Shown: positions 1 to 64,000 of the stretch, in pieces
How the letters are laid out: the number at the start of each line of letters is the position of its first letter
Position numbering within the stretch: the first letter of the stretch is position 1
NCBI RefSeq assembly: GCF_004801255.1
Contig: NZ_CP036295.1
Location: 372,001 to 436,000 of the forward strand
Direction: 5' to 3'
DNA from: Desulfovibrio desulfuricans
GTDB lineage: Bacteria; Desulfobacterota; Desulfovibrionia; Desulfovibrionales; Desulfovibrionaceae
Length of the DNA: 64,000 nt
The notes under the pieces: model-generated
The model's database searches: none
Told to the model about the DNA's origin: nothing
The model's input: the letters and a program-made list of their open reading frames with translations, nothing else
Translations under genes and position numbers: made by a program

Positions 1-868
1 CGGCGTGGTAGCTGCTGCGTACCAGCGGGCCGGAAAAAACGTGGCGCAGGCCCAGCGACCTGCCGTAGGCGGCATATTCATCAAACTGTTCGGGCGTCAC
101 ATAGCGGTCAAGTCTGTGGTGCTGGCTCGTGGGCGGCAGGTATTGGCCGATGGTTACAATGGAACAGCCAGCGGCGTGCAGGTCGGCCATGACTTGCCGC
201 ACCTGCTCGTCGGTTTCGCTCAGCCCGACCATAAGGCCGCTCTTGGCCGTCATGCCGCCGTCGCTGACGCGGCGCAGCAGCTCGAGGCTCTGGACGTAGT
301 CCGCCTGAGGGCGCACCTGGGTATAGAGGTCGGGGTGGGTCTCCACATTGTGGTTGATGATGTCGGGCTTGGCGTCCATGACCGTGCGCAGGGCGGAGGC
401 GTCGCCCTGAAAGTCGGGAATGAGCACCTCGACGCTGCTCTGCGGCAGGGCCTGCCTGAGTTCCCGTATCACTGCGGCAAACTGCGCCGAACCGCCGTCG
501 TCCAGATCGTCGCGCGTCACGGAAGTGACAACCACATGCTTGAGGCCCAGCGTTACGGCGGCCTGTGCCACACGCTGCGGTTCGGTGGGGTCCGGGGCGC
601 TGGTCTGGCCGGGGTGGATGTTGCAAAACCGGCAGTTGCGCGTGCAGGTTTCGCCCAGAATCAAAAACGTGGCCGTGCCGGACGAAAAGCATTCCTGCCG
701 GTTGGGGCAGTTGGCCTCTTTGCAGACGGTGGACAGCCCCTGCTCGTTGAGCAGGGCGGAGGTGGTAAAAAAGCGCCGGTCGGAGGCCAGGGGGCGGCGC
801 AGCCATGCGGGCTTGCGCAGGGGGGCGTTGGCCTCGCCCTGCGGGACGGTGGAATCGGGTTGGGTCAT
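1..868 (-). CDS. lipA: Lipoyl synthase (3' end beyond window)
   Basis: Radical-SAM enzyme that inserts two sulfurs into octanoyl groups carried on lipoyl-domain proteins. The frame opens with MTQPDSTVPQGEANAPLRKP. It holds the auxiliary-cluster motif CKEANCPNRQEC and the radical-SAM motif CTRNCRFCNI. It reaches RSSYHA, the family's C-terminal Ser-ligand region, so only a few residues are missing past base 1. The start ATG is at 868. It lies 34 bases downstream of lipB on the same strand, so the two are probably co-transcribed: LipB transfers octanoate and LipA completes lipoate in place. The long plus-strand frame covering this region is a high-GC shadow. Confidence 0.96.
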   Translation of the reverse strand, partial: MTQPDSTVPQGEANAPLRKPAWLRRPLASDRRFFTTSALLNEQGLSTVCKEANCPNRQECFSSGTATFLILGETCTRNCRFCNIHPGQTSAPDPTEPQRVAQAAVTLGLKHVVVTSVTRDDLDDGGSAQFAAVIRELRQALPQSSVEVLIPDFQGDASALRTVMDAKPDIINHNVETHPDLYTQVRPQADYVQSLELLRRVSDGGMTAKSGLMVGLSETDEQVRQVMADLHAAGCSIVTIGQYLPPTSQHHRLDRYVTPEQFDEYAAYGRSLGLRHVFSGPLVRSSYHA

Positions 869-902
869 GTAGGGTATCCTGCCGGCAGAGGGCTGCCGTA
901 GA

Positions 903-1616
903 TTATCGTGGTCTGATGGAGTTGGGATCTGCCTGGTCATGTCCCGCAAGCAGGGCCGCGCAGGCCTCGGCCTGTTGCAGCGGCGGCTGCGGCTGCGCAA
1001 AAACTTCGCAAAAGGCTTCAAGAAAGCGGCTTTTCACCGTGGGCATGGTCGCCAGAGGCCCGGTCTGCTCGCGCTGCACCGATGTGGCGGTTACGCCCTC
1101 AAGACCGCATGGCGTGATGATGTTGAACAACGAGAGATCCCTGTCCACATTCATGGCCAGACCGTGCAGGGTAACATGCCGGTGCACGGCAATGCCCAGC
1201 GAGGCTATTTTGCTGCCGCCCACCCATACGCCGGGAAAGCCCTGCCTGCGTCCCGCCTCAATGCCGAAGCGCCGTACAGCGCGGATGGCGGTTTCTTCCA
1301 CATCCTGCACATAGGCCCTGATGCCGCCCGTGCGTTTTTTCAGGTTGACGATGGGGTAGGCCACCAGCTGGCCGGGAAAGTGGCAGGTAATATTGCCGCC
1401 GCGCGTGCTGTGCACCACGTCCACCGACGCCCCCCACAGGGTCGCGAGGTTTTGGGGCAGGTTTTCCTGCCCGGAATTTTTGCCCATGGTCACGGTCGGG
1501 GGGTGCTCAAGCAGCAGCAATATGTCGTCGCCGCCCTGCAGCACAAAGGCCTGAGCCTGTTGCTGTATTTCAAAGGCCCGTTGGTAGGCTGTGCAGCCAA
1601 GATCAAATGCGTACAT
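903..1616 (-). CDS. lipB: Octanoyl-ACP:protein octanoyltransferase
   Basis: LipB moves octanoate from ACP to lipoyl domains, the step before LipA. The protein contains the family segments LLLEHPPTVTMGKNS, STRGGNITCHFPGQLVAYPI and GVWVGGSKIASLGI (the last with the catalytic-lysine region), followed by HGLAMNV. I chose the ATG at 1616 (MYAFDLGC) because family members begin about there. An upstream ATG at 1658 would add 14 residues of low-complexity Pro/Thr sequence. Neither start has a clear Shine-Dalgarno sequence, so the N-terminus is uncertain. About 237 residues, a usual LipB length. Confidence 0.95.
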   Translation of the reverse strand: MYAFDLGCTAYQRAFEIQQQAQAFVLQGGDDILLLLEHPPTVTMGKNSGQENLPQNLATLWGASVDVVHSTRGGNITCHFPGQLVAYPIVNLKKRTGGIRAYVQDVEETAIRAVRRFGIEAGRRQGFPGVWVGGSKIASLGIAVHRHVTLHGLAMNVDRDLSLFNIITPCGLEGVTATSVQREQTGPLATMPTVKSRFLEAFCEVFAQPQPPLQQAEACAALLAGHDQADPNSIRPR

Positions 1617-1730
1617 GTGAACCGGGGGAGTTGGGGTTGATGGGGCAAAACCCCTCATACCGGCATGAGCCGTCGCCGTCCAGCGTTCTGCAGCCCCGGC
1701 GGTGGTTCAAGCGTCAGCTCCGGGGCTGGC

Positions 1731-3173
1731 TCAGGCCAGGTCGCAGGGCATGGACGTCTGGGAAAGATAGATGAGCTCTTCAACCATGCCCAGCAGTTCG
1801 GCAAGAATGCCCCCGCCAGTCATGGGATGACCAAAAAGTTCTTCCCTCTGCTGGTCCAGGCCGCGTTTGTCCACGGCGTCGGGCATGGTGGGCGAGAGCG
1901 TCTCCGCCAGGCGGCAGGCCAGAAAATAATCCTCCGCCCCGGCGGCAAACAGGCTTTCAAGCTTGGCAAAGCGCGGCGCGGTCTGCTGCCAGTAGGCCAG
2001 GGCCGCCGCTGACGGCTCAAGGCTGGCCGCCGTGCACAGGGCGGCGTGCAGGTTGTTGCACGATGCGCCGGGCAGGCCCGTGCGCCAGCCCCACAGCCAG
2101 TGGGTGCGGGCAAAAAAGAGGTGGTGGGCCACGGCCAGATCAAGCAGCTCGCGCATGTGGCGCAGGGCGTCCAGCAGGGGGCCGCCCGTGCCTTCGGGCC
2201 ATGCGGCGCAGGGGTGACGCAACTGCCACAGGGGCACGTCTACGCGGCTGGGCTCAAGGCCGGTCATACTGCGCAGCAGCTGGGCCAGCCATGCGTTGGC
2301 GTCGTGGCTGTGCGGCGTTTCAAGATGCGAATAGCTGAGCACATACCGGCCCTGACCATACTGGCCGGTCACGGCCATGGGCTGGCCCTCCAGAAAATCC
2401 GCCGAAAGATTGACCCCGTACAGGTCGCGCCACTGCAAAAAGACCCTGGACGGAATGCTCTGCAGGGTAAGATCCGCCAGCCAGAAATCCTTGTCAGGAA
2501 ATCCATAGGACGCCAGCACCGTGACGCGGTCGTCCTGCGCGGGGGCAAAGCGGCCTGGCCACCATACCGGCAGGGACGGCAAAAAGGCGCACTCCCGGGC
2601 TTCGTTCTGCGGCTGGCGGATGGCGGCACGGCGAGCGCCGATGCAGCCTGACGTGATGCCGGCAGTGAGGTGGTCGGACCTGGGCGGGCCGTCTGGCTGA
2701 TCCAGCCTTTGCGGTGATAATTCATGCCCCTGGGTAACGTGCGTCCGCACGTGGCCCGAAATAAGGTGGTACAGGCGCTCAGGATAGGCCGCCCGCGTCC
2801 ACGGGCAAAGGTTGAGCCCGTGATCTGGGTTGGGGTGGGTGAGGGCAAGCCCCGCACCGCCGCAAAAACCCAGATAGTTGCCGCCTCGTTCCACCCACTG
2901 GCGTATGGCCTCGCGCCCCGCAGGGGCGAGGGCGGCTGCCTTGAGCCGCGCGTTGCCGCCGGGAACCAGCAGCAGCGATACGCCTGATTCCCCCTGGCAT
3001 TGGCCGTTGCCGGGGCCTTTGCCGCCCGGCTTGCCTAAATACGCGCCTTCGGCTATTTCTTGTCCCTTAACCAGGCGGCAGGGCAGTCCCAGTGCGCGAA
3101 CAGCGCGCCAGGCCATGAGGCCCCAGATGTGGGACGCATCCCATAATATGCAGATTGGCTGTGCGGCAAACAT
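1731..3173 (-). CDS. BPL_N-domain (glutamine-amidotransferase-fold) protein
   Basis: A 480-residue protein. Its first 250 or so residues resemble the N-terminal domain of eukaryotic biotin-protein ligase (BPL_N), a class-I amidotransferase-like fold. It begins with a strand-like ICILWDASHIWG, then LLLVPGG, then a nucleophile elbow GFCGGAGLA with Cys104. The rest of the protein is not recognised. No biotin-ligase catalytic domain (GRGRxx) is visible. It lies upstream of lipB-lipA on the same strand, about 115 bases away. A link to protein lipoylation is possible but is inference. An inverted repeat with 9-bp arms (1691-1728), without a T-run, lies just past its stop. Confidence 0.75.
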   Translation of the reverse strand: MFAAQPICILWDASHIWGLMAWRAVRALGLPCRLVKGQEIAEGAYLGKPGGKGPGNGQCQGESGVSLLLVPGGNARLKAAALAPAGREAIRQWVERGGNYLGFCGGAGLALTHPNPDHGLNLCPWTRAAYPERLYHLISGHVRTHVTQGHELSPQRLDQPDGPPRSDHLTAGITSGCIGARRAAIRQPQNEARECAFLPSLPVWWPGRFAPAQDDRVTVLASYGFPDKDFWLADLTLQSIPSRVFLQWRDLYGVNLSADFLEGQPMAVTGQYGQGRYVLSYSHLETPHSHDANAWLAQLLRSMTGLEPSRVDVPLWQLRHPCAAWPEGTGGPLLDALRHMRELLDLAVAHHLFFARTHWLWGWRTGLPGASCNNLHAALCTAASLEPSAAALAYWQQTAPRFAKLESLFAAGAEDYFLACRLAETLSPTMPDAVDKRGLDQQREELFGHPMTGGGILAELLGMVEELIYLSQTSMPCDLA

Positions 3174-3211
3174 AATACCGCAGTATCGCCGCCTTTTACG
3201 GAGAAAGCAAG

Positions 3212-5875
3212 ATGGCGGATACGCTACCCAAGGGCTATGAGCCCCATGACGTTGAAGCCCGGTGGCGCAAGCACTGGGAGGATGACAAAACCTTTACGCC
3301 CGACCCGGACGCTCCCGGCGAGCCGTACTCCATTGTCATTCCGCCGCCCAACGTCACGGGCGCGCTGCATATAGGGCACGCGCTCAACCATACCCTTATC
3401 GACGTGCTTTGCCGTCATGCCCGCCAGAAGGGCAAAAATGTTCTGTGGGTTCCCGGTACCGACCATGCGGGCATTGCCACCCAGAACGTGGTGGAGCGCG
3501 CCCTCGCGAAGGAAGGCAAAAGCCGCAAGGATCTTGGACGCGAGGCCTTTATCGACCGGGTGTGGGAATGGCGCGACGAATACGGCCACCGCATCCTCGA
3601 TCAGGCGCGCGCCCTGGGCGATTCCGTAGACTGGACGCGCCTGCGCTTTACCATGGACGAAGGCCTTTCCGCCGCCGTGCGCAAGGTTTTTGTGCAGCTG
3701 TACAACGAGGGCCTGATCTACAAGGGCGACTACATCATCAACTGGTGCTCGCGTTGCCACACGGCCCTGGCCGACGACGAAGTCGAACACGAGCAGAGCC
3801 GGGGCAAACTGTGGAAGGTGCGCTATTTGCTGGCCGACGGCAGCGGGCACATCACCATTGCCACCACGCGGCCCGAGACCATCCCCGGTGATACGGCCAT
3901 CTGCGTGCATCCCGAAGACGAGCGCTACGCGGGCCTCATCGGCAAAACCGCCGTGGTGCCCGTGCTGGGGCGCGAGATCCCCATTATCGCCGACGCCTAT
4001 GTTGACCGCGAGTTCGGCACGGGGGCGCTCAAGGTTACCCCCTGCCACGACCACAACGACTGGATGCTGGGCAAAAAGCACAACCTCGTGTTTCTCAAGG
4101 CCATTGACGAAAACGGCGTCATGACCGCCGAGGCCGGGGTCTATCAGGGCCTTGCCAAGGACGAATGCCGCACCCGCATCGTGGCCGACATCGAAGCCGC
4201 CGGGCAGCTTGAGGGCATTGAAGAAATCGATCATGCCGTGGGCCATTGCTACCGTTGCCATACGGTGGTCGAGCCGCACGTCTCCACGCAGTGGTTTGTG
4301 GCCGCCACCAAGATGGCCCCCGCCGCGCGCGACGCCGTGCCCGGCATGACCAAAATTTTTCCCGAAACGTGGCTCAAGACATACTATCACTGGCTCGACA
4401 ACATCCGTGACTGGTGCATCAGCCGCCAGATATGGTGGGGCCACCGCATCCCTGCCTGGAATTGCGAATCGTGCGGCGAAATGGTGGTGGCCGAAGAAGC
4501 CCCCGCCGTCTGCCCCAAGTGCGGCGGCGCGCTCAAGCAGGAAGAAGACGTGCTCGACACATGGTTTTCGTCCGCTCTGTGGCCTTTTTCCACCATGGGC
4601 TGGCCCGAAGACACCAAGGACCTGCGCCGCTGGTACCCCACCTCGGTACTGGTGACGGGTTTTGACATCCTGTTTTTCTGGGTGGCCCGCATGATGATGA
4701 TGGGCATCCACTTTATGGGCGAGGTGCCCTTTAAGGACGTGTACCTGCACGCGCTGGTGCGCGACGCCTCGGGCCGCAAGATGTCCAAATCCACGGGCAA
4801 CGTCATTGACCCGCTGGCGATGATCGACAAATACGGCTGCGACGCCCTGCGCTTTACCCTGACGGCCTTTGCCGCCATGGGGCGCGACATCCGCCTGTCT
4901 GAAGAGCGCATTGAGGGCTACCGCCACTTTGTCAACAAGCTGTGGAACGCGGCCCGCTTCGCCCTTATGAACCTGCCGGAAGAAGCCCCTGCCCCGGTGG
5001 CCCCGGAATCCGTGCCCGGTCTGCACCACCAGTGGCTGCTGCACCGGCTTGAAGTGGTCAAGCAGGACATGGACAAGGCCCTGGCCGATTACCGCTTCAA
5101 CGATGCGGCCCAGCTGGGCTACAAGTTTTTGTGGAACGAATTCTGCGACTGGTATCTCGAGCTCATCAAGCCCGATATGCAGTCAGAGGACCCCAAACGC
5201 AAGGCCGAGGCCCAGTATGTGCTGTGGCTCGCCCTGCGCGAGCTGCTGGTGTTGCTGCACCCCATCGTGCCCTTTGTGACCGCCGAAATATGGGCGGCCC
5301 TGCCCGTTGCGGCCGGGGCAAAGGCCACCGACATCGCCCGCGAGCTTTACCCTGCGGCGCGGCCCGCCTGCGTGCGGCCTGAAGAGGCCGGCCGCATGGA
5401 GCTGATTCAGGGCATCATTGTGGCGGTGCGCACCATCAAGGCCGAGCTTGGCATCAGCCCCAGCCACAAGGTCAGCCTTATGCTGCACCCTGTGAACGCG
5501 GCGCAGGCCGCGCTGCTTGAGGCCAACAGCCACTGCATGGCCACGCTGGCGCGGCTTGAAAACCTCACCATCGGCGCTGACGTGCATGCGCCCAAGGCGT
5601 CGGCCTCCGCCGTGGTTGAGGGCTGCCAGGTCATCGTGCCGCTCAAGGGCGCTGTGGATCTTAACGGCGAGCTGGCCCGCCTGGACAAGGAAATAGCCAA
5701 GCTCGAAAAAGACGTGGTGGGCGTAAACATGAAGCTGAGCAACGAAAGCTTTGTGAGCCGCGCCCCTGCGGATGTGGTGGCCCGCGAGCGCGAACGCGCC
5801 GAAAAGCTGCTGGACGCCAAGGAAAAAATGCAGGCCCTGCGCGCACGCTTTGCCGAGGCTCTTACTGAAGAATAA
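3212..5875 (+). CDS. valS: Valine--tRNA ligase
   Basis: Class-I aminoacyl-tRNA synthetase charging tRNA-Val in the cytoplasm. The HIGH-type motif reads HIGHALN near residue 52 and the KMSKS loop reads GRKMSKSTGN. The editing domain includes ATTRPETIPGDTAI. Cys pairs CSRC and CESC/CPKC suggest structural zinc sites. The C-terminal segment (LARLDKEIAKLEKDVV) is the tRNA-binding coiled coil. At 887 residues it is full length. The start ATG follows the ribosome-binding sequence GGAGAAAG. It is divergent from the BPL_N gene, with only 38 bases between them. Confidence 0.98.
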   Translation: MADTLPKGYEPHDVEARWRKHWEDDKTFTPDPDAPGEPYSIVIPPPNVTGALHIGHALNHTLIDVLCRHARQKGKNVLWVPGTDHAGIATQNVVERALAKEGKSRKDLGREAFIDRVWEWRDEYGHRILDQARALGDSVDWTRLRFTMDEGLSAAVRKVFVQLYNEGLIYKGDYIINWCSRCHTALADDEVEHEQSRGKLWKVRYLLADGSGHITIATTRPETIPGDTAICVHPEDERYAGLIGKTAVVPVLGREIPIIADAYVDREFGTGALKVTPCHDHNDWMLGKKHNLVFLKAIDENGVMTAEAGVYQGLAKDECRTRIVADIEAAGQLEGIEEIDHAVGHCYRCHTVVEPHVSTQWFVAATKMAPAARDAVPGMTKIFPETWLKTYYHWLDNIRDWCISRQIWWGHRIPAWNCESCGEMVVAEEAPAVCPKCGGALKQEEDVLDTWFSSALWPFSTMGWPEDTKDLRRWYPTSVLVTGFDILFFWVARMMMMGIHFMGEVPFKDVYLHALVRDASGRKMSKSTGNVIDPLAMIDKYGCDALRFTLTAFAAMGRDIRLSEERIEGYRHFVNKLWNAARFALMNLPEEAPAPVAPESVPGLHHQWLLHRLEVVKQDMDKALADYRFNDAAQLGYKFLWNEFCDWYLELIKPDMQSEDPKRKAEAQYVLWLALRELLVLLHPIVPFVTAEIWAALPVAAGAKATDIARELYPAARPACVRPEEAGRMELIQGIIVAVRTIKAELGISPSHKVSLMLHPVNAAQAALLEANSHCMATLARLENLTIGADVHAPKASASAVVEGCQVIVPLKGAVDLNGELARLDKEIAKLEKDVVGVNMKLSNESFVSRAPADVVARERERAEKLLDAKEKMQALRARFAEALTEE

Positions 5876-5878
5876 CGC

Positions 5879-5949
5879 CAGTAACCCTTCAGGGGTACTG
5901 GTTTGCTGCGCGACGCGGACGACAGGCTGATGTCTGTCGTCCGCGTCGC
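5879..5949 (+). promoter_or_regulatory. Two tandem hairpins between valS and the SMR gene
   Basis: Immediately after the valS stop there is a short imperfect hairpin (5879-5900, arms CAGTAaCCC and GGGgTACTG). A strong one follows (5910-5949) with 16 perfect pairs, GCGACGCGGACGACAG against its complement, and an 8-base loop. Neither is followed by a T-run, so this is not a standard intrinsic terminator. It sits 44 bases before the transporter ATG. It could act as an RNA stabiliser, an inefficient terminator or a regulatory leader. The loops lack the ACGR sequence expected of a guanidine-II riboswitch. Confidence 0.5.
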
Positions 5950-5993
5950 GGTTCATGTGGCGGGCTATCCCCGCGCAACGTAGTGAGGTTCGT

Positions 5994-6338
5994 ATGAGTG
6001 CTGCCGCTGTAGCCTATCTGCAACTGGGCGCCGCCATTCTGGTAGAGGTGGGCGCCACGGCCTTTCTCAAACAGTCGGATGGCATGAGCCGGCTGTTTCC
6101 GACCATAGCATCCCTGCTCGGATACGGCGTTTCGTTTTATCTGCTGTCACAGGTGCTCAAGATCGTGCCCATGGGCATATCGTACGGCATCTGGAGCGGC
6201 ATCGGCATCGTGCTGGTGTCGCTGCTGGGGCTGCTGTTTTTTGGGCAAAAGCTCGACCTTGCCGCCTGCCTTGGCCTTGGTCTCATTGTGCTGGGCGTAC
6301 TTGTCATACATTTTTTTTCGGGCTCCATGCCGCGTTAA
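5994..6338 (+). CDS. SMR-family small multidrug/guanidinium-type transporter
   Basis: A 114-residue inner-membrane protein with four predicted transmembrane helices, the standard SMR layout. The conserved helix-1 glutamate is in AAILVEVGATAFLKQS, and the helix-3 signature reads PMGISYGIWSGIGIV. Such proteins exchange protons for cationic compounds as antiparallel dimers. The sequence alone does not separate quaternary-ammonium (Qac) from guanidinium (Gdx) subtypes. The start was placed at the ATG at 5994, preceded by GTGAGG; an in-frame ATG 39 bases upstream has no ribosome site. Residues after the last helix are few, as usual. Confidence 0.92.
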   Translation: MSAAAVAYLQLGAAILVEVGATAFLKQSDGMSRLFPTIASLLGYGVSFYLLSQVLKIVPMGISYGIWSGIGIVLVSLLGLLFFGQKLDLAACLGLGLIVLGVLVIHFFSGSMPR

Positions 6339-6441
6339 AACGGGGTTAGTCCCTGCTGTTGCGTGCTAACAGGCTGTTATTACGCAATGGTTTTGTGCCA
6401 TAGGTATATTTTTGCCTGTGTATTCCACAGGGGGATGCCTA

Positions 6442-6470
6442 TTGACAGCCTTTGACAGACACGCTATGTC
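6442..6470 (+). promoter_or_regulatory. Sigma-70-type promoter for rpsL-rpsG-fusA
   Basis: TTGACA at 6442-6447, a 17-base spacer, then TATGTC at 6465-6470. This places transcription start about 50 bases before rpsL. A second TTGACA copy sits 10 bases further in (6452-6457). The perfect -35 box, ideal spacing and position before a ribosomal-protein operon support the call. Confidence 0.75.
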
Positions 6471-6524
6471 CTGTTGTTCGAAAAAGCTCTTTTTTGAGCG
6501 CAATATCCCACATGGAGGGAAATA

Positions 6525-6896
6525 ATGCCCACGATTAACCAGCTTATCCGCATCGAGCGGAAGGCCGTGGTGAAGCGCAAGAAGACCCCCGCCCTGCAGG
6601 CTTGCCCGCAGCGCCGCGGCGTTTGCACCCGCGTTTACACCACCACCCCGAAAAAGCCTAACTCGGCTCTGCGTAAGGTCGCCCGTGTGCGCCTGACCAA
6701 CGGCATCGAAGTTACGGCTTACATCCCCGGCGAAGGTCACAACCTGCAGGAACACTCCGTGGTGATCATCCGCGGCGGTCGTGTAAAAGACTTGCCCGGT
6801 GTCCGTTACCACATCGTGCGCGGTACCCTTGATACGTCCGGCGTGGCCGATCGTCGCAAGAGCCGTTCCAAGTACGGCGCCAAGCGTCCCAAGTAG
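6525..6896 (+). CDS. rpsL: 30S ribosomal protein S12
   Basis: 123-residue S12, which lines the decoding centre. The landmark loop is [20 protein letters not shown], and the second conserved loop reads [13 protein letters not shown]. The streptomycin-relevant lysines in PKKPNS are the wild-type residues. The ribosome-binding site GGAGGGA precedes the ATG. First gene of the str-type block; rpsG follows after 110 bases and fusA after that, the usual bacterial order. Confidence 0.99.
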
Positions 6897-7006
6897 TTTT
6901 TTTTCTTTCGGCGCGCGCCATGCGGCCCGCCTGGCTGCTTCCACCGTGAAGCGCCGGTCGCCGCGGGGTTTGGTGCCGCCGCCAACATGCATGAAGGAGA
7001 AACCCC

Positions 7007-7477
7007 ATGCCCCGTAAAGGTCCTATTCCCAAGAGGGAAGTGCTGCCCGATCCGTTGTACGCCAGCCGCCTTGTCACCAAGTTTGTGAACAGGCTCATGT
7101 TCGACGGCAAAAAGGGTGCAGCCGAAAAGATTTTCTACAGCTCCCTTGAGACCCTGGCTGAAAAGACGGGCGAAGAACCCATGCGCGCCTTTGAAAAGGC
7201 CCTGGACAACGTGAAGCCCCACATGGAAGTCAAGGCCCGCCGCGTAGGCGGCGCCACCTACCAGGTTCCCATGGAAGTGCGCCCGGAACGCCAGGTTTCC
7301 CTGTCCATCCGTTGGCTTATCAACTACGCCCGTTCGCGCGGTGAAAAAGGCATGACTGCCAAGCTTTCCGCCGAACTGCTGGATGCTTTCAACGGACGCG
7401 GCGGCGCGGTGAAAAAGCGTGAAGACACGCACCGCATGGCCGACGCGAACAAGGCTTTCGCTCATTACCGCTGGTAA
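7007..7477 (+). CDS. rpsG: 30S ribosomal protein S7
   Basis: 156-residue S7, the primary 16S-binding protein of the 30S head. It begins [16 protein letters not shown] and contains [35 protein letters not shown] and [20 protein letters not shown], all family landmarks. GAAGGAG precedes the ATG by the right distance. It is in the same direction as rpsL, with fusA 102 bases downstream. Confidence 0.99.
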
Positions 7478-7579
7478 GAGGGCCTTCCGCTTTATATCTG
7501 AATTCAGCCCGACGCCGCGTCCGCAAGGAAGCGGCGTCGGCTTTGCACCACACCGCATCCGCAGTATGGAGGAAACACC

Positions 7580-9658
7580 GTGTCCCGCACCGTTGCTGTA
7601 AACAAACAGCGCAATATCGGCATTATGGCCCATATTGACGCAGGCAAGACTACCACCACCGAGCGTATTCTTTTTTATACCGGCGTAAACCACAAGATCG
7701 GCGAAACGCACGACGGCGCCTCCACCATGGACTGGATGGAGCAGGAACAGGAGCGCGGCATCACCATTACCTCCGCCGCGACCACCTGCTTCTGGAAAGA
7801 CTGCCGTATCAACATCATCGACACCCCCGGCCACGTTGACTTCACCATCGAAGTCGAACGTTCGCTGCGTGTGCTCGACGGTGCCGTGTGCGTGTTTGAC
7901 GCCGTTGCCGGTGTCGAGCCCCAGTCTGAAACCGTGTGGCGTCAGGCTGACCGTTACCATGTTCCGCGCATCTGCTTTGTGAACAAGATGGACCGTATCG
8001 GCGCCAACTTCTTCCGCTGCGTGAGCATGATTCACGAACGCCTTGGCGCCAAGGCCGTTCCGTTGCAGCTGCCCATCGGCAACGAAGACAAATTTGAAGG
8101 CGTGGTGGATCTGGTGCGCGGGCACGCCATCCGTTTTGACAAGAGCTCCAAGGGCGCGGAATTCTCCATCGAAGACGTGCCTGCCGACATGAAGGCTCTC
8201 TTCGACGAAAAGCATCACGAAATGCTTGAAGCCGTAGCCGAGGAAGACGAAGCCCTGCTCGAAAAGTACCTGGGCGGCGAGACCCTCACCGAAGAAGAAA
8301 TCATCACCTGCATCCGCAAGGCCACCATCTCCCGCAACATCGTGCCGGTGCTGCTGGGCTCGGCCTTCCGCAACATGGGCGTGCAGCCCCTGTTGGACGC
8401 CGTGGTGGACTACCTGCCTTCTCCGGTGGACATCCCGGCCATGCCCGGCCATCTCGCTGGCAAGCCAGAAGAAATCATCGAATGCCATTGCGACGACAAG
8501 GAACCCCTTGCCGGTCTGGTGTTCAAGCTCTTCTCCGACCCCTTCATTGGTCACCTGTCGTTTTTCCGCATTTATTCCGGCTTCCTCGAATCCGGCATGA
8601 CCGTGTACAATTCCAAAACCGGCAAGCGCGAGCGCATCGGCCGCATCCTCAAGATGCACGCCAACAAGCGTGAAGACGTGAAATGGGCTGGCGCTGGCGA
8701 CATCGTTGCCCTCGTGGGCCTCAAGAACGCCTCCACCGGCGATACCCTGTGCGACGAAAAGCGCGAAGTCATCCTGGAATCGCTGAACATCCCGGATCCG
8801 GTTATCGAAGTGGCCATCGAGCCCAAGACCAAGGCCGACCGCGACGCTCTTTCCGCCGCTCTTAACAAGCTGGCCAAGGAAGACCCGTCCTTCCGCGTGA
8901 AGGGCGACGACGAAACCAACCAGACCCTGATCGCCGGTATGGGCGAACTGCATCTGGAAATCATCGTTGACCGCCTCACCCGTGAATTCAACGTGAACGC
9001 CAACGTGGGTAAACCCCAGGTTGCCTACCGCGAAACCATCTCCAAGCCTGCCAAGTCGGACCTCAAGTACGCCAAGCAGTCCGGTGGCCGCGGTCAGTAC
9101 GGTCACGTCGTGATCGAGGTCGAACCCAACCCCGGCAAGGGCTATGAGTTCGTCAACTCCATCACCGGCGGCGTTATCCCCAAGGAATACATCCCCGCAG
9201 TCGACAAGGGCATCAACGACGCCCTCAAGGCTGGCGTGCTGGCTGGTTTCCCTGTGGTGGACGTGAAGGTCAACCTGGTTTTCGGTTCGTACCACGAAGT
9301 GGACTCCTCCGAACAGGCTTTCTACGTGGCTGGCTCCATGGCGATCAAGGACGGCATGCGCAAGGCCACCCCTGTGCTGCTCGAACCCATCATGGACGTG
9401 GAAGTGGTCACCCCTGAAGAATACCTCGGCGACGTCATGGGCGACATGAACGGCCGTCGCGGTCGCGTGCAGAGCATGGAAGCCCGCGCTGGCGGCGCAC
9501 AGAGCGTGCGCGCTCAGGTGCCGCTTTCCGCCATGTTCGGCTACGCCACCGACCTGCGTTCGCGCACTCAGGGCCGTGCGACCTTCACCATGCAGTTCGA
9601 CCACTACGAACGCGTGCCCCAGGCCATTGCCGAAGAAATCCAGAAGAGCCGCACATAA
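7580..9658 (+). CDS. fusA: Elongation factor G
   Basis: 692-residue translational GTPase that drives ribosomal translocation. The P-loop reads [14 protein letters not shown]3 reads DTPGHVDF and G4 reads NKMD. The EF-G domain IV signature includes [10 protein letters not shown]. The start codon is GTG at 7580, preceded by TGGAGGAAAC. It closes the str-type block; tuf does not follow directly. The very long minus-strand frame opposite rpsL-rpsG-fusA is a shadow of biased codon use. Confidence 0.99.
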
Positions 9659-9697
9659 TTTGTGCTGTGCGGCATAGCCGCTCAAGTGCTTGATACG

Positions 9698-9737
9698 GCG
9701 GGGGAGGAAGCGGCGGTTTCCTCCCTCGCTTTGTTTT
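9698..9737 (+). terminator. Intrinsic terminator after fusA
   Basis: GGGAGGAA (9702-9709) pairs with TTCCTCCC (9718-9725). The stem extends through GCG/CGC on the outside and is followed by TTTGTTTTA. It lies 39 bases after the fusA stop. Confidence 0.75.
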
Positions 9738-9879
9738 ACCGCAGGCGCAAAATAGCTGTTGTTGACCGGGCGGGAAAAGTGCATCCTGCCAAAACGGACA
9801 TGTATTGGGTTTATTGCGCTATGCTTCGGCAATTGCCGATGTTTTTGCGGGCACAGTCAACGATGTTACGGAGAGGGCG

Positions 9880-11067
9880 ATGCAGGACGATCTGCCAAAA
9901 GGGTTCAGGGCCGGTGCGGCGGCGGCCAGTTTTAAAAAGCCTGGCCGCGATGACCTTGGCATTATAGTTTCAGACACTACCGCAGTGCTGGCGGGCATGT
10001 TTACCCAGAACCTTTTCAAGGCCGCCCCCGTACTGGTGTGCCAGGAGATTCTGGCGACGCGCGGCACTGCCCGCGCTGTGCTTGCCAACTCGGGTCAGGC
10101 CAATGCCTGCACCGGCGACGAGGGGCTGGCCAACTGTCGCGCCACTCAGGCCATGGTTTCCGGCCTGACAGGGCTTGAGGCCAACGAAATTTTGCCCCTA
10201 TCCACAGGCGTTGTGGGCGCGCACCTCAAGATGGATCTGTGGCTTGAGGCTGTGCCCAAACTGGCCAAAAACATCGGTACCCGCGATGCGGAGGGCTTTA
10301 CCCGCGCCTTTATGACTACCGATGCCTTTCCCAAGTTTTCCATGCGCGAGGTGACGCTTTCGGGCGGCGTGGTGCGCCTGACGGTCATGGCCAAGGGCGC
10401 GGGCATGATCTGCCCCAACATGGCCACCATGCTCTGCGTGGCCCTCACCGACGCCAAGGTGGCCCGCGAACCGTGGCAGGCCATGTTTGGCCACGCGGTG
10501 GAAAAGACCTTTAACCGCGTGAGCGTTGACGGCGACACCTCCACCAACGACACCATCCTCGGGCTGGCCAACGGCGCTTCTGGCGTGCCCGCCGAAAGCG
10601 CGGCCGATCTGGCCCTGCTGGGGGAAGCCCTTACGGGGATTCTCGGTACGGTATCGCATATGCTGGTCATGGACGGCGAGGGAGCCAGCAAGGTCATCCA
10701 CATCACCGTCACCGGCGCAGCCAGCGACGACGACGCCCGCACCGTGGCCCGCAGCGTGGGGCATTCGCAGCTGGTAAAAACCGCCATCTACGGAGGCGAC
10801 GCCAACTGGGGCCGCATTGTGACGGCGGTTGGCTACAGCGGCGCAAAGTTTGACCCCGCCAAGGTCAGCATGAAGCTGTGCGGCATAGAGCGCTTCCGCC
10901 TGGGCTGCCCTGTCAACGAGGACAAGGAAGACGCCCTTGCAGAGCTGCTCAAGGCCAAGGACGTACAGGTTGAGATTGACCTGGGCGGCGGCACGGGTTT
11001 TTACAACTTCCAGGCTTCTGACCTGGGGCACGAATACGTGAGCCTCAATTCCGACTACCGCTCTTAA
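9880..11067 (+). CDS. argJ: Bifunctional glutamate N-acetyltransferase / amino-acid acetyltransferase
   Basis: ArgJ transfers acetyl from N-acetylornithine to glutamate and, in bifunctional forms, also uses acetyl-CoA, so it closes the arginine-pathway acetyl cycle. The autoprocessing site is visible as KGAGMICPNMATML. Cleavage before Thr183 makes the alpha and beta chains and exposes the Thr nucleophile. GDTSTNDT and the C-terminal YVSLNSDYRS fit the family. The start at 9880 (MQDDLPKGF) follows ACGGAGAGGG; an in-frame upstream ATG at 9805 has no ribosome site. It stands alone between two terminators. Confidence 0.96.
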   Translation: MQDDLPKGFRAGAAAASFKKPGRDDLGIIVSDTTAVLAGMFTQNLFKAAPVLVCQEILATRGTARAVLANSGQANACTGDEGLANCRATQAMVSGLTGLEANEILPLSTGVVGAHLKMDLWLEAVPKLAKNIGTRDAEGFTRAFMTTDAFPKFSMREVTLSGGVVRLTVMAKGAGMICPNMATMLCVALTDAKVAREPWQAMFGHAVEKTFNRVSVDGDTSTNDTILGLANGASGVPAESAADLALLGEALTGILGTVSHMLVMDGEGASKVIHITVTGAASDDDARTVARSVGHSQLVKTAIYGGDANWGRIVTAVGYSGAKFDPAKVSMKLCGIERFRLGCPVNEDKEDALAELLKAKDVQVEIDLGGGTGFYNFQASDLGHEYVSLNSDYRS

Positions 11068-11095
11068 GCGGCGCGGGCCGCCAAGGCTCGTGACT

Positions 11096-11166
11096 GCCAA
11101 AGGCCCGCAACGCGCAGCAGGTTTGTATGCCTGCCGTAGCGTTGCGGGCCTTTGGCGTATATTTTC
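11096..11166 (+). terminator. Long-stem terminator after argJ
   Basis: An 18-bp perfect stem (arms 11096-11113 and 11139-11156, GCCAAAGGCCCGCAACGC and its complement). The 25-base loop itself folds (GCAGG/CCTGC). ATATTTTC follows. It may also end transcription of the convergent minus-strand pseudogene. Confidence 0.75.
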
Positions 11167-11220
11167 TGCGTCGCGTCGCTGACCTCCAGAGCAGGCTTGC
11201 CGCAGGCCGGCAAGCACCGC

Positions 11221-12215
11221 CTAAAAGATAATGACCTGCTTGCCCACCATTGCCTCCGAGGCTTGCCTCAGGTGCGCCTGGCGAACAGTATCAGCGGAGA
11301 GACCGTGCAGAGTGTCTGCCAGGGTCGTGCGCAGGGTTCCGGCTTCCACCATGCGGGCCACTGCGTCAAGTATTTCGCCCTGCCGCCCCATGTCCGCAGT
11401 CTGAAACAGCGAACGGGCGAACATGAATTCCCAGCAGATGCGGGCGCACTTGGGCTTGAACACTGTGATGTCCAGGGGAACCGCCGGGTCGTCGATAAGG
11501 CAAACGCCGCCCTGCGGCGCAATTACTTCGGCCATGGCGGCCCAATGGTCGGCGGCGTGGGTGGTGCAGAATATGGCGTCCACCTGCGGCATGCCGGCCT
11601 CCTTGAGTCTGGCGGGGATGTTGTCCCTGCCCACCACGACGGAAGCGCCCAGATCCCTGCACCACTGGGCCGAGCTGGGTCTGCCCGCCGTGGCCGCCAC
11701 CGTTATGCCTGCCCAGACGGCAAGCTGAATGATCATGGACCCCACGCCGCCCGCGCCGCCAATCAGCAGCAGGCTGCGGCCCCGGTTGGGCCCGGCCTCG
11801 GCAATAAAGCCAAGTCGGTCAAATATACCCTCCCATGCCGTAATGCTGGTCAGCGGCATGACCGCCGCCTCGGCATCGCTGAGGTTGGCTGGCGCATTGG
11901 CCGCAAGGCGGGCATCCACAAGCTGATACTCGGCATTGCTGCCGTCGCGGGTAAGGTCGCCAGCATAAAAGACGCGTTGCCCCGGGGCAAACTGGTTCAC
12001 CTGATCGCCAATGGCCGCGACCATACCCACCCCAGCACGCGCCGGTCGCCCGCATCAAGGCGGGAAAAAACCTTGGTGTCCACCGGGTTCATGCCTGCTG
12101 CGGCGACTTTTACCAAAATGTCATGGTCCTGTACCTCTGGAATGGGCCGATCCTGATTGCTGAATGCCTGCGGCGCCTCTGGCCCAAAGCCGCCGGTGGC
12201 AATAATTGCGTTCAT
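11221..12215 (-). pseudogene. Zinc-type alcohol dehydrogenase / quinone oxidoreductase, frameshifted
   Basis: Two overlapping frames together make one MDR-superfamily NAD(P)H oxidoreductase. The N-terminal part starts at ATG 12215 (MNAIIATGGFGPEAPQAF, ribosome site GAGGAT) and includes VKVAAAGMNPVDTK. It runs to VLGW near 12030, then goes out of frame. The C-terminal part continues from GMVAAIGDQVNQFAPGQRV through the nucleotide-binding LLLIGGAGGVGSMIIQLA to the stop at 11221. Family members normally read LGWDxxGxV at the junction. The Asp and about two following residues are absent, which fits a deletion of about 10 bases. Expression would give a truncated protein unless a downstream start is used. 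Sequencing error is less likely because several bases appear missing. Confidence 0.8.
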
Positions 12216-12522
12216 GGGATATCCTCGGGGTATGTGGCTGTTTTGAGTGAAGCCGGGCAGGCAGGGCCTGACAATCCCGCCTGCCGCGGCTCTACCCAGA
12301 GAGAGCGACGGATAAGGCCGTTGAGGGTTTGCCGTCGCCGGTAATGAAGTCTGGGTGCCTGTAGGAACTACCGACAGGGCCGACTTCATATCTGCAGGTG
12401 CGCCTGGAGCGGTAAAGCGCATGGAATTTTTATGCCCGGCCTAAGTAAAAATATTGATAGCTACCAAAGAAGTAAAATTAATAGTTCTTGTGGTATTGAG
12501 TAGCGTTTGTTATCGATTTGAC
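12216..12522. other. Divergent intergenic region with hairpin and operator-like repeat
   Basis: No gene seen. A plus-strand structure at 12345-12388 pairs TGAAGTC with GACTTCA and, inside it, CCTGT with ACAGG. Further on, an imperfect inverted repeat TACCAAAGAA (12462-12471) and TTCTTGTGGTA (12485-12495) lies in an AT-rich stretch 28 bases before the LysR start. This is a plausible self- or target-operator for the divergent regulator. Confidence 0.45.
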
Positions 12523-13449
12523 ATGAAGCAACAAGATCTGGCCATTGACCTGCTGCGCGCCTTCACCACAGTGGCGGAGACAGGCAGCTTTACCACCGCA
12601 GGGGATATCCTGGGCCGTACGCAGTCAGCCATAAGCCAGCAGATTCGCAAGCTTGAAGACATTGTGGGCAAAAATCTTTTTAACCGCACAAGCCGCGCCG
12701 TAGTGCTCAGCACCGACGGCGAGCTGCTGCTGGCCCACGCCTACGCCATCATAGCCCGCAATGACGAAGCCCTGCGCCGTCTGACCGCGCCCCCTATCGA
12801 AGGCCGCCTGCGGCTGGGCGTAACGGAAGATTTTATTCCACGGCAGCTGCCAGTGTTGCTCTCGCGTTTTGGCAAGACACACCCGCAGGTGCAGCTTGAG
12901 CTCATGACGGGGCTTTCAACCATGCTGGTCGAAAAACTCAACGCCGGAGACCTCGACCTTGTCATCGCCAAACGCGACGCCCAGCCCCAGGCGGGGCGGG
13001 TGATCTGGCGCGAAAAACTGGTCTGGATAGCCTCGCCGGAGTACAAACCGGACAGCAACGGCACGCTGCCGCTGGTGGCCCTGCCTCCCCCCTGCTCATA
13101 CCGGCGCGTCATGCTCGACGTGCTGAGGGCGGCGCAGCGCTCATGGCGCATCACATGCACGGCGCACAGCATCATGGGGCTGCAGGCGGCCGTTGTCGGC
13201 AATCTGGGCCTGTCGGTGCTCGGGCGTTCGTTTTTAGGACCTGACCTTGTCGAAGCGCCAGCTTCGCTGGGGCTGCCGGACATGCCGGATACCGAAATAG
13301 CGGTTTTTGGCGAAGAATCGGCCAGAGTCGAACTGGCCGACTGCCTGGTGACTTTTGTGACAGACGCGCTGGAAGGGCTGACCGTCAACGGGCGACACCT
13401 GCCCATGGAAATTGTGGGTCAGATATGCGCGTGCAAGACCTTGCTGTGA
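12523..13449 (+). CDS. LysR-family transcriptional regulator
   Basis: 308-residue regulator. The N-terminal winged helix-turn-helix reads LLRAFTTVAETGSFTTAGDILGRT, then QSAISQQIRKLE and a C-terminal effector domain (LRLGVTEDF onward). The start at 12523 (MKQQDLAIDLLRAF) matches where the family begins. The longer frame from 12454 adds a hydrophobic stretch that looks like untranslated leader. No strong Shine-Dalgarno is seen. It is divergent from the broken oxidoreductase, the classic LysR/target layout, so that gene may have been its target and the regulator may now be an orphan. Effector unknown. Confidence 0.92.
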   Translation: MKQQDLAIDLLRAFTTVAETGSFTTAGDILGRTQSAISQQIRKLEDIVGKNLFNRTSRAVVLSTDGELLLAHAYAIIARNDEALRRLTAPPIEGRLRLGVTEDFIPRQLPVLLSRFGKTHPQVQLELMTGLSTMLVEKLNAGDLDLVIAKRDAQPQAGRVIWREKLVWIASPEYKPDSNGTLPLVALPPPCSYRRVMLDVLRAAQRSWRITCTAHSIMGLQAAVVGNLGLSVLGRSFLGPDLVEAPASLGLPDMPDTEIAVFGEESARVELADCLVTFVTDALEGLTVNGRHLPMEIVGQICACKTLL

Positions 13450-13530
13450 GCAACGCTGCGACTGCAAAGCCGCAAAATGGTTCGCCAGACAGCGGGACGT
13501 GAAATTTAGGGTTTGGCAGCGGAGGACGCC

Positions 13531-14409
13531 ATGGAAAAAGACTTTTTTGCCCAGCGGTACCTGGAGGACGTTGTTTCGTGCCCTGTCTGCGGAGGGCGGC
13601 ACAGTCAGGTTGCCTACGAAGCGGGCAAAGGGATACTGGCGCAAAAGTGCGACTGCGGCGCATACTATTGCGACCACCGGCTCAACCCGGATGGGCTGGC
13701 CGCCTACTGGACAGACTACCAGAACCGCGAACACAGCGCAGTTGCCGAAGAATGCGCCCTGCGTCAGCGCATGTACGCGGTCGATTACGCCTTTATTGCC
13801 CAGTTTTTGCGCCCGGCGTCGCGGGTGCTTGACGTGGGCTGTGCCGACGGGTTGTTTCTGGATATGTTTGCCGCTGCGGGGCATCAGTGCGCCGGAGTGG
13901 AGTTCGGCCATGAGGCGGCGCTAAAGGCGGCAAAAAAGTATGACGTCTGGGAGGGGTATTTTCCCGAGCTGGCCATAGACCCCGGCTATGATCTGATCAT
14001 TTTTCGCGGCGTGCTGCAGTACGTGCAGTCGCCGCGTCGTTTTTTTGGCAAGGCGGCCGAGTTGCTGCGCCCCGGCGGGCATGTCTTTGTAACGGCCCAG
14101 CCCAATATGGAGGCCTTTTGCCATCAGGTGTACCGCCGCAAATTTCGTTTTAGTCTCACGCCCTGCGATTGCGTGGGCTACACGCCGCAATCGCTGGTGG
14201 CGGAGTTTGCGGCACGCGGCTGTACCACCGTGGGGCAGACGTTTTTTTATGAAGAAACCCCGTACGCTGACCCGGCAAACGACATACAGGCCGTAAGCCG
14301 CGCTGTGGAAGCCCAAAAAAGGGGCGAGGAACCTGTGGAGCTTTCTCCGCCGTTTTGGGGCAATATGATGACCATGGTCTTTCGCAAGGGCGAGGCCCGC
14401 TGCCAGTAG
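13531..14409 (+). CDS. Class-I SAM-dependent methyltransferase with N-terminal zinc ribbon
   Basis: 292 residues. The N-terminus has paired cysteines (CPVCGG near residue 17, then CDCGAYYC), suggesting a zinc-binding ribbon. The methyltransferase motif I reads RVLDVGCADGLFLD, and post-motif segments include LIIFRGVLQYVQSP and LLRPGGHVFVTAQPN, typical of type-11/12 enzymes that act on small molecules or sugars. The start at 13531 follows GCGGAGGAC; an upstream in-frame start at 13513 places the ribosome site inside the gene. The substrate cannot be read from sequence. It stands alone and ends in a terminator. Confidence 0.85.
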   Translation: MEKDFFAQRYLEDVVSCPVCGGRHSQVAYEAGKGILAQKCDCGAYYCDHRLNPDGLAAYWTDYQNREHSAVAEECALRQRMYAVDYAFIAQFLRPASRVLDVGCADGLFLDMFAAAGHQCAGVEFGHEAALKAAKKYDVWEGYFPELAIDPGYDLIIFRGVLQYVQSPRRFFGKAAELLRPGGHVFVTAQPNMEAFCHQVYRRKFRFSLTPCDCVGYTPQSLVAEFAARGCTTVGQTFFYEETPYADPANDIQAVSRAVEAQKRGEEPVELSPPFWGNMMTMVFRKGEARCQ

Positions 14410-14410
14410 C

Positions 14411-14442
14411 AAAAAAAATCCCGGCGTGATGCCGGGATTTTT
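14411..14442 (+). terminator. Bidirectional terminator
   Basis: ATCCCGGC (14418-14425) pairs with GCCGGGAT (14431-14438) around a GTGAT loop, flanked by an A8 run and a T5 run. It serves the methyltransferase on the plus strand and the lipoprotein gene on the minus strand. Confidence 0.88.
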
Positions 14443-14464
14443 GCTTGCGAGCGTCAAATTGATT

Positions 14465-14857
14465 TTAGAGGTTCTCGGCCACCCAGTCCACAATCTGGGT
14501 CATGCGCGAAAGCGTATGCTGGTTGGCCCGCTGGCGCTGGCCGATTTCTTCCATGGAGCCGTCAAGGCGGTAAATGCGCCAGTCGCCTTGGGGCAGTACG
14601 CCCAGATGCACCGCTTCGTTGACTGCGGCTCTGGCCTCGCCGGGTGAGCAGAACAGGTCAAATTCCTGCACGCCGGGATCGAGGATTACCTCTGAACCGC
14701 TGGCAATATCAACAATGTAGTTGCCAGGGGCGTAGGTATACACAAAGGGGCAGGGTTCCACGTGAGCAGCTGGCGCAGGTTCCTGCGCGGGCTGCGTCCG
14801 GGTACAGGCCACAAGCGCCAGGCCCAGCAGGGCGGTGCAAATAAGGCGAGCGTCCAT
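14465..14857 (-). CDS. Small secreted lipoprotein, function unknown
   Basis: About 130 residues with a clear lipoprotein signal: a short charged start, hydrophobic ICTALLGLALV and lipobox LVAC, then a Pro/Ala-rich linker. The mature part has conserved-looking Cys residues (EPCPF, DLFCSP) and ends in DWVAENL. I do not recognise the family. Start ATG 14857 is favoured over 14869 because TGAGG sits correctly upstream of it. It starts 22 bases after htpX on the same strand, so the two are likely co-transcribed and may share an envelope-stress role, which is inference. Confidence 0.75.
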   Translation of the reverse strand: MDARLICTALLGLALVACTRTQPAQEPAPAAHVEPCPFVYTYAPGNYIVDIASGSEVILDPGVQEFDLFCSPGEARAAVNEAVHLGVLPQGDWRIYRLDGSMEEIGQRQRANQHTLSRMTQIVDWVAENL

Positions 14858-14879
14858 TATCAACCTCATGTGCTATGGT

Positions 14880-15740
14880 TCAGCGCCCGGAAACGGCCAT
14901 TTCGCGCAGACGGCGGATGCGTTCTTCCAGAGGCGGATGGGTGCTGAAAAGGTTTGCCATGCTGCCGTGGGCGAACATGGGGGCAACAATAAACATCTGT
15001 TCCGTGCTGGGGTTGCCCTCCTGCATGGGTATCTGCCCGCTGGCTATGCCCAGCTTGTTCAGCGCGCCAGCAAGGGCCAGCGGCTGGCCGCACAGGGCCG
15101 CGCCGGTGTCGTCAGCCAGATACTCGCGCGAGCGCGATATGGCCATCTGGATAAGCCCGGCAGCCATGGGGGCCAGCAGGGCCATGGCGATGGCTGCGAT
15201 GGGGTTTACGCCGCCTTCTTCGTCCCTGTTGCCCCCGCCAAAAAAGGCCGTGAACTGAAAAATATTGGCCAGCGTCACAATGGCTGAGGCCATGACGCCC
15301 GCAATGGTCTGGATGAGAATGTCGCGATTGACGATGTGCCCCACCTCGTGCGCCAGAACGCCGCGCAGCTCTTCGGGCGAGAGCAGACGCATGATGCCTT
15401 CGGTAACGGCAACAACGGCGTTTTCGGGGTTGCGCCCCGTGGCAAAGGCGTTGGGCGCTTCTTCGGGTATCACGCAGATGCGCGGCTTGGGTATGCCCGC
15501 ATTGTGCGCCAGTTCTTCAACAATCTTGTGCAGGTATGGGGCTTCTTCGGGCGCTAGTTCACGGGCCCGGTACATGGAGAGCACTATTTTGTCAGAGTAC
15601 CAATAGCTGCCCACATTCATGAGCAGGGCGAGCCCAAAGGCGAAGATAACGCCTGTGCGTCCGCCCATCAGGCCACCGAGCATGATTATGATGGCGGAAA
15701 GCAGGGCGAGCAGAAGAACAGTCTTGATCTGGCTGGTCAT
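14880..15740 (-). CDS. htpX: Membrane zinc metalloprotease HtpX
   Basis: M48-family inner-membrane protease that degrades damaged membrane proteins. Two N-terminal hydrophobic segments precede the catalytic HEVGH (His131, Glu132, His135), and the third zinc ligand region reads SRSREYLADDTGA. Further helices flank it. The C-terminus STHPPLEERIRRL is a family landmark. The start at 15740 (MTSQIKTVLL) is preceded by GAGAGGAAAATGC; a longer frame upstream has no site. 286 residues, usual length. Confidence 0.97.
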   Translation of the reverse strand: MTSQIKTVLLLALLSAIIIMLGGLMGGRTGVIFAFGLALLMNVGSYWYSDKIVLSMYRARELAPEEAPYLHKIVEELAHNAGIPKPRICVIPEEAPNAFATGRNPENAVVAVTEGIMRLLSPEELRGVLAHEVGHIVNRDILIQTIAGVMASAIVTLANIFQFTAFFGGGNRDEEGGVNPIAAIAMALLAPMAAGLIQMAISRSREYLADDTGAALCGQPLALAGALNKLGIASGQIPMQEGNPSTEQMFIVAPMFAHGSMANLFSTHPPLEERIRRLREMAVSGR

Positions 15741-15831
15741 GCATTTTCCTCTCAGGCAAATTTTTGCGGCGGTTCTGTCGCACGCTGCTTGTAATATAAG
15801 CACTCTGGCGCTGGTGGCAAGAAGTCCCGCA

Positions 15832-17748
15832 TCAGGGATGGCGTGCCCGCCACCACAGCTGGAACACCAGCAGCGTCCACAGGGGCTTGCGCAGATCGGC
15901 CCGGCCGGAGACGTGCTCGTCCATGAGGGCGCGCACCGCCTGATAGTTAAAGATTCCCTGCGCCTTGAGCGTTGATTCGCTCAGCAGGTCTTCCATGAGG
16001 GGGCGCATGCGTCCACGCAGCCATTGCGCCACAGGGATCTGAAAACCGCGTTTGTTGCGGTGCAGGATCTCGTCGGGCAGAAGCTCGGAAAAAGCTTTTT
16101 TAAGCAACCACTTGCGTTTGAAACCATGCAGCTTTTTGCTTATGGGCAGGCGCGCGGCAAATTCGGCGGCGTCCTTGTCCAGGAAGGGCGCGCGAACCTC
16201 CAGACTGTGCAGCATGGAGCAACGGTCAACCTTGACCAGAATGTCGTCGAGCATGAACTGGCGGGCATACACATGAAAAGCCCGAGCCAGCGGCGAGGCT
16301 GCGCTTTGCGGCTGCCAGTGCTCGTAATGCTCGCGCGTGGGGGCAAAGAGCTCGTCCGGCGACAAAAAGCCGGGCTGACGGTCCTTGAAGCCCGCATCAA
16401 GGACTGATTCCTGCATTTCCGGGGTAAAAGCCGTCAGCATGGTCTGCACGCGCTGCCACGCAGGCGCGTGGGCCGCCCGCAAAAAGGTGGCCACGGCCAG
16501 ACGCGGATTGATATACCCGGCGGACGACGGCAGCATGCGGGCCAGCGGTTCGATAACGCCCTTGCGCAGGGCGGCCGGGGCGGCGTTGTACCACTGGGCG
16601 ACCTTAAAGCCGATGTAGTGCTCATAGCCAGCCCACAGCTCGTCCGCGCCGTCGCCGCCCAGGGCCACGGTGACCTTCTCGCGCGTAACGCCCGAAAGCA
16701 GCCATGTGGGCGCTACAGAGGCGTCGGCCATGGGCACGTCCATGCGGCTGATGATGCCGGGCAGGGTGTCGGCGCATTCCTCCGCCGACAGCACGCGCTC
16801 GTGGTGGTCAGTGCCAAAGGCCCTGGCCACAATGCGGGCGTAGCGAGACTCATCGTAGCTGGCCTCGCTAAAACCGATGGAAAAGGTCTTGATGGGCGTG
16901 GAAGACTGCCGGGCCATGAGCCCCGCCACGATGGAAGAATCGATGCCGCCCGAAAGAAAAACGCCCAGCGGCACATCACTGACCATGCGGCGTCGCACGG
17001 CGCGGGCCAGCAAAAAGCGCAGCTCCTCGCACAGGTCGTTGTCGCTGCGGCTGTCGGATTCGTCGGGCGTGGGCATGTCCCAGTATCTGGCAATGCGCAG
17101 GTTGCCCTCATGGAGCAGCAGCATGTGCGCGGGGGGCAGGCTTTGCACCTCGGCGTAGACGCTGTGCGGCGTGGGAACATATTCGTACGCCAGGTAGCGC
17201 ATGACCGCCCGGGGATCCAGGCTCAGGCTCAGATGCTTGAGCTGCTCAAGGCCCGTAAGCTCGGAGGCGAAATACAGCCTGCCGTGCTGCACGGTGTAAA
17301 AGAAGGGCTTTTTGCCAAAACGGTCGCGGGCGCAGAACAGGCGGCGCTGCTGGTTGTCCCACAGGGCAAAGGCAAACATGCCGTCAAACCGAGCAAGGCA
17401 GTCCGGCCCCCAGATGCGATAGCCCTCAAGGATGACCTCGGTGTCAGAGCTGGTCTGAAAATGTCCCCCAAGGGCGGTCAGCTGTTCCTTAAGCTCGGCA
17501 TAATTGTATATTTCGCCGTTAAAGGTGACGGTCAGCTGCCCGTCGGCGCTGTGCATGGGCTGCCCGCCGCCGGAAAGGTCAATGATGGAAAGCCGCCTGT
17601 GTCCAAGACACACCGGGCCGTAGCTCCATTGCCCCTCGCCGTCGGGGCCGCGATGGGCCATGCGGTCTGTCATGGCCTTGACCCATTGCCCGGCCTCAGG
17701 CGTGAGAGGTGTGGCATCTATCTGACAAATGCCTGCTATACCGCACAT
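15832..17748 (-). CDS. asnB: Asparagine-synthase-type glutamine amidotransferase
   Basis: 638 residues. Cys2 of MCGIAGICQ is the glutaminase nucleophile, and the N-terminal Ntn domain includes HRRLSIIDLSGG and FNGEIYNY. The synthetase domain has the ATP-pyrophosphatase loop LSGGIDSSIVAG. This enzyme class makes asparagine, but members inside polysaccharide clusters (for example exosortase-linked XrtA amidotransferases) amidate sugar uronates or other carboxylates. It is the last gene of the minus-strand glycan arm. Its start overlaps the stop of the upstream glycosyltransferase by 13 bases, which suggests coupling and a glycan substrate. The exact acceptor is inference. Confidence 0.9.
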   Translation of the reverse strand: MCGIAGICQIDATPLTPEAGQWVKAMTDRMAHRGPDGEGQWSYGPVCLGHRRLSIIDLSGGGQPMHSADGQLTVTFNGEIYNYAELKEQLTALGGHFQTSSDTEVILEGYRIWGPDCLARFDGMFAFALWDNQQRRLFCARDRFGKKPFFYTVQHGRLYFASELTGLEQLKHLSLSLDPRAVMRYLAYEYVPTPHSVYAEVQSLPPAHMLLLHEGNLRIARYWDMPTPDESDSRSDNDLCEELRFLLARAVRRRMVSDVPLGVFLSGGIDSSIVAGLMARQSSTPIKTFSIGFSEASYDESRYARIVARAFGTDHHERVLSAEECADTLPGIISRMDVPMADASVAPTWLLSGVTREKVTVALGGDGADELWAGYEHYIGFKVAQWYNAAPAALRKGVIEPLARMLPSSAGYINPRLAVATFLRAAHAPAWQRVQTMLTAFTPEMQESVLDAGFKDRQPGFLSPDELFAPTREHYEHWQPQSAASPLARAFHVYARQFMLDDILVKVDRCSMLHSLEVRAPFLDKDAAEFAARLPISKKLHGFKRKWLLKKAFSELLPDEILHRNKRGFQIPVAQWLRGRMRPLMEDLLSESTLKAQGIFNYQAVRALMDEHVSGRADLRKPLWTLLVFQLWWRARHP

Positions 17749-19082
17749 TTTTGCTTCCAGATCGTATAGTGTTTGATAAAAATATCCGCCAGCCGCTGGT
17801 TGTTGCGGGTGGGGTCAAACATGTCGGCGGCCAGTTGTTTGCCGTTGTGCGCAAGTCTGTGGGCCAGTGGGGCGTCGTCCGCAAGGCGCTGCAGGGCGTC
17901 GGCCAGGGCTGCGGGGTCGTTGGGCGGAACGGCAAGGCCGGTTTTGCCGTCAAGCACCACCTCGGGCAGGGCGTTGACCGTGGTGCTGACAACAGGCAGA
18001 CCATACGCCAGCGCTTCAATGACAGTGTTGGGGATGCCGTCGCGGCGGCCCGACTCGTGCACCACGCAGGGCGCGGCAAAAATGTCGTGCTCGGCCAGGA
18101 TGCGCGGCAACTCGTTGTGCGAAATAATGCCCGGCAGCAGCACGCGGTCTTCAAGTTGCAGGCTTTCGCGCAGGCGCAGGATTTCCGCTTCCATGCGCCC
18201 CAGGCCCATGACAGCGCCGCCGCCGCCCGCCAGCGTGAGCCTGAAATCAAGCCCCCGGTCGCGCAAAAGTCCGCAGGCCTTGATGAGCACGTCAAAACCC
18301 TTGGTAACGTCAAAGCGGCCAAGAGCAAGCAGTCGCACGGGGCGTTCCATGGGGCCCTGCTCTCCGTCATTTGCCGGGGCGGCCGGGGCGGCATCGTCGC
18401 CTGGCGGCAGGGGCGGCAGGGTGAGGCTGTTGTAGATAAGCTCCACCTTGCCCAGGGTCTGTCCACCGGCAAACGATTCGATACGTTTTTTGTCGGCCTC
18501 GTTATTGGCTCGGACAAAAAAGGCTGCGGTCAGTTTATCGCCAAGATCGGGGTCGGCCGGTTCCAGATTATCGCCCCGGGCGGCAGTGGCATAGGGCAGA
18601 CCGGCAATCCTGGCGGCTACCCAGGCGGCCGTTGCCGTACCACGGGGCCATGGCGCGTAGATCATGTCTATGCCTGCCTCTTTGAACAGGCGGCCCAGAT
18701 ATACGCCCGCGCAAAAGGCCCACAGGTTTTCCCCCAGGGTTTCCCAGCTGCGCCAGCGGCGAAAAAGCGCCTTGCGAAACAGCCGGCCAGTGCGCAGCGG
18801 GTGCAACAGCACCTGCCGAAAGCACTCGCCCAGCACGCGGCCCAGGGCACGAATGCCGTAGGTGTGCGTTTCACCGGCTACGGCGCGCATCTCGTTGGAG
18901 CAGTGGCGCAGGTTCGGGCCGTACAGGCTGTAGACGGAAAGCGGCAGCAAGCCCTTGAGGCCTTCTACTTCCCTGAAAATAAAGGGCTGTGTGAACAGTG
19001 GATACCACAGCAGAACATAGGCCACATGCGGCAAGCCCGTCTTGAAAGCGGGGCGGGAGGCCTGGGTGCTGGTTTCCGTCAT
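17736..19082 (-). CDS. GT4-type glycosyltransferase (paralog of 20216-21589)
   Basis: 448-residue GT-B glycosyltransferase. The N-domain starts VAYVLLWYPLFTQPFIFREV. The C-domain has LLALGRFDVTKGFDVLI, the donor-binding HESGRRDGIPNTVIEALAYG with the EX7E-type glutamate, and GLAVPPNDPAALADAL. No signal or membrane anchor; cytoplasmic, possibly peripheral. It is clearly related along its whole length to the glycosyltransferase upstream. Both begin with the same leader, GGAGAAAACC then ATGAC, which argues for duplication. The start is at 19082. Sugar and acceptor unknown. Confidence 0.92.
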   Translation of the reverse strand: MTETSTQASRPAFKTGLPHVAYVLLWYPLFTQPFIFREVEGLKGLLPLSVYSLYGPNLRHCSNEMRAVAGETHTYGIRALGRVLGECFRQVLLHPLRTGRLFRKALFRRWRSWETLGENLWAFCAGVYLGRLFKEAGIDMIYAPWPRGTATAAWVAARIAGLPYATAARGDNLEPADPDLGDKLTAAFFVRANNEADKKRIESFAGGQTLGKVELIYNSLTLPPLPPGDDAAPAAPANDGEQGPMERPVRLLALGRFDVTKGFDVLIKACGLLRDRGLDFRLTLAGGGGAVMGLGRMEAEILRLRESLQLEDRVLLPGIISHNELPRILAEHDIFAAPCVVHESGRRDGIPNTVIEALAYGLPVVSTTVNALPEVVLDGKTGLAVPPNDPAALADALQRLADDAPLAHRLAHNGKQLAADMFDPTRNNQRLADIFIKHYTIWKQKCAV

Positions 19083-19199
19083 GGTTTTCTCCAAATACGG
19101 CGGGCATTCTCAGCAGGTTGCTGGGTATTGCTCCTGTAGCCGTCTCGCTGTGCGAATATAATCAATGTCGCCATGTTGGTTATTGCAAAAAACAGATAG

Positions 19200-20219
19200 T
19201 TACGGGATTGACGGAGTGCATGTCCAGTCGCCCTTGCCCTGCACTATCGGCGAGGTGGGGCCGAGCTCGCGGCGCAGTTCATCCATGGTCACGCAGTGCA
19301 CGCTATAGAGCCTGTGCAGCCAGTTGAGCCATGCGTCGAGCTTGCCTTTAAAGCGTTCTACCGCCCGGCCGTCGGGCATGTGGGGAGCGCCGCCGGGCAT
19401 CATCTCTGAGGAATGCCAGGTCAACGACAGCACCTGACCGCCCCGCGCCGCATACAGCCGTGTGATGGCGCACATGGCCCAAAGGGGGTGGTAGACGGGC
19501 AGCAGGGCCAGCGCGCCCCAGGTTTTGAGGCTTGCGCGGGCCTTTGCCCCCAGGGGGGCGGGCAGACCGCGCAACAGCCGGGGCAGCGGGGGAACAAGCG
19601 GGGTAACTGTAAGCGGAATTTCAAAAATCTTGCTGTGCCCCGCATTGACCCAGTATGGGTTGGCCGGTGCGTCAAAATGGTCCGGGCCCTCTAGGGCCGT
19701 TGCGGCGCAGTGCAGAGGGCGCACCGAGGCGTCGCAAAGGATGCCCGCCGCTGCGAGCAGCGGCCAGTGGTTGCGGTGCAGGTCCCACCTGCCCATGCGG
19801 AACGAGGTTATGGGCAGGGTTTGAAAAGCCCGGCCAGCCTCCATCAGGGTCGCCAGTTTGGCGGCAAAAAGTTCGTCTGTGAGGGCTGCTGCGGGCACGC
19901 TGTCGGCCTTGTCGGGCAGGGCGCTGTCCGCCCCGTCCAGCGTCAGGGGCGGGGTGTTCCAGTGGTGCAGGTGCGCCCCGATTTCCGCGTTGTGCTCGTC
20001 GCGCAGCCATGCCAGCGTTGCATGCGAACCTTTGTCGGCCAAAACGCTGTGGGCGCAAAACAGAGTGGGGCGGACGCCCAGGGCGCAAAAGGGGGCAAGG
20101 CTCCTGAGGCTTGCGGTGTTGCGCGTGGAAAACCCGCGACGGGCGTAGTGCCCGCCGAAGAGGCCCTCCTCTTCAACATCCAGGCTTACGACCAGATAAA
20201 GCGGCTGCCGTGCGCTCAT
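19200..20219 (-). CDS. Polysaccharide-deacetylase-like (NodB-fold) protein
   Basis: 339 residues. The early VVSLDVEEEGLFGGHYA carries the acidic metal-ligand position of carbohydrate esterase family 4, and EIGAHLHHW supplies the HxxxH-like ligand pair. TSFRMGRWDLH resembles the third motif. No signal peptide, so it would act in the cytoplasm on a lipid-linked or nucleotide-linked sugar. Its ATG overlaps the glycosyltransferase stop (ATGA at 20216-20219), so the two are translationally coupled. 117 bases separate it from the next glycosyltransferase. Deacetylation of an N-acetyl sugar before further modification is the likely role. Confidence 0.78.
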   Translation of the reverse strand: MSARQPLYLVVSLDVEEEGLFGGHYARRGFSTRNTASLRSLAPFCALGVRPTLFCAHSVLADKGSHATLAWLRDEHNAEIGAHLHHWNTPPLTLDGADSALPDKADSVPAAALTDELFAAKLATLMEAGRAFQTLPITSFRMGRWDLHRNHWPLLAAAGILCDASVRPLHCAATALEGPDHFDAPANPYWVNAGHSKIFEIPLTVTPLVPPLPRLLRGLPAPLGAKARASLKTWGALALLPVYHPLWAMCAITRLYAARGGQVLSLTWHSSEMMPGGAPHMPDGRAVERFKGKLDAWLNWLHRLYSVHCVTMDELRRELGPTSPIVQGKGDWTCTPSIP

Positions 20220-21589
20220 GCGTGACCTTCTGCTCCAGAGCCCAGGGGCGCGTGCGCAGGTGCGTCGGCGACAGCCTCGCTGCCGCCGCGTCCGCCGGTA
20301 TTGCGCCAGTACCGCAGGCTTTCGTCCACATAAAGGCGCAGCAGGGCGGAGATGTTGTTTTCGTGATCAAACATTTTTTCCACACGGGCGCGTCCGGCCT
20401 CGGCCATGCGGCTTGCGTGCTCCCTGTCTTCAACCATGTGGCGCACGGCGTTGGCCAGGGCGCGGGGGTTGCGCTGGGGGGTGAGCAGGCCGGTCTCGCC
20501 GTTGATGATAACCTCTGAAATGCCGCAGACATCGGTGGCGATGACAGGCATGCGGTGCGACAGCGCTTCCATGATCACGTTGGGGATGCCGTCGCGGTCT
20601 CCGTTGGAGTGCACAACGCTAGGCATGATGAGCATGTCGTGGTCGAGCATGTAGCCGCATATCTGGTCGTGGGGGATAAAGCCGGGCATGTGCACAATAT
20701 TCTGCAGGCCCATCCTGTCGCGCATGCCCTTGAGCTTGAGCCGCCAGCGACCGTCGCCCACCAGGGTGAGGTTGACGGGGATGTTCTCGCGCTGCAGACG
20801 TGCCATGGCCGTGAGCAGATCAGGAAAGCCCTTGGTGCGGGCAAAGCGCCCCACGGCAAGCAGGCGGTAGGGCGGGCGCATGCTGACAGCGCACTGCCCC
20901 TTGGGCGTAAAGGTCAGGCTGTTGTAAATGGCGTGTACCTTGTCCTCCTGTCCCGAAGGGCAAAAACTGCGCAGCCAGTTTACGTTGGCGTGGTTGTTGG
21001 TGCGGATAAAGAGGGCGTCGGCGGATTTTTCGCGCAGCAGGCCGTCCTGGGGGTAGATGTCGCCCGCGCGGCCGGTAAAGGCAAAGGGAATGCCGGTCAG
21101 GCGCGACGCCACCCACGCCGCCGTGGCCGGGCCGTTTGCCCATGGCGAATGGATAAGCTTGATGCCGTCGCGCTCGCACAGCTCGGCCAGCAAAAAGCCG
21201 GCCATAAAGCACCAGAGGTTTTCACCCAGGGATTCCATATTGCGCATGCGGTGAAAAAACCCCTTGCGCATGAGGGTCAGGACCTTGAGCGGGGTGCGCC
21301 CAAGCGCCCGCAAAAATGCCTGCAGGATGCGCAGCGTGCCCCCCACGCCCATGCGTTCCACCGGGCCGGGAAAGTTGCGCATCTCTTCGCTGCAGCCGCT
21401 CAGGCTTTTGCCGTACATGGTGTAGGCGCGGATGGGCAGGCCCCGCGCCATGAGCTGCACGACTTCGCGAAAGATGAATGTTTCGGAGGAAAGGGGAAAC
21501 CAAAGCAGAACATAGGCAATGGTCGGCAGGTTTTCTGAAACCGGCTGGGATGCGCCTTTGTCTGCATCTGCGCCTGTACAATGCGTCAT
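20216..21589 (-). CDS. GT4-type glycosyltransferase
   Basis: 457-residue GT-B enzyme with the N-domain IAYVLLWFPLSSETFIFREV and the C-domain YRLLAVGRFARTKGFPDLLTA. The donor site reads HSNGDRDGIPNVIMEALSHR, then EVIINGETGLLTPQRNPRAL. The start was placed at 21589 (MTHCTGAD) because GGAGAAAACC precedes it; the longer frame to 21703 lacks a site. It is paralogous to the enzyme at 17736-19082, so the pair may add two successive sugars. It lies downstream of the alpha-oxoamine synthase and is coupled to the deacetylase. Confidence 0.92.
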   Translation of the reverse strand: MTHCTGADADKGASQPVSENLPTIAYVLLWFPLSSETFIFREVVQLMARGLPIRAYTMYGKSLSGCSEEMRNFPGPVERMGVGGTLRILQAFLRALGRTPLKVLTLMRKGFFHRMRNMESLGENLWCFMAGFLLAELCERDGIKLIHSPWANGPATAAWVASRLTGIPFAFTGRAGDIYPQDGLLREKSADALFIRTNNHANVNWLRSFCPSGQEDKVHAIYNSLTFTPKGQCAVSMRPPYRLLAVGRFARTKGFPDLLTAMARLQRENIPVNLTLVGDGRWRLKLKGMRDRMGLQNIVHMPGFIPHDQICGYMLDHDMLIMPSVVHSNGDRDGIPNVIMEALSHRMPVIATDVCGISEVIINGETGLLTPQRNPRALANAVRHMVEDREHASRMAEAGRARVEKMFDHENNISALLRLYVDESLRYWRNTGGRGGSEAVADAPAHAPLGSGAEGHA

Positions 21590-21604
21590 GGTTTTCTCCG
21601 GTGC

Positions 21605-21632
21605 AAACAAGAGCCGGGCCAAACGGCCCGGC
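21605..21632 (-). terminator. Terminator-like hairpin between the oxoamine synthase and glycosyltransferase genes
   Basis: GCCGGGCC (21613-21620) pairs perfectly with GGCCCGGC (21625-21632) around AAAC. On the minus strand it is followed by TCTTGTTTG. It may only partly stop transcription and so tune downstream glycosyltransferase levels. Confidence 0.55.
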
Positions 21633-21762
21633 ACGGCAGACGAACAGACGCCTACCCTGAAAAAAATGAACAGGCAGGATTTCGCCGCATGGCAGGGCGA
21701 CAAAGCGGGAGTGTCAACGCCCGCCCTGGCAACAGTTCGACCGCGATTTGGGTCATAAGAAT

Positions 21763-23082
21763 TTACGCGTCTTCGCCCTCGTTGGCGTGCTGGCGCTTGT
21801 AGTCGTCCACGATGGCCCAGGCCTTGGGAATTTCTTCTTTCACCGCGTCCAGCGCCTTGCGGATGTGGTCTTCGTTGTGCGCGGCAGAAAGGAAGAAACG
21901 CAGGCGGTCCGTGCCTTCCTTGACTGCGGGAAAGGTGATGGGCATCACGTAAATACCGCGCTTGAACAGGGCGTTGGACAAAAAGCCCGCAACCATGGGG
22001 TCGCCCACCATGACGGGCACCACGGCATAACCCTGGGCCGCGCCGGTATCAAGACCGATGCTGGCGGCGTATTCAATAAAGAACTGCGAAATCTTTTGCA
22101 GCTTATGCACCCGTTCGGGCTCGCGCAGCATTATTTCAAGGGCCTTGTGGCAGGCCACTGCGATGATGGGGGGCATGCCTACGCTGAAAACAAAGCCCGG
22201 AGAGCCGTACTTGAGAAACTCGATCAGTTCATGACGTCCGGCGATAAAGCCGCCGCAGCCGCACATGGACTTGGAGAGCGTGCTCATCCACATGTCCACG
22301 TCTGTGGGGTCGATGTTGAAGTATTCGTGCGCGCCACGGCCAGTAGCGCCCAGCACGCCCAGCGAGTGGGCTTCGTCCACCAGCAGCATGCAGTCGTAGC
22401 GTTTTTTCAGCTCGATGATGCGCGGCAGATCCGGGATGTTGCCGTCCATGCTGAACAGCCCTTCGGTAACGATGACGGCGCGTTTGTGCTCAGCGCGCTT
22501 GGCCTTGAGGAGTTCTTCAAGTGCGTCGCAGTCGTTGTGGGCGTACGAGTAGCGCGAAGCGCTCGAAAGGCGCGCGCCCTGCACCAGCGAATTGTGGGCC
22601 AGACCGTCGTGAAAAATGGCGTCGCGGTGGCCAAACAAAAAGCCAAGGGTGGATACGTTTGTCGCGTGACCGCTGACATAAACGATGCAGTCTTCCACGC
22701 CGTACAGGTCGGCAAGGGCGCGCTCAAGCTCCCTGTGCGGGGGGCGTTCGCCGCCGACCAGACGGCTGGCGCCGGCCGATGTGCCGTAAATGCCGGCCGC
22801 CTCGGTGACCGCAGCGGTGATTTCGGGGTGACCGTTGATGTCGAGATAATCGTAGGTGGAAAAGTTGAGATATTCCTTGCCGGAGATGAGCGTGGTGGCC
22901 TTGGCCGCACGTTCATGGCAAAGAAACAGAGGATTTTCCATCCCCATCTTGGCTCCCATTTCCACAAGCCGATCAAAGGCGAGCTTGGAACGCGTGCGGT
23001 TGAATCCGGAAGCGCTGCTTTCGGCGGCGGCGGGAGTTTGCACCGCCTCTTGACCAGCCTGACAGGAATGGTTGTTCTTCAT
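21763..23082 (-). CDS. Alpha-oxoamine synthase (PLP, KBL/BioF/SPT-like; RkpG-type)
   Basis: 439-residue PLP enzyme that condenses an amino acid with an acyl thioester and releases CO2, like serine palmitoyltransferase or BioF. Key parts are YDYLDINGHPEI, GTSAGASRLVGG, the His-rich FHDGLAHNSLVQGA, DEAHSLGVLG (Asp236, His239) and the PLP lysine in STLSKSMCGCGG (Lys271). A roughly 50-residue N-terminal extension precedes the core, as in acyl-ACP-dependent members. The start at 23082 follows GAGGATGAGGC. No biotin genes are nearby; the genes around it are an AT-ACP protein (divergent) and glycosyltransferases. It therefore probably builds an amino-ketone lipid, as proposed for rhizobial RkpG. Substrates are inferred. 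Confidence 0.88.
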   Translation of the reverse strand: MKNNHSCQAGQEAVQTPAAAESSASGFNRTRSKLAFDRLVEMGAKMGMENPLFLCHERAAKATTLISGKEYLNFSTYDYLDINGHPEITAAVTEAAGIYGTSAGASRLVGGERPPHRELERALADLYGVEDCIVYVSGHATNVSTLGFLFGHRDAIFHDGLAHNSLVQGARLSSASRYSYAHNDCDALEELLKAKRAEHKRAVIVTEGLFSMDGNIPDLPRIIELKKRYDCMLLVDEAHSLGVLGATGRGAHEYFNIDPTDVDMWMSTLSKSMCGCGGFIAGRHELIEFLKYGSPGFVFSVGMPPIIAVACHKALEIMLREPERVHKLQKISQFFIEYAASIGLDTGAAQGYAVVPVMVGDPMVAGFLSNALFKRGIYVMPITFPAVKEGTDRLRFFLSAAHNEDHIRKALDAVKEEIPKAWAIVDDYKRQHANEGEDA

Positions 23083-23407
23083 GCCTCATCCTCGTAAATT
23101 TGTCCAAAATAGCCATGCCGGTGGGCCAAGTGGGGGCTGCAATCGGCAGGCGCAACATTGTAAGAAATCAATATAGCCAAAGCAAGAAACTATGGCAAGC
23201 AACGATTGCAGCGGCAACAACAGCCAGTTTGCGGGCAGACAGGGTCTCCTTTGTCCTTGTGGCGGCCAGCGTGAACGGCATTGCCGGCTGGACAAGCTGG
23301 TAGATATCTACTAACATGATCCGTTACCCATTTGGCTGCAACGCCCCTTTTGCCCTGCCTCGATCCTGTCGGGTTGCAGGGCCTTGGCCCTTTACAGGCA
23401 TGAAGAT
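23083..23407. other. Divergent control region of the glycan/lipid island
   Basis: No gene seen. It holds the minus-strand promoter (separate entry). For the plus arm, TTGCCG (23281-23286) and TATCTA (23305-23310) are 18 bases apart. The perfect 12-base palindrome GTAGATATCTAC (23300-23311) overlaps the latter and could be an operator. Both arms of the island could be controlled together from here. Confidence 0.45.
23157..23185 (-). promoter_or_regulatory. Sigma-70-type promoter for the oxoamine synthase arm
   Basis: On the minus strand TTGCTT (23180-23185) is followed after exactly 17 bases by TACAAT (23157-23162), inside an AT-richer stretch about 75 bases before the start codon. Confidence 0.65.
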
Positions 23408-26400
23408 ATGCGTCAGGACTCCGAAAATCCAGCCCAAGACACCCCACAGGGCGAAATAGCTCTTGATGGCGTGCGTTATGCCAATCTGCACCAGGCAGGC
23501 CAGCAGTGGCGCGTTGGTGCGGTCAACCCCGCATGGCGGCAGGAGCTGCTTGCCCTGCCCGCTAATCCTGACGGCAACGACCTTGCCCGGCTGGAAGATC
23601 GCGGCCTGTGGATAGCGCCCGTGCGCGCCGGGGGCACGCCGCCGCTGGCGGTTTTGTGCTGCGGCCTTGGGTCTGTATGGCCTGGCATGGGGCGTGAGCT
23701 GTACGACAACTTTCCCGCTGCCCGCGCGGCCATGGACCGCCTTGCCTCGGTGGCCGACTGGGACGTGCTGGGCCTCATGGACGAAACGGACGTGGAAAAG
23801 GTCAGCCTTACCCGCTGGCAGTCGCCCTACGTCTTCATGCTTGAATACGCCCAGTGGAGCGTGTTGTCTTCGCTGGGGCTCAGCCCTTCGCTGTTTTGCG
23901 GCCACAGTCTGGGCGAAATCATCGGCCTCTGTATCTCCGGTATTCTCGCGCCGGAGGAGGCCTGGTATATCATGGACACGCGCGCCGTGCACATGGCCGA
24001 AATGGAGGCAAGGGCCACCCGCGAGACGGGCATGATGGCCGTGCATGCCGATGCCGAAGCCATCAGCGAAACATGCGCCGCCTTTCCTGCGCTCTATGTC
24101 TCCAACTACAATACGCCGCACCAGTTTATTTTGAGCGGCCCGCGCGAAGTGCTGCAGGAGGCCCGCAAAAGCCTGCGCACACGTCGTATCCCCGCCATTG
24201 TGCTTAACGTGAGTCTGGCTTTTCACCATCCCAGCATGCGCGTCCTGCGCGATATTTCGCTACGCCGTCTGAGCGCGCTCGAAACGCACGCGCCCGCAAC
24301 GCCAATGCTGAGCTGCATTGACGCGCAGTTTTATCCGGGCGACGCCGCATCCACCTGCATGCATATTGCCGATCTGGACGAAAATTCCGTGCGTTGGACG
24401 GAATGTGTGCAGACCATGTGGAACCGCGAGGGCATCAGGTATTTTTTCGAGCTTGGGCCGCAGGATACCCTGTGCAGCCTGGTGACCGACAACGAGCCGC
24501 AGGCCGTCTGTTTTGCGGCGGGACGCAAAGGGCGCGAGGTCGAAGGCATGCGTCAGGCCTGCGCCCGTCTGTACTCGCTGGGCTATCTGCCGCACGCAGC
24601 GGTGAAGAGCCGCGCCGACGCGGCGGCCGACGGCGGCGAATCGCGTCTGCTGGCGTGCATGCCCGCCCCTCATTGCGGGTTGCGCCCCGTTGCGCCGACC
24701 AACCTGGCCCAGGCTGACGGCGCGGGAGCACCCGCAGAACCGGCTCTTTCTGCCGCGGCTGAAAGCGTTCCTGCCGAAACCGGGGGCGACACGGCGGCAG
24801 CCGCGACTGTCGCGACGGCCTCCTACGCCGAAAGCCTTTCGGTTGTGCTGGAAATTCTGGCTCAGGCCTGCGCCAGACCTGTTGCGGACCTGCGCCCCGA
24901 GATGGATTTGCGCTATGATCTGGCGCTGCGTTCCAGCCGCTTTCCCCTGATTGTTCAGGATGTGGAAAAAACGCTGGGCATCAGCGTTAATTTTGAAGAT
25001 CTGCTGCAGGTCTCGACGGTGGGCGACCTTGCACGGGTGCTCTCCGGCGGGAGTTTTCGCGCGGGGCCCCGCGTGGAAACTGCCGACAAGCCCGACGCGA
25101 CGGCCAAAAACTGCGCGGAGCCCCTGCGCAGGTACGCGCCCCTTGCGGAGCTGCCCCCTGCGAATGCCGCAGCAGAGGTATGCCTTGAACCTTTGCCGCT
25201 TGACCCGTGCGCCAGGGGCGTAAGCCTCAAAAACGGCGATGTGCTGGCGCTCCTCGTGTTTGATAAAAATATTCTGCCCCGTCTGCTGAGCGGGATAGCG
25301 CCGCTTGGCTGCGTGCTGGGCGTGCCGCGCGACCTGATTGAGCAGTGCGCTCCCCTGGGCACTGCTGGGGCAAGCCTTGCGCCGCTTGATATTAGCCTGG
25401 AGGATTGCGCCGACGCGTCGCTGGCGGTCAGTCAGGTGCGGGCGGCCATTGCCGGTTTGGCGCAAGACTATGGCCGGGTTGACGGGGTGCTTTTTGTGCC
25501 GCCTGTACCCGCTGGCATAATGGTTGCCGCACCCGAGAATGCAGGCTGCGCCCCAGCGGCGGACGGCATGGGCGACCTGCTGCAAGCTGCGCTTGAGGCT
25601 GCCCAGCCCCATGGGCTGCGGTTTGTCGGCACCTGCTCTGTGCTTGCGCCGCATGCGGAAAACTGCATTTTTGACGCCCCGCTTGACAAAATACTGGCTG
25701 CCGCCAGCGCCAGGGGCCTTGCTGTGCGCGGCATACGCATGCTGCATGGCCCGGAACGCGCCAGTCTTGATGAATGGGGCGACATGCTGGCACGCGAGCT
25801 TTTATGCGGCACAGCCTCCCATGTGCTCTGGGTGCGCCCCGGCTCCCTGACGGGTCCGGTCGCCTGTAATGAGCCTACAGGGGCAGCGCTTGTGCGCGTA
25901 TGCCCGGAGCAGTTTCCTCTGGTTTTTCCCGATCCTGTGCCGCCGTACAGGCCCATGGCCACCCTGTTTCAGGGGGGCTGCCATTTTTCGCGCTTTGCCG
26001 ACAGGGCACTGTCCGTCCACGGCGGGCAGCAGGGCAACAGCCTGGGAGATACGGTACCTACCTTGCCGGTGTGCCGCAGCCTGAAGGCCCTGCTGGAGGG
26101 CGCGCGGCAGTGTCTGCCCTGGCTGAAGGTTTCCGGTTTTTGCGACCTGCGCTTTTTTGACGCGCCAAGGCTTGCCCCCGGCGTCACGCGTGAATGCCTG
26201 GTTACCACCGAGGCCGAGCCCTGGCTGATGCAGGAAAAAGTTATGACGCGCATGTGCCGCAGCACCCTGGCGGTGCGCGGGTTGACGCCCAACGGGCGGC
26301 ATACGGCCCTGTACGCGCCGGTAAGCGAAGGCATGGTGTGGCTTGCGGCCCACGCCAGCGATGTGCGCCCCCTGTGGAACGAGGTGCCCCCGGCCGCGGC

Positions 26401-26896
26401 TGCGAACCATGACGGCGCGGATGTGTCCGGCTATTACCGCAGCATCGGCCTTGGGGCGGACTGGCATCTTGTGGAAAACTTTGCCGTTTTGCCCGAAAAT
26501 TTATATGCAGCGGCTCTGCGTCTGCCGCAGGCACGCATTGCCCCCGGTCTTGATTCTGAGTATAGTGACGTCATGCTTGTGGTAGAGGGCGTGATGCAGG
26601 CCGCACGGCTGGCCATAACCGCTGAATACTCCAAGGATTTTGACGATTCTGCCGCCATGGCTGAGGCCGTTGGCGCATGGCGTCTGCATGCTGTGGGTTT
26701 TATCCGTATGGGTGAGGCCCCGGCAAACGGCCCCTTGCATGTGCTCATGCAGCGCTCCTGGTCTGCCAAGCGTCTGCGCCGGTTTGACGCGCAGGTTGTT
26801 GACAGTAAGGGTACTGTTTTTTTGACTATTCACCATCTTGAATTTGACCGATGCGTCCAGGCGGGGCTCGCGCCAGCCCAGGTACCGTCGGTATAA
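23408..26896 (+). CDS. Acyltransferase-ACP-dehydratase-like multidomain protein without ketosynthase (RkpA-like)
   Basis: 1162 residues from ATG 23408 (an in-frame TTG at 23384 is less likely). Residues about 75-370 form a FabD/PKS-type acyltransferase: catalytic Ser167 in GHSLGE, and His273 in AFHHPSM. Residues about 470-550 look like an acyl carrier domain. The phosphopantetheine Ser509 is in DLALRSSRFPLIV, where DLGADSL is usual. Residues about 580-810 resemble a ketoreductase-sized region with no visible GxGxxG. The C-terminal 300 residues look like a degenerate double-hotdog dehydratase. No ketosynthase or thioesterase is seen. It is divergent from the oxoamine synthase, which could offload its acyl chain. 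rkpA of Sinorhizobium is the nearest analog I recall. Confidence 0.8.
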   Translation: MRQDSENPAQDTPQGEIALDGVRYANLHQAGQQWRVGAVNPAWRQELLALPANPDGNDLARLEDRGLWIAPVRAGGTPPLAVLCCGLGSVWPGMGRELYDNFPAARAAMDRLASVADWDVLGLMDETDVEKVSLTRWQSPYVFMLEYAQWSVLSSLGLSPSLFCGHSLGEIIGLCISGILAPEEAWYIMDTRAVHMAEMEARATRETGMMAVHADAEAISETCAAFPALYVSNYNTPHQFILSGPREVLQEARKSLRTRRIPAIVLNVSLAFHHPSMRVLRDISLRRLSALETHAPATPMLSCIDAQFYPGDAASTCMHIADLDENSVRWTECVQTMWNREGIRYFFELGPQDTLCSLVTDNEPQAVCFAAGRKGREVEGMRQACARLYSLGYLPHAAVKSRADAAADGGESRLLACMPAPHCGLRPVAPTNLAQADGAGAPAEPALSAAAESVPAETGGDTAAAATVATASYAESLSVVLEILAQACARPVADLRPEMDLRYDLALRSSRFPLIVQDVEKTLGISVNFEDLLQVSTVGDLARVLSGGSFRAGPRVETADKPDATAKNCAEPLRRYAPLAELPPANAAAEVCLEPLPLDPCARGVSLKNGDVLALLVFDKNILPRLLSGIAPLGCVLGVPRDLIEQCAPLGTAGASLAPLDISLEDCADASLAVSQVRAAIAGLAQDYGRVDGVLFVPPVPAGIMVAAPENAGCAPAADGMGDLLQAALEAAQPHGLRFVGTCSVLAPHAENCIFDAPLDKILAAASARGLAVRGIRMLHGPERASLDEWGDMLARELLCGTASHVLWVRPGSLTGPVACNEPTGAALVRVCPEQFPLVFPDPVPPYRPMATLFQGGCHFSRFADRALSVHGGQQGNSLGDTVPTLPVCRSLKALLEGARQCLPWLKVSGFCDLRFFDAPRLAPGVTRECLVTTEAEPWLMQEKVMTRMCRSTLAVRGLTPNGRHTALYAPVSEGMVWLAAHASDVRPLWNEVPPAAAANHDGADVSGYYRSIGLGADWHLVENFAVLPENLYAAALRLPQARIAPGLDSEYSDVMLVVEGVMQAARLAITAEYSKDFDDSAAMAEAVGAWRLHAVGFIRMGEAPANGPLHVLMQRSWSAKRLRRFDAQVVDSKGTVFLTIHHLEFDRCVQAGLAPAQVPSV

Positions 26897-26947
26897 ACAC
26901 ACAATCTGCTCAGCGTTGCGCCAACGCAAAAACGCAAAGGGTGCCAG

Positions 26948-28408
26948 ATGCTCACTGCGCAAGCAAACCTTACCACACGTTTTTTTCTGCTGCTGATGCT
27001 TACGGCGGCCTTGCTGGCCGGGGCCTGCTCCAAAAAGGCCGGGCTCAAGTCGCCTGAACTTCCCGCCAAACACTGGCTTGAAGAAGCTCCCGGCGTGCCG
27101 GTGGAAAACAAGAGCAAGCTCGAATCCGCGGTGCCGAACCTGTACGACCCCAAGAAGGTATTTTCCTTTGAGGACTGCGTGTTCCTGACCATCCAGCAGT
27201 CGCCGGCCCTGGTCAACAGCGCTGTGGACATCGAGATCAAGCGTCTTGCCCAGACCGATGCCGTATGGAAGTATCTGCCCGAGCCGCATATGCAGTTTAC
27301 CGTGTCCAACAACCTGACGCGGTACAACATGGACAACAAGGACACCCCCAGCGATTACGGACAGACGCGTTTTCGCGTGGGCTTCTTTGCGGCCTTCCCC
27401 AACCCCATGGCGACCTATTTTGAGCATCAGGTGCAGACGGCCATGGTCAATTTGGCCATTTCCACGCACCGCAAGGCCGTTGGCAAGGCTATCAGCAAGA
27501 TCGGCGAAGCCTACCTGCAGCTGCAGGCCCAGCAAAAAATTGTCGAAGCGCAAAAAGAACTGCTGCCGCTCGGCAAGGAGCTTGTGGATTACTGGCAGAA
27601 GGTGGAATCGGTCGATGGCCGCCAGGGCGTGTCTCTCAACCTGGCTATCCAGCACCAGCGCGAACTTGAGCTGCGGCTTGAACAGACCAGGATGAAAGAG
27701 ATCATGCAGCGCACCAAGCTCAAGATCCTTGCGGGTGTTGAGCCCCAGCAGCGCCTTGAGGTGGACACCAAGAGCGCCGACACGGTTCTGGCCGGTTTTG
27801 ACGGCCACAGGCTTACCTGGGAGGAGCGCTGGCCCGCTACCGAAGACGAGCTGCTGCTGCGCGGTCAGGTAAAACTGGGCGACTACAATATTATGGTCGC
27901 CTGGGCGCAGTACGTGCCCACCATGAGCATCGCCCTCAACAACAACCCGCCGTCTGGTCAGTATCAGCCGACCAGCGGCACTGAAGACACGTTCCTTCAT
28001 CTGACGTTTGACTTCCCGCTCATCGACTGGGGGCGCAGGTATCGCGGCGTGCAGACCGCCCGCATGAACAAGGCCCAGGCCTTCCATGAGCTGGCCCGCA
28101 AGCGCACCGATTATTCCAACCAGTGGCTGCAGAGCGAGCAACGCGTGGCACTGGCCGAAACCGAACTCAAGCTTGCCAAAACCCGGCTGGATACGGCCAG
28201 CATGCAGTTCAAGGAAGCGCAGATTTCCTTCCACGAAGGTATCGTGCAGCTGCCCGACATGGCCAACAAACAGGAAGACATGGTGCAGGCGCGCATTGCC
28301 TATATCAATGCCGATCTTGATTACAAGCTGGCGCAGCTTGAGTGGATGTCGCTTTCCAACTCGCTGGCGCAGCGGTTCCTTGGGCTTCCGGCCAAGGAGG
28401 TTCTGTAA
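26948..28408 (+). CDS. TolC-type outer-membrane channel lipoprotein
   Basis: 486 residues. The lipoprotein signal ends in LLAGAC. The mature protein shows the repeated long amphipathic helices of outer-membrane factors (VGKAISKIGEAYLQLQAQQKIVEAQKEL and the matching second half). A conserved LTFDFPLIDWGRRYRGV precedes the second helical repeat. It should trimerise into a channel-tunnel. It is followed, with a one-base stop/start overlap, by the periplasmic adaptor, so both are made together. It lies 51 bases after the AT-ACP gene. Its cargo is presumably the island's glycolipid or glycan. Confidence 0.92.
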   Translation: MLTAQANLTTRFFLLLMLTAALLAGACSKKAGLKSPELPAKHWLEEAPGVPVENKSKLESAVPNLYDPKKVFSFEDCVFLTIQQSPALVNSAVDIEIKRLAQTDAVWKYLPEPHMQFTVSNNLTRYNMDNKDTPSDYGQTRFRVGFFAAFPNPMATYFEHQVQTAMVNLAISTHRKAVGKAISKIGEAYLQLQAQQKIVEAQKELLPLGKELVDYWQKVESVDGRQGVSLNLAIQHQRELELRLEQTRMKEIMQRTKLKILAGVEPQQRLEVDTKSADTVLAGFDGHRLTWEERWPATEDELLLRGQVKLGDYNIMVAWAQYVPTMSIALNNNPPSGQYQPTSGTEDTFLHLTFDFPLIDWGRRYRGVQTARMNKAQAFHELARKRTDYSNQWLQSEQRVALAETELKLAKTRLDTASMQFKEAQISFHEGIVQLPDMANKQEDMVQARIAYINADLDYKLAQLEWMSLSNSLAQRFLGLPAKEVL

Positions 28409-29370
28409 TGCCTTTTATGCAAAAAATACTTCCGGCAGGGCTGCGGTGCGGCCTGGCCTTCGCCGTTATCGCCTCTGCGGCTCTGGGCGCCTCCTTTGCA
28501 GTGGGCAGCCCGGTGCTGGCGGCTGAAAGTTCCATAGGTGCTGGTGCCACCATTTTGACAGGCAAGGTCGTTACCACGGTAACCCGCGCCGTGCCCGTGC
28601 CCTTTAACGCCGTTGTGGACGAAGTGCTGGTCAAACCAGGTGAAGCCATAGACAAGGGCGCGCCCTTGATGCGCTATCACCTGCAGGAAGAAGCCGAGCG
28701 GGTGCTGCAGCGCGAGGTGACCACCGGCGCGGCAACGGAAGACCTGAAGGGGCAGGTGCTTGATCTGGAGCGCCGCCTTGCGGAGACCTCTGCCCAGCGC
28801 AATAAGGCCCGGCAGCTGGCCGCGTCCGGTCTGGGCTCCGCCCAGGCATCGACCAGGCTTGAAGACGACGTACACTCGCTGCAGCGTCGCATCGACCTTT
28901 TGCGGGTGACCATCCAGAAGTCGGAAAAAAACTTCACCGCGCGGCTCGAGGAGCTGAGCGGGTACTTTGGCACCTCCATCAAGGAAGGCGAACGCCTGCC
29001 CTCCTCGTTGACGCTGACCTCGCCCATCGACGGGTATGTGCTTTCGCTGGACGCCACGCTCAATCCTGGTTCGCTGCTTGCCGCCGGGACCACGCCTGTC
29101 CGTGTGGGTCGGCTTGACCCCGTGCTGATTCAGGTTCCCGTGTACGAGGCGGAAATCAGCGGTATCAAGGCTGGCGACTCTGTCGAAGTGGAAATACCTT
29201 CACTCAACGGCAGGAAATTCAGTGGTACGGTAAATGAAATTTCTTGGGTTTCCAACGACATGAGCGTTTCAAACCCCTCGTACTACACTGTTGAGCTCAC
29301 TGTTCCCAATCCCAATCTTGAACTCAAGCCGGGGTTCAAGGCCGTGGTGCGTTTCAAGGGGAGCAGGTAA
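28408..29370 (+). CDS. HlyD/RND-type periplasmic adaptor
   Basis: 320 residues from the ATG at 28408, which overlaps the TolC-like stop (TAATG) and follows AAGGAGG. A cleavable signal ends near VLAAES. The split lipoyl domain is seen as VPFNAVVDEVLVKPGEAIDKG and LTLTSPIDGYVLSLDATLNPG. Between them is a helical hairpin (LKGQVLDLERRLAETSAQRNKA onward), then a beta-barrel domain. It is short and lacks an N-terminal anchor, as in RND-type adaptors, but no RND or ABC pump gene follows. The next gene, nine bases on, is a flippase. Confidence 0.92.
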   Translation: MPFMQKILPAGLRCGLAFAVIASAALGASFAVGSPVLAAESSIGAGATILTGKVVTTVTRAVPVPFNAVVDEVLVKPGEAIDKGAPLMRYHLQEEAERVLQREVTTGAATEDLKGQVLDLERRLAETSAQRNKARQLAASGLGSAQASTRLEDDVHSLQRRIDLLRVTIQKSEKNFTARLEELSGYFGTSIKEGERLPSSLTLTSPIDGYVLSLDATLNPGSLLAAGTTPVRVGRLDPVLIQVPVYEAEISGIKAGDSVEVEIPSLNGRKFSGTVNEISWVSNDMSVSNPSYYTVELTVPNPNLELKPGFKAVVRFKGSR

Positions 29371-29379
29371 GCCCGCTTC

Positions 29380-30789
29380 ATGAAGCTGAAAAGCATCCCC
29401 CGCAGACTGGGGTACATTCTGGGTGCGCAGTGGACGCGCGACCTGGCATGGACCGCTTTTACCATCCTTTTGGCCCGTCGCAGCCCGGATATCCTGGGAC
29501 AGGTGGTCTTGGCGCTCACGTTTGGCTATCTGGTAAAAACCGTTGCCGACGTGGGTCTCAACGATTTTTTGCTCTCCACCTTTGCCCGTCGCGAGGGACG
29601 GCCAGTGGCCCTGCTGGGTGAGGTTACCTGGCTCAAGATGATTGTTCTCCTGCTGGCGCTGGGCGTGACCTGGCTCGTGACCGGCTGGCAAAACTACGCG
29701 CCGGAGTTGCGGGTGGTTGTCATGTGCATTGCGGCCGGGTTGGGGCTGGACGGGGTAAGTGATTCGTTTTTTGCCTTGTGTCAGGCACGTGGCCGGCAGG
29801 ATGTGGAGATGCGCATTCGCGTGCCCTCGGCCCTGCTGGGCATTGGCTACGGCATAGCCTGCGTTCTGGCGGGAGCGCCGCCCATTGCCATCGCGCTTTA
29901 CAAGCCAGTGGAGTCGTTGTTTTGCATCGTCTTTGCCCTGGTGGCCCTCAAGCGAAATCCCCTGGCAGGCGTGGGCGTGGAGGGGATGAAAGATCTGGCC
30001 CGGCACATGAAGCACGGCCTGGTCTTTACCTGCATGGCCGGTTGCGCCATGTTCTACAACAAAATTAACGTCATATTTCTCAAGCAGTACGGCGGTAATG
30101 CCGACGTGGGCGGCTACGGCGTCGCCTGGGAAACTGTGGAAGGCCTGTCGGTTCTTGTCTCGAGCGCACTGCTGGGCAAGGTTATTTTTCCCCTGCTGGC
30201 CAAGCTCTGGCAGCAGGACAAGGGCGCATTCCGCCAGCTGGCGGGGCAGACCGCGCGTTCGCTGTGGGCGGCCTCGCTACCCATCATTTTTCTTATATGT
30301 GTAGAAAGCGACCGCTTTCTGCCCTTGGTGTACGGTCCCAACTACCAAAGCGCCGTGACGGCGCAGCGGCTGCTGACCCCCTGCCTGGCTACGGCCTTTC
30401 TGCACAATCTGGCTGCCTACGCCATGATCGGCATGCGTCGTCACAAACTGTTGCTGGGATTTTATCTCACGGGCCTCATCTGCAATCTCATCTGCTGTTT
30501 TACGCTTATTCCGGCCATGCCGCTTGAGGGCGCGGCCCTGTCCCTGACCATCACCAAGGTCTGGGTTGCCCTGCTCACCGTGGGATATTTTCAGTGGGCA
30601 GCACGGCCGATGAATTTCGGTCAGTGGGGGCTCATGCTTGCAACCTGCGCCGTCAGCGTGGGGCTGTGGTGGGGCATTGGGCATGCTGCACCCCGCGAGG
30701 TGGCGGAGCTGGCCGGTATTGTTCCGCTGCTGGCGCTGTTTTGGCGCTGGCGGCCACCGCCGCCGTTTGAAAATGCCGCAACCGCCTGA
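29380..30789 (+). CDS. Wzx-like polysaccharide/lipid flippase (MOP superfamily)
   Basis: 469 residues with about a dozen hydrophobic segments in the pattern of oligosaccharide flippases: an N-terminal LGYILGAQWTRDLAWTAFTILLARR, and a central break near FYNKINVIFLKQYGGNADVGGYG, which is conserved in the family. It likely moves an undecaprenyl- or other lipid-linked glycan across the inner membrane. It starts nine bases after the adaptor stop, so adaptor and flippase are co-translated. No Wzy polymerase, Wzz/PCP or initiating transferase is present here, so either a short glycolipid is exported or the missing steps are encoded elsewhere. Confidence 0.9.
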   Translation: MKLKSIPRRLGYILGAQWTRDLAWTAFTILLARRSPDILGQVVLALTFGYLVKTVADVGLNDFLLSTFARREGRPVALLGEVTWLKMIVLLLALGVTWLVTGWQNYAPELRVVVMCIAAGLGLDGVSDSFFALCQARGRQDVEMRIRVPSALLGIGYGIACVLAGAPPIAIALYKPVESLFCIVFALVALKRNPLAGVGVEGMKDLARHMKHGLVFTCMAGCAMFYNKINVIFLKQYGGNADVGGYGVAWETVEGLSVLVSSALLGKVIFPLLAKLWQQDKGAFRQLAGQTARSLWAASLPIIFLICVESDRFLPLVYGPNYQSAVTAQRLLTPCLATAFLHNLAAYAMIGMRRHKLLLGFYLTGLICNLICCFTLIPAMPLEGAALSLTITKVWVALLTVGYFQWAARPMNFGQWGLMLATCAVSVGLWWGIGHAAPREVAELAGIVPLLALFWRWRPPPPFENAATA

Positions 30790-30934
30790 CGGTAATTCCA
30801 CGCCATTGTCGATGAGGCTGCGTCCTTTTGGGCGTAGGCGGCGGGCATCCGCTGCATTTGCCCGAGGCGGCTTGACGGTGTGGTGTCGCAGGCCTATAGG
30901 GATACGGTAAAGGCCGGGTAGGCAAAGGTATTCC

Positions 30935-31924
30935 ATGGGCAACAAACATCTGTTACAGCGCAGAACGTTTTTGAAGGTCGTTGCAGGCACTGCCGGGCTG
31001 GCTCTGGCGGGGGCAACCCCCGCTGCGGTGGGCAAGGCTGACGTATGGGGCGATGGCGACGACCGCGCCACCATCATTGATGTTGATCTCTGCAACGGCT
31101 GCGGGGCGTGCGTTGAGGCATGCCGCGCGCGCAATCTCGCGGGTGTTCCGCAGCCTGTACATCCCTACCCTCGCCCGTATCCCGCCTGGGTGCGCAGCAG
31201 CGACTGGTCTGACCGCACAGACGAAGTCTCGCGGCTGACGCCCTACAACTGGCTATTTATCCAGTCGTGCACAATAACGGTCAAGGGCGTGGAGCGGCGC
31301 GTATTCTTGCCCCGGCGCTGCCTGCATTGCCTTAACCCGCAGTGCGTCACCCTGTGCTCTACCGGTTCGCTGCGGCAGAGCCACGAGGGCGCGGTGTACA
31401 TCAACAGCTCCACCTGCCTGGGAGATGGCCCCTGCGACCGCGCCTGCCCCTGGGGCATTCCCCAACGACAGTCGGGCGTGGGGCCGTATCTGAATTTTGC
31501 CCCCAACTATGTGGGCAACGGGCAAACCTTCAAGTGCGACTATTGTCGTAGTCTGCTGGCCTCGGGCGAAAACCCCGCCTGCGTGGCGGCGTGCCCGCAG
31601 GGAGCCATGCGCACTGGCCCCCGCAACGACATGGTCAAGCTGGCCAAGGATCTTGCGGAACAGCGGGGCGGCGATATTTTTGGGCTTAAGGAAAACGGCG
31701 GCACCAACACCATCTATGTATCATCGGTGCTGTTCCGCGACATAGAGGCCAACATGCTCCGACAGGGGCAAGTGGGGGTGGGCATGCCGAGCCTGCGCCC
31801 GGCTGGCGCAAGTATGGACAAGGAAAACAGCCTGTTGCGCGCTGTGCTGCTGGCGCCTGCCGCAGGAGCGGCGCTGGCCGGACTGCGCATGTGGCGGGAA
31901 AAACAGATGAGGCGCAAACCGTGA
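30935..31924 (+). CDS. Tat-exported four-cluster Fe-S electron-transfer subunit
   Basis: 329 residues. The twin-arginine signal LLQRRTFLKVVAGTAGLAL sends the folded protein to the periplasm. A C-terminal hydrophobic stretch (AVLLAPAAGAALAGL) may anchor it. Four cysteine motifs follow the DmsB/FdnH/HmcB order: CNGCGACVEAC, CLHCLNPQCVTLC, CLGDGPCDRAC and CDYC-x11-CVAAC. In the third, Asp164 replaces the second Cys, as in ferredoxins with 3Fe or Asp-ligated 4Fe clusters. Coupled by a GTGA overlap to a cytochrome-b-like gene; no molybdopterin or hydrogenase catalytic subunit is nearby. It resembles Ohc/Hmc-type membrane redox modules of Desulfovibrio. Confidence 0.88.
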   Translation: MGNKHLLQRRTFLKVVAGTAGLALAGATPAAVGKADVWGDGDDRATIIDVDLCNGCGACVEACRARNLAGVPQPVHPYPRPYPAWVRSSDWSDRTDEVSRLTPYNWLFIQSCTITVKGVERRVFLPRRCLHCLNPQCVTLCSTGSLRQSHEGAVYINSSTCLGDGPCDRACPWGIPQRQSGVGPYLNFAPNYVGNGQTFKCDYCRSLLASGENPACVAACPQGAMRTGPRNDMVKLAKDLAEQRGGDIFGLKENGGTNTIYVSSVLFRDIEANMLRQGQVGVGMPSLRPAGASMDKENSLLRAVLLAPAAGAALAGLRMWREKQMRRKP

Positions 31925-32433
31925 AAAAACAGCGAGCGCTTTTTTCGTCATTTTTCAGTATGCTGTGGCTTGCCAGCATGCTCAGCGCCGTGTGGAGCGG
32001 TCTGTCGCACCTGCCCCAGCTGGCGCGCTACGGGCTGGTGCAGAGCCTCAGCTCGTCGCCCTCTGTGGCGCACTATTATTCGTCGGCTGCGCTGCTGTTC
32101 TTGGGCACCTACGCGCTGACCATCTGGTGGCTGCAGGGGCGTAACGCCTTTTGCCTTACCCGTTGCGGAAGGGTGCGTGTTGTTTTGCTGGTAGGGCTGG
32201 CCGTCACTGGCCTGGCGCTCATTGTGCACAACATGCCGGATTATTCCATTTACGACGGCTTGTACCGGACCGTTAAGATGCTGCATCTCGCCTGCGCGCT
32301 GGCCTTGTTGCCGCTGTTGATCTATCGGCTGTGCCGACGCTGGACAGGCGGCTATGGCTGGCTGCGGCCACGTGACGCTGCTGACCGCTGCGCGCCGCAT
32401 CACGCAGGAACGCGCGGTCAGGCCGCCAGATAG
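31921..32433 (+). CDS. Membrane cytochrome-b-like partner subunit
   Basis: 170 residues with four hydrophobic segments and histidines near membrane edges (LSHLPQ, SVAHYYSS, LIVHNMP, KMLHLACAL), which suggest b-heme ligation and quinone contact. The start GTG at 31921 overlaps the Fe-S gene stop (GTGA), with GAGG just upstream. An alternative GTG at 31891 would add ten residues. The C-terminus is cytoplasmic, His/Arg-rich and unusual. With the Fe-S protein it would form a two-subunit periplasm-to-quinone module whose catalytic or cytochrome c partner must lie elsewhere. Family assignment rests on layout rather than clear motifs. Confidence 0.7.
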   Translation: MKKQRALFSSFFSMLWLASMLSAVWSGLSHLPQLARYGLVQSLSSSPSVAHYYSSAALLFLGTYALTIWWLQGRNAFCLTRCGRVRVVLLVGLAVTGLALIVHNMPDYSIYDGLYRTVKMLHLACALALLPLLIYRLCRRWTGGYGWLRPRDAADRCAPHHAGTRGQAAR

Positions 32434-32520
32434 GCGCAGTTTTGCAAAATGGGTACGCCAAACCTGTCTGGCCTGCGTACCCTCGCATTTTGCCGGGCCT
32501 GTACTCTGTCAGCCTTCCTG

Positions 32521-33573
32521 CTACTGTCGTGCGGCCTTGAGCTGCCCGCAGGCGGCCTTGATATCCTGCCCTTTGCTTTTGCGCAGGATGGCCGTGATTT
32601 TTCGCTTCCAGAGGTACTGCTCGAAGGCCAGCACGTTTTCTTCGGTCGGGGCAGCGTAGGGCGCGCCTTCCGCCGGGTTGTAAACAATAAGGTTCAGCTT
32701 GCCGCGCACGTCGTTGACCAGCCGCGCCAGTTCCTTGGCCTGCTCCAGACCGTCGTTGACCCCGCCCAGCAGCAGATATTCAAAGGTAATGTGCTCCCGC
32801 GTCTTGAGGGGATATGATTTGAGCGCTGCAAACATCTCGTCCAGGGGCCAGCGCGCCGCCTTGGGCATGATCTGCGAACGCAGCTCCTGCGTCGGCGCGT
32901 GCAGCGAAACCGCCAGATAGGCCAGGCCGCTCTCGCCCAGCTCGCGCAGACCCTTTTCTATGCCGCAGGTGGAGACAGTGATGCGCCGGGGTGAGAAATT
33001 CAGCCCTTTGGCGTTGTTCAGGCTTTCGAGAGAGCGCATGAGTTCGCGCATGTTCAGCAGCGGTTCGCCCATGCCCATAAAAACAAGATTGCGCAGCATG
33101 GGCCATTCGGGCCTGTCGTCGCCCAGGTACTCGCGCGCCACCAGTATCTGGCCGAGAATTTCGGCCATGGTCATGTTGCGTTCAAAGCCCATCTGCCCTG
33201 TGGAGCAAAACGTGCAGCTCATGGCGCAGCCCACCTGGGACGACAGGCACTGCGTCCAGCGGCGCACGCCCTCGCGGGAGTCCGAGGGGATGAGGACGCT
33301 CTCAACCAGCGCGCCGTCTTCAAGCCGCAGCAAAAACTTTGTTGTGTCGTCCTGGCTTTTTTCAACCGTCACCACTTCGGGCCAGGTGATAACAGCTTTT
33401 GCCGTGAGCTTTTCGCGGCAGTCTTTTGAAATGTTGGTCATGGAATCGAAATCGCGAACCATGCGTTGCCACAACCACTGCCATATCTGCATGGCGCGGA
33501 ATTTGCGTTCGCCCAGTTCGTCCTGGAGCCAGGATTCCAGCTCGGGAAGCGTCAGGTTGAGGAGATTGGTCAT
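32521..33573 (-). CDS. rlmN: Dual-specificity 23S rRNA/tRNA adenine-C2 methyltransferase
   Basis: RlmN methylates A2503 of 23S rRNA and A37 of some tRNAs by radical-SAM chemistry. The CxxxCxxC motif reads CAMSCTFC. Family landmarks are CLSSQVGC, FMGMGEPLLN, ITVSTCGIEKGLREL and LAVSLHAPTQELRSQIMP. The start at 33573 (MTNLLNLTLPELESWL) matches the family; a longer frame upstream is rich in Arg/Pro and implausible. 350 residues. It is convergent with the cytochrome-b-like gene. Confidence 0.97.
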   Translation of the reverse strand: MTNLLNLTLPELESWLQDELGERKFRAMQIWQWLWQRMVRDFDSMTNISKDCREKLTAKAVITWPEVVTVEKSQDDTTKFLLRLEDGALVESVLIPSDSREGVRRWTQCLSSQVGCAMSCTFCSTGQMGFERNMTMAEILGQILVAREYLGDDRPEWPMLRNLVFMGMGEPLLNMRELMRSLESLNNAKGLNFSPRRITVSTCGIEKGLRELGESGLAYLAVSLHAPTQELRSQIMPKAARWPLDEMFAALKSYPLKTREHITFEYLLLGGVNDGLEQAKELARLVNDVRGKLNLIVYNPAEGAPYAAPTEENVLAFEQYLWKRKITAILRKSKGQDIKAACGQLKAARQ

Positions 33574-33695
33574 ATGTGCTGCCGGGTTGGTTAAGTTGTC
33601 GAGGGCTGGCTGTCGCGGTCTGGCTGTTGCACTACGATGTTTGTCGCAAGTGGGCAAGAAAATTCCGTACAGGCGGCATCGCGCTGCCAGGGTTG

Positions 33696-33725
33696 AAAAA
33701 GGGCGTTCCTTGCGGGAACGCCCTT
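33696..33725 (-). terminator. Intrinsic terminator after the HD-protein gene
   Basis: AAGGGCGTTCC pairs with GGGAACGCCCTT (11 bp, 4-base loop TTGC). On the minus strand T5 follows. It lies 27 bases past the 33752 stop. Confidence 0.88.
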
Positions 33726-33751
33726 GCAGTTTCAGGCAGGCAGACCCCGTT

Positions 33752-35083
33752 TTAGCCCACGGATTTTCGGGCATAATTGCGCACAAAGGTCACCGCTGAT
33801 TCCACATCGGTAACTTCGCCCGCAATCTGCGCCTGCAGCAGGGCATCTCGAATGACGCCCACCAGCGGGCCGGGGGACAGCTTGGTCTCGCTCATGATCT
33901 CGTTGCCGTTCAACAGCGGCTCAAGCATCTGCTCGGGCGTTTCCGCACGGTCAAGGTACTTCATATTGTGGTTGAACGAGGTCAGAATGCCGTCGCGCGC
34001 CTTGAGGTCGGCGCGGGCCATGGCGATAAGGCGGGGGTAGTCGTCCAGGGCCTTGAAGCGGCGGATGCCCCTGTCGGTCATCATAAAGTGGAAGCGCATG
34101 TGGTGGCGCACCAGATGGCAGAGCAGGTCTATGTCCTCCTGCGCAAAGTGCAGGCGGCGCAGGATCTTGCGGGTTACCTTGGCGCCAACGCGGTGGTGCT
34201 GGTAGTAGGTCCAGATGCCGTCGAAGTATTCACCTGTGTAGAGCTTGCCCACATCGTGAAACAGCATGGCCATGGTGCCAAGCCAGTCGTAGTGGAAGTC
34301 TTCTTCGGGGTAGTGCTTCATGCACTCGAGCGTGTGTTCAAACACGTTTTCCGTGTCGCCCTCCTTGTTGCGCATCTGGGTGAGGCACGAGAGGGAGGCC
34401 ACCTCGGGGATAAGACCCTGAAGAATGTGCGAATCAAAAAGCAGCCGCACAAAGCGGTACATGGATTCGGCTGCAACCTTGCGCCATTCGTCCATGATGT
34501 CCGTCGCGGGCACGTAATCAAGCACGCGGCTGGAGGCCCGCACGATGGCAAGCCAGGTGTTCGGCTCGATGGGCAGGTCAAAGTTGGCCGCAAAGCGCAA
34601 GGCGCGCACCGCCAGCAGGTAGTTGTGGCGCAGGGTTTCGTCCGGCAGACCCGTAAGCTGTATAGCGCCGGTCATGACGTCTTCAAAACCGTCATAGGCG
34701 TCGTTGGACGACTCTGGGCTGCCAAAACCGGTAATGCGCAGCTTGAGCTGTTCTTCGTGCTCCATCCTGTCCATCATGGTCGGCGTAATGCGCAGGAGCG
34801 AAAGCTCGGGATGGCCGGCTGCGGCGACTTCCAGGGGATAAAAACAAAAAATAAAGCCGTTTTCTTCCAGTGTGGCCAGCGCCCGCACGCCCTGCAGAGG
34901 CACGGCCTTGGGAAACAGCTTGATAAGAGTATCCAGATCCGGCTCGCAGGCGATGTCCACGGTGGGCTGCTTGGCGTTTTCCAGCAGGTGCTCCTGCAAG
35001 GGGGCGTTGATAACATGCGCGTCATAGCCATTGCGCAACAGGGTCTTGCTTATGGTTATGGCGTCTTTGAGCGCTTGATGCAT
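33752..35083 (-). CDS. HD-domain protein related to CCA-adding/poly(A) polymerase family
   Basis: 443 residues. The central part matches the tRNA nucleotidyltransferase RNA-binding region (LPDETLRHNYLLAVRALRFAANFDLPIEPNT). The C-terminal half carries an HD phosphohydrolase (MLFHDVGKLYTGEYF and CHLVRHHMRFHF). The N-terminal nucleotidyltransferase signature GGxVRD is not visible, and only a weak TVDIACEPDLD remains. It may therefore be a phosphohydrolase or RNA-processing relative rather than a CCA enzyme. The start at 35083 follows AAGGAG; a longer frame to 35140 has none. Confidence 0.72.
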   Translation of the reverse strand: MHQALKDAITISKTLLRNGYDAHVINAPLQEHLLENAKQPTVDIACEPDLDTLIKLFPKAVPLQGVRALATLEENGFIFCFYPLEVAAAGHPELSLLRITPTMMDRMEHEEQLKLRITGFGSPESSNDAYDGFEDVMTGAIQLTGLPDETLRHNYLLAVRALRFAANFDLPIEPNTWLAIVRASSRVLDYVPATDIMDEWRKVAAESMYRFVRLLFDSHILQGLIPEVASLSCLTQMRNKEGDTENVFEHTLECMKHYPEEDFHYDWLGTMAMLFHDVGKLYTGEYFDGIWTYYQHHRVGAKVTRKILRRLHFAQEDIDLLCHLVRHHMRFHFMMTDRGIRRFKALDDYPRLIAMARADLKARDGILTSFNHNMKYLDRAETPEQMLEPLLNGNEIMSETKLSPGPLVGVIRDALLQAQIAGEVTDVESAVTFVRNYARKSVG

Positions 35084-35235
35084 CCATGGCTCCTTGCGAA
35101 AAATATAACGGGGAATGGCTGATACTATGCCCGCGAGCATGGCTTCGAGTCAAGCTTGAGTGTGAAGAAAAGCCGTTGCGGTCGGGCTGGCCATGCGCGC
35201 GGCGTGCCGTGCAAACAGACCGGTGGCGCGCACAA

Positions 35236-35275
35236 ACAAGAAAAACGCCCCCGCGTCGGTGACGCAGGGGCGTTT
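35236..35275 (-). terminator. Terminator of the dsr operon
   Basis: AAACGCCCC-GCGTC pairs with GACGC-GGGGCGTTT around GGT, with one mismatched base per arm. On the minus strand the stem is followed by TTTTTCTTG. It lies about 20 bases past the dsrP stop. Confidence 0.88.
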
Positions 35276-35294
35276 GATGGTATCCGTCTGACGT

Positions 35295-36464
35295 TTAGTC
35301 GGAGAAGTTGTTCACTTCTTTTTTGACGCCAAGGGCTATGCGCCAGAGCAGAGAGACAACCAGAGCGCCAACGGCGTATACGCCGAGGGCCACGGTAATT
35401 TCCTTGCCGGTGGGCATATAGGGGGTGATGGTTTCATACATGTTGGGGGTAAAGCCGCCAACAAGCAGGCCAAGCCCCTTGTCGATCCACGAGGCCGCCA
35501 CAAGCATGACCAGGGCGACGGGCATGAGCACGGGATGCGTGCGGAGCTGCGGCGGAATGAGAATGGCCAGACAGGCAAAGGCCATGATGACCGCAGCCCA
35601 CATCCAGTAGCTCACCCACAGCAGATGACCTTCGTGGCCGAAGAACAGCACGTGGATGGGTTCCATGTGGCCGGGGATGTTGCTGTAGAACGCCGTGAAC
35701 AGCTCCAGCAGGAAGAAGAAGACGTTCACGCACATGGCGTAGACAATGATGGTCGCCAAGGTTTTTACGGCTTCCTTGCCCACGTCAAAGCCGGTGAGGC
35801 GGCGCAGCAGCAGCATGAGCAGCATCAGGATGGCGGGACCGGAGCAGAAAGCCGAAGCCAGGAAGCGGCCGGCCATGATGGCGGTCAGCCAGTAATGGCG
35901 GCCGGGAATGCCCGCGTACAGGAAGGCGGTAACCGTGTGGATGGAAAAGGCCCACAAAATCGAAAGATAGATGAGGGGCTTGATCCACTTGGGGGGATGC
36001 ACTTCGTGCCGCTCTGCCTCAAGGGTTACCCAGCCGATGACGATATTCAGGCCAAGGTAGCCGATGAGCACCATCATGTCGTAAAACATGACGGAATTGG
36101 GCGTGGGGTGAATCATGACGTTGAGCATGCGCTGGGGCTGCCCAAGGTCGACCACGATGAACAGGGCGCACATGACCACGGCCGCGACGGCCATGAATTC
36201 ACCAAAGATGATCATGCGCTTGAATTTTTTGTAGTGGTGGAAGTACGTGGGCAGCACCAGCATAACGGCCGAGGCGGCAACGCCGACGAAGTAGGTAAAC
36301 TGCGAAATGTACAGCCCCCACGAAACATCGCGGTTCATGCCGGTAACAGAAAGACCGTTCTGCAGCTGATCCAGGTACACAATGCCGCAGCCTGCGATCA
36401 GGCAGAGCAGAAAGAGCAGCCACAAGTAGTAGGTCTTGGGACCTTCGAGCAATTTTTCAACCAT
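35295..36464 (-). CDS. dsrP: DsrP, NrfD-type integral membrane quinone-interacting subunit
   Basis: 389 residues with about ten transmembrane helices, the NrfD/PsrC fold that exchanges electrons with menaquinone. It begins MVEKLLEGPKTYYLWLLF and contains GLYISQFTYFVGVAASAVM and FLYAGIPGRHYWLTAIMAGRFLASAFCSG. Last gene of dsrMKJOP, 12 bases after dsrO, with AGGGAGGAC before the ATG. In the complex it partners DsrO and DsrJ on the periplasmic face. Confidence 0.96.
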   Translation of the reverse strand: MVEKLLEGPKTYYLWLLFLLCLIAGCGIVYLDQLQNGLSVTGMNRDVSWGLYISQFTYFVGVAASAVMLVLPTYFHHYKKFKRMIIFGEFMAVAAVVMCALFIVVDLGQPQRMLNVMIHPTPNSVMFYDMMVLIGYLGLNIVIGWVTLEAERHEVHPPKWIKPLIYLSILWAFSIHTVTAFLYAGIPGRHYWLTAIMAGRFLASAFCSGPAILMLLMLLLRRLTGFDVGKEAVKTLATIIVYAMCVNVFFFLLELFTAFYSNIPGHMEPIHVLFFGHEGHLLWVSYWMWAAVIMAFACLAILIPPQLRTHPVLMPVALVMLVAASWIDKGLGLLVGGFTPNMYETITPYMPTGKEITVALGVYAVGALVVSLLWRIALGVKKEVNNFSD

Positions 36465-36476
36465 GGCCTGTCCTCC

Positions 36477-37268
36477 CTATATGAGGTAGTAAACGCCGGG
36501 CTGCGTGCCCAGGTTGGGCTTGCGGCGAATACTGTAGTTGGCGGACAAAGCCTGCCGCACCGTTGAATTGGGATCTTCCAGGTCGCCGAAGAGAATCTTG
36601 CCGCCAGAGGCTTCAACGCAGGCGGGCAGCTGGCCTACGGCCAGGCGCTCGGCGCAGAAGGTGCATTTTTCGACAACACCGATCATGCGCGTGGGAAACG
36701 CCGGATTGGGCACCGGGTTGGCTAGGAACTTGCGCGGATCCTTGAAGTTGAACGAACGCGCGCCAAAGGGACAGCCCGCCATGCAAAAGCGGCAGCCAAT
36801 GCAGCGGTGGTAGTCCATGGCGACAATGCCGTCTTCCATCTTGTAGGTGGCCTGCGTGGGGCACACGCGCACGCAGGGCGGGTTGGTGCAGTGGTTGCAC
36901 AGCAGCGGGTAGCTGGCTTCAGCCCGGCGCTTGTCGAGGAAGGCGTTCATTTCATCAGGGAAGGTGTGCTCGAACGAGTCGAGCCAAAACCACTTGATGT
37001 TCTGGTCGCCGGGAATGTGCGGCACGTTATGAACCTTGTGGCAGGCTTCGATCAGGGGTTCGTAGTCTTTGGGACCGCTGAACTGACGTGTATCGATAAC
37101 CATGGCCCAGCGCTTGGCGTGCAGGGCGTTGACGCCTTTTTCATAGCGACCGGGGGCAACCTGGGCCTGAGCAACGCCGGACAGGGCGCCAAGGCCGGCC
37201 AATCCGCTGCTCAGGGCACAGGCAGAAAGCCCCGCCACTTTCAGAAAGCTTCTTCTGCTCTTGTTCAT
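36477..37268 (-). CDS. dsrO: DsrO, Tat-exported Fe-S subunit
   Basis: 263 residues with Tat signal SRRSFLKVAGLSACAL. Motif II reads CNHCTNPPCVRVC and motif III CIGCRFCMAGC, both complete. Motif I is reduced to one Cys (EACHKVHNVP), and motif IV lacks its last Cys (CTFC-x11-CVEAS). In this fold motif I Cys1-3 and motif IV Cys4 hold one cluster, so precisely that cluster is missing and three 4Fe clusters remain, as reported for DsrO. Its ATG overlaps the dsrJ stop (TAATG at 37266-37270). It relays electrons between DsrP and DsrJ in the periplasm. Confidence 0.96.
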   Translation of the reverse strand: MNKSRRSFLKVAGLSACALSSGLAGLGALSGVAQAQVAPGRYEKGVNALHAKRWAMVIDTRQFSGPKDYEPLIEACHKVHNVPHIPGDQNIKWFWLDSFEHTFPDEMNAFLDKRRAEASYPLLCNHCTNPPCVRVCPTQATYKMEDGIVAMDYHRCIGCRFCMAGCPFGARSFNFKDPRKFLANPVPNPAFPTRMIGVVEKCTFCAERLAVGQLPACVEASGGKILFGDLEDPNSTVRQALSANYSIRRKPNLGTQPGVYYLI

Positions 37269-37648
37269 TACTTGCTCCCCTGGGGAATAATGTGGCAGGT
37301 CCAGCAATAGGGATCGACGCTGTTGGCCACATGGCACTTTTCACAGAAACCTTTGTAGTCGTTATGGCACTTCAAGCAGGTGTTCTGCAGGCTGATGGTC
37401 CACTTTTTGCCGTTGGAAGCCACATAGGTGCGGTTTTCATTGCGCAGGGCCTCGTCGCGCCACTCGTTGAGCAGCTGCATGTGCTTGTCGCGCATGAAAG
37501 TCACACTCTCCACACACTCCTTTTCATCCTTGGGCAAAACAATGCCGGTGCTGGAATAGTGCTTGCCCAGCATGCTTGCCCAGAACGGGGAGGTGAACAG
37601 GATCACAAAGATGATGATCCCAAGAATTACAGCTTTGGCGTTATACAT
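37268..37648 (-). CDS. dsrJ: DsrJ, periplasmic three-heme cytochrome c
   Basis: 126 residues. An uncleaved N-terminal helix (AVILGIIIFVILFTSPFWA) anchors it, followed by three heme-binding motifs CLKCH, CEKCH and CWTCH. Cys45 in DEKECVESV lies at the position of the unusual distal cysteine heme ligand described for DsrJ, which suggests sulfur chemistry. It starts directly at the dsrK stop with GGAGGG upstream, and overlaps dsrO by one base. Confidence 0.97.
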   Translation of the reverse strand: MYNAKAVILGIIIFVILFTSPFWASMLGKHYSSTGIVLPKDEKECVESVTFMRDKHMQLLNEWRDEALRNENRTYVASNGKKWTISLQNTCLKCHNDYKGFCEKCHVANSVDPYCWTCHIIPQGSK

Positions 37649-39292
37649 CTATTGGCCCTCCCCCTGCGCCTCGGGCGCGTCATCATCCTCTGCCACGTTG
37701 GGCAGGTCTTCCTGGCGCAGGTCCATAGTGCGCTTGCTTTCGCCCTTCATGACAAGGGCATTGCCCACCAGTTCATGCAGGCCGCTCACGGTGACGCCGG
37801 GCGCCCAGTAGTTGGCGAGCGGGGGCAGGGTGGCGCGGTCGATGGCGCACACGCAGGCCATGTGGTTGACGCCGTATTTTTCCTGCACATAACGCAGGGC
37901 ATTGCCGCGCGGCATGCCGGACCGCATGCGCAGTTCCATGATTTCTTCGGTGTTCAGGCCCGAACCAGCACCGCAGCAGAAGGTCTGCTCGCGGATGGTG
38001 TTTTCGGGCATTTCAACAAAGTTGTTGCACACGGCGTTGAGCACGTAGCGGGGTTCGTCAAGCAGGCCCATGCCGCGTGCGGGGTTGCACGAGTCGTGGA
38101 ACGTGGTGATGATATGGTCGTTACGGCTGGGGTCGAGGTTCAGCTTGTTGTGGTTGATCAGGTCAGCGGTGAATTCGGCTATGTGCACCATCTTGGTGGA
38201 GGCCGCATTCTGGAACACCGTGCCCGTGTAGGGCGAAACAGGCGTCGTCATGTGCGAGGGCGACGGGCCGTTGTACGTGTCCATGTACTGGTTGATCACG
38301 CGCCACATGTGGCCGCATTCGCCGCCCAGAATCCACTTGGAGCCCAGGCGCTCGGCTTCGGCGTACATTTTGGCGTTGAGCTTCTTTGCCATGTTGAAGG
38401 TGGTAAAGGAGCCAAAGTTGCCGCCTTCGGACGCGTAGGTCGAAAACGTGTAGTCGAGATCCAGCTCGTGGAAGAGCATCAGATAGCCCATGAAGGTGTA
38501 GATGCCGGGGTCGGCAAATACGTCGCCGGAGGGCGTGATGAACAGGATTTCGTGGCCCTTTTCGTTAAAGGGCGTCTTGGGACGGATGCCGGTGATGGTT
38601 TCGCAGTCGTCGGCCAGCATTTCCACAATTTCCACAAAGGAGTGGGGCTTGATGCCAAGGTGGTTGCCGGTAAAGCTGCAGTTTTTGACCGGATCCATGA
38701 TCCAGTGGATGCCAAGACCAACCTCGTGCAGCAGCTCGCGCACGATGGCGGTGATTTCGGCCGTGTCGATGCCGTAGGGGCAAAAGAGCGAGCAGCGGCG
38801 GCATTCGGTGCACTGGTAAGCGTAGTAGAAAAGTTCTTTGACTACCTGCTTGTCCCAGCCGCGTGCGCCCACTTTTTTGCCGAGTATCTTGCCCAGCATG
38901 GTGTGGTCGCGGCGGTAGAGCGAGCGGAGCAGCTCGGCGCGCAGCACCGGCATGTTCTTGGGGTCGTTGGTGCCCAGGAAAAAGTGGCACTTGTCGGCGC
39001 AGGCGCCGCAACGCACGCAGATGTCCATGAACAGCTTGAGCGAGCGGTGCTTTTCAAGGCGCTCTTCAAAGGCGTCGCACAGAATCTGTTCCCAGTTTTC
39101 GGGCAGGTTCCAGTCTTCCGCCGCCGGATCCCACTCGTGGGGATTGGGCATGTGCAGAAGTTCCATGGTCTCTTTTTTGGCCGGGTAGCAGAAGCTGCCT
39201 GGTGTAAATTCGGGCTTGGTGTCAAGCCAGTCCTGGGCGGGAAAGGCCGGGCGGCTGGACACAAGCATTTGCGGCGTAGGTAATTTTGCCAT
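37649..39292 (-). CDS. dsrK: DsrK, HdrD-like cytoplasmic Fe-S subunit
   Basis: 547 residues. Two 4Fe-4S motifs (CVRCGACADKC and CTECRRCSLFCPYG) are followed by heterodisulfide-reductase-type CCG regions: GGECGHMW, HDSCNPARGMG and TFCCGAGSG. These hold the noncubane-type catalytic cluster that is proposed to act on the DsrC trisulfide. It lies 12 bases after dsrM, with AAGGAG before the start. The acidic C-terminal tail (EDDDAPEAQGEG) is variable in the family. Confidence 0.97.
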   Translation of the reverse strand: MAKLPTPQMLVSSRPAFPAQDWLDTKPEFTPGSFCYPAKKETMELLHMPNPHEWDPAAEDWNLPENWEQILCDAFEERLEKHRSLKLFMDICVRCGACADKCHFFLGTNDPKNMPVLRAELLRSLYRRDHTMLGKILGKKVGARGWDKQVVKELFYYAYQCTECRRCSLFCPYGIDTAEITAIVRELLHEVGLGIHWIMDPVKNCSFTGNHLGIKPHSFVEIVEMLADDCETITGIRPKTPFNEKGHEILFITPSGDVFADPGIYTFMGYLMLFHELDLDYTFSTYASEGGNFGSFTTFNMAKKLNAKMYAEAERLGSKWILGGECGHMWRVINQYMDTYNGPSPSHMTTPVSPYTGTVFQNAASTKMVHIAEFTADLINHNKLNLDPSRNDHIITTFHDSCNPARGMGLLDEPRYVLNAVCNNFVEMPENTIREQTFCCGAGSGLNTEEIMELRMRSGMPRGNALRYVQEKYGVNHMACVCAIDRATLPPLANYWAPGVTVSGLHELVGNALVMKGESKRTMDLRQEDLPNVAEDDDAPEAQGEGQ

Positions 39293-39304
39293 CGTGGAAA
39301 CTCC

Positions 39305-40324
39305 TTACTCGGCGGCCTTTTCGGGTTGCTTTTCCAGCGGCAGCCCGGCTTCGGCCATGGCGTCGCGGTAGGTGTCCTCGTACTCGGCGTAGGTGAAGTA
39401 CTGCTTGGGCGGATTCCAGGGGTTGATGTGGCGTACACGGCGGGAATTGTTCGCCATGTTGCGCGTGGGGCTAAAGAACACGCCCGGCATGTGCATGAGC
39501 TTGGAGAAGGGGAAGTAAATCAGCAGTACGCAGACCAGAGTAAGGTGCGTGAAGAACAGGGCGTTGATGCCAGCGGTTGACACGGGTGCAAAGTGGGTAA
39601 GACCCATGATGAAAATCTTGACCTGGGCGATTTCGGTCTTATCGAAATAACGCAGGCAGATGCCGGTACCCACAATGCTGATGAGCAGCCACAGGGGAAA
39701 GTAGTCGTTGGCAAGCGAGAGATAGCGCAGACGCTGGTTGAAAACGCGACGAGCCAGCAAGAACAGCAGGGCGGTCAGCACAAGACCGCCGGTCCAGAAG
39801 AACCGGGGCGAGCCAAACTGCATGATGCCGTCAATAGTCTCCAAAAAGCGGATACAGGAGGGCACGGGTTCCATAAAAAAGCGGAAGTGCCGGATAAACA
39901 CCAGCAGGAAGCAGTAGTGGAACAGCAGGGCAAAGACCCACAGCCACTTGGAGGAATAATAAATGGTGCGCGGCCCGTTGCTGACTGGGTCAAATTCCTG
40001 CACATCTGCAACCGTGTTACGGAACAGCGACCGGAAGCAGAAAACTTCCAGGAACATGCGCTGCACAACACCCCAAGTTGTGCTGGGACAGTCGAATTTT
40101 GCCTGCTTGATGAAGTCAAGCGACTGCTCCTGCCCGCCAGTAGTGGGGATGCAGAAGGGCACGGGCGATTTGGCCCAGTACACCATGCGCCAGACAACAC
40201 CGGCGATGAACACGACTACTGCCACATAAGGCAACGCCACGCCGAACAGGCCCGCGAGCCCTACGGCCGCTCCCGCCCAGGCGATGGCTCCTATGAGCAG
40301 CACCAGCAGTAATGAATTGAACAT
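39305..40324 (-). CDS. dsrM: DsrM, NarI-like cytochrome b membrane subunit
   Basis: 339 residues with about six hydrophobic segments. Histidines in LLFHYCFLLVFIRHFRF and LTHFAPVSTAGINALFFTHLTLV are the likely b-heme ligands. It passes electrons between menaquinone and DsrK. The start is at 40324 with GAGGTAGGG upstream. The 118-base gap to the RsbRD-N gene holds a small AGGCC/GGCCT hairpin (40414-40427), so read-through from the upstream promoter is likely. Confidence 0.96.
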   Translation of the reverse strand: MFNSLLLVLLIGAIAWAGAAVGLAGLFGVALPYVAVVVFIAGVVWRMVYWAKSPVPFCIPTTGGQEQSLDFIKQAKFDCPSTTWGVVQRMFLEVFCFRSLFRNTVADVQEFDPVSNGPRTIYYSSKWLWVFALLFHYCFLLVFIRHFRFFMEPVPSCIRFLETIDGIMQFGSPRFFWTGGLVLTALLFLLARRVFNQRLRYLSLANDYFPLWLLISIVGTGICLRYFDKTEIAQVKIFIMGLTHFAPVSTAGINALFFTHLTLVCVLLIYFPFSKLMHMPGVFFSPTRNMANNSRRVRHINPWNPPKQYFTYAEYEDTYRDAMAEAGLPLEKQPEKAAE

Positions 40325-40442
40325 TCCCTACCTCACTTCCACTAAAGTTGCCTCAAAAGCCCACCACGGGATATTGAGAGATCTCCGGCCCGCATGCTGC
40401 AAAGCCCACGGTCAGGCCTTACGGCCTAATGAACGCTGGATG

Positions 40443-40976
40443 TCAGCGGTCGTCCCCAGAGGGCACGGCCCCGCTTTCCAGTTGTTGCGCCCAGCGCGCC
40501 AGTTGGGCGTGCTGGTTGCGTATTTCCGTAATGCGCGACTCAGCCAGAACTTCCCGGTCTTCCATATACATGTCAAAGGCCAGCAAGGTCAGGCTGTCGA
40601 TGCGCGATTCGGTCTCTAAATAGGCCGCCAGATCGTTCTGGGCCATGAGTTCCGGCAGGACGTGCTCCCGCATGATGGGCTTCATGAGGCTGAACACGGC
40701 AAGGCTCTGACTGGGGGAGAATTTTTGCACCGCCCGCAGTTTGACAAAACGGTCCAGAGCCTTGCGGGTCTGGGCCACTTCGACGTTTTCGCCGGTCATC
40801 GCATCGTACAAGCCCCCTGCGGCTTCCTTGGTCATGTTGGCCACAGGGTTGCCGAAGGGGTCTTCCTGGGTGCGTAAAAAACCAGTTGTTTCAAATGGAT
40901 AGGTGTCAAACACGGCACCTGTCCATAGCCGCACCAGTTCGCTTTTGTGTTTGCGAAAAATGTCGATTGCTTTCAT
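40443..40976 (-). CDS. RsbRD N-terminal-domain protein upstream of dsrM
   Basis: 177 residues matching the globin-like sensor domain at the N-terminus of RsbR-type co-antagonists: an HKSELVRLWTGAVFDTYP helix, then DPFGNPVANMT, then a long helical bundle (RKALDRFVKLRAVQKFSPSQSL). No STAS domain follows, so it is a stand-alone sensor or scaffold. The start at 40976 (MKAIDIFRKH) follows GGGGATGGA. It is the first gene of the dsr transcription unit, which suggests a role in regulating or assembling the sulfite-reduction complex; this is inference. Heme or other ligand binding cannot be judged from sequence. Confidence 0.82.
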   Translation of the reverse strand: MKAIDIFRKHKSELVRLWTGAVFDTYPFETTGFLRTQEDPFGNPVANMTKEAAGGLYDAMTGENVEVAQTRKALDRFVKLRAVQKFSPSQSLAVFSLMKPIMREHVLPELMAQNDLAAYLETESRIDSLTLLAFDMYMEDREVLAESRITEIRNQHAQLARWAQQLESGAVPSGDDR

Positions 40977-41008
40977 TCCATCCCCATGCCTTTTTACTAA
41001 GGCTCTCT

Positions 41009-41038
41009 CATATAAATAGTAAGCGCAAAGGGCGTCAA
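41009..41038 (-). promoter_or_regulatory. Promoter of the RsbRD-N/dsrMKJOP unit
   Basis: On the minus strand TTGACG (41033-41038) and TATATG (41009-41014) are separated by 18 bases (TTATAT at 17). The -35 box falls in the loop of the palindrome listed next. It lies about 35 bases before the first start codon. Confidence 0.6.
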
Positions 41039-41055
41039 GCCCCTTTGCGCTTTTT
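41021..41055. terminator. 12-bp palindrome/terminator overlapping the dsr promoter
   Basis: AAGCGCAAAGGG (41021-41032) pairs perfectly with CCCTTTGCGCTT (41041-41052) around an 8-base loop. A T5 run follows on the plus strand. On the minus strand it follows the thiol-protein gene by about 50 bases and contains the dsr -35 box in its loop. It could terminate upstream transcription, act as an operator for dsr, or both. Confidence 0.6.
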
Positions 41056-41105
41056 GCGCGCAAGGTTTGTCATTTTTTGCACAAGGCCGCTATGGGCAGC
41101 ACGGG

Positions 41106-42083
41106 CTACGGGCAGGGGGTCGTGCCTGAGCACTGACCCGCAACTTGCGGGTCGAGGGGCAAATCCGTACTGCCTGTTGCGGAGGGGGGAGTTTGCGCGG
41201 CGGGCAACATTGCCTGCCCTGCCGGTTGTTTTGCGGATTTTTTCAGCATGGAGGGCAGGCCGTGGTATTCAAAAAACGGCACCGTCTGCGAGCCTGCCAT
41301 AAATACATGGGCCTTGTTGCGCAGCATGCGCAGGCGCAGCAGCAACATGTCGGGGGCGGTGGCCGCCATGGGGGAGGGCGCGGTCACGTCCTGGGCTTTG
41401 GCCAGTGCGTCGGCAAGGCTTGAGCCATTGTCCATCAGCCGCTGCATGCGGGCAACCTTGTAAATGTCGCCCTCGCTCTCAGCCAGCGGGTAAAAAGCCA
41501 CGTCCACATGGCCGGAAAGCAGGGCGATGCCCTCCTGACAGCTGGGGCACGAAGGCGAAAAAAACATGCGTACGGAGGCTTCGTTGCCATTGTCGGTGAT
41601 GGCCCACACATCTGCCTGTGTGCGCAGGGCCGTGCCTGAGTTGATGATAAACAGCACCCCCCAGAGTATCACCAGCAGCGAGCGGCCTGGCTTGTCGCCG
41701 GGCAGGCTTGAGCGGCTGCGGTGGGCGGCCTGCCGAAAGCCCGTGTAGATCATGGCAAAAAAACAGGCCACGATGAGGCAGCTGACGCAGGGGGCGGTAA
41801 CGGCCATGAGCAGCAAAAGGCAGATATCGCCAAGCAGGGCCAGACCCGCCAGCACAACACCCACCTGGGCCGCGCCCATCAGGGCCGCCGCAGCCAGAGC
41901 GGTAAACGTAACGCCGCCAGCCCACCACAGCGAAATGCCCGCAACAGAGGTATCCTGAAAAAGCGCGCAGCCCGATGTTACGCAGAGGTTAACCTCGTTG
42001 CCAAAGGCGCTCCAAATGCAAAAAGCCGCTGCCAGAACAGCAATGCTCAAAATACCGGGAAGTAACTGGTGGTCTCGCTTCAT
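41106..42083 (-). CDS. VKOR-like membrane thiol oxidoreductase with thioredoxin-like domain
   Basis: 325 residues. The N-terminal half has four or five hydrophobic helices with the VKOR-like cysteine layout: a loop pair in LCVTSGCALF and a membrane CxxC in TAPCVSCLIVACF. After a linker, a periplasmic thioredoxin-like part has CPSC in VRMFFSPSCPSCQEG and a late VPFFEYHG with a cis-Pro. Such fusions reoxidise or reduce periplasmic disulfides through quinone. It sits between sat and the dsr unit, so maturation of DsrJ/DsrO or other cytochromes is a reasonable guess. It ends in a Pro/Thr-rich tail with two further Cys. Confidence 0.75.
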   Translation of the reverse strand: MKRDHQLLPGILSIAVLAAAFCIWSAFGNEVNLCVTSGCALFQDTSVAGISLWWAGGVTFTALAAAALMGAAQVGVVLAGLALLGDICLLLLMAVTAPCVSCLIVACFFAMIYTGFRQAAHRSRSSLPGDKPGRSLLVILWGVLFIINSGTALRTQADVWAITDNGNEASVRMFFSPSCPSCQEGIALLSGHVDVAFYPLAESEGDIYKVARMQRLMDNGSSLADALAKAQDVTAPSPMAATAPDMLLLRLRMLRNKAHVFMAGSQTVPFFEYHGLPSMLKKSAKQPAGQAMLPAAQTPPSATGSTDLPLDPQVAGQCSGTTPCP

Positions 42084-42193
42084 GAATTACCTGGGGATGT
42101 AAAAAAATCATTGTTTGGCTCAGGTTCGGCCTAGCATCACACAGACGCCATAAATGCCGGGCCATGGCCGTTATTGCATGTAACTCGTTTCAG

Positions 42194-42222
42194 GTTATAG
42201 GCTGTTTTTGCTTTTTCGTAAA
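42194..42222 (-). promoter_or_regulatory. Candidate promoter for the VKOR-like gene
   Basis: On the minus strand TTTACG (42217-42222), a 17-base spacer, then TATAAC (42194-42199), about 110 bases before the start codon. Confidence 0.5.
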
Positions 42223-42460
42223 GCTTGGTGCGACAAACCAGCGGCCTTGTCCGCACATTGTCTGCGGCGGCCAGACAGGCTCAGGGCGCTTGCCCCGCCC
42301 ACGCCTGCGCCGCCGGACCTGAAGTTGGCGGCCAATGCCCGCGGTTGCGCGCTCAATATCTCAGACTACGCCTTAAAGAAGGACTAGCGGCGCAAGGTGC
42401 GGCAACGCAGGGCGCGGTGTTTTTAGCGCCCCGCCGCGCATACGCGCGGCAGGCGAGGGT

Positions 42461-42493
42461 AAAACAAAGGGACGCCCTTGCGGGCGTCCCTTT
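42461..42493 (-). terminator. Terminator after sat
   Basis: AAAGGGACGCCC (42466-42477) pairs with GGGCGTCCCTTT (42482-42493) around TTGC. On the minus strand it is followed by GTTTTACC. It lies about 22 bases past the sat stop. Confidence 0.85.
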
Positions 42494-42515
42494 ATGTTGT
42501 GTCTATGCGGTCAAG

Positions 42516-43787
42516 CTACATGGTGGAGCCGGAGGCCGCACGCTGCATCTTGATTTCGACCTTTTCGGTCAGGCTGGAATAGTATTCGCGCAGGATGACG
42601 AGCACTTCTTCACGGCCGAAGTGATCCGGCACTTCCGCGCCTTCGGACAGCATCTTGCGCAGCTTGGTGCCGGACAGGATGACGCGGTCTTCCTTGCCGT
42701 GGGGGCACGTACGCATGCTGGCCATGCCGTCGCACTTTTTGCAGTAGAAGGTCCAGTCGATGTTCAGGGGGTCGCAGAGCAGGCGCTTGCCCTGTTCGGC
42801 GGGCACAGGAATCTTGCGGAAGATTTCCTGGGCTTCAAACATGCCGTAGAAGTCGCCCACGCCAGCGTGGTCGCGGCCAACCAGCAGGTGGTTGATGCCG
42901 TAGTTCTGGCGGAAGGTGGCGTGCAGCAGGGCTTCGCGGGGACCGGCATAACGCATGTCCAGGGGATAGCCAGCCTGAATGACGAAGTCTTTCACAAAGT
43001 ACTTTTCAACCAGGGTGTCGATGCACTTTACGCGCACTTCGGCCGGGATGTCGCCGGGCTTCAGGGAGCCCACGAGGGAGTGGATGACCACGCCGTCGCA
43101 CACTTCAACGCCGATCTTGGCGAGGTATTCGTGCGAGCGGTGCATGGGGTTACGCAGCTGCAGGGCGGCAACCTTCTGCCAGCCGCGTTCGTCCATCTTG
43201 GTGCGCAGCTGGGCGGGGGTCATGTACACGCCGGGGAACTTTTCGGGGTACTCGCCCTGCGAAAGAACTTTCACGGGACCAGCGATGTTGAATTCGTTCT
43301 GCGCGAGAACCATCTTCACGCCGGGGTGGTCGTTGGGGGCCACTTCCCAGAACTTTTCAGAGTCGGGGCCGGAACCCTTGAAGACCAGTTCGCATTCCCA
43401 CTTCTTGTCGGCTTCGGTCATTTCATAGACTTCTTCGACCTTCATGGTAGCCATGATTTCGCCTTTGCGAACCAGGGCCACTTCTTCGCCAGCCTTGATG
43501 GTCTTGGCGGCGGCAGCGGGAACATCAAGGGTAACCGGAACGGGCCAGAAGGTGCCGTCGGAAAGGGTCATCTTTTCGCAGACGCTCTTCCAGTCAGCCT
43601 TTTTCATGAAGCCGTTCAGAGGCGAGAAACCGCCAATGCCCATCATGATCAGGTCGCCCTTGGCGCGGGAAGAAATCTCGATCTGCTTCAGGCCTGCGGC
43701 TTTTTTCTTCTCGTCATCCAAGGCCTTACCTTCCAGAAGGCAACAGACCAGACCCTTACCGCCATGAGGAGCTACCAGTTTGGACAT
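42516..43787 (-). CDS. sat: Sulfate adenylyltransferase (dissimilatory type)
   Basis: 423-residue ATP sulfurylase that makes APS from sulfate and ATP, the first step of sulfate respiration. The active-site motif [13 protein letters not shown] and the second motif [13 protein letters not shown] are present. A CKKC-like pair ([14 protein letters not shown]) suggests the zinc site of dissimilatory homo-oligomeric enzymes. The start at 43787 follows GGAGGATTTC. It is monocistronic between its own terminator and a long leader. Codon use is strongly biased, as in highly expressed genes. Confidence 0.98.
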
Positions 43788-44275
43788 TGCGAAATCCTCC
43801 GTTTTTTAGTTATGTGGGCATCCTTCCGTGGCCAGCGTCGCCAGTCGGAAGGGCAGCGTTCAATTCGCATCTTGTGAATAATCTAACAAAAAGTCAACCA
43901 CCTCTTAAAAATTTTCCTGACTGCTTGCCAAAAAAACCAGAGCTACAGCCAGTATTGCGGAAAATTCACACAAAGCTATACGCTGAATCGCGCAAAAAGA
44001 GAAGGGGGGCTGACAAGAAAAGTGCGCCTGAATTCAAAAATTCATGTGAAAGTGCGCTTTTTTTCGCAAAGCCTTTTACTAGGCAAGGGGGCGCACATGC
44101 GCGGCAGATGCTGCCCAGATGGTTTCGGCGCTTGTGCCGCCATAAAGCAGGAAAAATTTTGCGGCAGGGGAAATTTTTCTCAACCCGGTTGTCCGGGCAA
44201 TAAAAAAGGGCATGGATGCGGCATCCACGCCCTGAGGTTTATCTGTGCGGTTGCGCGGCAAAGACCGCAAGTGGG
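43788..44275. other. Upstream region of sat, no gene seen
   Basis: A 488-base stretch, AT-rich in its first half. On the minus strand TTGACT (43892-43897) is the best -35-like box, with only a weak -10 (CAAGAT at 43869-43874). This would give a leader of about 75 bases for sat. The ssb terminator lies at its other end. No conserved gene is recognised. Confidence 0.5.
44201..44233 (-). terminator. Terminator after ssb
   Basis: AGGGC-TGGAT pairs with ATCCA-GCCCT with one A/C mismatch. On the minus strand T6 follows. It lies about 40 bases past the ssb stop. Confidence 0.85.
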
Positions 44276-44836
44276 CTAAAAGGGAACGTCGTCCATATTG
44301 GACGCTTCGGATGGAAAGGCCGGGCCGAGGTCTTCGTCCATGGGCTGGGGCTTGCGGTTGCCCTGGGGGGCGTAGCTGCCCTGTTCACGCCCGCTTTGCG
44401 CACCCTGCCCGCCGCGCGGCGCGTTGCCTCGCGGAGCCGCGGCCGCCGCAGGCGCGCCAGGATCGTCCTCGTAGCTGCGGCCGCCGCCGCCAGCATCGCG
44501 CGGGGCGTCGCCCTTGCGGTCAAGAAACTGCACGCGCTGGGCCTTGATCTCGGTGGTGTACCTGTCCTGTCCCTGCTGGTCCTGCCATTTGCGGGTCTGC
44601 AGGCTGCCCTCCACGTAGATAAGGCTGCCCTTGGCGAGAAAGTTGGCGCAGTTTTCCGCCTGGCGCTGAAACACCGAAACTCTGTGCCATTCAGTGCGGT
44701 CAACCTTGTTGCCGTCGCGGTCGGTGTAGGATTCGTCAGTGGCGACGTTCAGGGTGGCAACAGGCGAGCCACTCTGCGTGTACCGCAGTTCGGGGTCGCG
44801 GCCCAGACGGCCTATAATCATTACTTTGTTCAGCAT
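44276..44836 (-). CDS. ssb: Single-stranded DNA-binding protein
   Basis: 186 residues. The OB-fold begins MLNKVMIIGRLGRDPELRYT and includes WHRVSVFQRQAENC and GSLIYVEGSLQTRKW. A Gly/Pro/Gln-rich disordered linker follows, and the protein ends in the acidic tip MDDVPF that recruits partner proteins. GGAG precedes the start. A short unknown gene lies upstream on the same strand, 34 bases away. Confidence 0.98.
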   Translation of the reverse strand: MLNKVMIIGRLGRDPELRYTQSGSPVATLNVATDESYTDRDGNKVDRTEWHRVSVFQRQAENCANFLAKGSLIYVEGSLQTRKWQDQQGQDRYTTEIKAQRVQFLDRKGDAPRDAGGGGRSYEDDPGAPAAAAAPRGNAPRGGQGAQSGREQGSYAPQGNRKPQPMDEDLGPAFPSEASNMDDVPF

Positions 44837-44870
44837 GGTGATGCTCCAGGGTCGTATGCGTGTTTCGGGC

Positions 44871-45209
44871 TCAGGCTACAAATGCCTGTTCGAGCTGATC
44901 CAGCACGTCTTCAAGTGTATCGCTCAGTTTGTTGGCTTCGCGCGGTTGCCAGTCGGCCAGGGCTGTCTCGATGTCGGCCTTGATGCGGGCCGCTTCAAGG
45001 ATGCCGGGCCCGATGGCCGTGCGGCGGGCCTGAGACCAGGGCAAAAACTGCAGACCTTCGTCCAGGGCCCGCACCATTTCAAGCACGCCGTGTTTTTCGT
45101 GTTTGATGGGCACACTGAAGGCGAGCTCGGTAAGTTTGGGCCAGAGTTTTTCCAGCAGGTCTTCATTCCAGGTCACGGCGCTCACGCGAATTTGCAGTGC
45201 TTTGCCCAT
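44871..45209 (-). CDS. Small conserved-looking cytoplasmic protein, unknown
   Basis: 112 residues, no signal or membrane segment. Begins MGKALQIRVSAVTWNEDLLEKL, mostly helical, ending in a possible coiled coil (ANKLSDTLEDVLDQLEQAF). GGAGCACCT is placed correctly before the ATG. It lies between the carboxylase set and ssb on the same strand. I do not recognise the family. Good ribosome site, codon use like its neighbours and compact spacing argue that it is real. Confidence 0.7.
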   Translation of the reverse strand: MGKALQIRVSAVTWNEDLLEKLWPKLTELAFSVPIKHEKHGVLEMVRALDEGLQFLPWSQARRTAIGPGILEAARIKADIETALADWQPREANKLSDTLEDVLDQLEQAFVA

Positions 45210-45306
45210 AGGTGCTCCGTTTTGGCGGGGGTCGATTTTGTGCGTATGCGCCCAAACCCTGCCCCCGTTTGACAGGCCGGGTCTGAGGCGATGCCTGACG
45301 CTGCGC

Positions 45307-45957
45307 CTAGTCTTTTTCCGTCCATTCGGTCTGCACGCGCATGATCACTTCCTGGATGGCAGGCAGCTGATCCTGCGGGCAGACGCCGATCAGGGGAGCG
45401 CTAGCGTCGATGTTTTCATTATACTTGAAGTAGACTGCGTAGATGACGCCCGCCGGGCCGACGTACTGCAGCGGAACCTCGCGCTTCATGCGCGACATGA
45501 TGAGCAGTTCCATGCCTTCGCGTACGGCCACAGACTGCGAATCGGCAGCGCGTATCTTTTTGTCCACCTCAGGTGTGAAGTAGTACTTGGCCCGTTCAGG
45601 CGCAACAAAAAGATGCAGGGCTTTTTGCAGCAGGATGCGTTCAACCTCGGCGCGGGTCAGCATGTGGCGAACCACGGCCAGGGGCGTGCCTGCCTCGACA
45701 AACGCGCCCTCAAGCTCGGTGTGCAGCTGGCTGATCTCGCCTTTTTCGTTGGCGCAGATGGCCTTGGGGTTGCGCTCGCGCTCAAGCGTGGCGATGAGCG
45801 TGCCCGGTTTTTCCTTCCACTGGCCCTGCGGCCCAACGACCTTGTCGCCCTGTTTTATGCCCGCAAAAGTCACCTTGCCCGTGTGGGGCGTGCTGATGAC
45901 GATCTCGCGGTAGGGAGAAGCCTTTATCTCGTCCAGCAGTGAAGATATGTTTATCAT
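45307..45957 (-). CDS. Biotinyl/lipoyl-fold carrier-like protein lacking the modified lysine
   Basis: 216 residues. The first 105 residues thread onto the biotin carrier fold: EIVISTPHTGKVTF, then TLERERNPKAICANEKGEI, then EGAFVEAGTPLAVV. In carrier proteins the second segment reads EAMKM-x4-I-A. Here Arg62 sits where the biotinylated lysine should be. The remaining 110 residues are not recognised. It is on the same strand and just downstream of the carboxyltransferase fusion and biotin carboxylase. It may be a structural or regulatory subunit, or a decayed carrier; a true carrier would then be encoded elsewhere. Confidence 0.68.
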   Translation of the reverse strand: MINISSLLDEIKASPYREIVISTPHTGKVTFAGIKQGDKVVGPQGQWKEKPGTLIATLERERNPKAICANEKGEISQLHTELEGAFVEAGTPLAVVRHMLTRAEVERILLQKALHLFVAPERAKYYFTPEVDKKIRAADSQSVAVREGMELLIMSRMKREVPLQYVGPAGVIYAVYFKYNENIDASAPLIGVCPQDQLPAIQEVIMRVQTEWTEKD

Positions 45958-46103
45958 GCTTGGGTCCGTTAAGCGTTATATATTGGCGACGCTCCGGCGG
46001 GCAGGGGGGCTGCCCCTGAGCCTCCGGCGCGGATGGCGACCGGAGTGTTTCCGGCCGCCGCGTCACTCGGAATGTTGTTTCGCAGTCCGCGCGCAGCCTG
46101 CCG

Positions 46104-48359
46104 TTACCTGTAATACAGGTTTCTGCCGCCAATGGTCAGCAGGGCCTGCTTGAGGTTTGCGCGTACTTCCCGCCTGTCCCAGATGCCCTGAATATGCCCG
46201 CGCGAAAGGGCGCGGTACGAGCGGTGGTACTTGGGCGGGATGTCCATGCCCGTGGTTTCCTTGATGACGCCCGGTCCGGCAAAACCGATGTTGGACGAGC
46301 GCACGGCAAACTGGTAGGGCGAGCAGCCCAAAAAGCTGGCCACGGGACCGGCAAAGGAGTTGGTGTCGTACAGCACCATGTACAGGCCGCCGGATTCAAT
46401 ATAGCGGCGCACGGCCACCGTGCAGCGGGGCATCTGGATAACGCCGTGCGTGCCCTCCTGAATGCGGATGCCCGCCGTGCCGTGCACGTAAGCCAGGAAG
46501 GGATAGCGCTTCTTGGCCGCCCGTTGGGCCGCCTCCACAAACTTGTAGCCTTCGGCCGCGCCCACGGAGCCGCCGCGGAAGGTGCCCATAAGCATGGCGA
46601 CAACCATCTTGGTATTGTCGATGCGGGCTTCAAAGGTCATGCAGCCGCTCTTGGCCCCGGTCTTCTTTTGCGCGTCGAGGATCCGGTCGCTGAAGTTGGG
46701 GAAATCAAGGGGGTTGCCCGCTTCGATCTCGCTGTTGAATTCAAAGACGGAGCCGAGGTCAAAGACGTTTTTTACATACCATTCCGGCTCCATGGGAAAA
46801 TGGTAGCCGCAGTGGCTGCACACGCCCGCAAATTCGGCAAACAGGTCGGGCCCCCACAAATCCAGGCAGCCATATGCGGCGCTGTTGGGGCAGGTAATGG
46901 CCCGGTCAACCTTGTAGCGCGGCGAAATGTAGTTCCACCGGCTGCGGCGGCCATCGTCCGACCATGTGGAAAGAGCTGTGAGTTCTTTGGCCTTGCTGTT
47001 TTCCGCCTTGGCGCTGGGCAGCTTGCGGGTGAGCTTGTGCCAGGGGGCCAGCAGGCGACCCTTGAACACTTCCCACTCGTTGTCGATTTCTTCCATAAAG
47101 GTGCGGATGCGCCTCTGGTGCTTGCGGTAAAAATCGTACTTGAAGCTGACCCACGGCTTGCTGATCCAGTCCCATGTGGCGACGGCCATCTTGGTAAACA
47201 GGGGCCGCTTGTCCCGGGCCGCCTGACGCGAGAGCCGCAAAAACTTTTGCTGGCGGCGTTCGCGCAGCCTGTCCTTGGCGGCGGAGCTGAGGCCCCAACG
47301 GGTGTACATTTCATCAAGGTTGGCGTCGGGCTTGCGCACGCGGGCCAGCGCCAGCCCCTTGAGGCCGGGCATGGTGCGGGTGGAGATGACCACCTCGTCG
47401 GTGGCGCGCAGCACTTCCTGCCGCAGGTTGCGGAAAAAGTCGAAGTGCCAGGGGCGCGCGCCCAGAGGCGGCTCCTGCACCACGCGGTCGATATAGCCAA
47501 ACTTGAGGTTGTCCTGCGCCGTCATCTTGAGGTTGGTGGCGCAGCTCTCGATAAGCTCGGGCGTGGCGCGCTGACCGCCCTTGATGCGGCCCTCGATGGC
47601 TGCGGCGCCCTCGGGCGAAATAACCGAGTAGTAGCCGTGCGACAGCATCAGGCGCTTGTCGGCAAGACCGATGGCCTCGGCGCCGCCCGATCCGCCCTCG
47701 GAAATAACGGCGATAACGGGCACGCGCAGGCCTGCCATGCAATAGATGTTGCGGGCGATCTGCTGGGCCGCGCCGGGGTAGTCCTCAATGGGAAACGAGC
47801 CGGGCGTAAAAATATAGGTGTGTACTGGTATGCCTTCGGTCTCGGCCACGCGCATGTACTGCTGCGCCTTGGCGTTGCCCCAGGGCTTGACCGAGCCGCC
47901 GTTGCGGAATTCCGCCCCGTGGCCCTTTTCCTGCCCGATGACCATCACCGACTGCGTGTAGGTTTTTTTGCCCCGGCGGCGGGTGATGACCGCGCGGGCA
48001 ATAAGCATGCTGGGGTCGAGGCTGTGCTCGTCCTGTCCGCCCACTTCGGTAAAGTTGTCGTAGACGTTTTCGAGAATATCGCGCAGGCAGATGCGCTGCG
48101 AGTGGCGCACAATGCGCACCTTGTCCATGGGCGTGATGCTGCCCTCAAGCCGCCGTTCCACGTAGTTGAAGAGGTCTTCAACCGTGGCCAGCTCGGCATA
48201 GGGGTCCTCCACCGTGCCCGAACGTACGCGGGCGGTGAAGGCGGCAAGCTTTTCTTCAAGCAGGTCGGCGTTGTCCTTGTGCTTGCCAGCGAATATGTCC
48301 ACCAGATAGGTCAGCCTGTCGCGCAGGCTCTGGATGCGTTTTTCGATGTTGTTGTCCAT
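46104..48359 (-). CDS. Fused acyl-CoA carboxyltransferase, AccA-like then AccD-like
   Basis: 751 residues. Residues about 1-330 resemble the alpha subunit: an N-terminal helical hairpin, then IGQEKGHG, then GGSGGAEAIGLADKRLML and ISPEGAAAI. After a basic linker, residues about 470-751 resemble the beta subunit: an atypical zinc ribbon (one Cys pair spread as CPNSAAYGC, the other CSHCGYHF), then GTFRGGSVGAAEGYKF and YVHGTAGIRIQEGTHG. The domain order is alpha-beta. With the biotin carboxylase upstream it should make malonyl-CoA or a similar product. No clear Shine-Dalgarno is seen at 48359. Confidence 0.86.
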   Translation of the reverse strand: MDNNIEKRIQSLRDRLTYLVDIFAGKHKDNADLLEEKLAAFTARVRSGTVEDPYAELATVEDLFNYVERRLEGSITPMDKVRIVRHSQRICLRDILENVYDNFTEVGGQDEHSLDPSMLIARAVITRRRGKKTYTQSVMVIGQEKGHGAEFRNGGSVKPWGNAKAQQYMRVAETEGIPVHTYIFTPGSFPIEDYPGAAQQIARNIYCMAGLRVPVIAVISEGGSGGAEAIGLADKRLMLSHGYYSVISPEGAAAIEGRIKGGQRATPELIESCATNLKMTAQDNLKFGYIDRVVQEPPLGARPWHFDFFRNLRQEVLRATDEVVISTRTMPGLKGLALARVRKPDANLDEMYTRWGLSSAAKDRLRERRQQKFLRLSRQAARDKRPLFTKMAVATWDWISKPWVSFKYDFYRKHQRRIRTFMEEIDNEWEVFKGRLLAPWHKLTRKLPSAKAENSKAKELTALSTWSDDGRRSRWNYISPRYKVDRAITCPNSAAYGCLDLWGPDLFAEFAGVCSHCGYHFPMEPEWYVKNVFDLGSVFEFNSEIEAGNPLDFPNFSDRILDAQKKTGAKSGCMTFEARIDNTKMVVAMLMGTFRGGSVGAAEGYKFVEAAQRAAKKRYPFLAYVHGTAGIRIQEGTHGVIQMPRCTVAVRRYIESGGLYMVLYDTNSFAGPVASFLGCSPYQFAVRSSNIGFAGPGVIKETTGMDIPPKYHRSYRALSRGHIQGIWDRREVRANLKQALLTIGGRNLYYR

Positions 48360-48563
48360 AGTATATTGGGGCCAGCTAGACTGGTTTTTTTAGGTAGGCG
48401 AAATCCCCGAAGTTCAGGGCGGCCAATGGGTTGTCTGCCGGCAACCGTCCCCTGCGCGGGCGCGGACGCGCCGCCCTCGTCGCAACGCGTCGGTCTGCGA
48501 CGGGTGCGCTCGCCTGCGGCGGCAAGTGGGTGGACGATGCCTTGTTCATGGGCTGGTTCCCTG

Positions 48564-50003
48564 TCAGAAACGCAGGATGCGTTCTGTGTTGGCCGCAAGG
48601 AAGTTGACGTTGGACTTCAGTTCCTCGCCGGAGGCGTTGTGCCCTTCGAGCCGCAGATCACGCAAAAATTCAAGGCCGCGCGCCTTGGCCTCCTCAAGGT
48701 CTTTGCCCCAGATGATGGCAAGCGCCAGGTTGGGGTCAAATTCCGTAGGGATTTCATACGGCTCGGTGGTGGGAACATGGGTGAGCATGGTCAGCCATGG
48801 CTGTTCTTTCCAGCCAAAACGCTCGATGCGCCCCACCCAGGGGGTGAAGTTGTTGTCGGGGTCTTCGGCGATGAGGCGGTATTCTATGCCCAGCCCCTCA
48901 AAGGTAATGTCCGCCTGCCCGTAGCCCAGCGGCTCGCCAAGGCCGATGCGTATCTGCTCGGCGATCAGGTCCACGTCGCCTTGGCCGCCCACCCGCGAGA
49001 TGCGCGCCGAAACGCCGTTCTCGACCTGGATGCGCGTGTTCACCTCCATAAGGAAGGGTTCGCCCTTGCGGGTGACAATCCACTCCCATGTGCCCACGTT
49101 GTCATAGCCCACCTTGCGGGCCATGGTCAGGGAGTAGTCCACAATGTCGCGCAGCACCTTGCCCGCGTCAAAGGTGTACTTGAGTTCGTCGGGCGCAAAA
49201 CCGGGCGCGATCTCGATGCGTTTTTGACGGCCGGTGGACTGTATGGAGCAGTTGCGCGTGCCAAAGTGCACGGGGTTCTGCCCTGAACGGTCGGAAACCA
49301 CCTGTACTTCAAGGTGGTTAAAGTCGATGATGCGCTGCTCGATGAGCACGCCTTCGTCCTTGAACTGGCGCAGGGCGTAGCTGCGTATGCGGCGGTAGAC
49401 CGAGCGGAACTGGTCCGGGTCGTACACTTCCTCAATGCCCATGCCGCCGCCGCCCGCCGATGCCTTGACCAGCACCAGGGGGCGCTTGATGCCCTGCTGG
49501 TCCTGAAATTCAAACACGCTCTTGGCGATGCGCTCGGCTTCCATCTCATCATAGATGGGGCGGTCCGAGCCGGGCACGGTGGGCACGCCCAGGCTGCGGG
49601 CCAGACGCTTGGTGTTGATTTTGTCGCCCAGCTCGCGGATGATTTTCCACGAGGGGCCGATAAAGATGAGTTTCCGGTCGCGTTTGGTCACGCGGCGTGC
49701 AAAACGAAAATCCTCGGCAAAAAAGCCGTAGCCGGGATGCACGGCGGTGCAGCCCGCCTCATCGGCCACAGCCATGAGTTCGTTGGCGTCGTGGTACGAC
49801 GAAACGCGAAAAAGGCTTTTTTCTCCGCCTTGTTCGCGCGCCAGACGCACATGGCCCGAGGCCGCGTCTTCAGCTGTAAAAATGGCGGCAAAGGCCACTC
49901 CCAGCTTGCGGCAGGCGCGCATGATGCGCATGGCGATTTCGCCACGGTTGGCCACCAGAATTTTGTGCTTTTGCAGGGGAATGCTTTCCTGAGCTTTGTC
50001 CAA
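48564..50003 (-). CDS. Biotin carboxylase-like ATP-grasp subunit (divergent)
   Basis: 479 residues. KILVANRGEIAMRIMRACRKLG opens the N-domain, then HPGYGFFAEDFRFA, the glycine-rich loop KASAGGGGMGI and the ATP-grasp core FLMEVNTRIQVENGVSARISRV. The usual sequence there is QVEHPVTE, so His is replaced by Asn and an insertion follows. The frame has no ATG at its beginning; the start is TTG at 50003, six bases after AGGGAG. It is the first gene of the carboxylase set, 204 bases before the carboxyltransferase. A full carboxylase needs a biotin carrier that I do not see here. Confidence 0.88.
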   Translation of the reverse strand: MDKAQESIPLQKHKILVANRGEIAMRIMRACRKLGVAFAAIFTAEDAASGHVRLAREQGGEKSLFRVSSYHDANELMAVADEAGCTAVHPGYGFFAEDFRFARRVTKRDRKLIFIGPSWKIIRELGDKINTKRLARSLGVPTVPGSDRPIYDEMEAERIAKSVFEFQDQQGIKRPLVLVKASAGGGGMGIEEVYDPDQFRSVYRRIRSYALRQFKDEGVLIEQRIIDFNHLEVQVVSDRSGQNPVHFGTRNCSIQSTGRQKRIEIAPGFAPDELKYTFDAGKVLRDIVDYSLTMARKVGYDNVGTWEWIVTRKGEPFLMEVNTRIQVENGVSARISRVGGQGDVDLIAEQIRIGLGEPLGYGQADITFEGLGIEYRLIAEDPDNNFTPWVGRIERFGWKEQPWLTMLTHVPTTEPYEIPTEFDPNLALAIIWGKDLEEAKARGLEFLRDLRLEGHNASGEELKSNVNFLAANTERILRF

Positions 50004-50328
50004 GCCTGTCTCCCTATTAACTTGCTCTTTTTTGTGTTGGTTTATGTCCGGCCCGGCCCCGGGTGCCTGTGGGGGCGGGCGGCGTATCCGAAGTTTGGAT
50101 TTGCATCGCGGGATGTTACGGTTATGGGTCGCAGCCCGTTACCCCCTTGTGGGGGGACGATTGGCGGGCTATACAGACATTGCATCCGCACCTCATACCC
50201 GCTTTTGGCGCGAAAATCCACTCGCGCAGAGGCGGCCCCGCACAAAAAGCCGCGCAGCGGCAAAGGAACGCGCGGCGCGGATTGCGGCCTGTCTGCAGAC
50301 CACTGAGCTGATTTCAGGAGACGATTTT
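50004..50328. other. Divergent region between the biotin carboxylase and phosphorylase genes
   Basis: No gene supported, although an in-frame extension of the phosphorylase frame runs through it without a ribosome site. It holds the candidate phosphorylase promoter at 50147-50175. Otherwise GC-rich with nothing definite. Confidence 0.5.
50147..50175 (+). promoter_or_regulatory. Candidate promoter for the purine nucleoside phosphorylase gene
   Basis: TTGTGG (50147-50152), 17-base spacer, TATACA (50170-50175). Moderate match only. Confidence 0.4.
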
Positions 50329-51240
50329 ATGCAAAATTTTCAGGATGTCCAGCGTGCCGCCGCAGCCCTGCGCGAGGCCATTCAGGCTTCCCATGGCGCA
50401 TCTTCATTGCCTTTGGGAGCACGCAGACTCGACAACAACGCCTCTCCTGAAGCCGACGCGCCCATCGGCATCGTGCTGGGCACGGGGCTTTCATGCATGG
50501 TCGAGCGGCTGCAGGACCGCCTGGTCGTGCCGTATGCCGACCTGCCGGGCTTTCCCGCTTCAAGCGTCGAGGGGCACGCCGGAGCCTTTGTGTGGGGGCG
50601 GTTTCCCGGGGCCTGCGACGAGGATGACTGCGTGGGCCGCTACGCGCTTATCCAGCAGGGCCGGTGCCACCTGTACGAGGGGCGCACGCCCGCCGAGGTG
50701 TGCATGGGCGTGCGGGTCATGGCGCTTCTGGGCGTTAAAACCCTCGTCATCACCAACGCCGCAGGCGGGCTCAACCCCCAGTTTGACGCGGGTGGCATCA
50801 TGTGCATGAGCGACATTATCAACCATACCGGGCATTCGCCGCTGACGGGCGTGAATGTTGACGACTGGGGGCCGCGCTTCCCCGACATGTGTGCCCCGCT
50901 GGACGCGGACCTGCGCGCTCTGGCGCTTGAGACCGCCGCCAAGATGGGCCTGCGCCTTGAGCGCGGCGTGTACATAGGCGTGCACGGGCCGGAGATGGAA
51001 ACCCCGGCGGAGACCCGCATGTACCGACAGTGGGGGGCCGATGCCGTGGGCATGAGCACCGTGCTCGAAATCATCGCCGCGCGTCATATGGGCATGCGGG
51101 TGCTGGGCCTTTCGTGTTTGACCAATAAAAATTTGCCTGACTGCATGACCCCGGCTCCCTTGGAAGAAATTTTGGCAATGGCCGCAGTAACAGGCAAAAA
51201 TCTGGGGCGGCTCATCAGGGCCATGGTGACAAAACTCTGA
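50329..51240 (+). CDS. Purine nucleoside phosphorylase (trimeric class)
   Basis: 303 residues. Cleaves purine nucleosides with phosphate for salvage. The phosphate-binding GIVLGTGLS, the family motif GRCHLYEG, VITNAAGGLN and the late GADAVGMSTVLEIIAARHMGM are present. Pattern fits the PunA/XapA class acting on inosine and guanosine, though methylthioadenosine phosphorylases share several motifs. The start at 50329 (MQNFQDVQR) follows CAGGAGACG. An internal acidic insertion (PGACDEDDCVGR) is unusual. Confidence 0.92.
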   Translation: MQNFQDVQRAAAALREAIQASHGASSLPLGARRLDNNASPEADAPIGIVLGTGLSCMVERLQDRLVVPYADLPGFPASSVEGHAGAFVWGRFPGACDEDDCVGRYALIQQGRCHLYEGRTPAEVCMGVRVMALLGVKTLVITNAAGGLNPQFDAGGIMCMSDIINHTGHSPLTGVNVDDWGPRFPDMCAPLDADLRALALETAAKMGLRLERGVYIGVHGPEMETPAETRMYRQWGADAVGMSTVLEIIAARHMGMRVLGLSCLTNKNLPDCMTPAPLEEILAMAAVTGKNLGRLIRAMVTKL

Positions 51241-51421
51241 AAAATGCGTAAAAGCGCGGCCCGGACATCATTAAAAAAAAGCAATACCGACTGCCGGTTT
51301 GTCCCCCTGCCTGCGTCGGCCTCATCCCGACGCTGATCTGCCGCAGCTTTGCTGCCAGTCGGAATCTCCCCTGGCGGGGAACAAAACCGCACTACCCAGT
51401 GTTTTTTAAGGGCAAAAAGCC

Positions 51422-53251
<1,830 letters not shown>

Positions 53252-53301
53252 ATTGCACGGCAGACCGTACGCACTGCGCGTCTGCACCCCATATTGGTTT
53301 G

Positions 53302-53338
53302 ACAAAGCCGCCGGACATTGCCCGGCGGCTTTGTTGTT
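53302..53338 (+). terminator. Terminator after typA
   Basis: ACAAAGCCGCCGG (53302-53314) pairs with CCGGCGGCTTTGT (53322-53334), 13 bp, followed by TGTTGT. It lies 50 bases past the typA stop. Confidence 0.85.
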
Positions 53339-53785
53339 GTATGCCGCACAGTGGGCCGCGCGTGCAGCCAACAAACCGTATTTTTTTTATTTTATCTATG
53401 TTGACTGACAGGTTGCAACCTGCGCTGCATGCGCCCAGCTCATATATAATGGGTGTTCTCTACTATTTTTGTAACTATGCAATATTATATTGTTTGAGTA
53501 TTCAAATTCGCATGCTTGCAAAATATAAATTTACTATCATGTATCGGTTCGCTGAAAAAAGTTGCACTTATTTGCGTATTATTTTTAATAAGACATCTCC
53601 GGTATAGCTCTTAAAAACACATATAATAAAAAAATAAAGTATTATTGACTTTTTATTATTTTTTTTACAGGCTCGTCATCCCCCCAGACTTGGTAGTTGG
53701 TACACTAGTGTAATCTGTAATTGATTATCAACAGCTCTTTTCTGAGCAGCGTTGCGGCGCCAAGATATGCTTGAGAGAGGTGATT
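53339..53785. other. AT-rich intergenic stretch before the tandem-Cache gene
   Basis: No gene seen. By hand count 53461-53640 is about 26% G+C, against an otherwise GC-rich window. It contains a perfect 14-base palindrome CAGGTTGCAACCTG (53409-53422), a TATAAT at 53445-53450 without a spaced -35 box, many A/T tracts, and a perfect 12-base palindrome TACACTAGTGTA (53701-53712) about 75 bases before the next start. It may be a strongly regulated or silenced promoter region, or the scar of acquired DNA. Confidence 0.55.
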
Positions 53786-55828
53786 GTGCGCGACCACGAT
53801 GCGTCCGGAAGAGAAGCCGCCGGGCAGCTGATTCCTTTTATGCCCGACATCAGGCGCTGCCACACGGTTTTTGCGCAGCTGGAGCGGCAGTGGACATGGA
53901 TAGCCCTGACGGGAAAAATCAACTGCAATGCCATTGCCGCCACCCTGTTTGATTTCATCTTTAAAACCCGCGACACCTTTGGCCTGCTGCGTCAGGACAT
54001 GACAACCATGCTGGCGGAAAAGCTGCTTGAAAAAGCCGTGCGCGAAATGTCGCCCGTGGCTCAGGTGGTCATGGACATCATCAAGCGCAATCTGTACGAG
54101 CGCACGGCTGATGTAAGCTTTTTGGCCACAGACGGCGAAATTGCGGGCTTTCTGCAGGGCAGGTCCTGCGATGTGGCCGGGCTGCGTAACCGGCTGGCCG
54201 CCTATCGCGCCAAGTACAGCGTTTACCGGGATATCCTGGTGCTGGACACGCAGGGCACGGTACGCGTGCAGCTTGACGCCGGCAGGCCAGTGCGCGCGTC
54301 TGTCGATCCGCTTGTCAGGCAAACGCTGTGCGCGCAGGGCTTTGTGGAAACCTTCCGTCCCACCGACCTGTCGCCAGATGGCCGGGCGGCGCTGGTGTAT
54401 TCGCACGTTATCCGTGCGGAGGGCGCGGCCGAACCGCTGGGCCTGCTGTGCCTTGTCTTTGATATGGACGGCGAGGTGGCCGACCTGTTTGCGGGCATGG
54501 CCCGCTTTGCGCGGGATATGGTCATTCTGCTGCTGGACGACAGGGGCGAGGCCTTTGCCAGCAGCGATGCCCGGCAGGCCCCGGCGGGGCGCTCGTATGC
54601 CCCCACCCCTGCGGACAGCTTTGCCGTCAGCTCAACGGGCCGCAACACCACGCTGGCGGTATCGCGCCCGTCCGACGGCTATCAGGGCTACGAGGGGCAG
54701 GCCTGGCAAAGCCATGTGCTGCGCCCCGCGCAACGGGCTTTTGCCAGCAGGATCACTGAAGGGCTGGACGTTGCCCTGGTGCGGCGCGAGGCCGGGTTTT
54801 CGGCCCATCTGACCAATATTGAGGAGCAGGCCAGCGATGTCATGGGCGACCTGACGCTGGCCGCGCTCAACGGGCAGATCATGGCCGCCCGTCAAAGCGG
54901 CAATGCGCGCGATGACGAGCGCAAGGCTGCCCAGGCCCTGCCGCCCATTCTGGATGCGGTACGAAAAATGGGCATCGAGATGGAGCGTGAGTTCCACTAC
55001 TTTACCGATGGTCTGCTAAAAACCGTCACGGCCTCACGTCTCAACGACGCCTCGTTTCTGGCCTCCATTACGGTGGAAATAATGGACCGCAATCTGTACG
55101 AGCGGGCCAACGACTGCCGCTGGTGGGCGCTCACGCCCGACTTCCGGCGCATCTTGTCCCAGACTCAGGTTGACAAAACCGGTCTGGCCCGGCTTGAGAA
55201 CATACTGGAATACATCAACAGCTACTACACGGTGTATTCCAATCTTTTTCTCTACGACGCCCACGGCGTGGTAGTGGCCTGCTCGCAGGCTGCGGAACGG
55301 GGCCTCTACGGCCAGCAGGTAAATGAGGAATACGTGCGGCGCACGCTGGCGCTCAAGGATTCGGACGACTTTGCCGTGTCGCCCTTTCGCGCTACCGATC
55401 TGTACCGTCCCAGGGGCGGGGCGCAGGCAACCTATGTGTACAGCGCGCCCGTGTTTGCGCCAGAAGGCGGGCAGGCCGTGGGCGGCATAGGCATTGTTTT
55501 TGATTCGTTGCCGCAGTTTGCCGACATGCTGGGCGACACCCTGCCCAGGGACAGCAATGGCAATGTGGTTGCCGGGGCGGCGGGCTTTTTTGCCGAAGCG
55601 GGGGGAACCCTGGTGGCAGCTAGCGAGGATCACCTGCACCCAGGCGAAACGTGCCCGCTGCAGCCGCAATGGCAGGCTCTCGGGCAAGGCGAATGCCACT
55701 CGCAGCTCGAATCGGTCGACGGCGTGCTGTACGCCGTGGGCTGCGCCCGTTCGAGGGGCTATCGCGAGTACAAGCGCGATGGCCGTTACTGCAACGATGT
55801 GCTGTGCGTAATGCGTCTGCCCATTTAA
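53786..55828 (+). CDS. Soluble tandem-Cache sensory protein with MCP-like middle segment
   Basis: 680 residues, no signal peptide or membrane helix. Two Cache-like sensor units each begin with a matching helix: MDIIKRNLYERTADVSFLAT near residue 95 and VEIMDRNLYERANDCRWWAL near residue 430. Each continues with a YSVYRDILVLD or YTVYSNLFLYD strand. Between them, NIEEQASDVMGDLTLAALNGQIMAARQSG resembles a decayed chemoreceptor hairpin tip. The start GTG at 53786 has GAGAGG upstream; an in-frame TTG at 53771 is an alternative. It may be a cytoplasmic chemoreceptor-like sensor. Ligand unknown; no chemotaxis gene nearby. Confidence 0.75.
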   Translation: MRDHDASGREAAGQLIPFMPDIRRCHTVFAQLERQWTWIALTGKINCNAIAATLFDFIFKTRDTFGLLRQDMTTMLAEKLLEKAVREMSPVAQVVMDIIKRNLYERTADVSFLATDGEIAGFLQGRSCDVAGLRNRLAAYRAKYSVYRDILVLDTQGTVRVQLDAGRPVRASVDPLVRQTLCAQGFVETFRPTDLSPDGRAALVYSHVIRAEGAAEPLGLLCLVFDMDGEVADLFAGMARFARDMVILLLDDRGEAFASSDARQAPAGRSYAPTPADSFAVSSTGRNTTLAVSRPSDGYQGYEGQAWQSHVLRPAQRAFASRITEGLDVALVRREAGFSAHLTNIEEQASDVMGDLTLAALNGQIMAARQSGNARDDERKAAQALPPILDAVRKMGIEMEREFHYFTDGLLKTVTASRLNDASFLASITVEIMDRNLYERANDCRWWALTPDFRRILSQTQVDKTGLARLENILEYINSYYTVYSNLFLYDAHGVVVACSQAAERGLYGQQVNEEYVRRTLALKDSDDFAVSPFRATDLYRPRGGAQATYVYSAPVFAPEGGQAVGGIGIVFDSLPQFADMLGDTLPRDSNGNVVAGAAGFFAEAGGTLVAASEDHLHPGETCPLQPQWQALGQGECHSQLESVDGVLYAVGCARSRGYREYKRDGRYCNDVLCVMRLPI

Positions 55829-55860
55829 ATAAAGTACGTTTTTTGATCAGGGCTGCGACA

Positions 55861-55918
55861 AGGCCCGTTTTTGCTCCGGCGCGTCCACAGGACTGCGTGC
55901 CAGGGTAAAAACGGGCCT
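55861..55918. terminator. Convergent terminator between the Cache gene and thiM
   Basis: AGGCCCGTTTTT (55861-55872) pairs perfectly with AAAAACGGGCCT (55907-55918) around a 34-base loop. It sits between the ends of two convergent genes, with T- and A-runs in the stem. Confidence 0.65.
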
Positions 55919-55944
55919 GCTTTGTACGTAGCAAAGGCTGACAG

Positions 55945-56778
55945 CTAGACCACGTGCCTCAGGTTGGCCCTGCAGGTGATGGTGGGGCCGTCCATGGAGC
56001 TCATGGCATCCAGCAGCAGGGCGCGGTATGTTCCTGTGCCGCCGCCCACAGCGCCCATGTTTTCGGCAGCCACCTCGCCCGCGACGCCCATGGCGCATAC
56101 CGCGCACAGGCTGGCCTGGGGCAGCTCTGTCGGGGCCGCGCCCACGCAACAGCCCACAATGGCGGCGGTCATGCAGCCAGTGCCTGTAACGCGCGTCATG
56201 AGGGGGTCGCCGTTGCTGACGGCCCACGCTCCCTTGGTGTGCGCCACTATGTCGATGCGCCCGCTCACAACGACAACAGCTCCCGTTGCCGCGCTCAGGG
56301 ACGAAGCCATGCGTGCCGCTTCAGAAATATTTCCTTCGGACACCATAACGCCTTCATCCGAATCCACGCCGCGAGCAGTGGCCTTTTCTCCAGCCAGAAA
56401 GCGGATCTCCGAGCTGTTGCCCTTGATGACGGCAAAGCGCACATCCTGCAGCAGTCTGCGCAGGGTGTCGTTGCGCAAGTCGGACGCTCCAGCGCCCACG
56501 GGGTCGAGCACGACGGGGATGTTCAGGGCATTGGCCCGCTTGCCGGCCGCCAGCATGGAGGCGACGGTGCGCTCGTTGAGCGTGCCGATGTTGATGACCA
56601 GGGCCGAGCTCAGGGCCACGATCTGCTCAACTTCCGCCGCGTCGTCCGCCATGATGGGCGAGCCGCCCGCTGCCAGAATAATGTTGGCGCAGTCATTGAC
56701 CGTTACATAGTTTGTAATGCTGTGCACCACAGGGCCCTTGCGGCGCACCATGTCCAGAATTTCGCCAAAACATTCCAT
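55945..56778 (-). CDS. thiM: Hydroxyethylthiazole kinase
   Basis: 277 residues. Phosphorylates the thiazole moiety for thiamin salvage. Starts with the family SITNYVTVNDCANIILAAGGSPIMAD, then VLDPVGAGAS, NSSEIRFLAG and the catalytic VTGTGCMTAA (the general-base Cys is present). GGGGAGG lies somewhat far upstream of the ATG at 56778. No TPP riboswitch is recognisable before it. The DsrE-like gene lies 84 bases upstream on the same strand. Confidence 0.96.
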   Translation of the reverse strand: MECFGEILDMVRRKGPVVHSITNYVTVNDCANIILAAGGSPIMADDAAEVEQIVALSSALVINIGTLNERTVASMLAAGKRANALNIPVVLDPVGAGASDLRNDTLRRLLQDVRFAVIKGNSSEIRFLAGEKATARGVDSDEGVMVSEGNISEAARMASSLSAATGAVVVVSGRIDIVAHTKGAWAVSNGDPLMTRVTGTGCMTAAIVGCCVGAAPTELPQASLCAVCAMGVAGEVAAENMGAVGGGTGTYRALLLDAMSSMDGPTITCRANLRHVV

Positions 56779-56862
56779 GCCCAGCCTCCCCCGGCACTGC
56801 CGGAAGCAAGATGTATGTGCTGCGTTGGGGTAATTACCCTTTGCGTGTGTGTCCCGCCCCGC

Positions 56863-57210
56863 CTACGGTTTGATGTAGGCAAAGCCCTCGCGCTGCAGAC
56901 GGACAATTTCCACCAGACCGGCGGGCACAACATCGCATCCGGGCCAGAGATCGGCGTGGCCGATGTGGTTGTCGGCAAGCGCGTTGGCGCAAAGCAGTAT
57001 GCGCAGCCCCTGATCCTGCAGCGGGGCGGCAATGGCGCGGAACTCCTCGTTGCTTTTGACAAACTGGGTCACGGCCGGGCCATTGGCCACTACCACCAGC
57101 TGAAAGCGTTCTTCGGGCAAGGCCTTGATATAGTTGGCCGCATTACGAAGAACAAGGCGCAGGGTGGCGGGGTCCTTGCTGTCCATGTGCAGGCAGAGAT
57201 CGTAATTCAT
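56863..57210 (-). CDS. DsrE/DsrF-like (YchN-fold) protein
   Basis: 115 residues of the DsrE family fold: MNYDLCLHMDSKD, FQLVVVANGPAVTQFV and a Cys-containing LRILLCANALADNHI, followed by a variable loop and GLVEIVRLQREGFAYIKP. The Cys is at the position used for persulfide carriage in sulfur-trafficking members, though many relatives have no proven role. In a sulfate reducer a sulfur-relay function is plausible. It precedes thiM, where sulfur supply to thiazole could be the link, but this is inference. Confidence 0.82.
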   Translation of the reverse strand: MNYDLCLHMDSKDPATLRLVLRNAANYIKALPEERFQLVVVANGPAVTQFVKSNEEFRAIAAPLQDQGLRILLCANALADNHIGHADLWPGCDVVPAGLVEIVRLQREGFAYIKP

Positions 57211-57343
57211 ATTATTTCCCTGTGGTTATTCGTTGTACAGGCTATTACGTCTGTTGTCTCAATCCTAGCGGAGCGGCATTTTTTTGCAAGCGGCAGTTGC
57301 GAATGGTTCTTGATTCATGCAGCCAGCCAACGTATGGTGAACC

Positions 57344-59329
57344 ATGATGTCTATCCACAGCGCAACCACGGCGTTAAGGCCCTTTTGCCTTGCGGTGCTG
57401 CAGCTGCTTGCGGCTCTGGCCCTGCTTGCGTGCGCTGGCGGCTGCGGCCTGCTGGCCCGCGCTCCGGCGGAAGAACCCGCGCAGGCCTCAGCCGGTCTTG
57501 AGGGCGAGTGGCAGGGCAAACCGGTGCCCTACAAGGTGCGCATACGGGTGCATGACGGCCCGGAGGCGCTGGCCGGGCAGATGAAGGCCGCAAGCCAGCT
57601 GGTGCAGCTGACCAGGGAACCGCCCGACAGCCTGCTGGCGCTCGAAAGGCGTGCCCGCGCCGATACGGCCAGTGCCGCAAGCCTGCTGCATTCGCAGGGG
57701 TATTACGACGGCACGGCTTCGTTTGAAATGGACAGGGATGCCGAGCCCGTGGCTGTCGTGCTTACGCTCTCGCCAGGCAGGCGCTATAATCTGGGCCGGG
57801 CTGACGTGTACTACGACCCCGCGCCCGTTGTCCCGCAATTTTTTCGCAACCGTCAGCGCGAGGTAGGTTTTTGGGGGCTGGAGACAGAACCCGTGCCGCC
57901 GCCGTCGTTTCCATCTGTGCTGCCGGGCGCAGCCATCGGCAAGCCCGCAGTGGCCGATGATCTGCTGGCGGCGGTAAACGCCCTGCCCGAGGCCTTGCGG
58001 CGGCAGGGGTACCCTCTGGCCGCAGTGGCCGATACAAACTACACGCTTGACCGCGAGGGCGGCAGGCTTAATGCCGATATTCTGGTACGCCCCGGCCCGC
58101 CGGCGCTCATGGGGCGCATTGAGGTACGCGGGGCCAGTGAGGTAAGCGCCGAATACGTGCGGCGTCTGGCCCCCTGGAATACGGGCGAGGAACCCTGGAA
58201 CGCCGACATGGTGGAGGATTACGCCAACACGCTGCGCTCCCTTGGCCTGTTCCGCACGGTGGCGGCCAAACCTCTTGAAGACCAGCTGGCCGCAGGCGCG
58301 GGCCGGGACGGCGCGGCGGTGCTGCCGCTGGAAGTGACCGTGGCCGAAGCCCCCTTTCGCTCCGTGGGGGCCAGCGCCCGTTACGACACCGATACTGGCC
58401 TTGGCGTGGAAGGCATGTGGGAACACCGCAATCTTTTTGGCAACGGCGAAAAGCTCACGCTCACCGCGCCTGTGGCCACGGAAACCCAGGGTCTCAAGGC
58501 GGCCTTTGAAAAACCGGCCTTTTTGGCCCGTGAACAAAAGCTGCTCGCGAGCGGCTCTACCCTGCACGAGCATACCAGCGCCTACGAAAAAATGGCGGGC
58601 AGCGGCAGCGGCGACGTGGAGCGGCGGCTTTCGCGCCAGTGGTGGGGCAGCGCCGGGCTTGGGGGAGAAAGCGGCTCCATCAAGGACAACGAGCAGGATT
58701 CCAAGGGTTATGGTTTTTTTGGCCCCAGAGTGGGCCTGCGGCGCGACACGCGCAACAACGTGCTCAATCCCGCCGACGGTTCGGAGCTGGCGGTAAAACT
58801 CAAACCCTATACCGGATTTTACGGCGAGGCCTTCAACGTCATGACCGGCGTGGTTTCGGCCAGCGGCTATTACGCGCCCTTTCGCAAGGACGGCCTGCCC
58901 GACGACAAGCTTGTGCTGGCGGGCAGGGTAGAGGCCGGGGGGCTTGCGGGCGCGGGGCTGCGCACCATCCCCGCCAGCTTGCGCTACTATACCGGCGGGG
59001 CCGGGTCGGTGCGGGGCTATGCCTATCAGTCGCTAGGCCCCCGCGACCACAAGGACGAACCGCTGGGCGGGCGCTCCTATCAGGTGGTCAACCTCGAGGC
59101 CCGCTACAAGATTACCGACGACTTCGGCATTGTGCCCTTTCTGGACGGCGGCATGGTCTACAGGGACGAGCTGCCGCGCGTCATCGGCGATATGAGCTGG
59201 GGCACGGGCCTGGGCTTTCGGTACTTTACGCCCATCGGGCCGCTGCGGCTTGACGTGGGCTTTCCCCTGCAGCCCATTGACGGCGATCCTCCGGTGCAGA
59301 TTTACGTCAGCATAGGGCAGTCGTTTTGA
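57344..59329 (+). CDS. tamA: TamA-type Omp85 outer-membrane protein
   Basis: 661 residues. The N-terminal hydrophobic signal ends near LLACAGGC, so a lipid-modified Cys is possible. POTRA-like segments follow (LLHSQGYYDGTASFEM and GQ-type repeats, ADTNYTLDREGGRLNADILVRPG). The C-terminal 350 residues form the Omp85 barrel, with YTGGAGSVRGYAYQSLGP (the VRGY/F loop 6 motif) and a terminal IGQSF with aromatic end. With TamB it moves lipids or proteins to the outer membrane. Its stop overlaps the tamB ATG by one base (TGATG). Confidence 0.94.
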   Translation: MMSIHSATTALRPFCLAVLQLLAALALLACAGGCGLLARAPAEEPAQASAGLEGEWQGKPVPYKVRIRVHDGPEALAGQMKAASQLVQLTREPPDSLLALERRARADTASAASLLHSQGYYDGTASFEMDRDAEPVAVVLTLSPGRRYNLGRADVYYDPAPVVPQFFRNRQREVGFWGLETEPVPPPSFPSVLPGAAIGKPAVADDLLAAVNALPEALRRQGYPLAAVADTNYTLDREGGRLNADILVRPGPPALMGRIEVRGASEVSAEYVRRLAPWNTGEEPWNADMVEDYANTLRSLGLFRTVAAKPLEDQLAAGAGRDGAAVLPLEVTVAEAPFRSVGASARYDTDTGLGVEGMWEHRNLFGNGEKLTLTAPVATETQGLKAAFEKPAFLAREQKLLASGSTLHEHTSAYEKMAGSGSGDVERRLSRQWWGSAGLGGESGSIKDNEQDSKGYGFFGPRVGLRRDTRNNVLNPADGSELAVKLKPYTGFYGEAFNVMTGVVSASGYYAPFRKDGLPDDKLVLAGRVEAGGLAGAGLRTIPASLRYYTGGAGSVRGYAYQSLGPRDHKDEPLGGRSYQVVNLEARYKITDDFGIVPFLDGGMVYRDELPRVIGDMSWGTGLGFRYFTPIGPLRLDVGFPLQPIDGDPPVQIYVSIGQSF

Positions 59330-62300
59330 TGGATCAGGAACGCAAGGCGGCAGTGCCGCCATCTTCCGCGCGGGCAACCGCAGGCGCTGACGGCGCTGCC
59401 CCCCCGCGAGCCGGTCAGCCCGCCCCGCCAAACCGTGGTAAAAAACGCGGCAAAGGCTGGCTGCGTCTTGCGGGCCGGGTGCTGGGGCTGTGCGTGCTGC
59501 TGTGCGCGCTGGCGCTTGCCGGGGCGCTGGCGGCGCTGCGCAGCGAGGCCGTGCAGGCGTGGCTGGTGGATAAAATCAACGCGGTCATGCAGGCCGCGCC
59601 CGGGGCGGGGGCTCCCCCGCAAGGCATACAGGCGCGCATCACGCATCTTTCTGGCCCGCTGCCCTTTGGCTTTGCGCTGGGCGTGGAGCTGTACGACGCC
59701 CAAGGCCTGTGGCTGCGTCTGCCCGCCTGCAGCGCCCATTGGGACTGGCAGGCCTTGCCCTCTACGTTGCGGCTGTCCTTTGTGCGCATAGACAACGCGC
59801 AGCTGCTGCGTTTGCCCCTGTTGCCGGATGCGCCGCCCACCGAGGACGCGCCGCCTCTGACCGAAGCCTCATTGCGCGCCCAGCTGGGCGCGGCCCTGCG
59901 CGGCCTTGCTTCGCTGCCGGATTGGCTGCCGCAATTGCGGCTGGAAGAATTTGCTCTGACCAATGCCCGGTTGCCGCAGGCCCTGCTAGGTCAAAAAGAC
60001 CAGCCAGACCAGCCAGAGCAGCATGACCAGCCAGACCAGCCAGAGCATCCAGAGCAGCAAGACCAGACGCGGGCAGGTGGCGATGCCGCAGGCCAGAGCA
60101 AAAAGGCTGAACCCGCCGCTGATGTCGTGCTTAGCCCTGCTGTTGCCCGCCTTGACGCTGGCCTGAAGGCTGCCGCCGGAACTGCCGGGGCCGAGGCCGA
60201 TCTGAATATCTCCTTAAAAGGAACGGACACTACGCCCTTGCTGCTGGCCGGGCAGGCAGGCTCGGCTGTTGAGGCCAGCGTGCGGGTCTCTGCGGTTCCG
60301 TCGCGTCAGGGAGGCGAGCTGGCCCTGGACATGGCGGCGGAGCTCGCCTGTGAACTGCGCACGGCTCCTTCCGCACCCGCGCCCGAGGGTTCCGAAGCCG
60401 CCGCAGCCCTGCCGGCGGGCGATTCCAAAACCGTGGAGGCCCCATTGCTGGCGACCTTGCTGGGGCAGGGAGCGCAGGCCGAGATTCGCCTGACGGCCCG
60501 AGTAACAGCTCCGCCCGCCAAGGGGCAGGCGCTCAGCGCCCGTGCGGCGGTGGAAAGCATTTCTTTGCAGGCGGGTTTGCTGCGCCTTGCCGGGCACGCG
60601 GGCTGGACGGGCGGCGCTGCCGATTCATGGTTTGCCGGGCCGCTGGATGTGGATATTCTGGCCAGCCTTGGGCAGGGAGCCGCAGACCATAGCGCCGCAG
60701 CGCCCGAAGGCTCTGCGGCTCCCGCAGGTGCGGGCCGCATGCCTGAAAATGTGCAGCTGCCAGCAAAAGCGCAGTTGCGTGTGACGCTCAAAGGCCCGCT
60801 GCAAGCGCCGGACGCGCAGATATCCTTTGATTGCCCGGCCTGGAGCGTGGGCGGGCACAGTCTTGCCGATGCCTCGCTCAGGCTGCAAAGCGCGCCGTTC
60901 AACTGGCGGCAGGTGCTCTCTGGCGGGGCTGCGCAACCGCTGCAGCCGTTAAACACGCCTGCGGAGCTTGCCGTCAGCGTGCAGGCCGCCGCCACGGTGG
61001 ACAAATTTTCGCAGAGCCTTGGCGCTACGCTTTTTGCCCGGCAGGTTCAGGACAATGGCCGTAGCGCGGTGCAGGCTGGCCTGCGCGATCTGCAGTGCGC
61101 TGTGCTGGGGATTGCTGCAGGCGGGCAGCTAACGGCAACCCTGCCCCTGCCGCTTGCCCTGACGGCGACGCCGCGCGTGGATGGCAAGGTGGATGTGCGC
61201 GTGGCGGACTGGAAGGCCCTTGCCGCCATGCTGCCCGGCGCGCGGCTGGATGGCGATGCGGCCCTGTCCCTTGAACTGCGGTCGCAACCCGCGCAGCAGG
61301 AACCCGCGCTGCAAAAGGCAACCTCCCCGTCCTCGCCGCCGGCCTATACGCAGCAGGCGGCCTTGCGCTGGCGCATTCCACGCATGCTGTACAGGGAGGA
61401 CGGTTCCCCTGCGTTGGAGGTTCACGGGCTGGAGGGCGAGGCGGTTTTGACCGACGTATTTGGAGCGGGGGGGCTGGCCGGGCGTCTGGATCTTGCCGGG
61501 TTGCGCAGCGGCGACAAAAAACTGGGAGCCAAGGTGCGCGCGCAGGGGTCCATATGGGGGCCGCTGGAGGCAAACTTTGAGACCAGCGGGTTTGCGGCGG
61601 CCCGTTGCACGGTGCGCTGGCAACCGGGCACGCTTGAGCTGCGGCGGCTTGAGCTTGACCTGCCTGCGCAAAAACTGGGCCTGCGCGCCGCAACGGCGGC
61701 CACTGTGCGCTATGGAGCAGGCGAGCTGGGCCTCAGCGGCCTGGATGTCGTTGTAAAGCCCTCCGGCAGGTTGCGGGCGCAGGCCGTCATCACCCCGGAC
61801 AAGCTGGACGCGCGTCTTGCGCTGGAGCAACTTTCGCTCGCGCCGTGGCGGGTGCTGGTTCCCTCACTGCCAGCTGGCGCGGTGGAGGCCTCGGCACGGC
61901 TTACGGGCAGCCCCTTCCGGCCTCAGGGCGACCTGCGGCTCGAGGTGCGCAACCTGGCCCTGTCGGGGACAGCCCTCAAGCCCATGAACGTGACAGTGAC
62001 CGGCAAGCTTGAGCACGACGCTGCGGGCGGCGGTGCGCTGGCCCTGCGTCTTGTGCCCGATCCGGCCACGGTGGCGGCGCTGGGCGGTACGGAGTGCCGG
62101 GTTGAGGCTCGCGTGCCTTTGCTTTTTGACGCCAGCGGTTTGCCGCGTCCACATATGCAGGGGGCGCTGCGGGCGGTTGTGCGCTGGAACGGAGCGATTG
62201 CCCCCTTGTGGAGCCTGCTGCCTGTGGCCGACCAACGTCTGGCCGGGCGTCTGGCGCTGTCCCTCGATGTGGGCGGAACCCTCGAATCGCCAGCGCTCAA

Positions 62301-63597
62301 GGGATTTGCGCGCCTGGACGAGGGCCGCTACGAAAACCTGCTTCTGGGCGTACTGCTCACGGGCATCAATCTGCGCCTCGACCTTGATGGAGGCCGCAAC
62401 GGCGCTCCTGGTCTTGCCCGCCTCAACCTTGCCGCCGCCGACGGGCAGGGCGGAACGGCGCGGATAACAGGGCAGGCGCGCATTGACGGCAGTCACCTTG
62501 ATTTCGTGGCCGACGTAAATCATCTGCGGCCCCTGCGCCGCCGTGACGTGCGCGTGGAGCTGTCCGCCCATGCCTCTGTAGGCGGCAGTGCGGCAGCGCC
62601 GGAGGTGCGCGGAACCCTCACCGTCAATCAGGGGCTGGTACTGCTTAATAATCTTGATGTCGCCAGCAGCATCACAACTCTGCCCATCAGCGAGGCTCCG
62701 CCCGCCTGGGCCAGGGGGGCAGCTGCCGTCCCGCCCGTCCCGTCCGCCTCAGCGTCCACAGCTCCGGGCGGGGCAAAAAAGCCTGCTGCGGTCGTGGCTC
62801 AGGCGGATCAGCCCGCGCAGGAGGCTTCGGCAACGGGCGGCAAGCCCGGCCTGCTTGACGTGCGCGTTGTCATGCCGGGCCGCTTTGTGGTCGAGGGTTT
62901 TGGGCTGAAAAGCGAATGGCGCGCCGATATGCACGTGGGCGGCACGCCCGCCGAGCCGCTCGTTTCGGGCCAGCTCAGCGCGGTCAAGGGCAGCCTTGAC
63001 ATTCTGGGCAAAAATTTCAAGCTGGCGCGCGGCGCTGTGACCTTTGGCGGCGGGGCCGTCTCCAACCCCCTGCTGGACATCATGCTCACAAGCCAGACCC
63101 CGGCGCTCACGGCCAACATCAGCATTGTGGGAACCGTGCGCAAGATGCAGCTTATCCTGAGCAGCGACCCGGAAATGCCGCGCGACGAAATTCTGGCCCA
63201 GATTCTTTTTGGCAAAAGCGCCAGCGAACTGGGGCGGCTGGAAAACCTGCGTCTGGCGGCCGCAGTGGCGCAGCTGGCCGGGTTTGGCACAGGCAACGGC
63301 GGCGGGGGCGTGCTCGACTCGGCGCGTCAGGCCCTTGGGGTTGACGTGCTGCGTCTCAATTCCACCGCGTCGGGCGCGGGGCAGCAGGGGCAGGGCGGCG
63401 AAAACATGGCCGCAGGCAGCGCAGTTGAGATGGGCAAGTACCTGACGGAAGATATTTATGTGGGCGTGCAGCAGGGCACCAGGCAGGGCAGCACCGCTTT
63501 TGTCATTCAGCTTGAGCTGACCCCCAGGGCCAACCTTGAGGTGCGCACCGAGCAGCAGAGCACCAAGGGCGGCCTGACCTGGAAGTATAGCTACTGA
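59329..63597 (+). CDS. tamB: TamB, inner-membrane-anchored periplasm-spanning protein
   Basis: 1422 residues. After a basic, Pro-rich cytoplasmic tail there is one membrane helix (VLGLCVLLCALALAGALAAL), then a long beta-rich region that in the family forms a hydrophobic groove spanning the periplasm for phospholipid transport. The C-terminal TamB/DUF490 domain includes LDIMLTSQTPALTANISIVG and EILAQILFGKSASELG, and ends in GGLTWKYSY. Near residues 222-246 there is a degenerate Asp-Gln-Pro-Glu repeat (see findings). Coupled to tamA by overlap. Confidence 0.94.
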   Translation: MDQERKAAVPPSSARATAGADGAAPPRAGQPAPPNRGKKRGKGWLRLAGRVLGLCVLLCALALAGALAALRSEAVQAWLVDKINAVMQAAPGAGAPPQGIQARITHLSGPLPFGFALGVELYDAQGLWLRLPACSAHWDWQALPSTLRLSFVRIDNAQLLRLPLLPDAPPTEDAPPLTEASLRAQLGAALRGLASLPDWLPQLRLEEFALTNARLPQALLGQKDQPDQPEQHDQPDQPEHPEQQDQTRAGGDAAGQSKKAEPAADVVLSPAVARLDAGLKAAAGTAGAEADLNISLKGTDTTPLLLAGQAGSAVEASVRVSAVPSRQGGELALDMAAELACELRTAPSAPAPEGSEAAAALPAGDSKTVEAPLLATLLGQGAQAEIRLTARVTAPPAKGQALSARAAVESISLQAGLLRLAGHAGWTGGAADSWFAGPLDVDILASLGQGAADHSAAAPEGSAAPAGAGRMPENVQLPAKAQLRVTLKGPLQAPDAQISFDCPAWSVGGHSLADASLRLQSAPFNWRQVLSGGAAQPLQPLNTPAELAVSVQAAATVDKFSQSLGATLFARQVQDNGRSAVQAGLRDLQCAVLGIAAGGQLTATLPLPLALTATPRVDGKVDVRVADWKALAAMLPGARLDGDAALSLELRSQPAQQEPALQKATSPSSPPAYTQQAALRWRIPRMLYREDGSPALEVHGLEGEAVLTDVFGAGGLAGRLDLAGLRSGDKKLGAKVRAQGSIWGPLEANFETSGFAAARCTVRWQPGTLELRRLELDLPAQKLGLRAATAATVRYGAGELGLSGLDVVVKPSGRLRAQAVITPDKLDARLALEQLSLAPWRVLVPSLPAGAVEASARLTGSPFRPQGDLRLEVRNLALSGTALKPMNVTVTGKLEHDAAGGGALALRLVPDPATVAALGGTECRVEARVPLLFDASGLPRPHMQGALRAVVRWNGAIAPLWSLLPVADQRLAGRLALSLDVGGTLESPALKGFARLDEGRYENLLLGVLLTGINLRLDLDGGRNGAPGLARLNLAAADGQGGTARITGQARIDGSHLDFVADVNHLRPLRRRDVRVELSAHASVGGSAAAPEVRGTLTVNQGLVLLNNLDVASSITTLPISEAPPAWARGAAAVPPVPSASASTAPGGAKKPAAVVAQADQPAQEASATGGKPGLLDVRVVMPGRFVVEGFGLKSEWRADMHVGGTPAEPLVSGQLSAVKGSLDILGKNFKLARGAVTFGGGAVSNPLLDIMLTSQTPALTANISIVGTVRKMQLILSSDPEMPRDEILAQILFGKSASELGRLENLRLAAAVAQLAGFGTGNGGGGVLDSARQALGVDVLRLNSTASGAGQQGQGGENMAAGSAVEMGKYLTEDIYVGVQQGTRQGSTAFVIQLELTPRANLEVRTEQQSTKGGLTWKYSY
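59998..60065 (+). repeat. Short tandem repeat inside tamB
   Basis: Degenerate repeats of GACCAGCCAGA/GCAG units encode QPDQPEQHDQPDQPEHPEQQ. The array is in frame and low complexity, so length variation between strains is likely. Confidence 0.85.
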
Positions 63598-63854
63598 CGG
63601 AAACCTTGGAAGCGGCGTTTTTTGGGTATAACATACTTAAAAAGTATTATTATCCCGCGCAAATTGCCGACGCAGGCCAGGCGTCCGGGGCAAAACAGTT
63701 TGCGGTGAGTGCCATGCCTCTGAAAGGGCGCTCGCAAGCCGGGGCCGGTACGAGCGGGCAGGCCCGCGCACTGGACGCAGCCCCATGTCTGGGGCAAACT
63801 GCAGTCTGCCGCCACGCGCGGCACTGAACAGCATGACAGCAAAGGAACAGCATC

Positions 63855-64000
63855 ATGGGCAAGATTATGGCCATCTGCACCAGCCAGAAAAAAGGCACGG
63901 CCAAAAAGGCCGTGGACCAAGCCAATTTTATTGAAAATCACGGTATCGAGGGCGACGCGCACGCGGGCAAGTGGCATCGTCAGGTGAGCCTGCTTTCGTG
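63855..64000 (+). CDS. MOSC-domain protein, start only
   Basis: The first 48 residues are visible: MGKIMAICTSQKKGTAKKAV, then GIEGDAHAGKWHRQVSLLS. This matches small stand-alone MOSC proteins related to the molybdenum-cofactor sulfurase C-terminus. AAAGGA precedes the ATG. The gene runs off the window. The 257 bases before it hold no gene; a TATAAC at 63627-63632 and a small ATACTT/AAGTAT hairpin are the only features seen. Confidence 0.8.
   Translation, partial: MGKIMAICTSQKKGTAKKAVDQANFIENHGIEGDAHAGKWHRQVSLLS

Follow-up and report, generated by a model that had tools for sequence, protein, structure and literature searches.

A conserved divergent gene island of Desulfovibrio that may make and export an envelope glycolipid

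What is made, and by what route would it leave the cell, when a Desulfovibrio genome places an alpha-oxoamine synthase (AOS) back to back with a ketosynthase-less acyltransferase-carrier protein and a set of export genes? The window analysed here is a 64,000-nucleotide stretch of the Desulfovibrio desulfuricans contig NZ_CP036295.1. Pfam and NCBIfam scans of the genes at 15832-30789 confirmed the interval and the two divergent arms that a first-pass annotation had described. Between the arms lies an intergenic control region (23083..23383, unstranded) with two outward-facing sigma-70-like sites, where a scan of 501 bases would be expected to give 0.3; both are consensus matches only. We propose, with a probability of roughly 0.55, that the product of the island is an envelope glycolipid built on an alpha-aminoketone (sphingoid-like) base and exported by a split MacAB/DevBCA-TolC-like pump.

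The AOS (21763..23082, reverse strand, 439 aa; PF00155, 164.9 bits) is nested in the RkpG clade, whose members come from capsule loci in which an AOS is accompanied by a full polyketide synthase (PKS). For a first tree, 59 loci were given, of which 53 had a match; two of these (L069 and L099) contained a stop within the match and were excluded, so that 51 loci and the window remained, and the clade comprised 46 rows, the window AOS and its S. meliloti counterpart among them (support 100/98). In a second tree, from which 14 of these rows were left out and to which four of the seven AOS-bearing loci of the distant family f12 were added, the clade was recovered with 33 rows (support 100/99). The window AOS shares 44% identity with the S. 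meliloti gene and 45-62% with other clade members, and residues H163, D236, H239, K271 and R395 were kept in 52 of 52 rows. It scored below the cut-offs of all three serine palmitoyltransferase (SPT) models listed (NF047600, 282.5 against 640 bits; NF047599, 245.7 against 500; NF047603, 191.2 against 670). The first-pass annotation had likened the pair to rkpA/rkpG, which we take the S. meliloti locus to be from its gene order, its record not carrying these names; the AOS half of the comparison stands, by the tree and that locus, whereas AT scores indicate that the partner protein is not RkpA-like.

That partner, P0001 (23384..26896, forward strand, 1170 aa; translation may in fact begin at the ATG at 23408), matched Pfam Acyl_transf_1 at residues 91-360 and PP-binding at 487-552, with no Pfam match to a ketosynthase (KS). 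Its domains run in the order KS-AT linker (about 27-85), acyltransferase (AT), acyl carrier protein (ACP), degenerate ketoreductase (KR) and dehydratase (DH) fold. Profile alignment with hhalign, for which Pfa-like secondary-lipid synthases were cut down to what follows the KS, matched P0001 end to end to their AT-ACP-KR-DH half (1060 columns, E 5e-111), and BLAST alignments to the untrimmed synthases start downstream of the KS; unlike these synthases, P0001 has neither KS nor enoyl reductase (ER). The AT reached 179-226 bits with the 12 Pfa-like synthases compared and 50-108 bits with 18 RkpA-type or AOS-fused ones, and in a tree that used 11 of the 30 P0001 relatives it grouped with the Pfa-like AT (support 88/80), apart from a 16-row RkpA-type group. 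Profile alignment, AT scores and tree thus led us to reject the idea that P0001 is an RkpA remnant; judged by its sequence, it is a large synthase stripped of its own chain-building domain. P0001 was aligned with its 30 relatives, leaving out partial matches (L055, L058 and L061), duplicate, contig-cut or short loci and an L014 copy with a stop: the AT Ser, Arg and His and the ACP Ser were kept in 31 of 31 rows, and the KR glycine motif in none of the 31 (where L100 has SGGGHGI, the aligned stretch of the window protein reads LLVFDKNI). Two rows lack the KR region, which is 21 aa long in L081 and 29 aa in L080. A dehydratase, also claimed in the first-pass annotation, gave no Pfam match in the window protein; because a fold search with the whole model returned almost AT matches alone, the C-terminal part was modelled and compared by itself, and this model (mean pLDDT 87.5) matched PKS dehydratases in the PDB (Z up to 25.4, rmsd 3.1, 287 residues), in agreement with the claim. 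A dedicated KS gene serving P0001 was considered and found unsupported: the window genome's separate FabF-like KS, used as a probe, has close relatives (74%) in only two of 13 genus genomes, with 49% or less in the remainder, and G062, G009, G036 and G046 each gave a single KS match. No AOS match was found in the 12 Pfa-like stretches.

The remaining genes of the reverse arm are an AsnB-type glutamine amidotransferase (15832..17748, 638 aa; PF00733, 352.7 bits; TIGR03108, 604.2 bits, below its cut-off of 816.9), two GT4 glycosyltransferases, GT_A (17736..19094, 452 aa; PF13692/PF00534) and GT_B (20216..21703, 495 aa; PF00534, 119.5 bits), and a putative NodB-like deacetylase (19200..20219, 339 aa). 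AsnB is no marker of the island, since relatives occurred in ten of ten genomes probed (best 37-56%). GT_B went undetected in six of the fetched loci (L040, L041, L057, L058, L061 and L078), and L055 yielded neither GT_A nor the deacetylase-like gene. The gene content given by the first-pass annotation was otherwise recovered by family models or fold, and only the deacetylase went without family-model confirmation: the window protein had no Pfam or NCBIfam match, and its three matches among PDB sequences were not meaningful (best E 0.46). Across 22 family rows it has invariant D/E/H/R/W motifs, which to us resemble those of NodB-type enzymes, and DUF3473 was matched marginally in seven of the 22 (best E 0.0058). 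Outside the genus, NodB-like genes occurred in 8 of 17 genomes with a Pfa-like hit (two of these hits being short, ACP-sized frames) and in 7 of 366 others (Fisher p 1.3e-8, uncorrected for kinship); this co-occurrence is not used as proof, because the two genes are adjacent only in G418 among the stretches examined.

Downstream of P0001, the forward arm encodes a TolC-like outer membrane channel (OEP; 26948..28408, 486 aa; PF02321, 92 bits), a HlyD/MacA-type periplasmic adaptor (MFP; 28342..29370, up to 342 aa; PF16576/PF13437, 63.4 bits) and a Wzx/MOP-type flippase (29380..30789, 469 aa; PF13440, Polysacc_synt_3, 74.3 bits). With these three genes alone, the 'dedicated exporter' of the first-pass annotation is incomplete; an energised inner-membrane pump was absent among the island genes and appeared only as homologues at a second locus. 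In family f12, AOS, MacB-type permease, ATPase, OEP and MFP genes are consecutive in the seven genomes searched for the MFP, so that the association of AOS and export genes extends beyond the genus, and a NodB-like gene lies in the same stretch in five of the seven. That gene is on a different contig from the AOS and pump in G192 and G399, and stands with no AOS within the stretch examined in the f12 loci L119 and L125; the survey leaves out two further f12 genomes (G284 and G475). The window MFP matched the f12 MFP at 102-138 bits, and nothing else that it matched across the ten genomes searched scored above 40. The f12 AOS belongs to a different lineage from the window AOS, together with Parabacteroides (second tree), and neither Wzx nor AT-ACP genes were found in the f12 stretches.

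These gene sets also allow a reading that we consider unlikely, if the least so of the alternatives, in which the product is a lipid that anchors or terminates a capsule or exopolysaccharide with a long glycan, and the cargo of the exporter is polysaccharide. RkpA/RkpG is said to have been proposed to make such an anchor or terminus, and the AOS is nested among those of PKS and capsule loci; yet a different synthase type stands in place of the RkpA-like one. Likewise, Wzx, GT4 and AsnB resemble those of exopolysaccharide loci, and the f12 stretch L120 holds an O-antigen-ligase-like gene (Wzy_C) that would fit a longer glycan, whereas the island has only two glycosyltransferases and export genes of the TolC/adaptor type, and no polymerase, chain-length determinant, SLBB-type exporter or KpsMT was found among the island genes scanned.

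The second locus of the window's genome encodes a permease (MacB_PCD and FtsX) and an ATPase; adaptor, permease, ATPase and TolC channel are hence all encoded in this genome, OEP and MFP in the island and the rest at the second locus. Queried with an f12 permease, seven of seven genus genomes returned the second-locus permease at 249-279 bits (next best 68), and it was present in all 61 genus genomes examined, out of 79, with at most 101 bits in 40 relatives from the order. From these similarities we infer a pairing in which the second-locus proteins seem to supply the pump missing from the island. The curated cut-offs for DevA (180.1 against 295.8 bits), DevB (36.9 against 129) and MacB (181.6 and 100.8 against 966) were missed. 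The locus further carries hldE-, glucokinase- and glycosyltransferase-type genes, and the pump could therefore serve lipopolysaccharide (LPS). The upstream genes of the second locus are absent from L135 despite room; their absence from L134 is uninformative, because the map begins 565 bases before the permease.

The first-pass annotation had made conservation of the two arms in relatives its own test, and the genus bears it out: AOS and AT-ACP genes are both present in 74 of 79 Desulfovibrio genomes, which places the island far from chance, and are divergent neighbours in 52. Both counts were compiled by hand from match coordinates of the two key genes; the AOS match counted in G012 is a partial one that shares a contig with the AT-ACP gene, a fuller match lying on a different contig, and a single copy of the two in G007 was counted. 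In G005, G062, G034 and G036 (all four such genomes mapped) the arms are separated yet both retained; they lie 55 kb apart in the 1.41 Mb genome of G062, which may be a published Trichonympha-associated symbiont, and the island is retained in reduced genus genomes of 1.4-1.6 Mb. In L042 no AOS lies within 4 kb upstream of the AT-ACP gene, and in G081 the AT-ACP arm is present with a sole near AOS match that groups with RkpA/RkpG-type loci. A P0001 scan of genome contigs gave four loci.

Such genus-wide conservation, down to 1.4-1.6 Mb, is unlike that of a dispensable metabolite, and makes improbable the reading that the product is a small secreted metabolite or signal derived from an aminoketone, with glycosylation and a tripartite pump for secretion. 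In its favour, AOS genes adjoin ACP genes in L097 and L098 (which look prodigiosin-like to us), the AT is probably malonyl-specific and tripartite pumps often export metabolites; the flippase and GT4 enzymes, however, suggest a lipid-linked glycan. The reduced genomes and the second locus bear, in turn, on a reading to which we give the longest odds, namely that the LPS pathway takes up the aminoketone lipid or its sugars, by which LPS is modified or partly replaced, and that the pump acts on an LPS-related glycolipid. The second locus adjoins an HldE-type gene and more glycosyltransferases, and the island is kept in reduced genomes of the genus while several LPS genes are lost from reduced Trichonympha-associated Desulfovibrio, according to PMC7608387; but no LPS ligase or lipid A gene was found among the island genes scanned.

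Under the glycolipid reading that we prefer, the AT would load an acyl unit onto the adjoining ACP, probably malonyl, because the arginine that binds the malonyl carboxylate in related enzymes is invariant here. With malonyl loading, a long chain would need an outside KS, and since P0001 has none, housekeeping FabF would most likely build the chain or pass it over. The DH-fold domain might hold the acyl group, performing no strictly conserved reaction, and the AOS would carry out a decarboxylating condensation of the acyl-ACP and an amino acid, or may use acyl-CoA and bypass this ACP. The two GT4 enzymes, the deacetylase-like protein and AsnB could then assemble a short head group with amino or amide functions; flipping of the glycolipid would fall to Wzx or the pump, and OEP, MFP and the second-locus MacB-type permease and ATPase would carry it to the outer surface.

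More tentatively, this could be an unrecognised core envelope glycolipid of Desulfovibrio, in which an RkpG-type AOS works with a 'decapitated' Pfa synthase (AT-ACP and a DH-fold holder, no KS) as dedicated acyl loader and a tripartite ABC-TolC pump has a glycosyltransferase-fused ATPase, all kept by reduced, symbiont-sized genomes and maybe replacing part of the LPS. In the open-licence literature we found no conserved Desulfovibrio surface glycolipid of this sort, and nothing on a Desulfovibrio oxoamine synthase or on an oxoamine synthase with PKS and capsule; new here are the nesting of the AOS in the RkpG clade, the Pfa-type origin of P0001, the AOS-pump row of f12 and the second-locus permease and ATPase. 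Should the reading hold, a conserved surface glycolipid exists in a genus of sulphate reducers, a megasynthase can shed its chain-building half and persist as the loading partner of a PLP enzyme, and the RkpG and Pfa lipid families are tied to TolC-type glycolipid export.

Among known systems, RkpA/RkpG (presumably the same as WcbR/WcbT) has an AOS of the same clade, likewise paired with a carrier-bearing PKS-type protein. The partner in the RkpA/RkpG-type locus L069, however, is a full KS-AT-DH-MT-ER-KR-ACP synthase with capsule-type ABC, KpsE-like and SLBB-type export genes, in place of the KS-less Pfa-type protein and the TolC, adaptor and Wzx genes of the island, and neither an RkpA-type full PKS nor capsule ABC export genes lie beside the window AOS. 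Bacterial sphingolipid pathways share the AOS chemistry, that of SPT; the window AOS falls in a different clade and below the three SPT cut-offs, whereas in the f12 island scanned the AOS is SPT-like (NF047600, 434.9 bits, below the cut-off of 640). The Pfa and secondary lipid synthases have an AT-ACP-KR-DH half homologous to P0001 from end to end and AT domains that group with its own, but P0001 lacks KS and ER and its KR is degenerate or deleted; every cluster analysed by Shulse and Allen 2011 (PMC3098273) holds KS, ACP and KR, as they state. The first-pass annotation knew of no described pathway with this export arm, but a parallel exists in the heterocyst glycolipid, exported by DevBCA-HgdD, the latter a TolC protein (available part of PMC6161253). 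An AOS is not mentioned in that part, and the Desulfovibrio pump differs in being split over two loci and scoring below the DevA and DevB family cut-offs; common to both is a Pfa-type lipid enzyme (Hgl in the heterocyst system) coupled with glycolipid export by an adaptor, an ABC pump and a TolC protein, as proposed here for Desulfovibrio.

The island at 15832-30789 of the window (G000:C1:372001-436000) lies in a single-contig genome of 3.25 Mb, between an HtpX-like protease on one side and an iron-sulphur protein on the other, and consists of two divergent gene sets flanking a 301-base intergenic region with two promoter-like sites facing outwards. Family scans bore out the first-pass annotation: the minus strand encodes AsnB, two GT4 enzymes and an alpha-oxoamine synthase (AOS), the plus strand an acyltransferase-ACP (AT-ACP) protein, a TolC-like channel, an HlyD-type adaptor and a Wzx-type flippase; the 339-aa protein labelled a deacetylase gave no family match in scans of the window protein, and DUF3473 matched weakly in 7 of its 22 aligned relatives. 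Elsewhere in the window, a 1423-aa open frame (59326-63597) occupies the most G+C-rich part (0.68).

The two arms, proposed earlier to belong together, are conserved together in the genus: AT-ACP relatives were detected in 76 of 79 genomes (G077 with a C-terminal piece only), an AOS of at least 67% identity in 76, and both in 74. The two genes are divergent neighbours, spaced by 255-1184 bases, in 52 of these 74 genomes; in 3 they share a contig at a separation of 16-55 kb, and in 19 they lie on different contigs, some being contig ends. Both arms were kept in all four arms-apart genomes mapped (G005, G062, G034 and G036), G062 being a single contig of 1,410,056 bases. No clear AT-ACP relative was found in G004 and G072 (63% and 67% complete), and G053 holds only the start of the gene, at a contig end. 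Among mapped loci, GT_B (one of the two glycosyltransferases) was undetected in six, GT_A (the other) and the deacetylase-like gene in L055, and an AOS within 4 kb upstream of the AT-ACP gene in L042. Single in-frame stops occur in the listed matches at G040:C3:68866-69876 and in the AT-ACP copies of G021 and G051; these matches may run beyond the true gene end. Outside the genus, AT-ACP relatives were present in 1 of 10 genomes of the same family (G081, the sole other genus with this arm), whose only near AOS match groups with RkpA/RkpG-type capsule loci; in 60 genomes of the order's other families the best E-value was 2.8e-27, the matches listed spanning the AT only. Of the AT-ACP relatives that bear a name, three are Desulfovibrio records and one is a deltaproteobacterial MAG.

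The best description of the AT-ACP protein is that of a Pfa-like (secondary-lipid) synthase minus its ER and KS domains, sharing with these synthases a homologous AT-ACP-KR-DH half; this description follows from post-KS alignments, AT scores and an AT tree. In the predicted structure (pLDDT 80.9), a KS-AT linker and AT (residues ~27-417) match KS-AT didomains (Z ~33-37) and are followed by an ACP, a Rossmann-like middle and a double hotdog; modelled alone (pLDDT 87.5), the C-terminal part matches PKS dehydratases over residues 832-1159 (Z 25.4). A search of 395 phylum genomes with the segment running from the ACP to the C-terminus recovered 12 genus genomes and 17 others, 11 of which hold, in twelve stretches, proteins of 2549-2714 aa; the two that were scanned have the order NMO(ER)-KS-AT-ACP-KR-PS-DH, and none of the 12 stretches contained an AOS match. 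BLAST alignments with the whole Pfa-like proteins begin at residue 18-83 of the window protein and at a point after the KS, and profile alignment with the halves trimmed to the post-KS part extends over 1060 columns (E 5e-111). Bit scores of the window AT are 179-226 for the 12 Pfa-like synthases, 50-108 for 18 RkpA-type or AOS-fused synthases and 77 for FabD; in the AT tree it falls with the Pfa-like group at moderate support (88/80). In G418, a Pfa-like ER-KS-AT-ACP-KR-DH synthase adjoins epimerase and GT2 genes and a NodB-like relative (L104:2861-17342), possibly a further glycolipid locus.

Every one of the 31 aligned rows has AT residues S175, R200 and H281 and ACP S517. The KR glycine motif is absent from the alignment, and the DH residue H879 and the acid at 1068 are kept in 26 and 28 rows, so that the conserved core is loading plus carrier, with a hotdog active site that is not strictly kept. 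The KR region is reduced to 21 aa in L081 and 29 aa in L080, and the matches listed for further frames (814-917 aa; G001, G003, G010, G019, G028, G045 and G046) likewise bypass it. The only AT domains in the window's genome are those of this protein and FabD. KS matches number three: one in an apparent fab cluster and a separate FabF-like one, both read from translations, and one (L085; G000:C1:2259323-2260063) within a 5644-aa open frame, a putative large assembly-line gene. With the separate KS as probe, a FabF-type match was obtained in 13 of 13 genus genomes; no dedicated KS is conserved across these 13, because in four of them (G062, G009, G036 and G046) the FabF-type match was the only one. 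We infer either that FabF acts in trans or that there is no extension at all.

In a 52-row AOS tree, the genus forms a clade of 25 rows (support 100/99) nested within a 46-row clade (100/98) that includes AOS of other plasmid-borne loci and the S. meliloti gene, which from gene order we take to be RkpG, and that is separate from BioF, Kbl, prodigiosin-like and Parabacteroides AOS. Residues H163, D236, H239, K271 and R395, presumably those binding PLP and substrate, are identical in 52 of 52 rows. Type I PKS and capsule genes adjoin the other AOS of the 46-row clade, as in S. meliloti, Pseudomonas, Caballeronia, Paraburkholderia and Shinella; in L069, ABC, KpsE-like and SLBB-type genes accompany the gene for a KS-AT-DH-MT-ER-KR-ACP protein of 2521 aa, and the Acidisoma locus has capsule genes without an annotated PKS within the stretch viewed. 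Planktothrix agardhii plasmid p3 carries, amid glycosyltransferases, a type I PKS with a same-clade AOS at its C-terminus (L092:5581-13179), and several genus genomes have a second RkpG-type AOS near an AT-bearing gene (L065-L067, L070, L074-L077).

Among 383 phylum genomes outside the genus, 15 have relatives of the NodB-like (deacetylase-like) protein (E < 1e-40). The window adaptor was then used to search ten genomes, including seven from the distant family f12, to which G284 and G475 also belong; it scored 102-138 bits against the seven and at most 40 against any other match. In all seven, AOS, MacB-type permease, ABC ATPase, channel and adaptor genes are consecutive (domains read in L120, where an O-antigen-ligase-like gene is present too, along with those for a radical SAM protein and a zinc dehydrogenase). 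The stretch holds a NodB-like gene in five of the seven, with that gene on another contig in G192 and G399; a GT4 with 40-43% identity to GT_B in four; and an AsnB gene in one, AsnB relatives being found in 10 of 10 genomes probed. The f12 AOS is of a different lineage, grouped with Parabacteroides (100/99) and SPT-like by NCBIfam under the cut-off. The NodB-like gene alone is no marker of the system, because several such loci (L104, L114, L115, L119, L122 and L125) have no AOS in the stretch covered, or the AOS is on another contig.

Counterparts of the f12 permease and ATPase lie at a second locus in the window's genome (G000:C1, about 1203-1215 kb; L123:7663-19617), which comprises EamA, phosphodiesterase, NodB paralogue, GT4, GT2, MacB-type permease, ATPase-GT4 fusion (678 aa), HldE-type and glucokinase genes, the matched genes adjoining the NodB paralogue. 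With an f12 permease as query, this locus was the top hit in each of 7 genus genomes searched (249-279 bits, against 68 for the runner-up). Its permease was found in all 61 genus genomes examined (of 79), fragmented in G034 and G020, scored at most 101 bits in 40 order relatives, and accompanied the ATPase-GT fusion in 11 of 11 loci mapped. Matches to the fusion stop at residues 476 and 460 in L134 and L135 (genomes of 1.4 and 1.6 Mb), where the GT domain may be partly lost. Given the gene order in f12 and the common distribution of these genes, the second-locus permease and ATPase would be the pump that powers the window adaptor and channel.

The most economical model is that the island makes and exports an aminoketone-based glycolipid. 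The AOS would make the aminoketone base, its acyl groups loaded by the AT-ACP protein, the glycan arm would decorate the lipid, and a MacAB/DevBCA-like conduit that includes a TolC-type channel would export it. Reduced Trichonympha-associated Desulfovibrio are reported to have lost several LPS genes (PMC7608387). If such genomes, G062 perhaps being one, are among those with the island, the lipid may matter more there. The nearest described parallel found is the heterocyst glycolipid system, in which Pfa-type enzymes make the lipids (PMC3098273) and DevBCA-HgdD exports them (PMC6161253).
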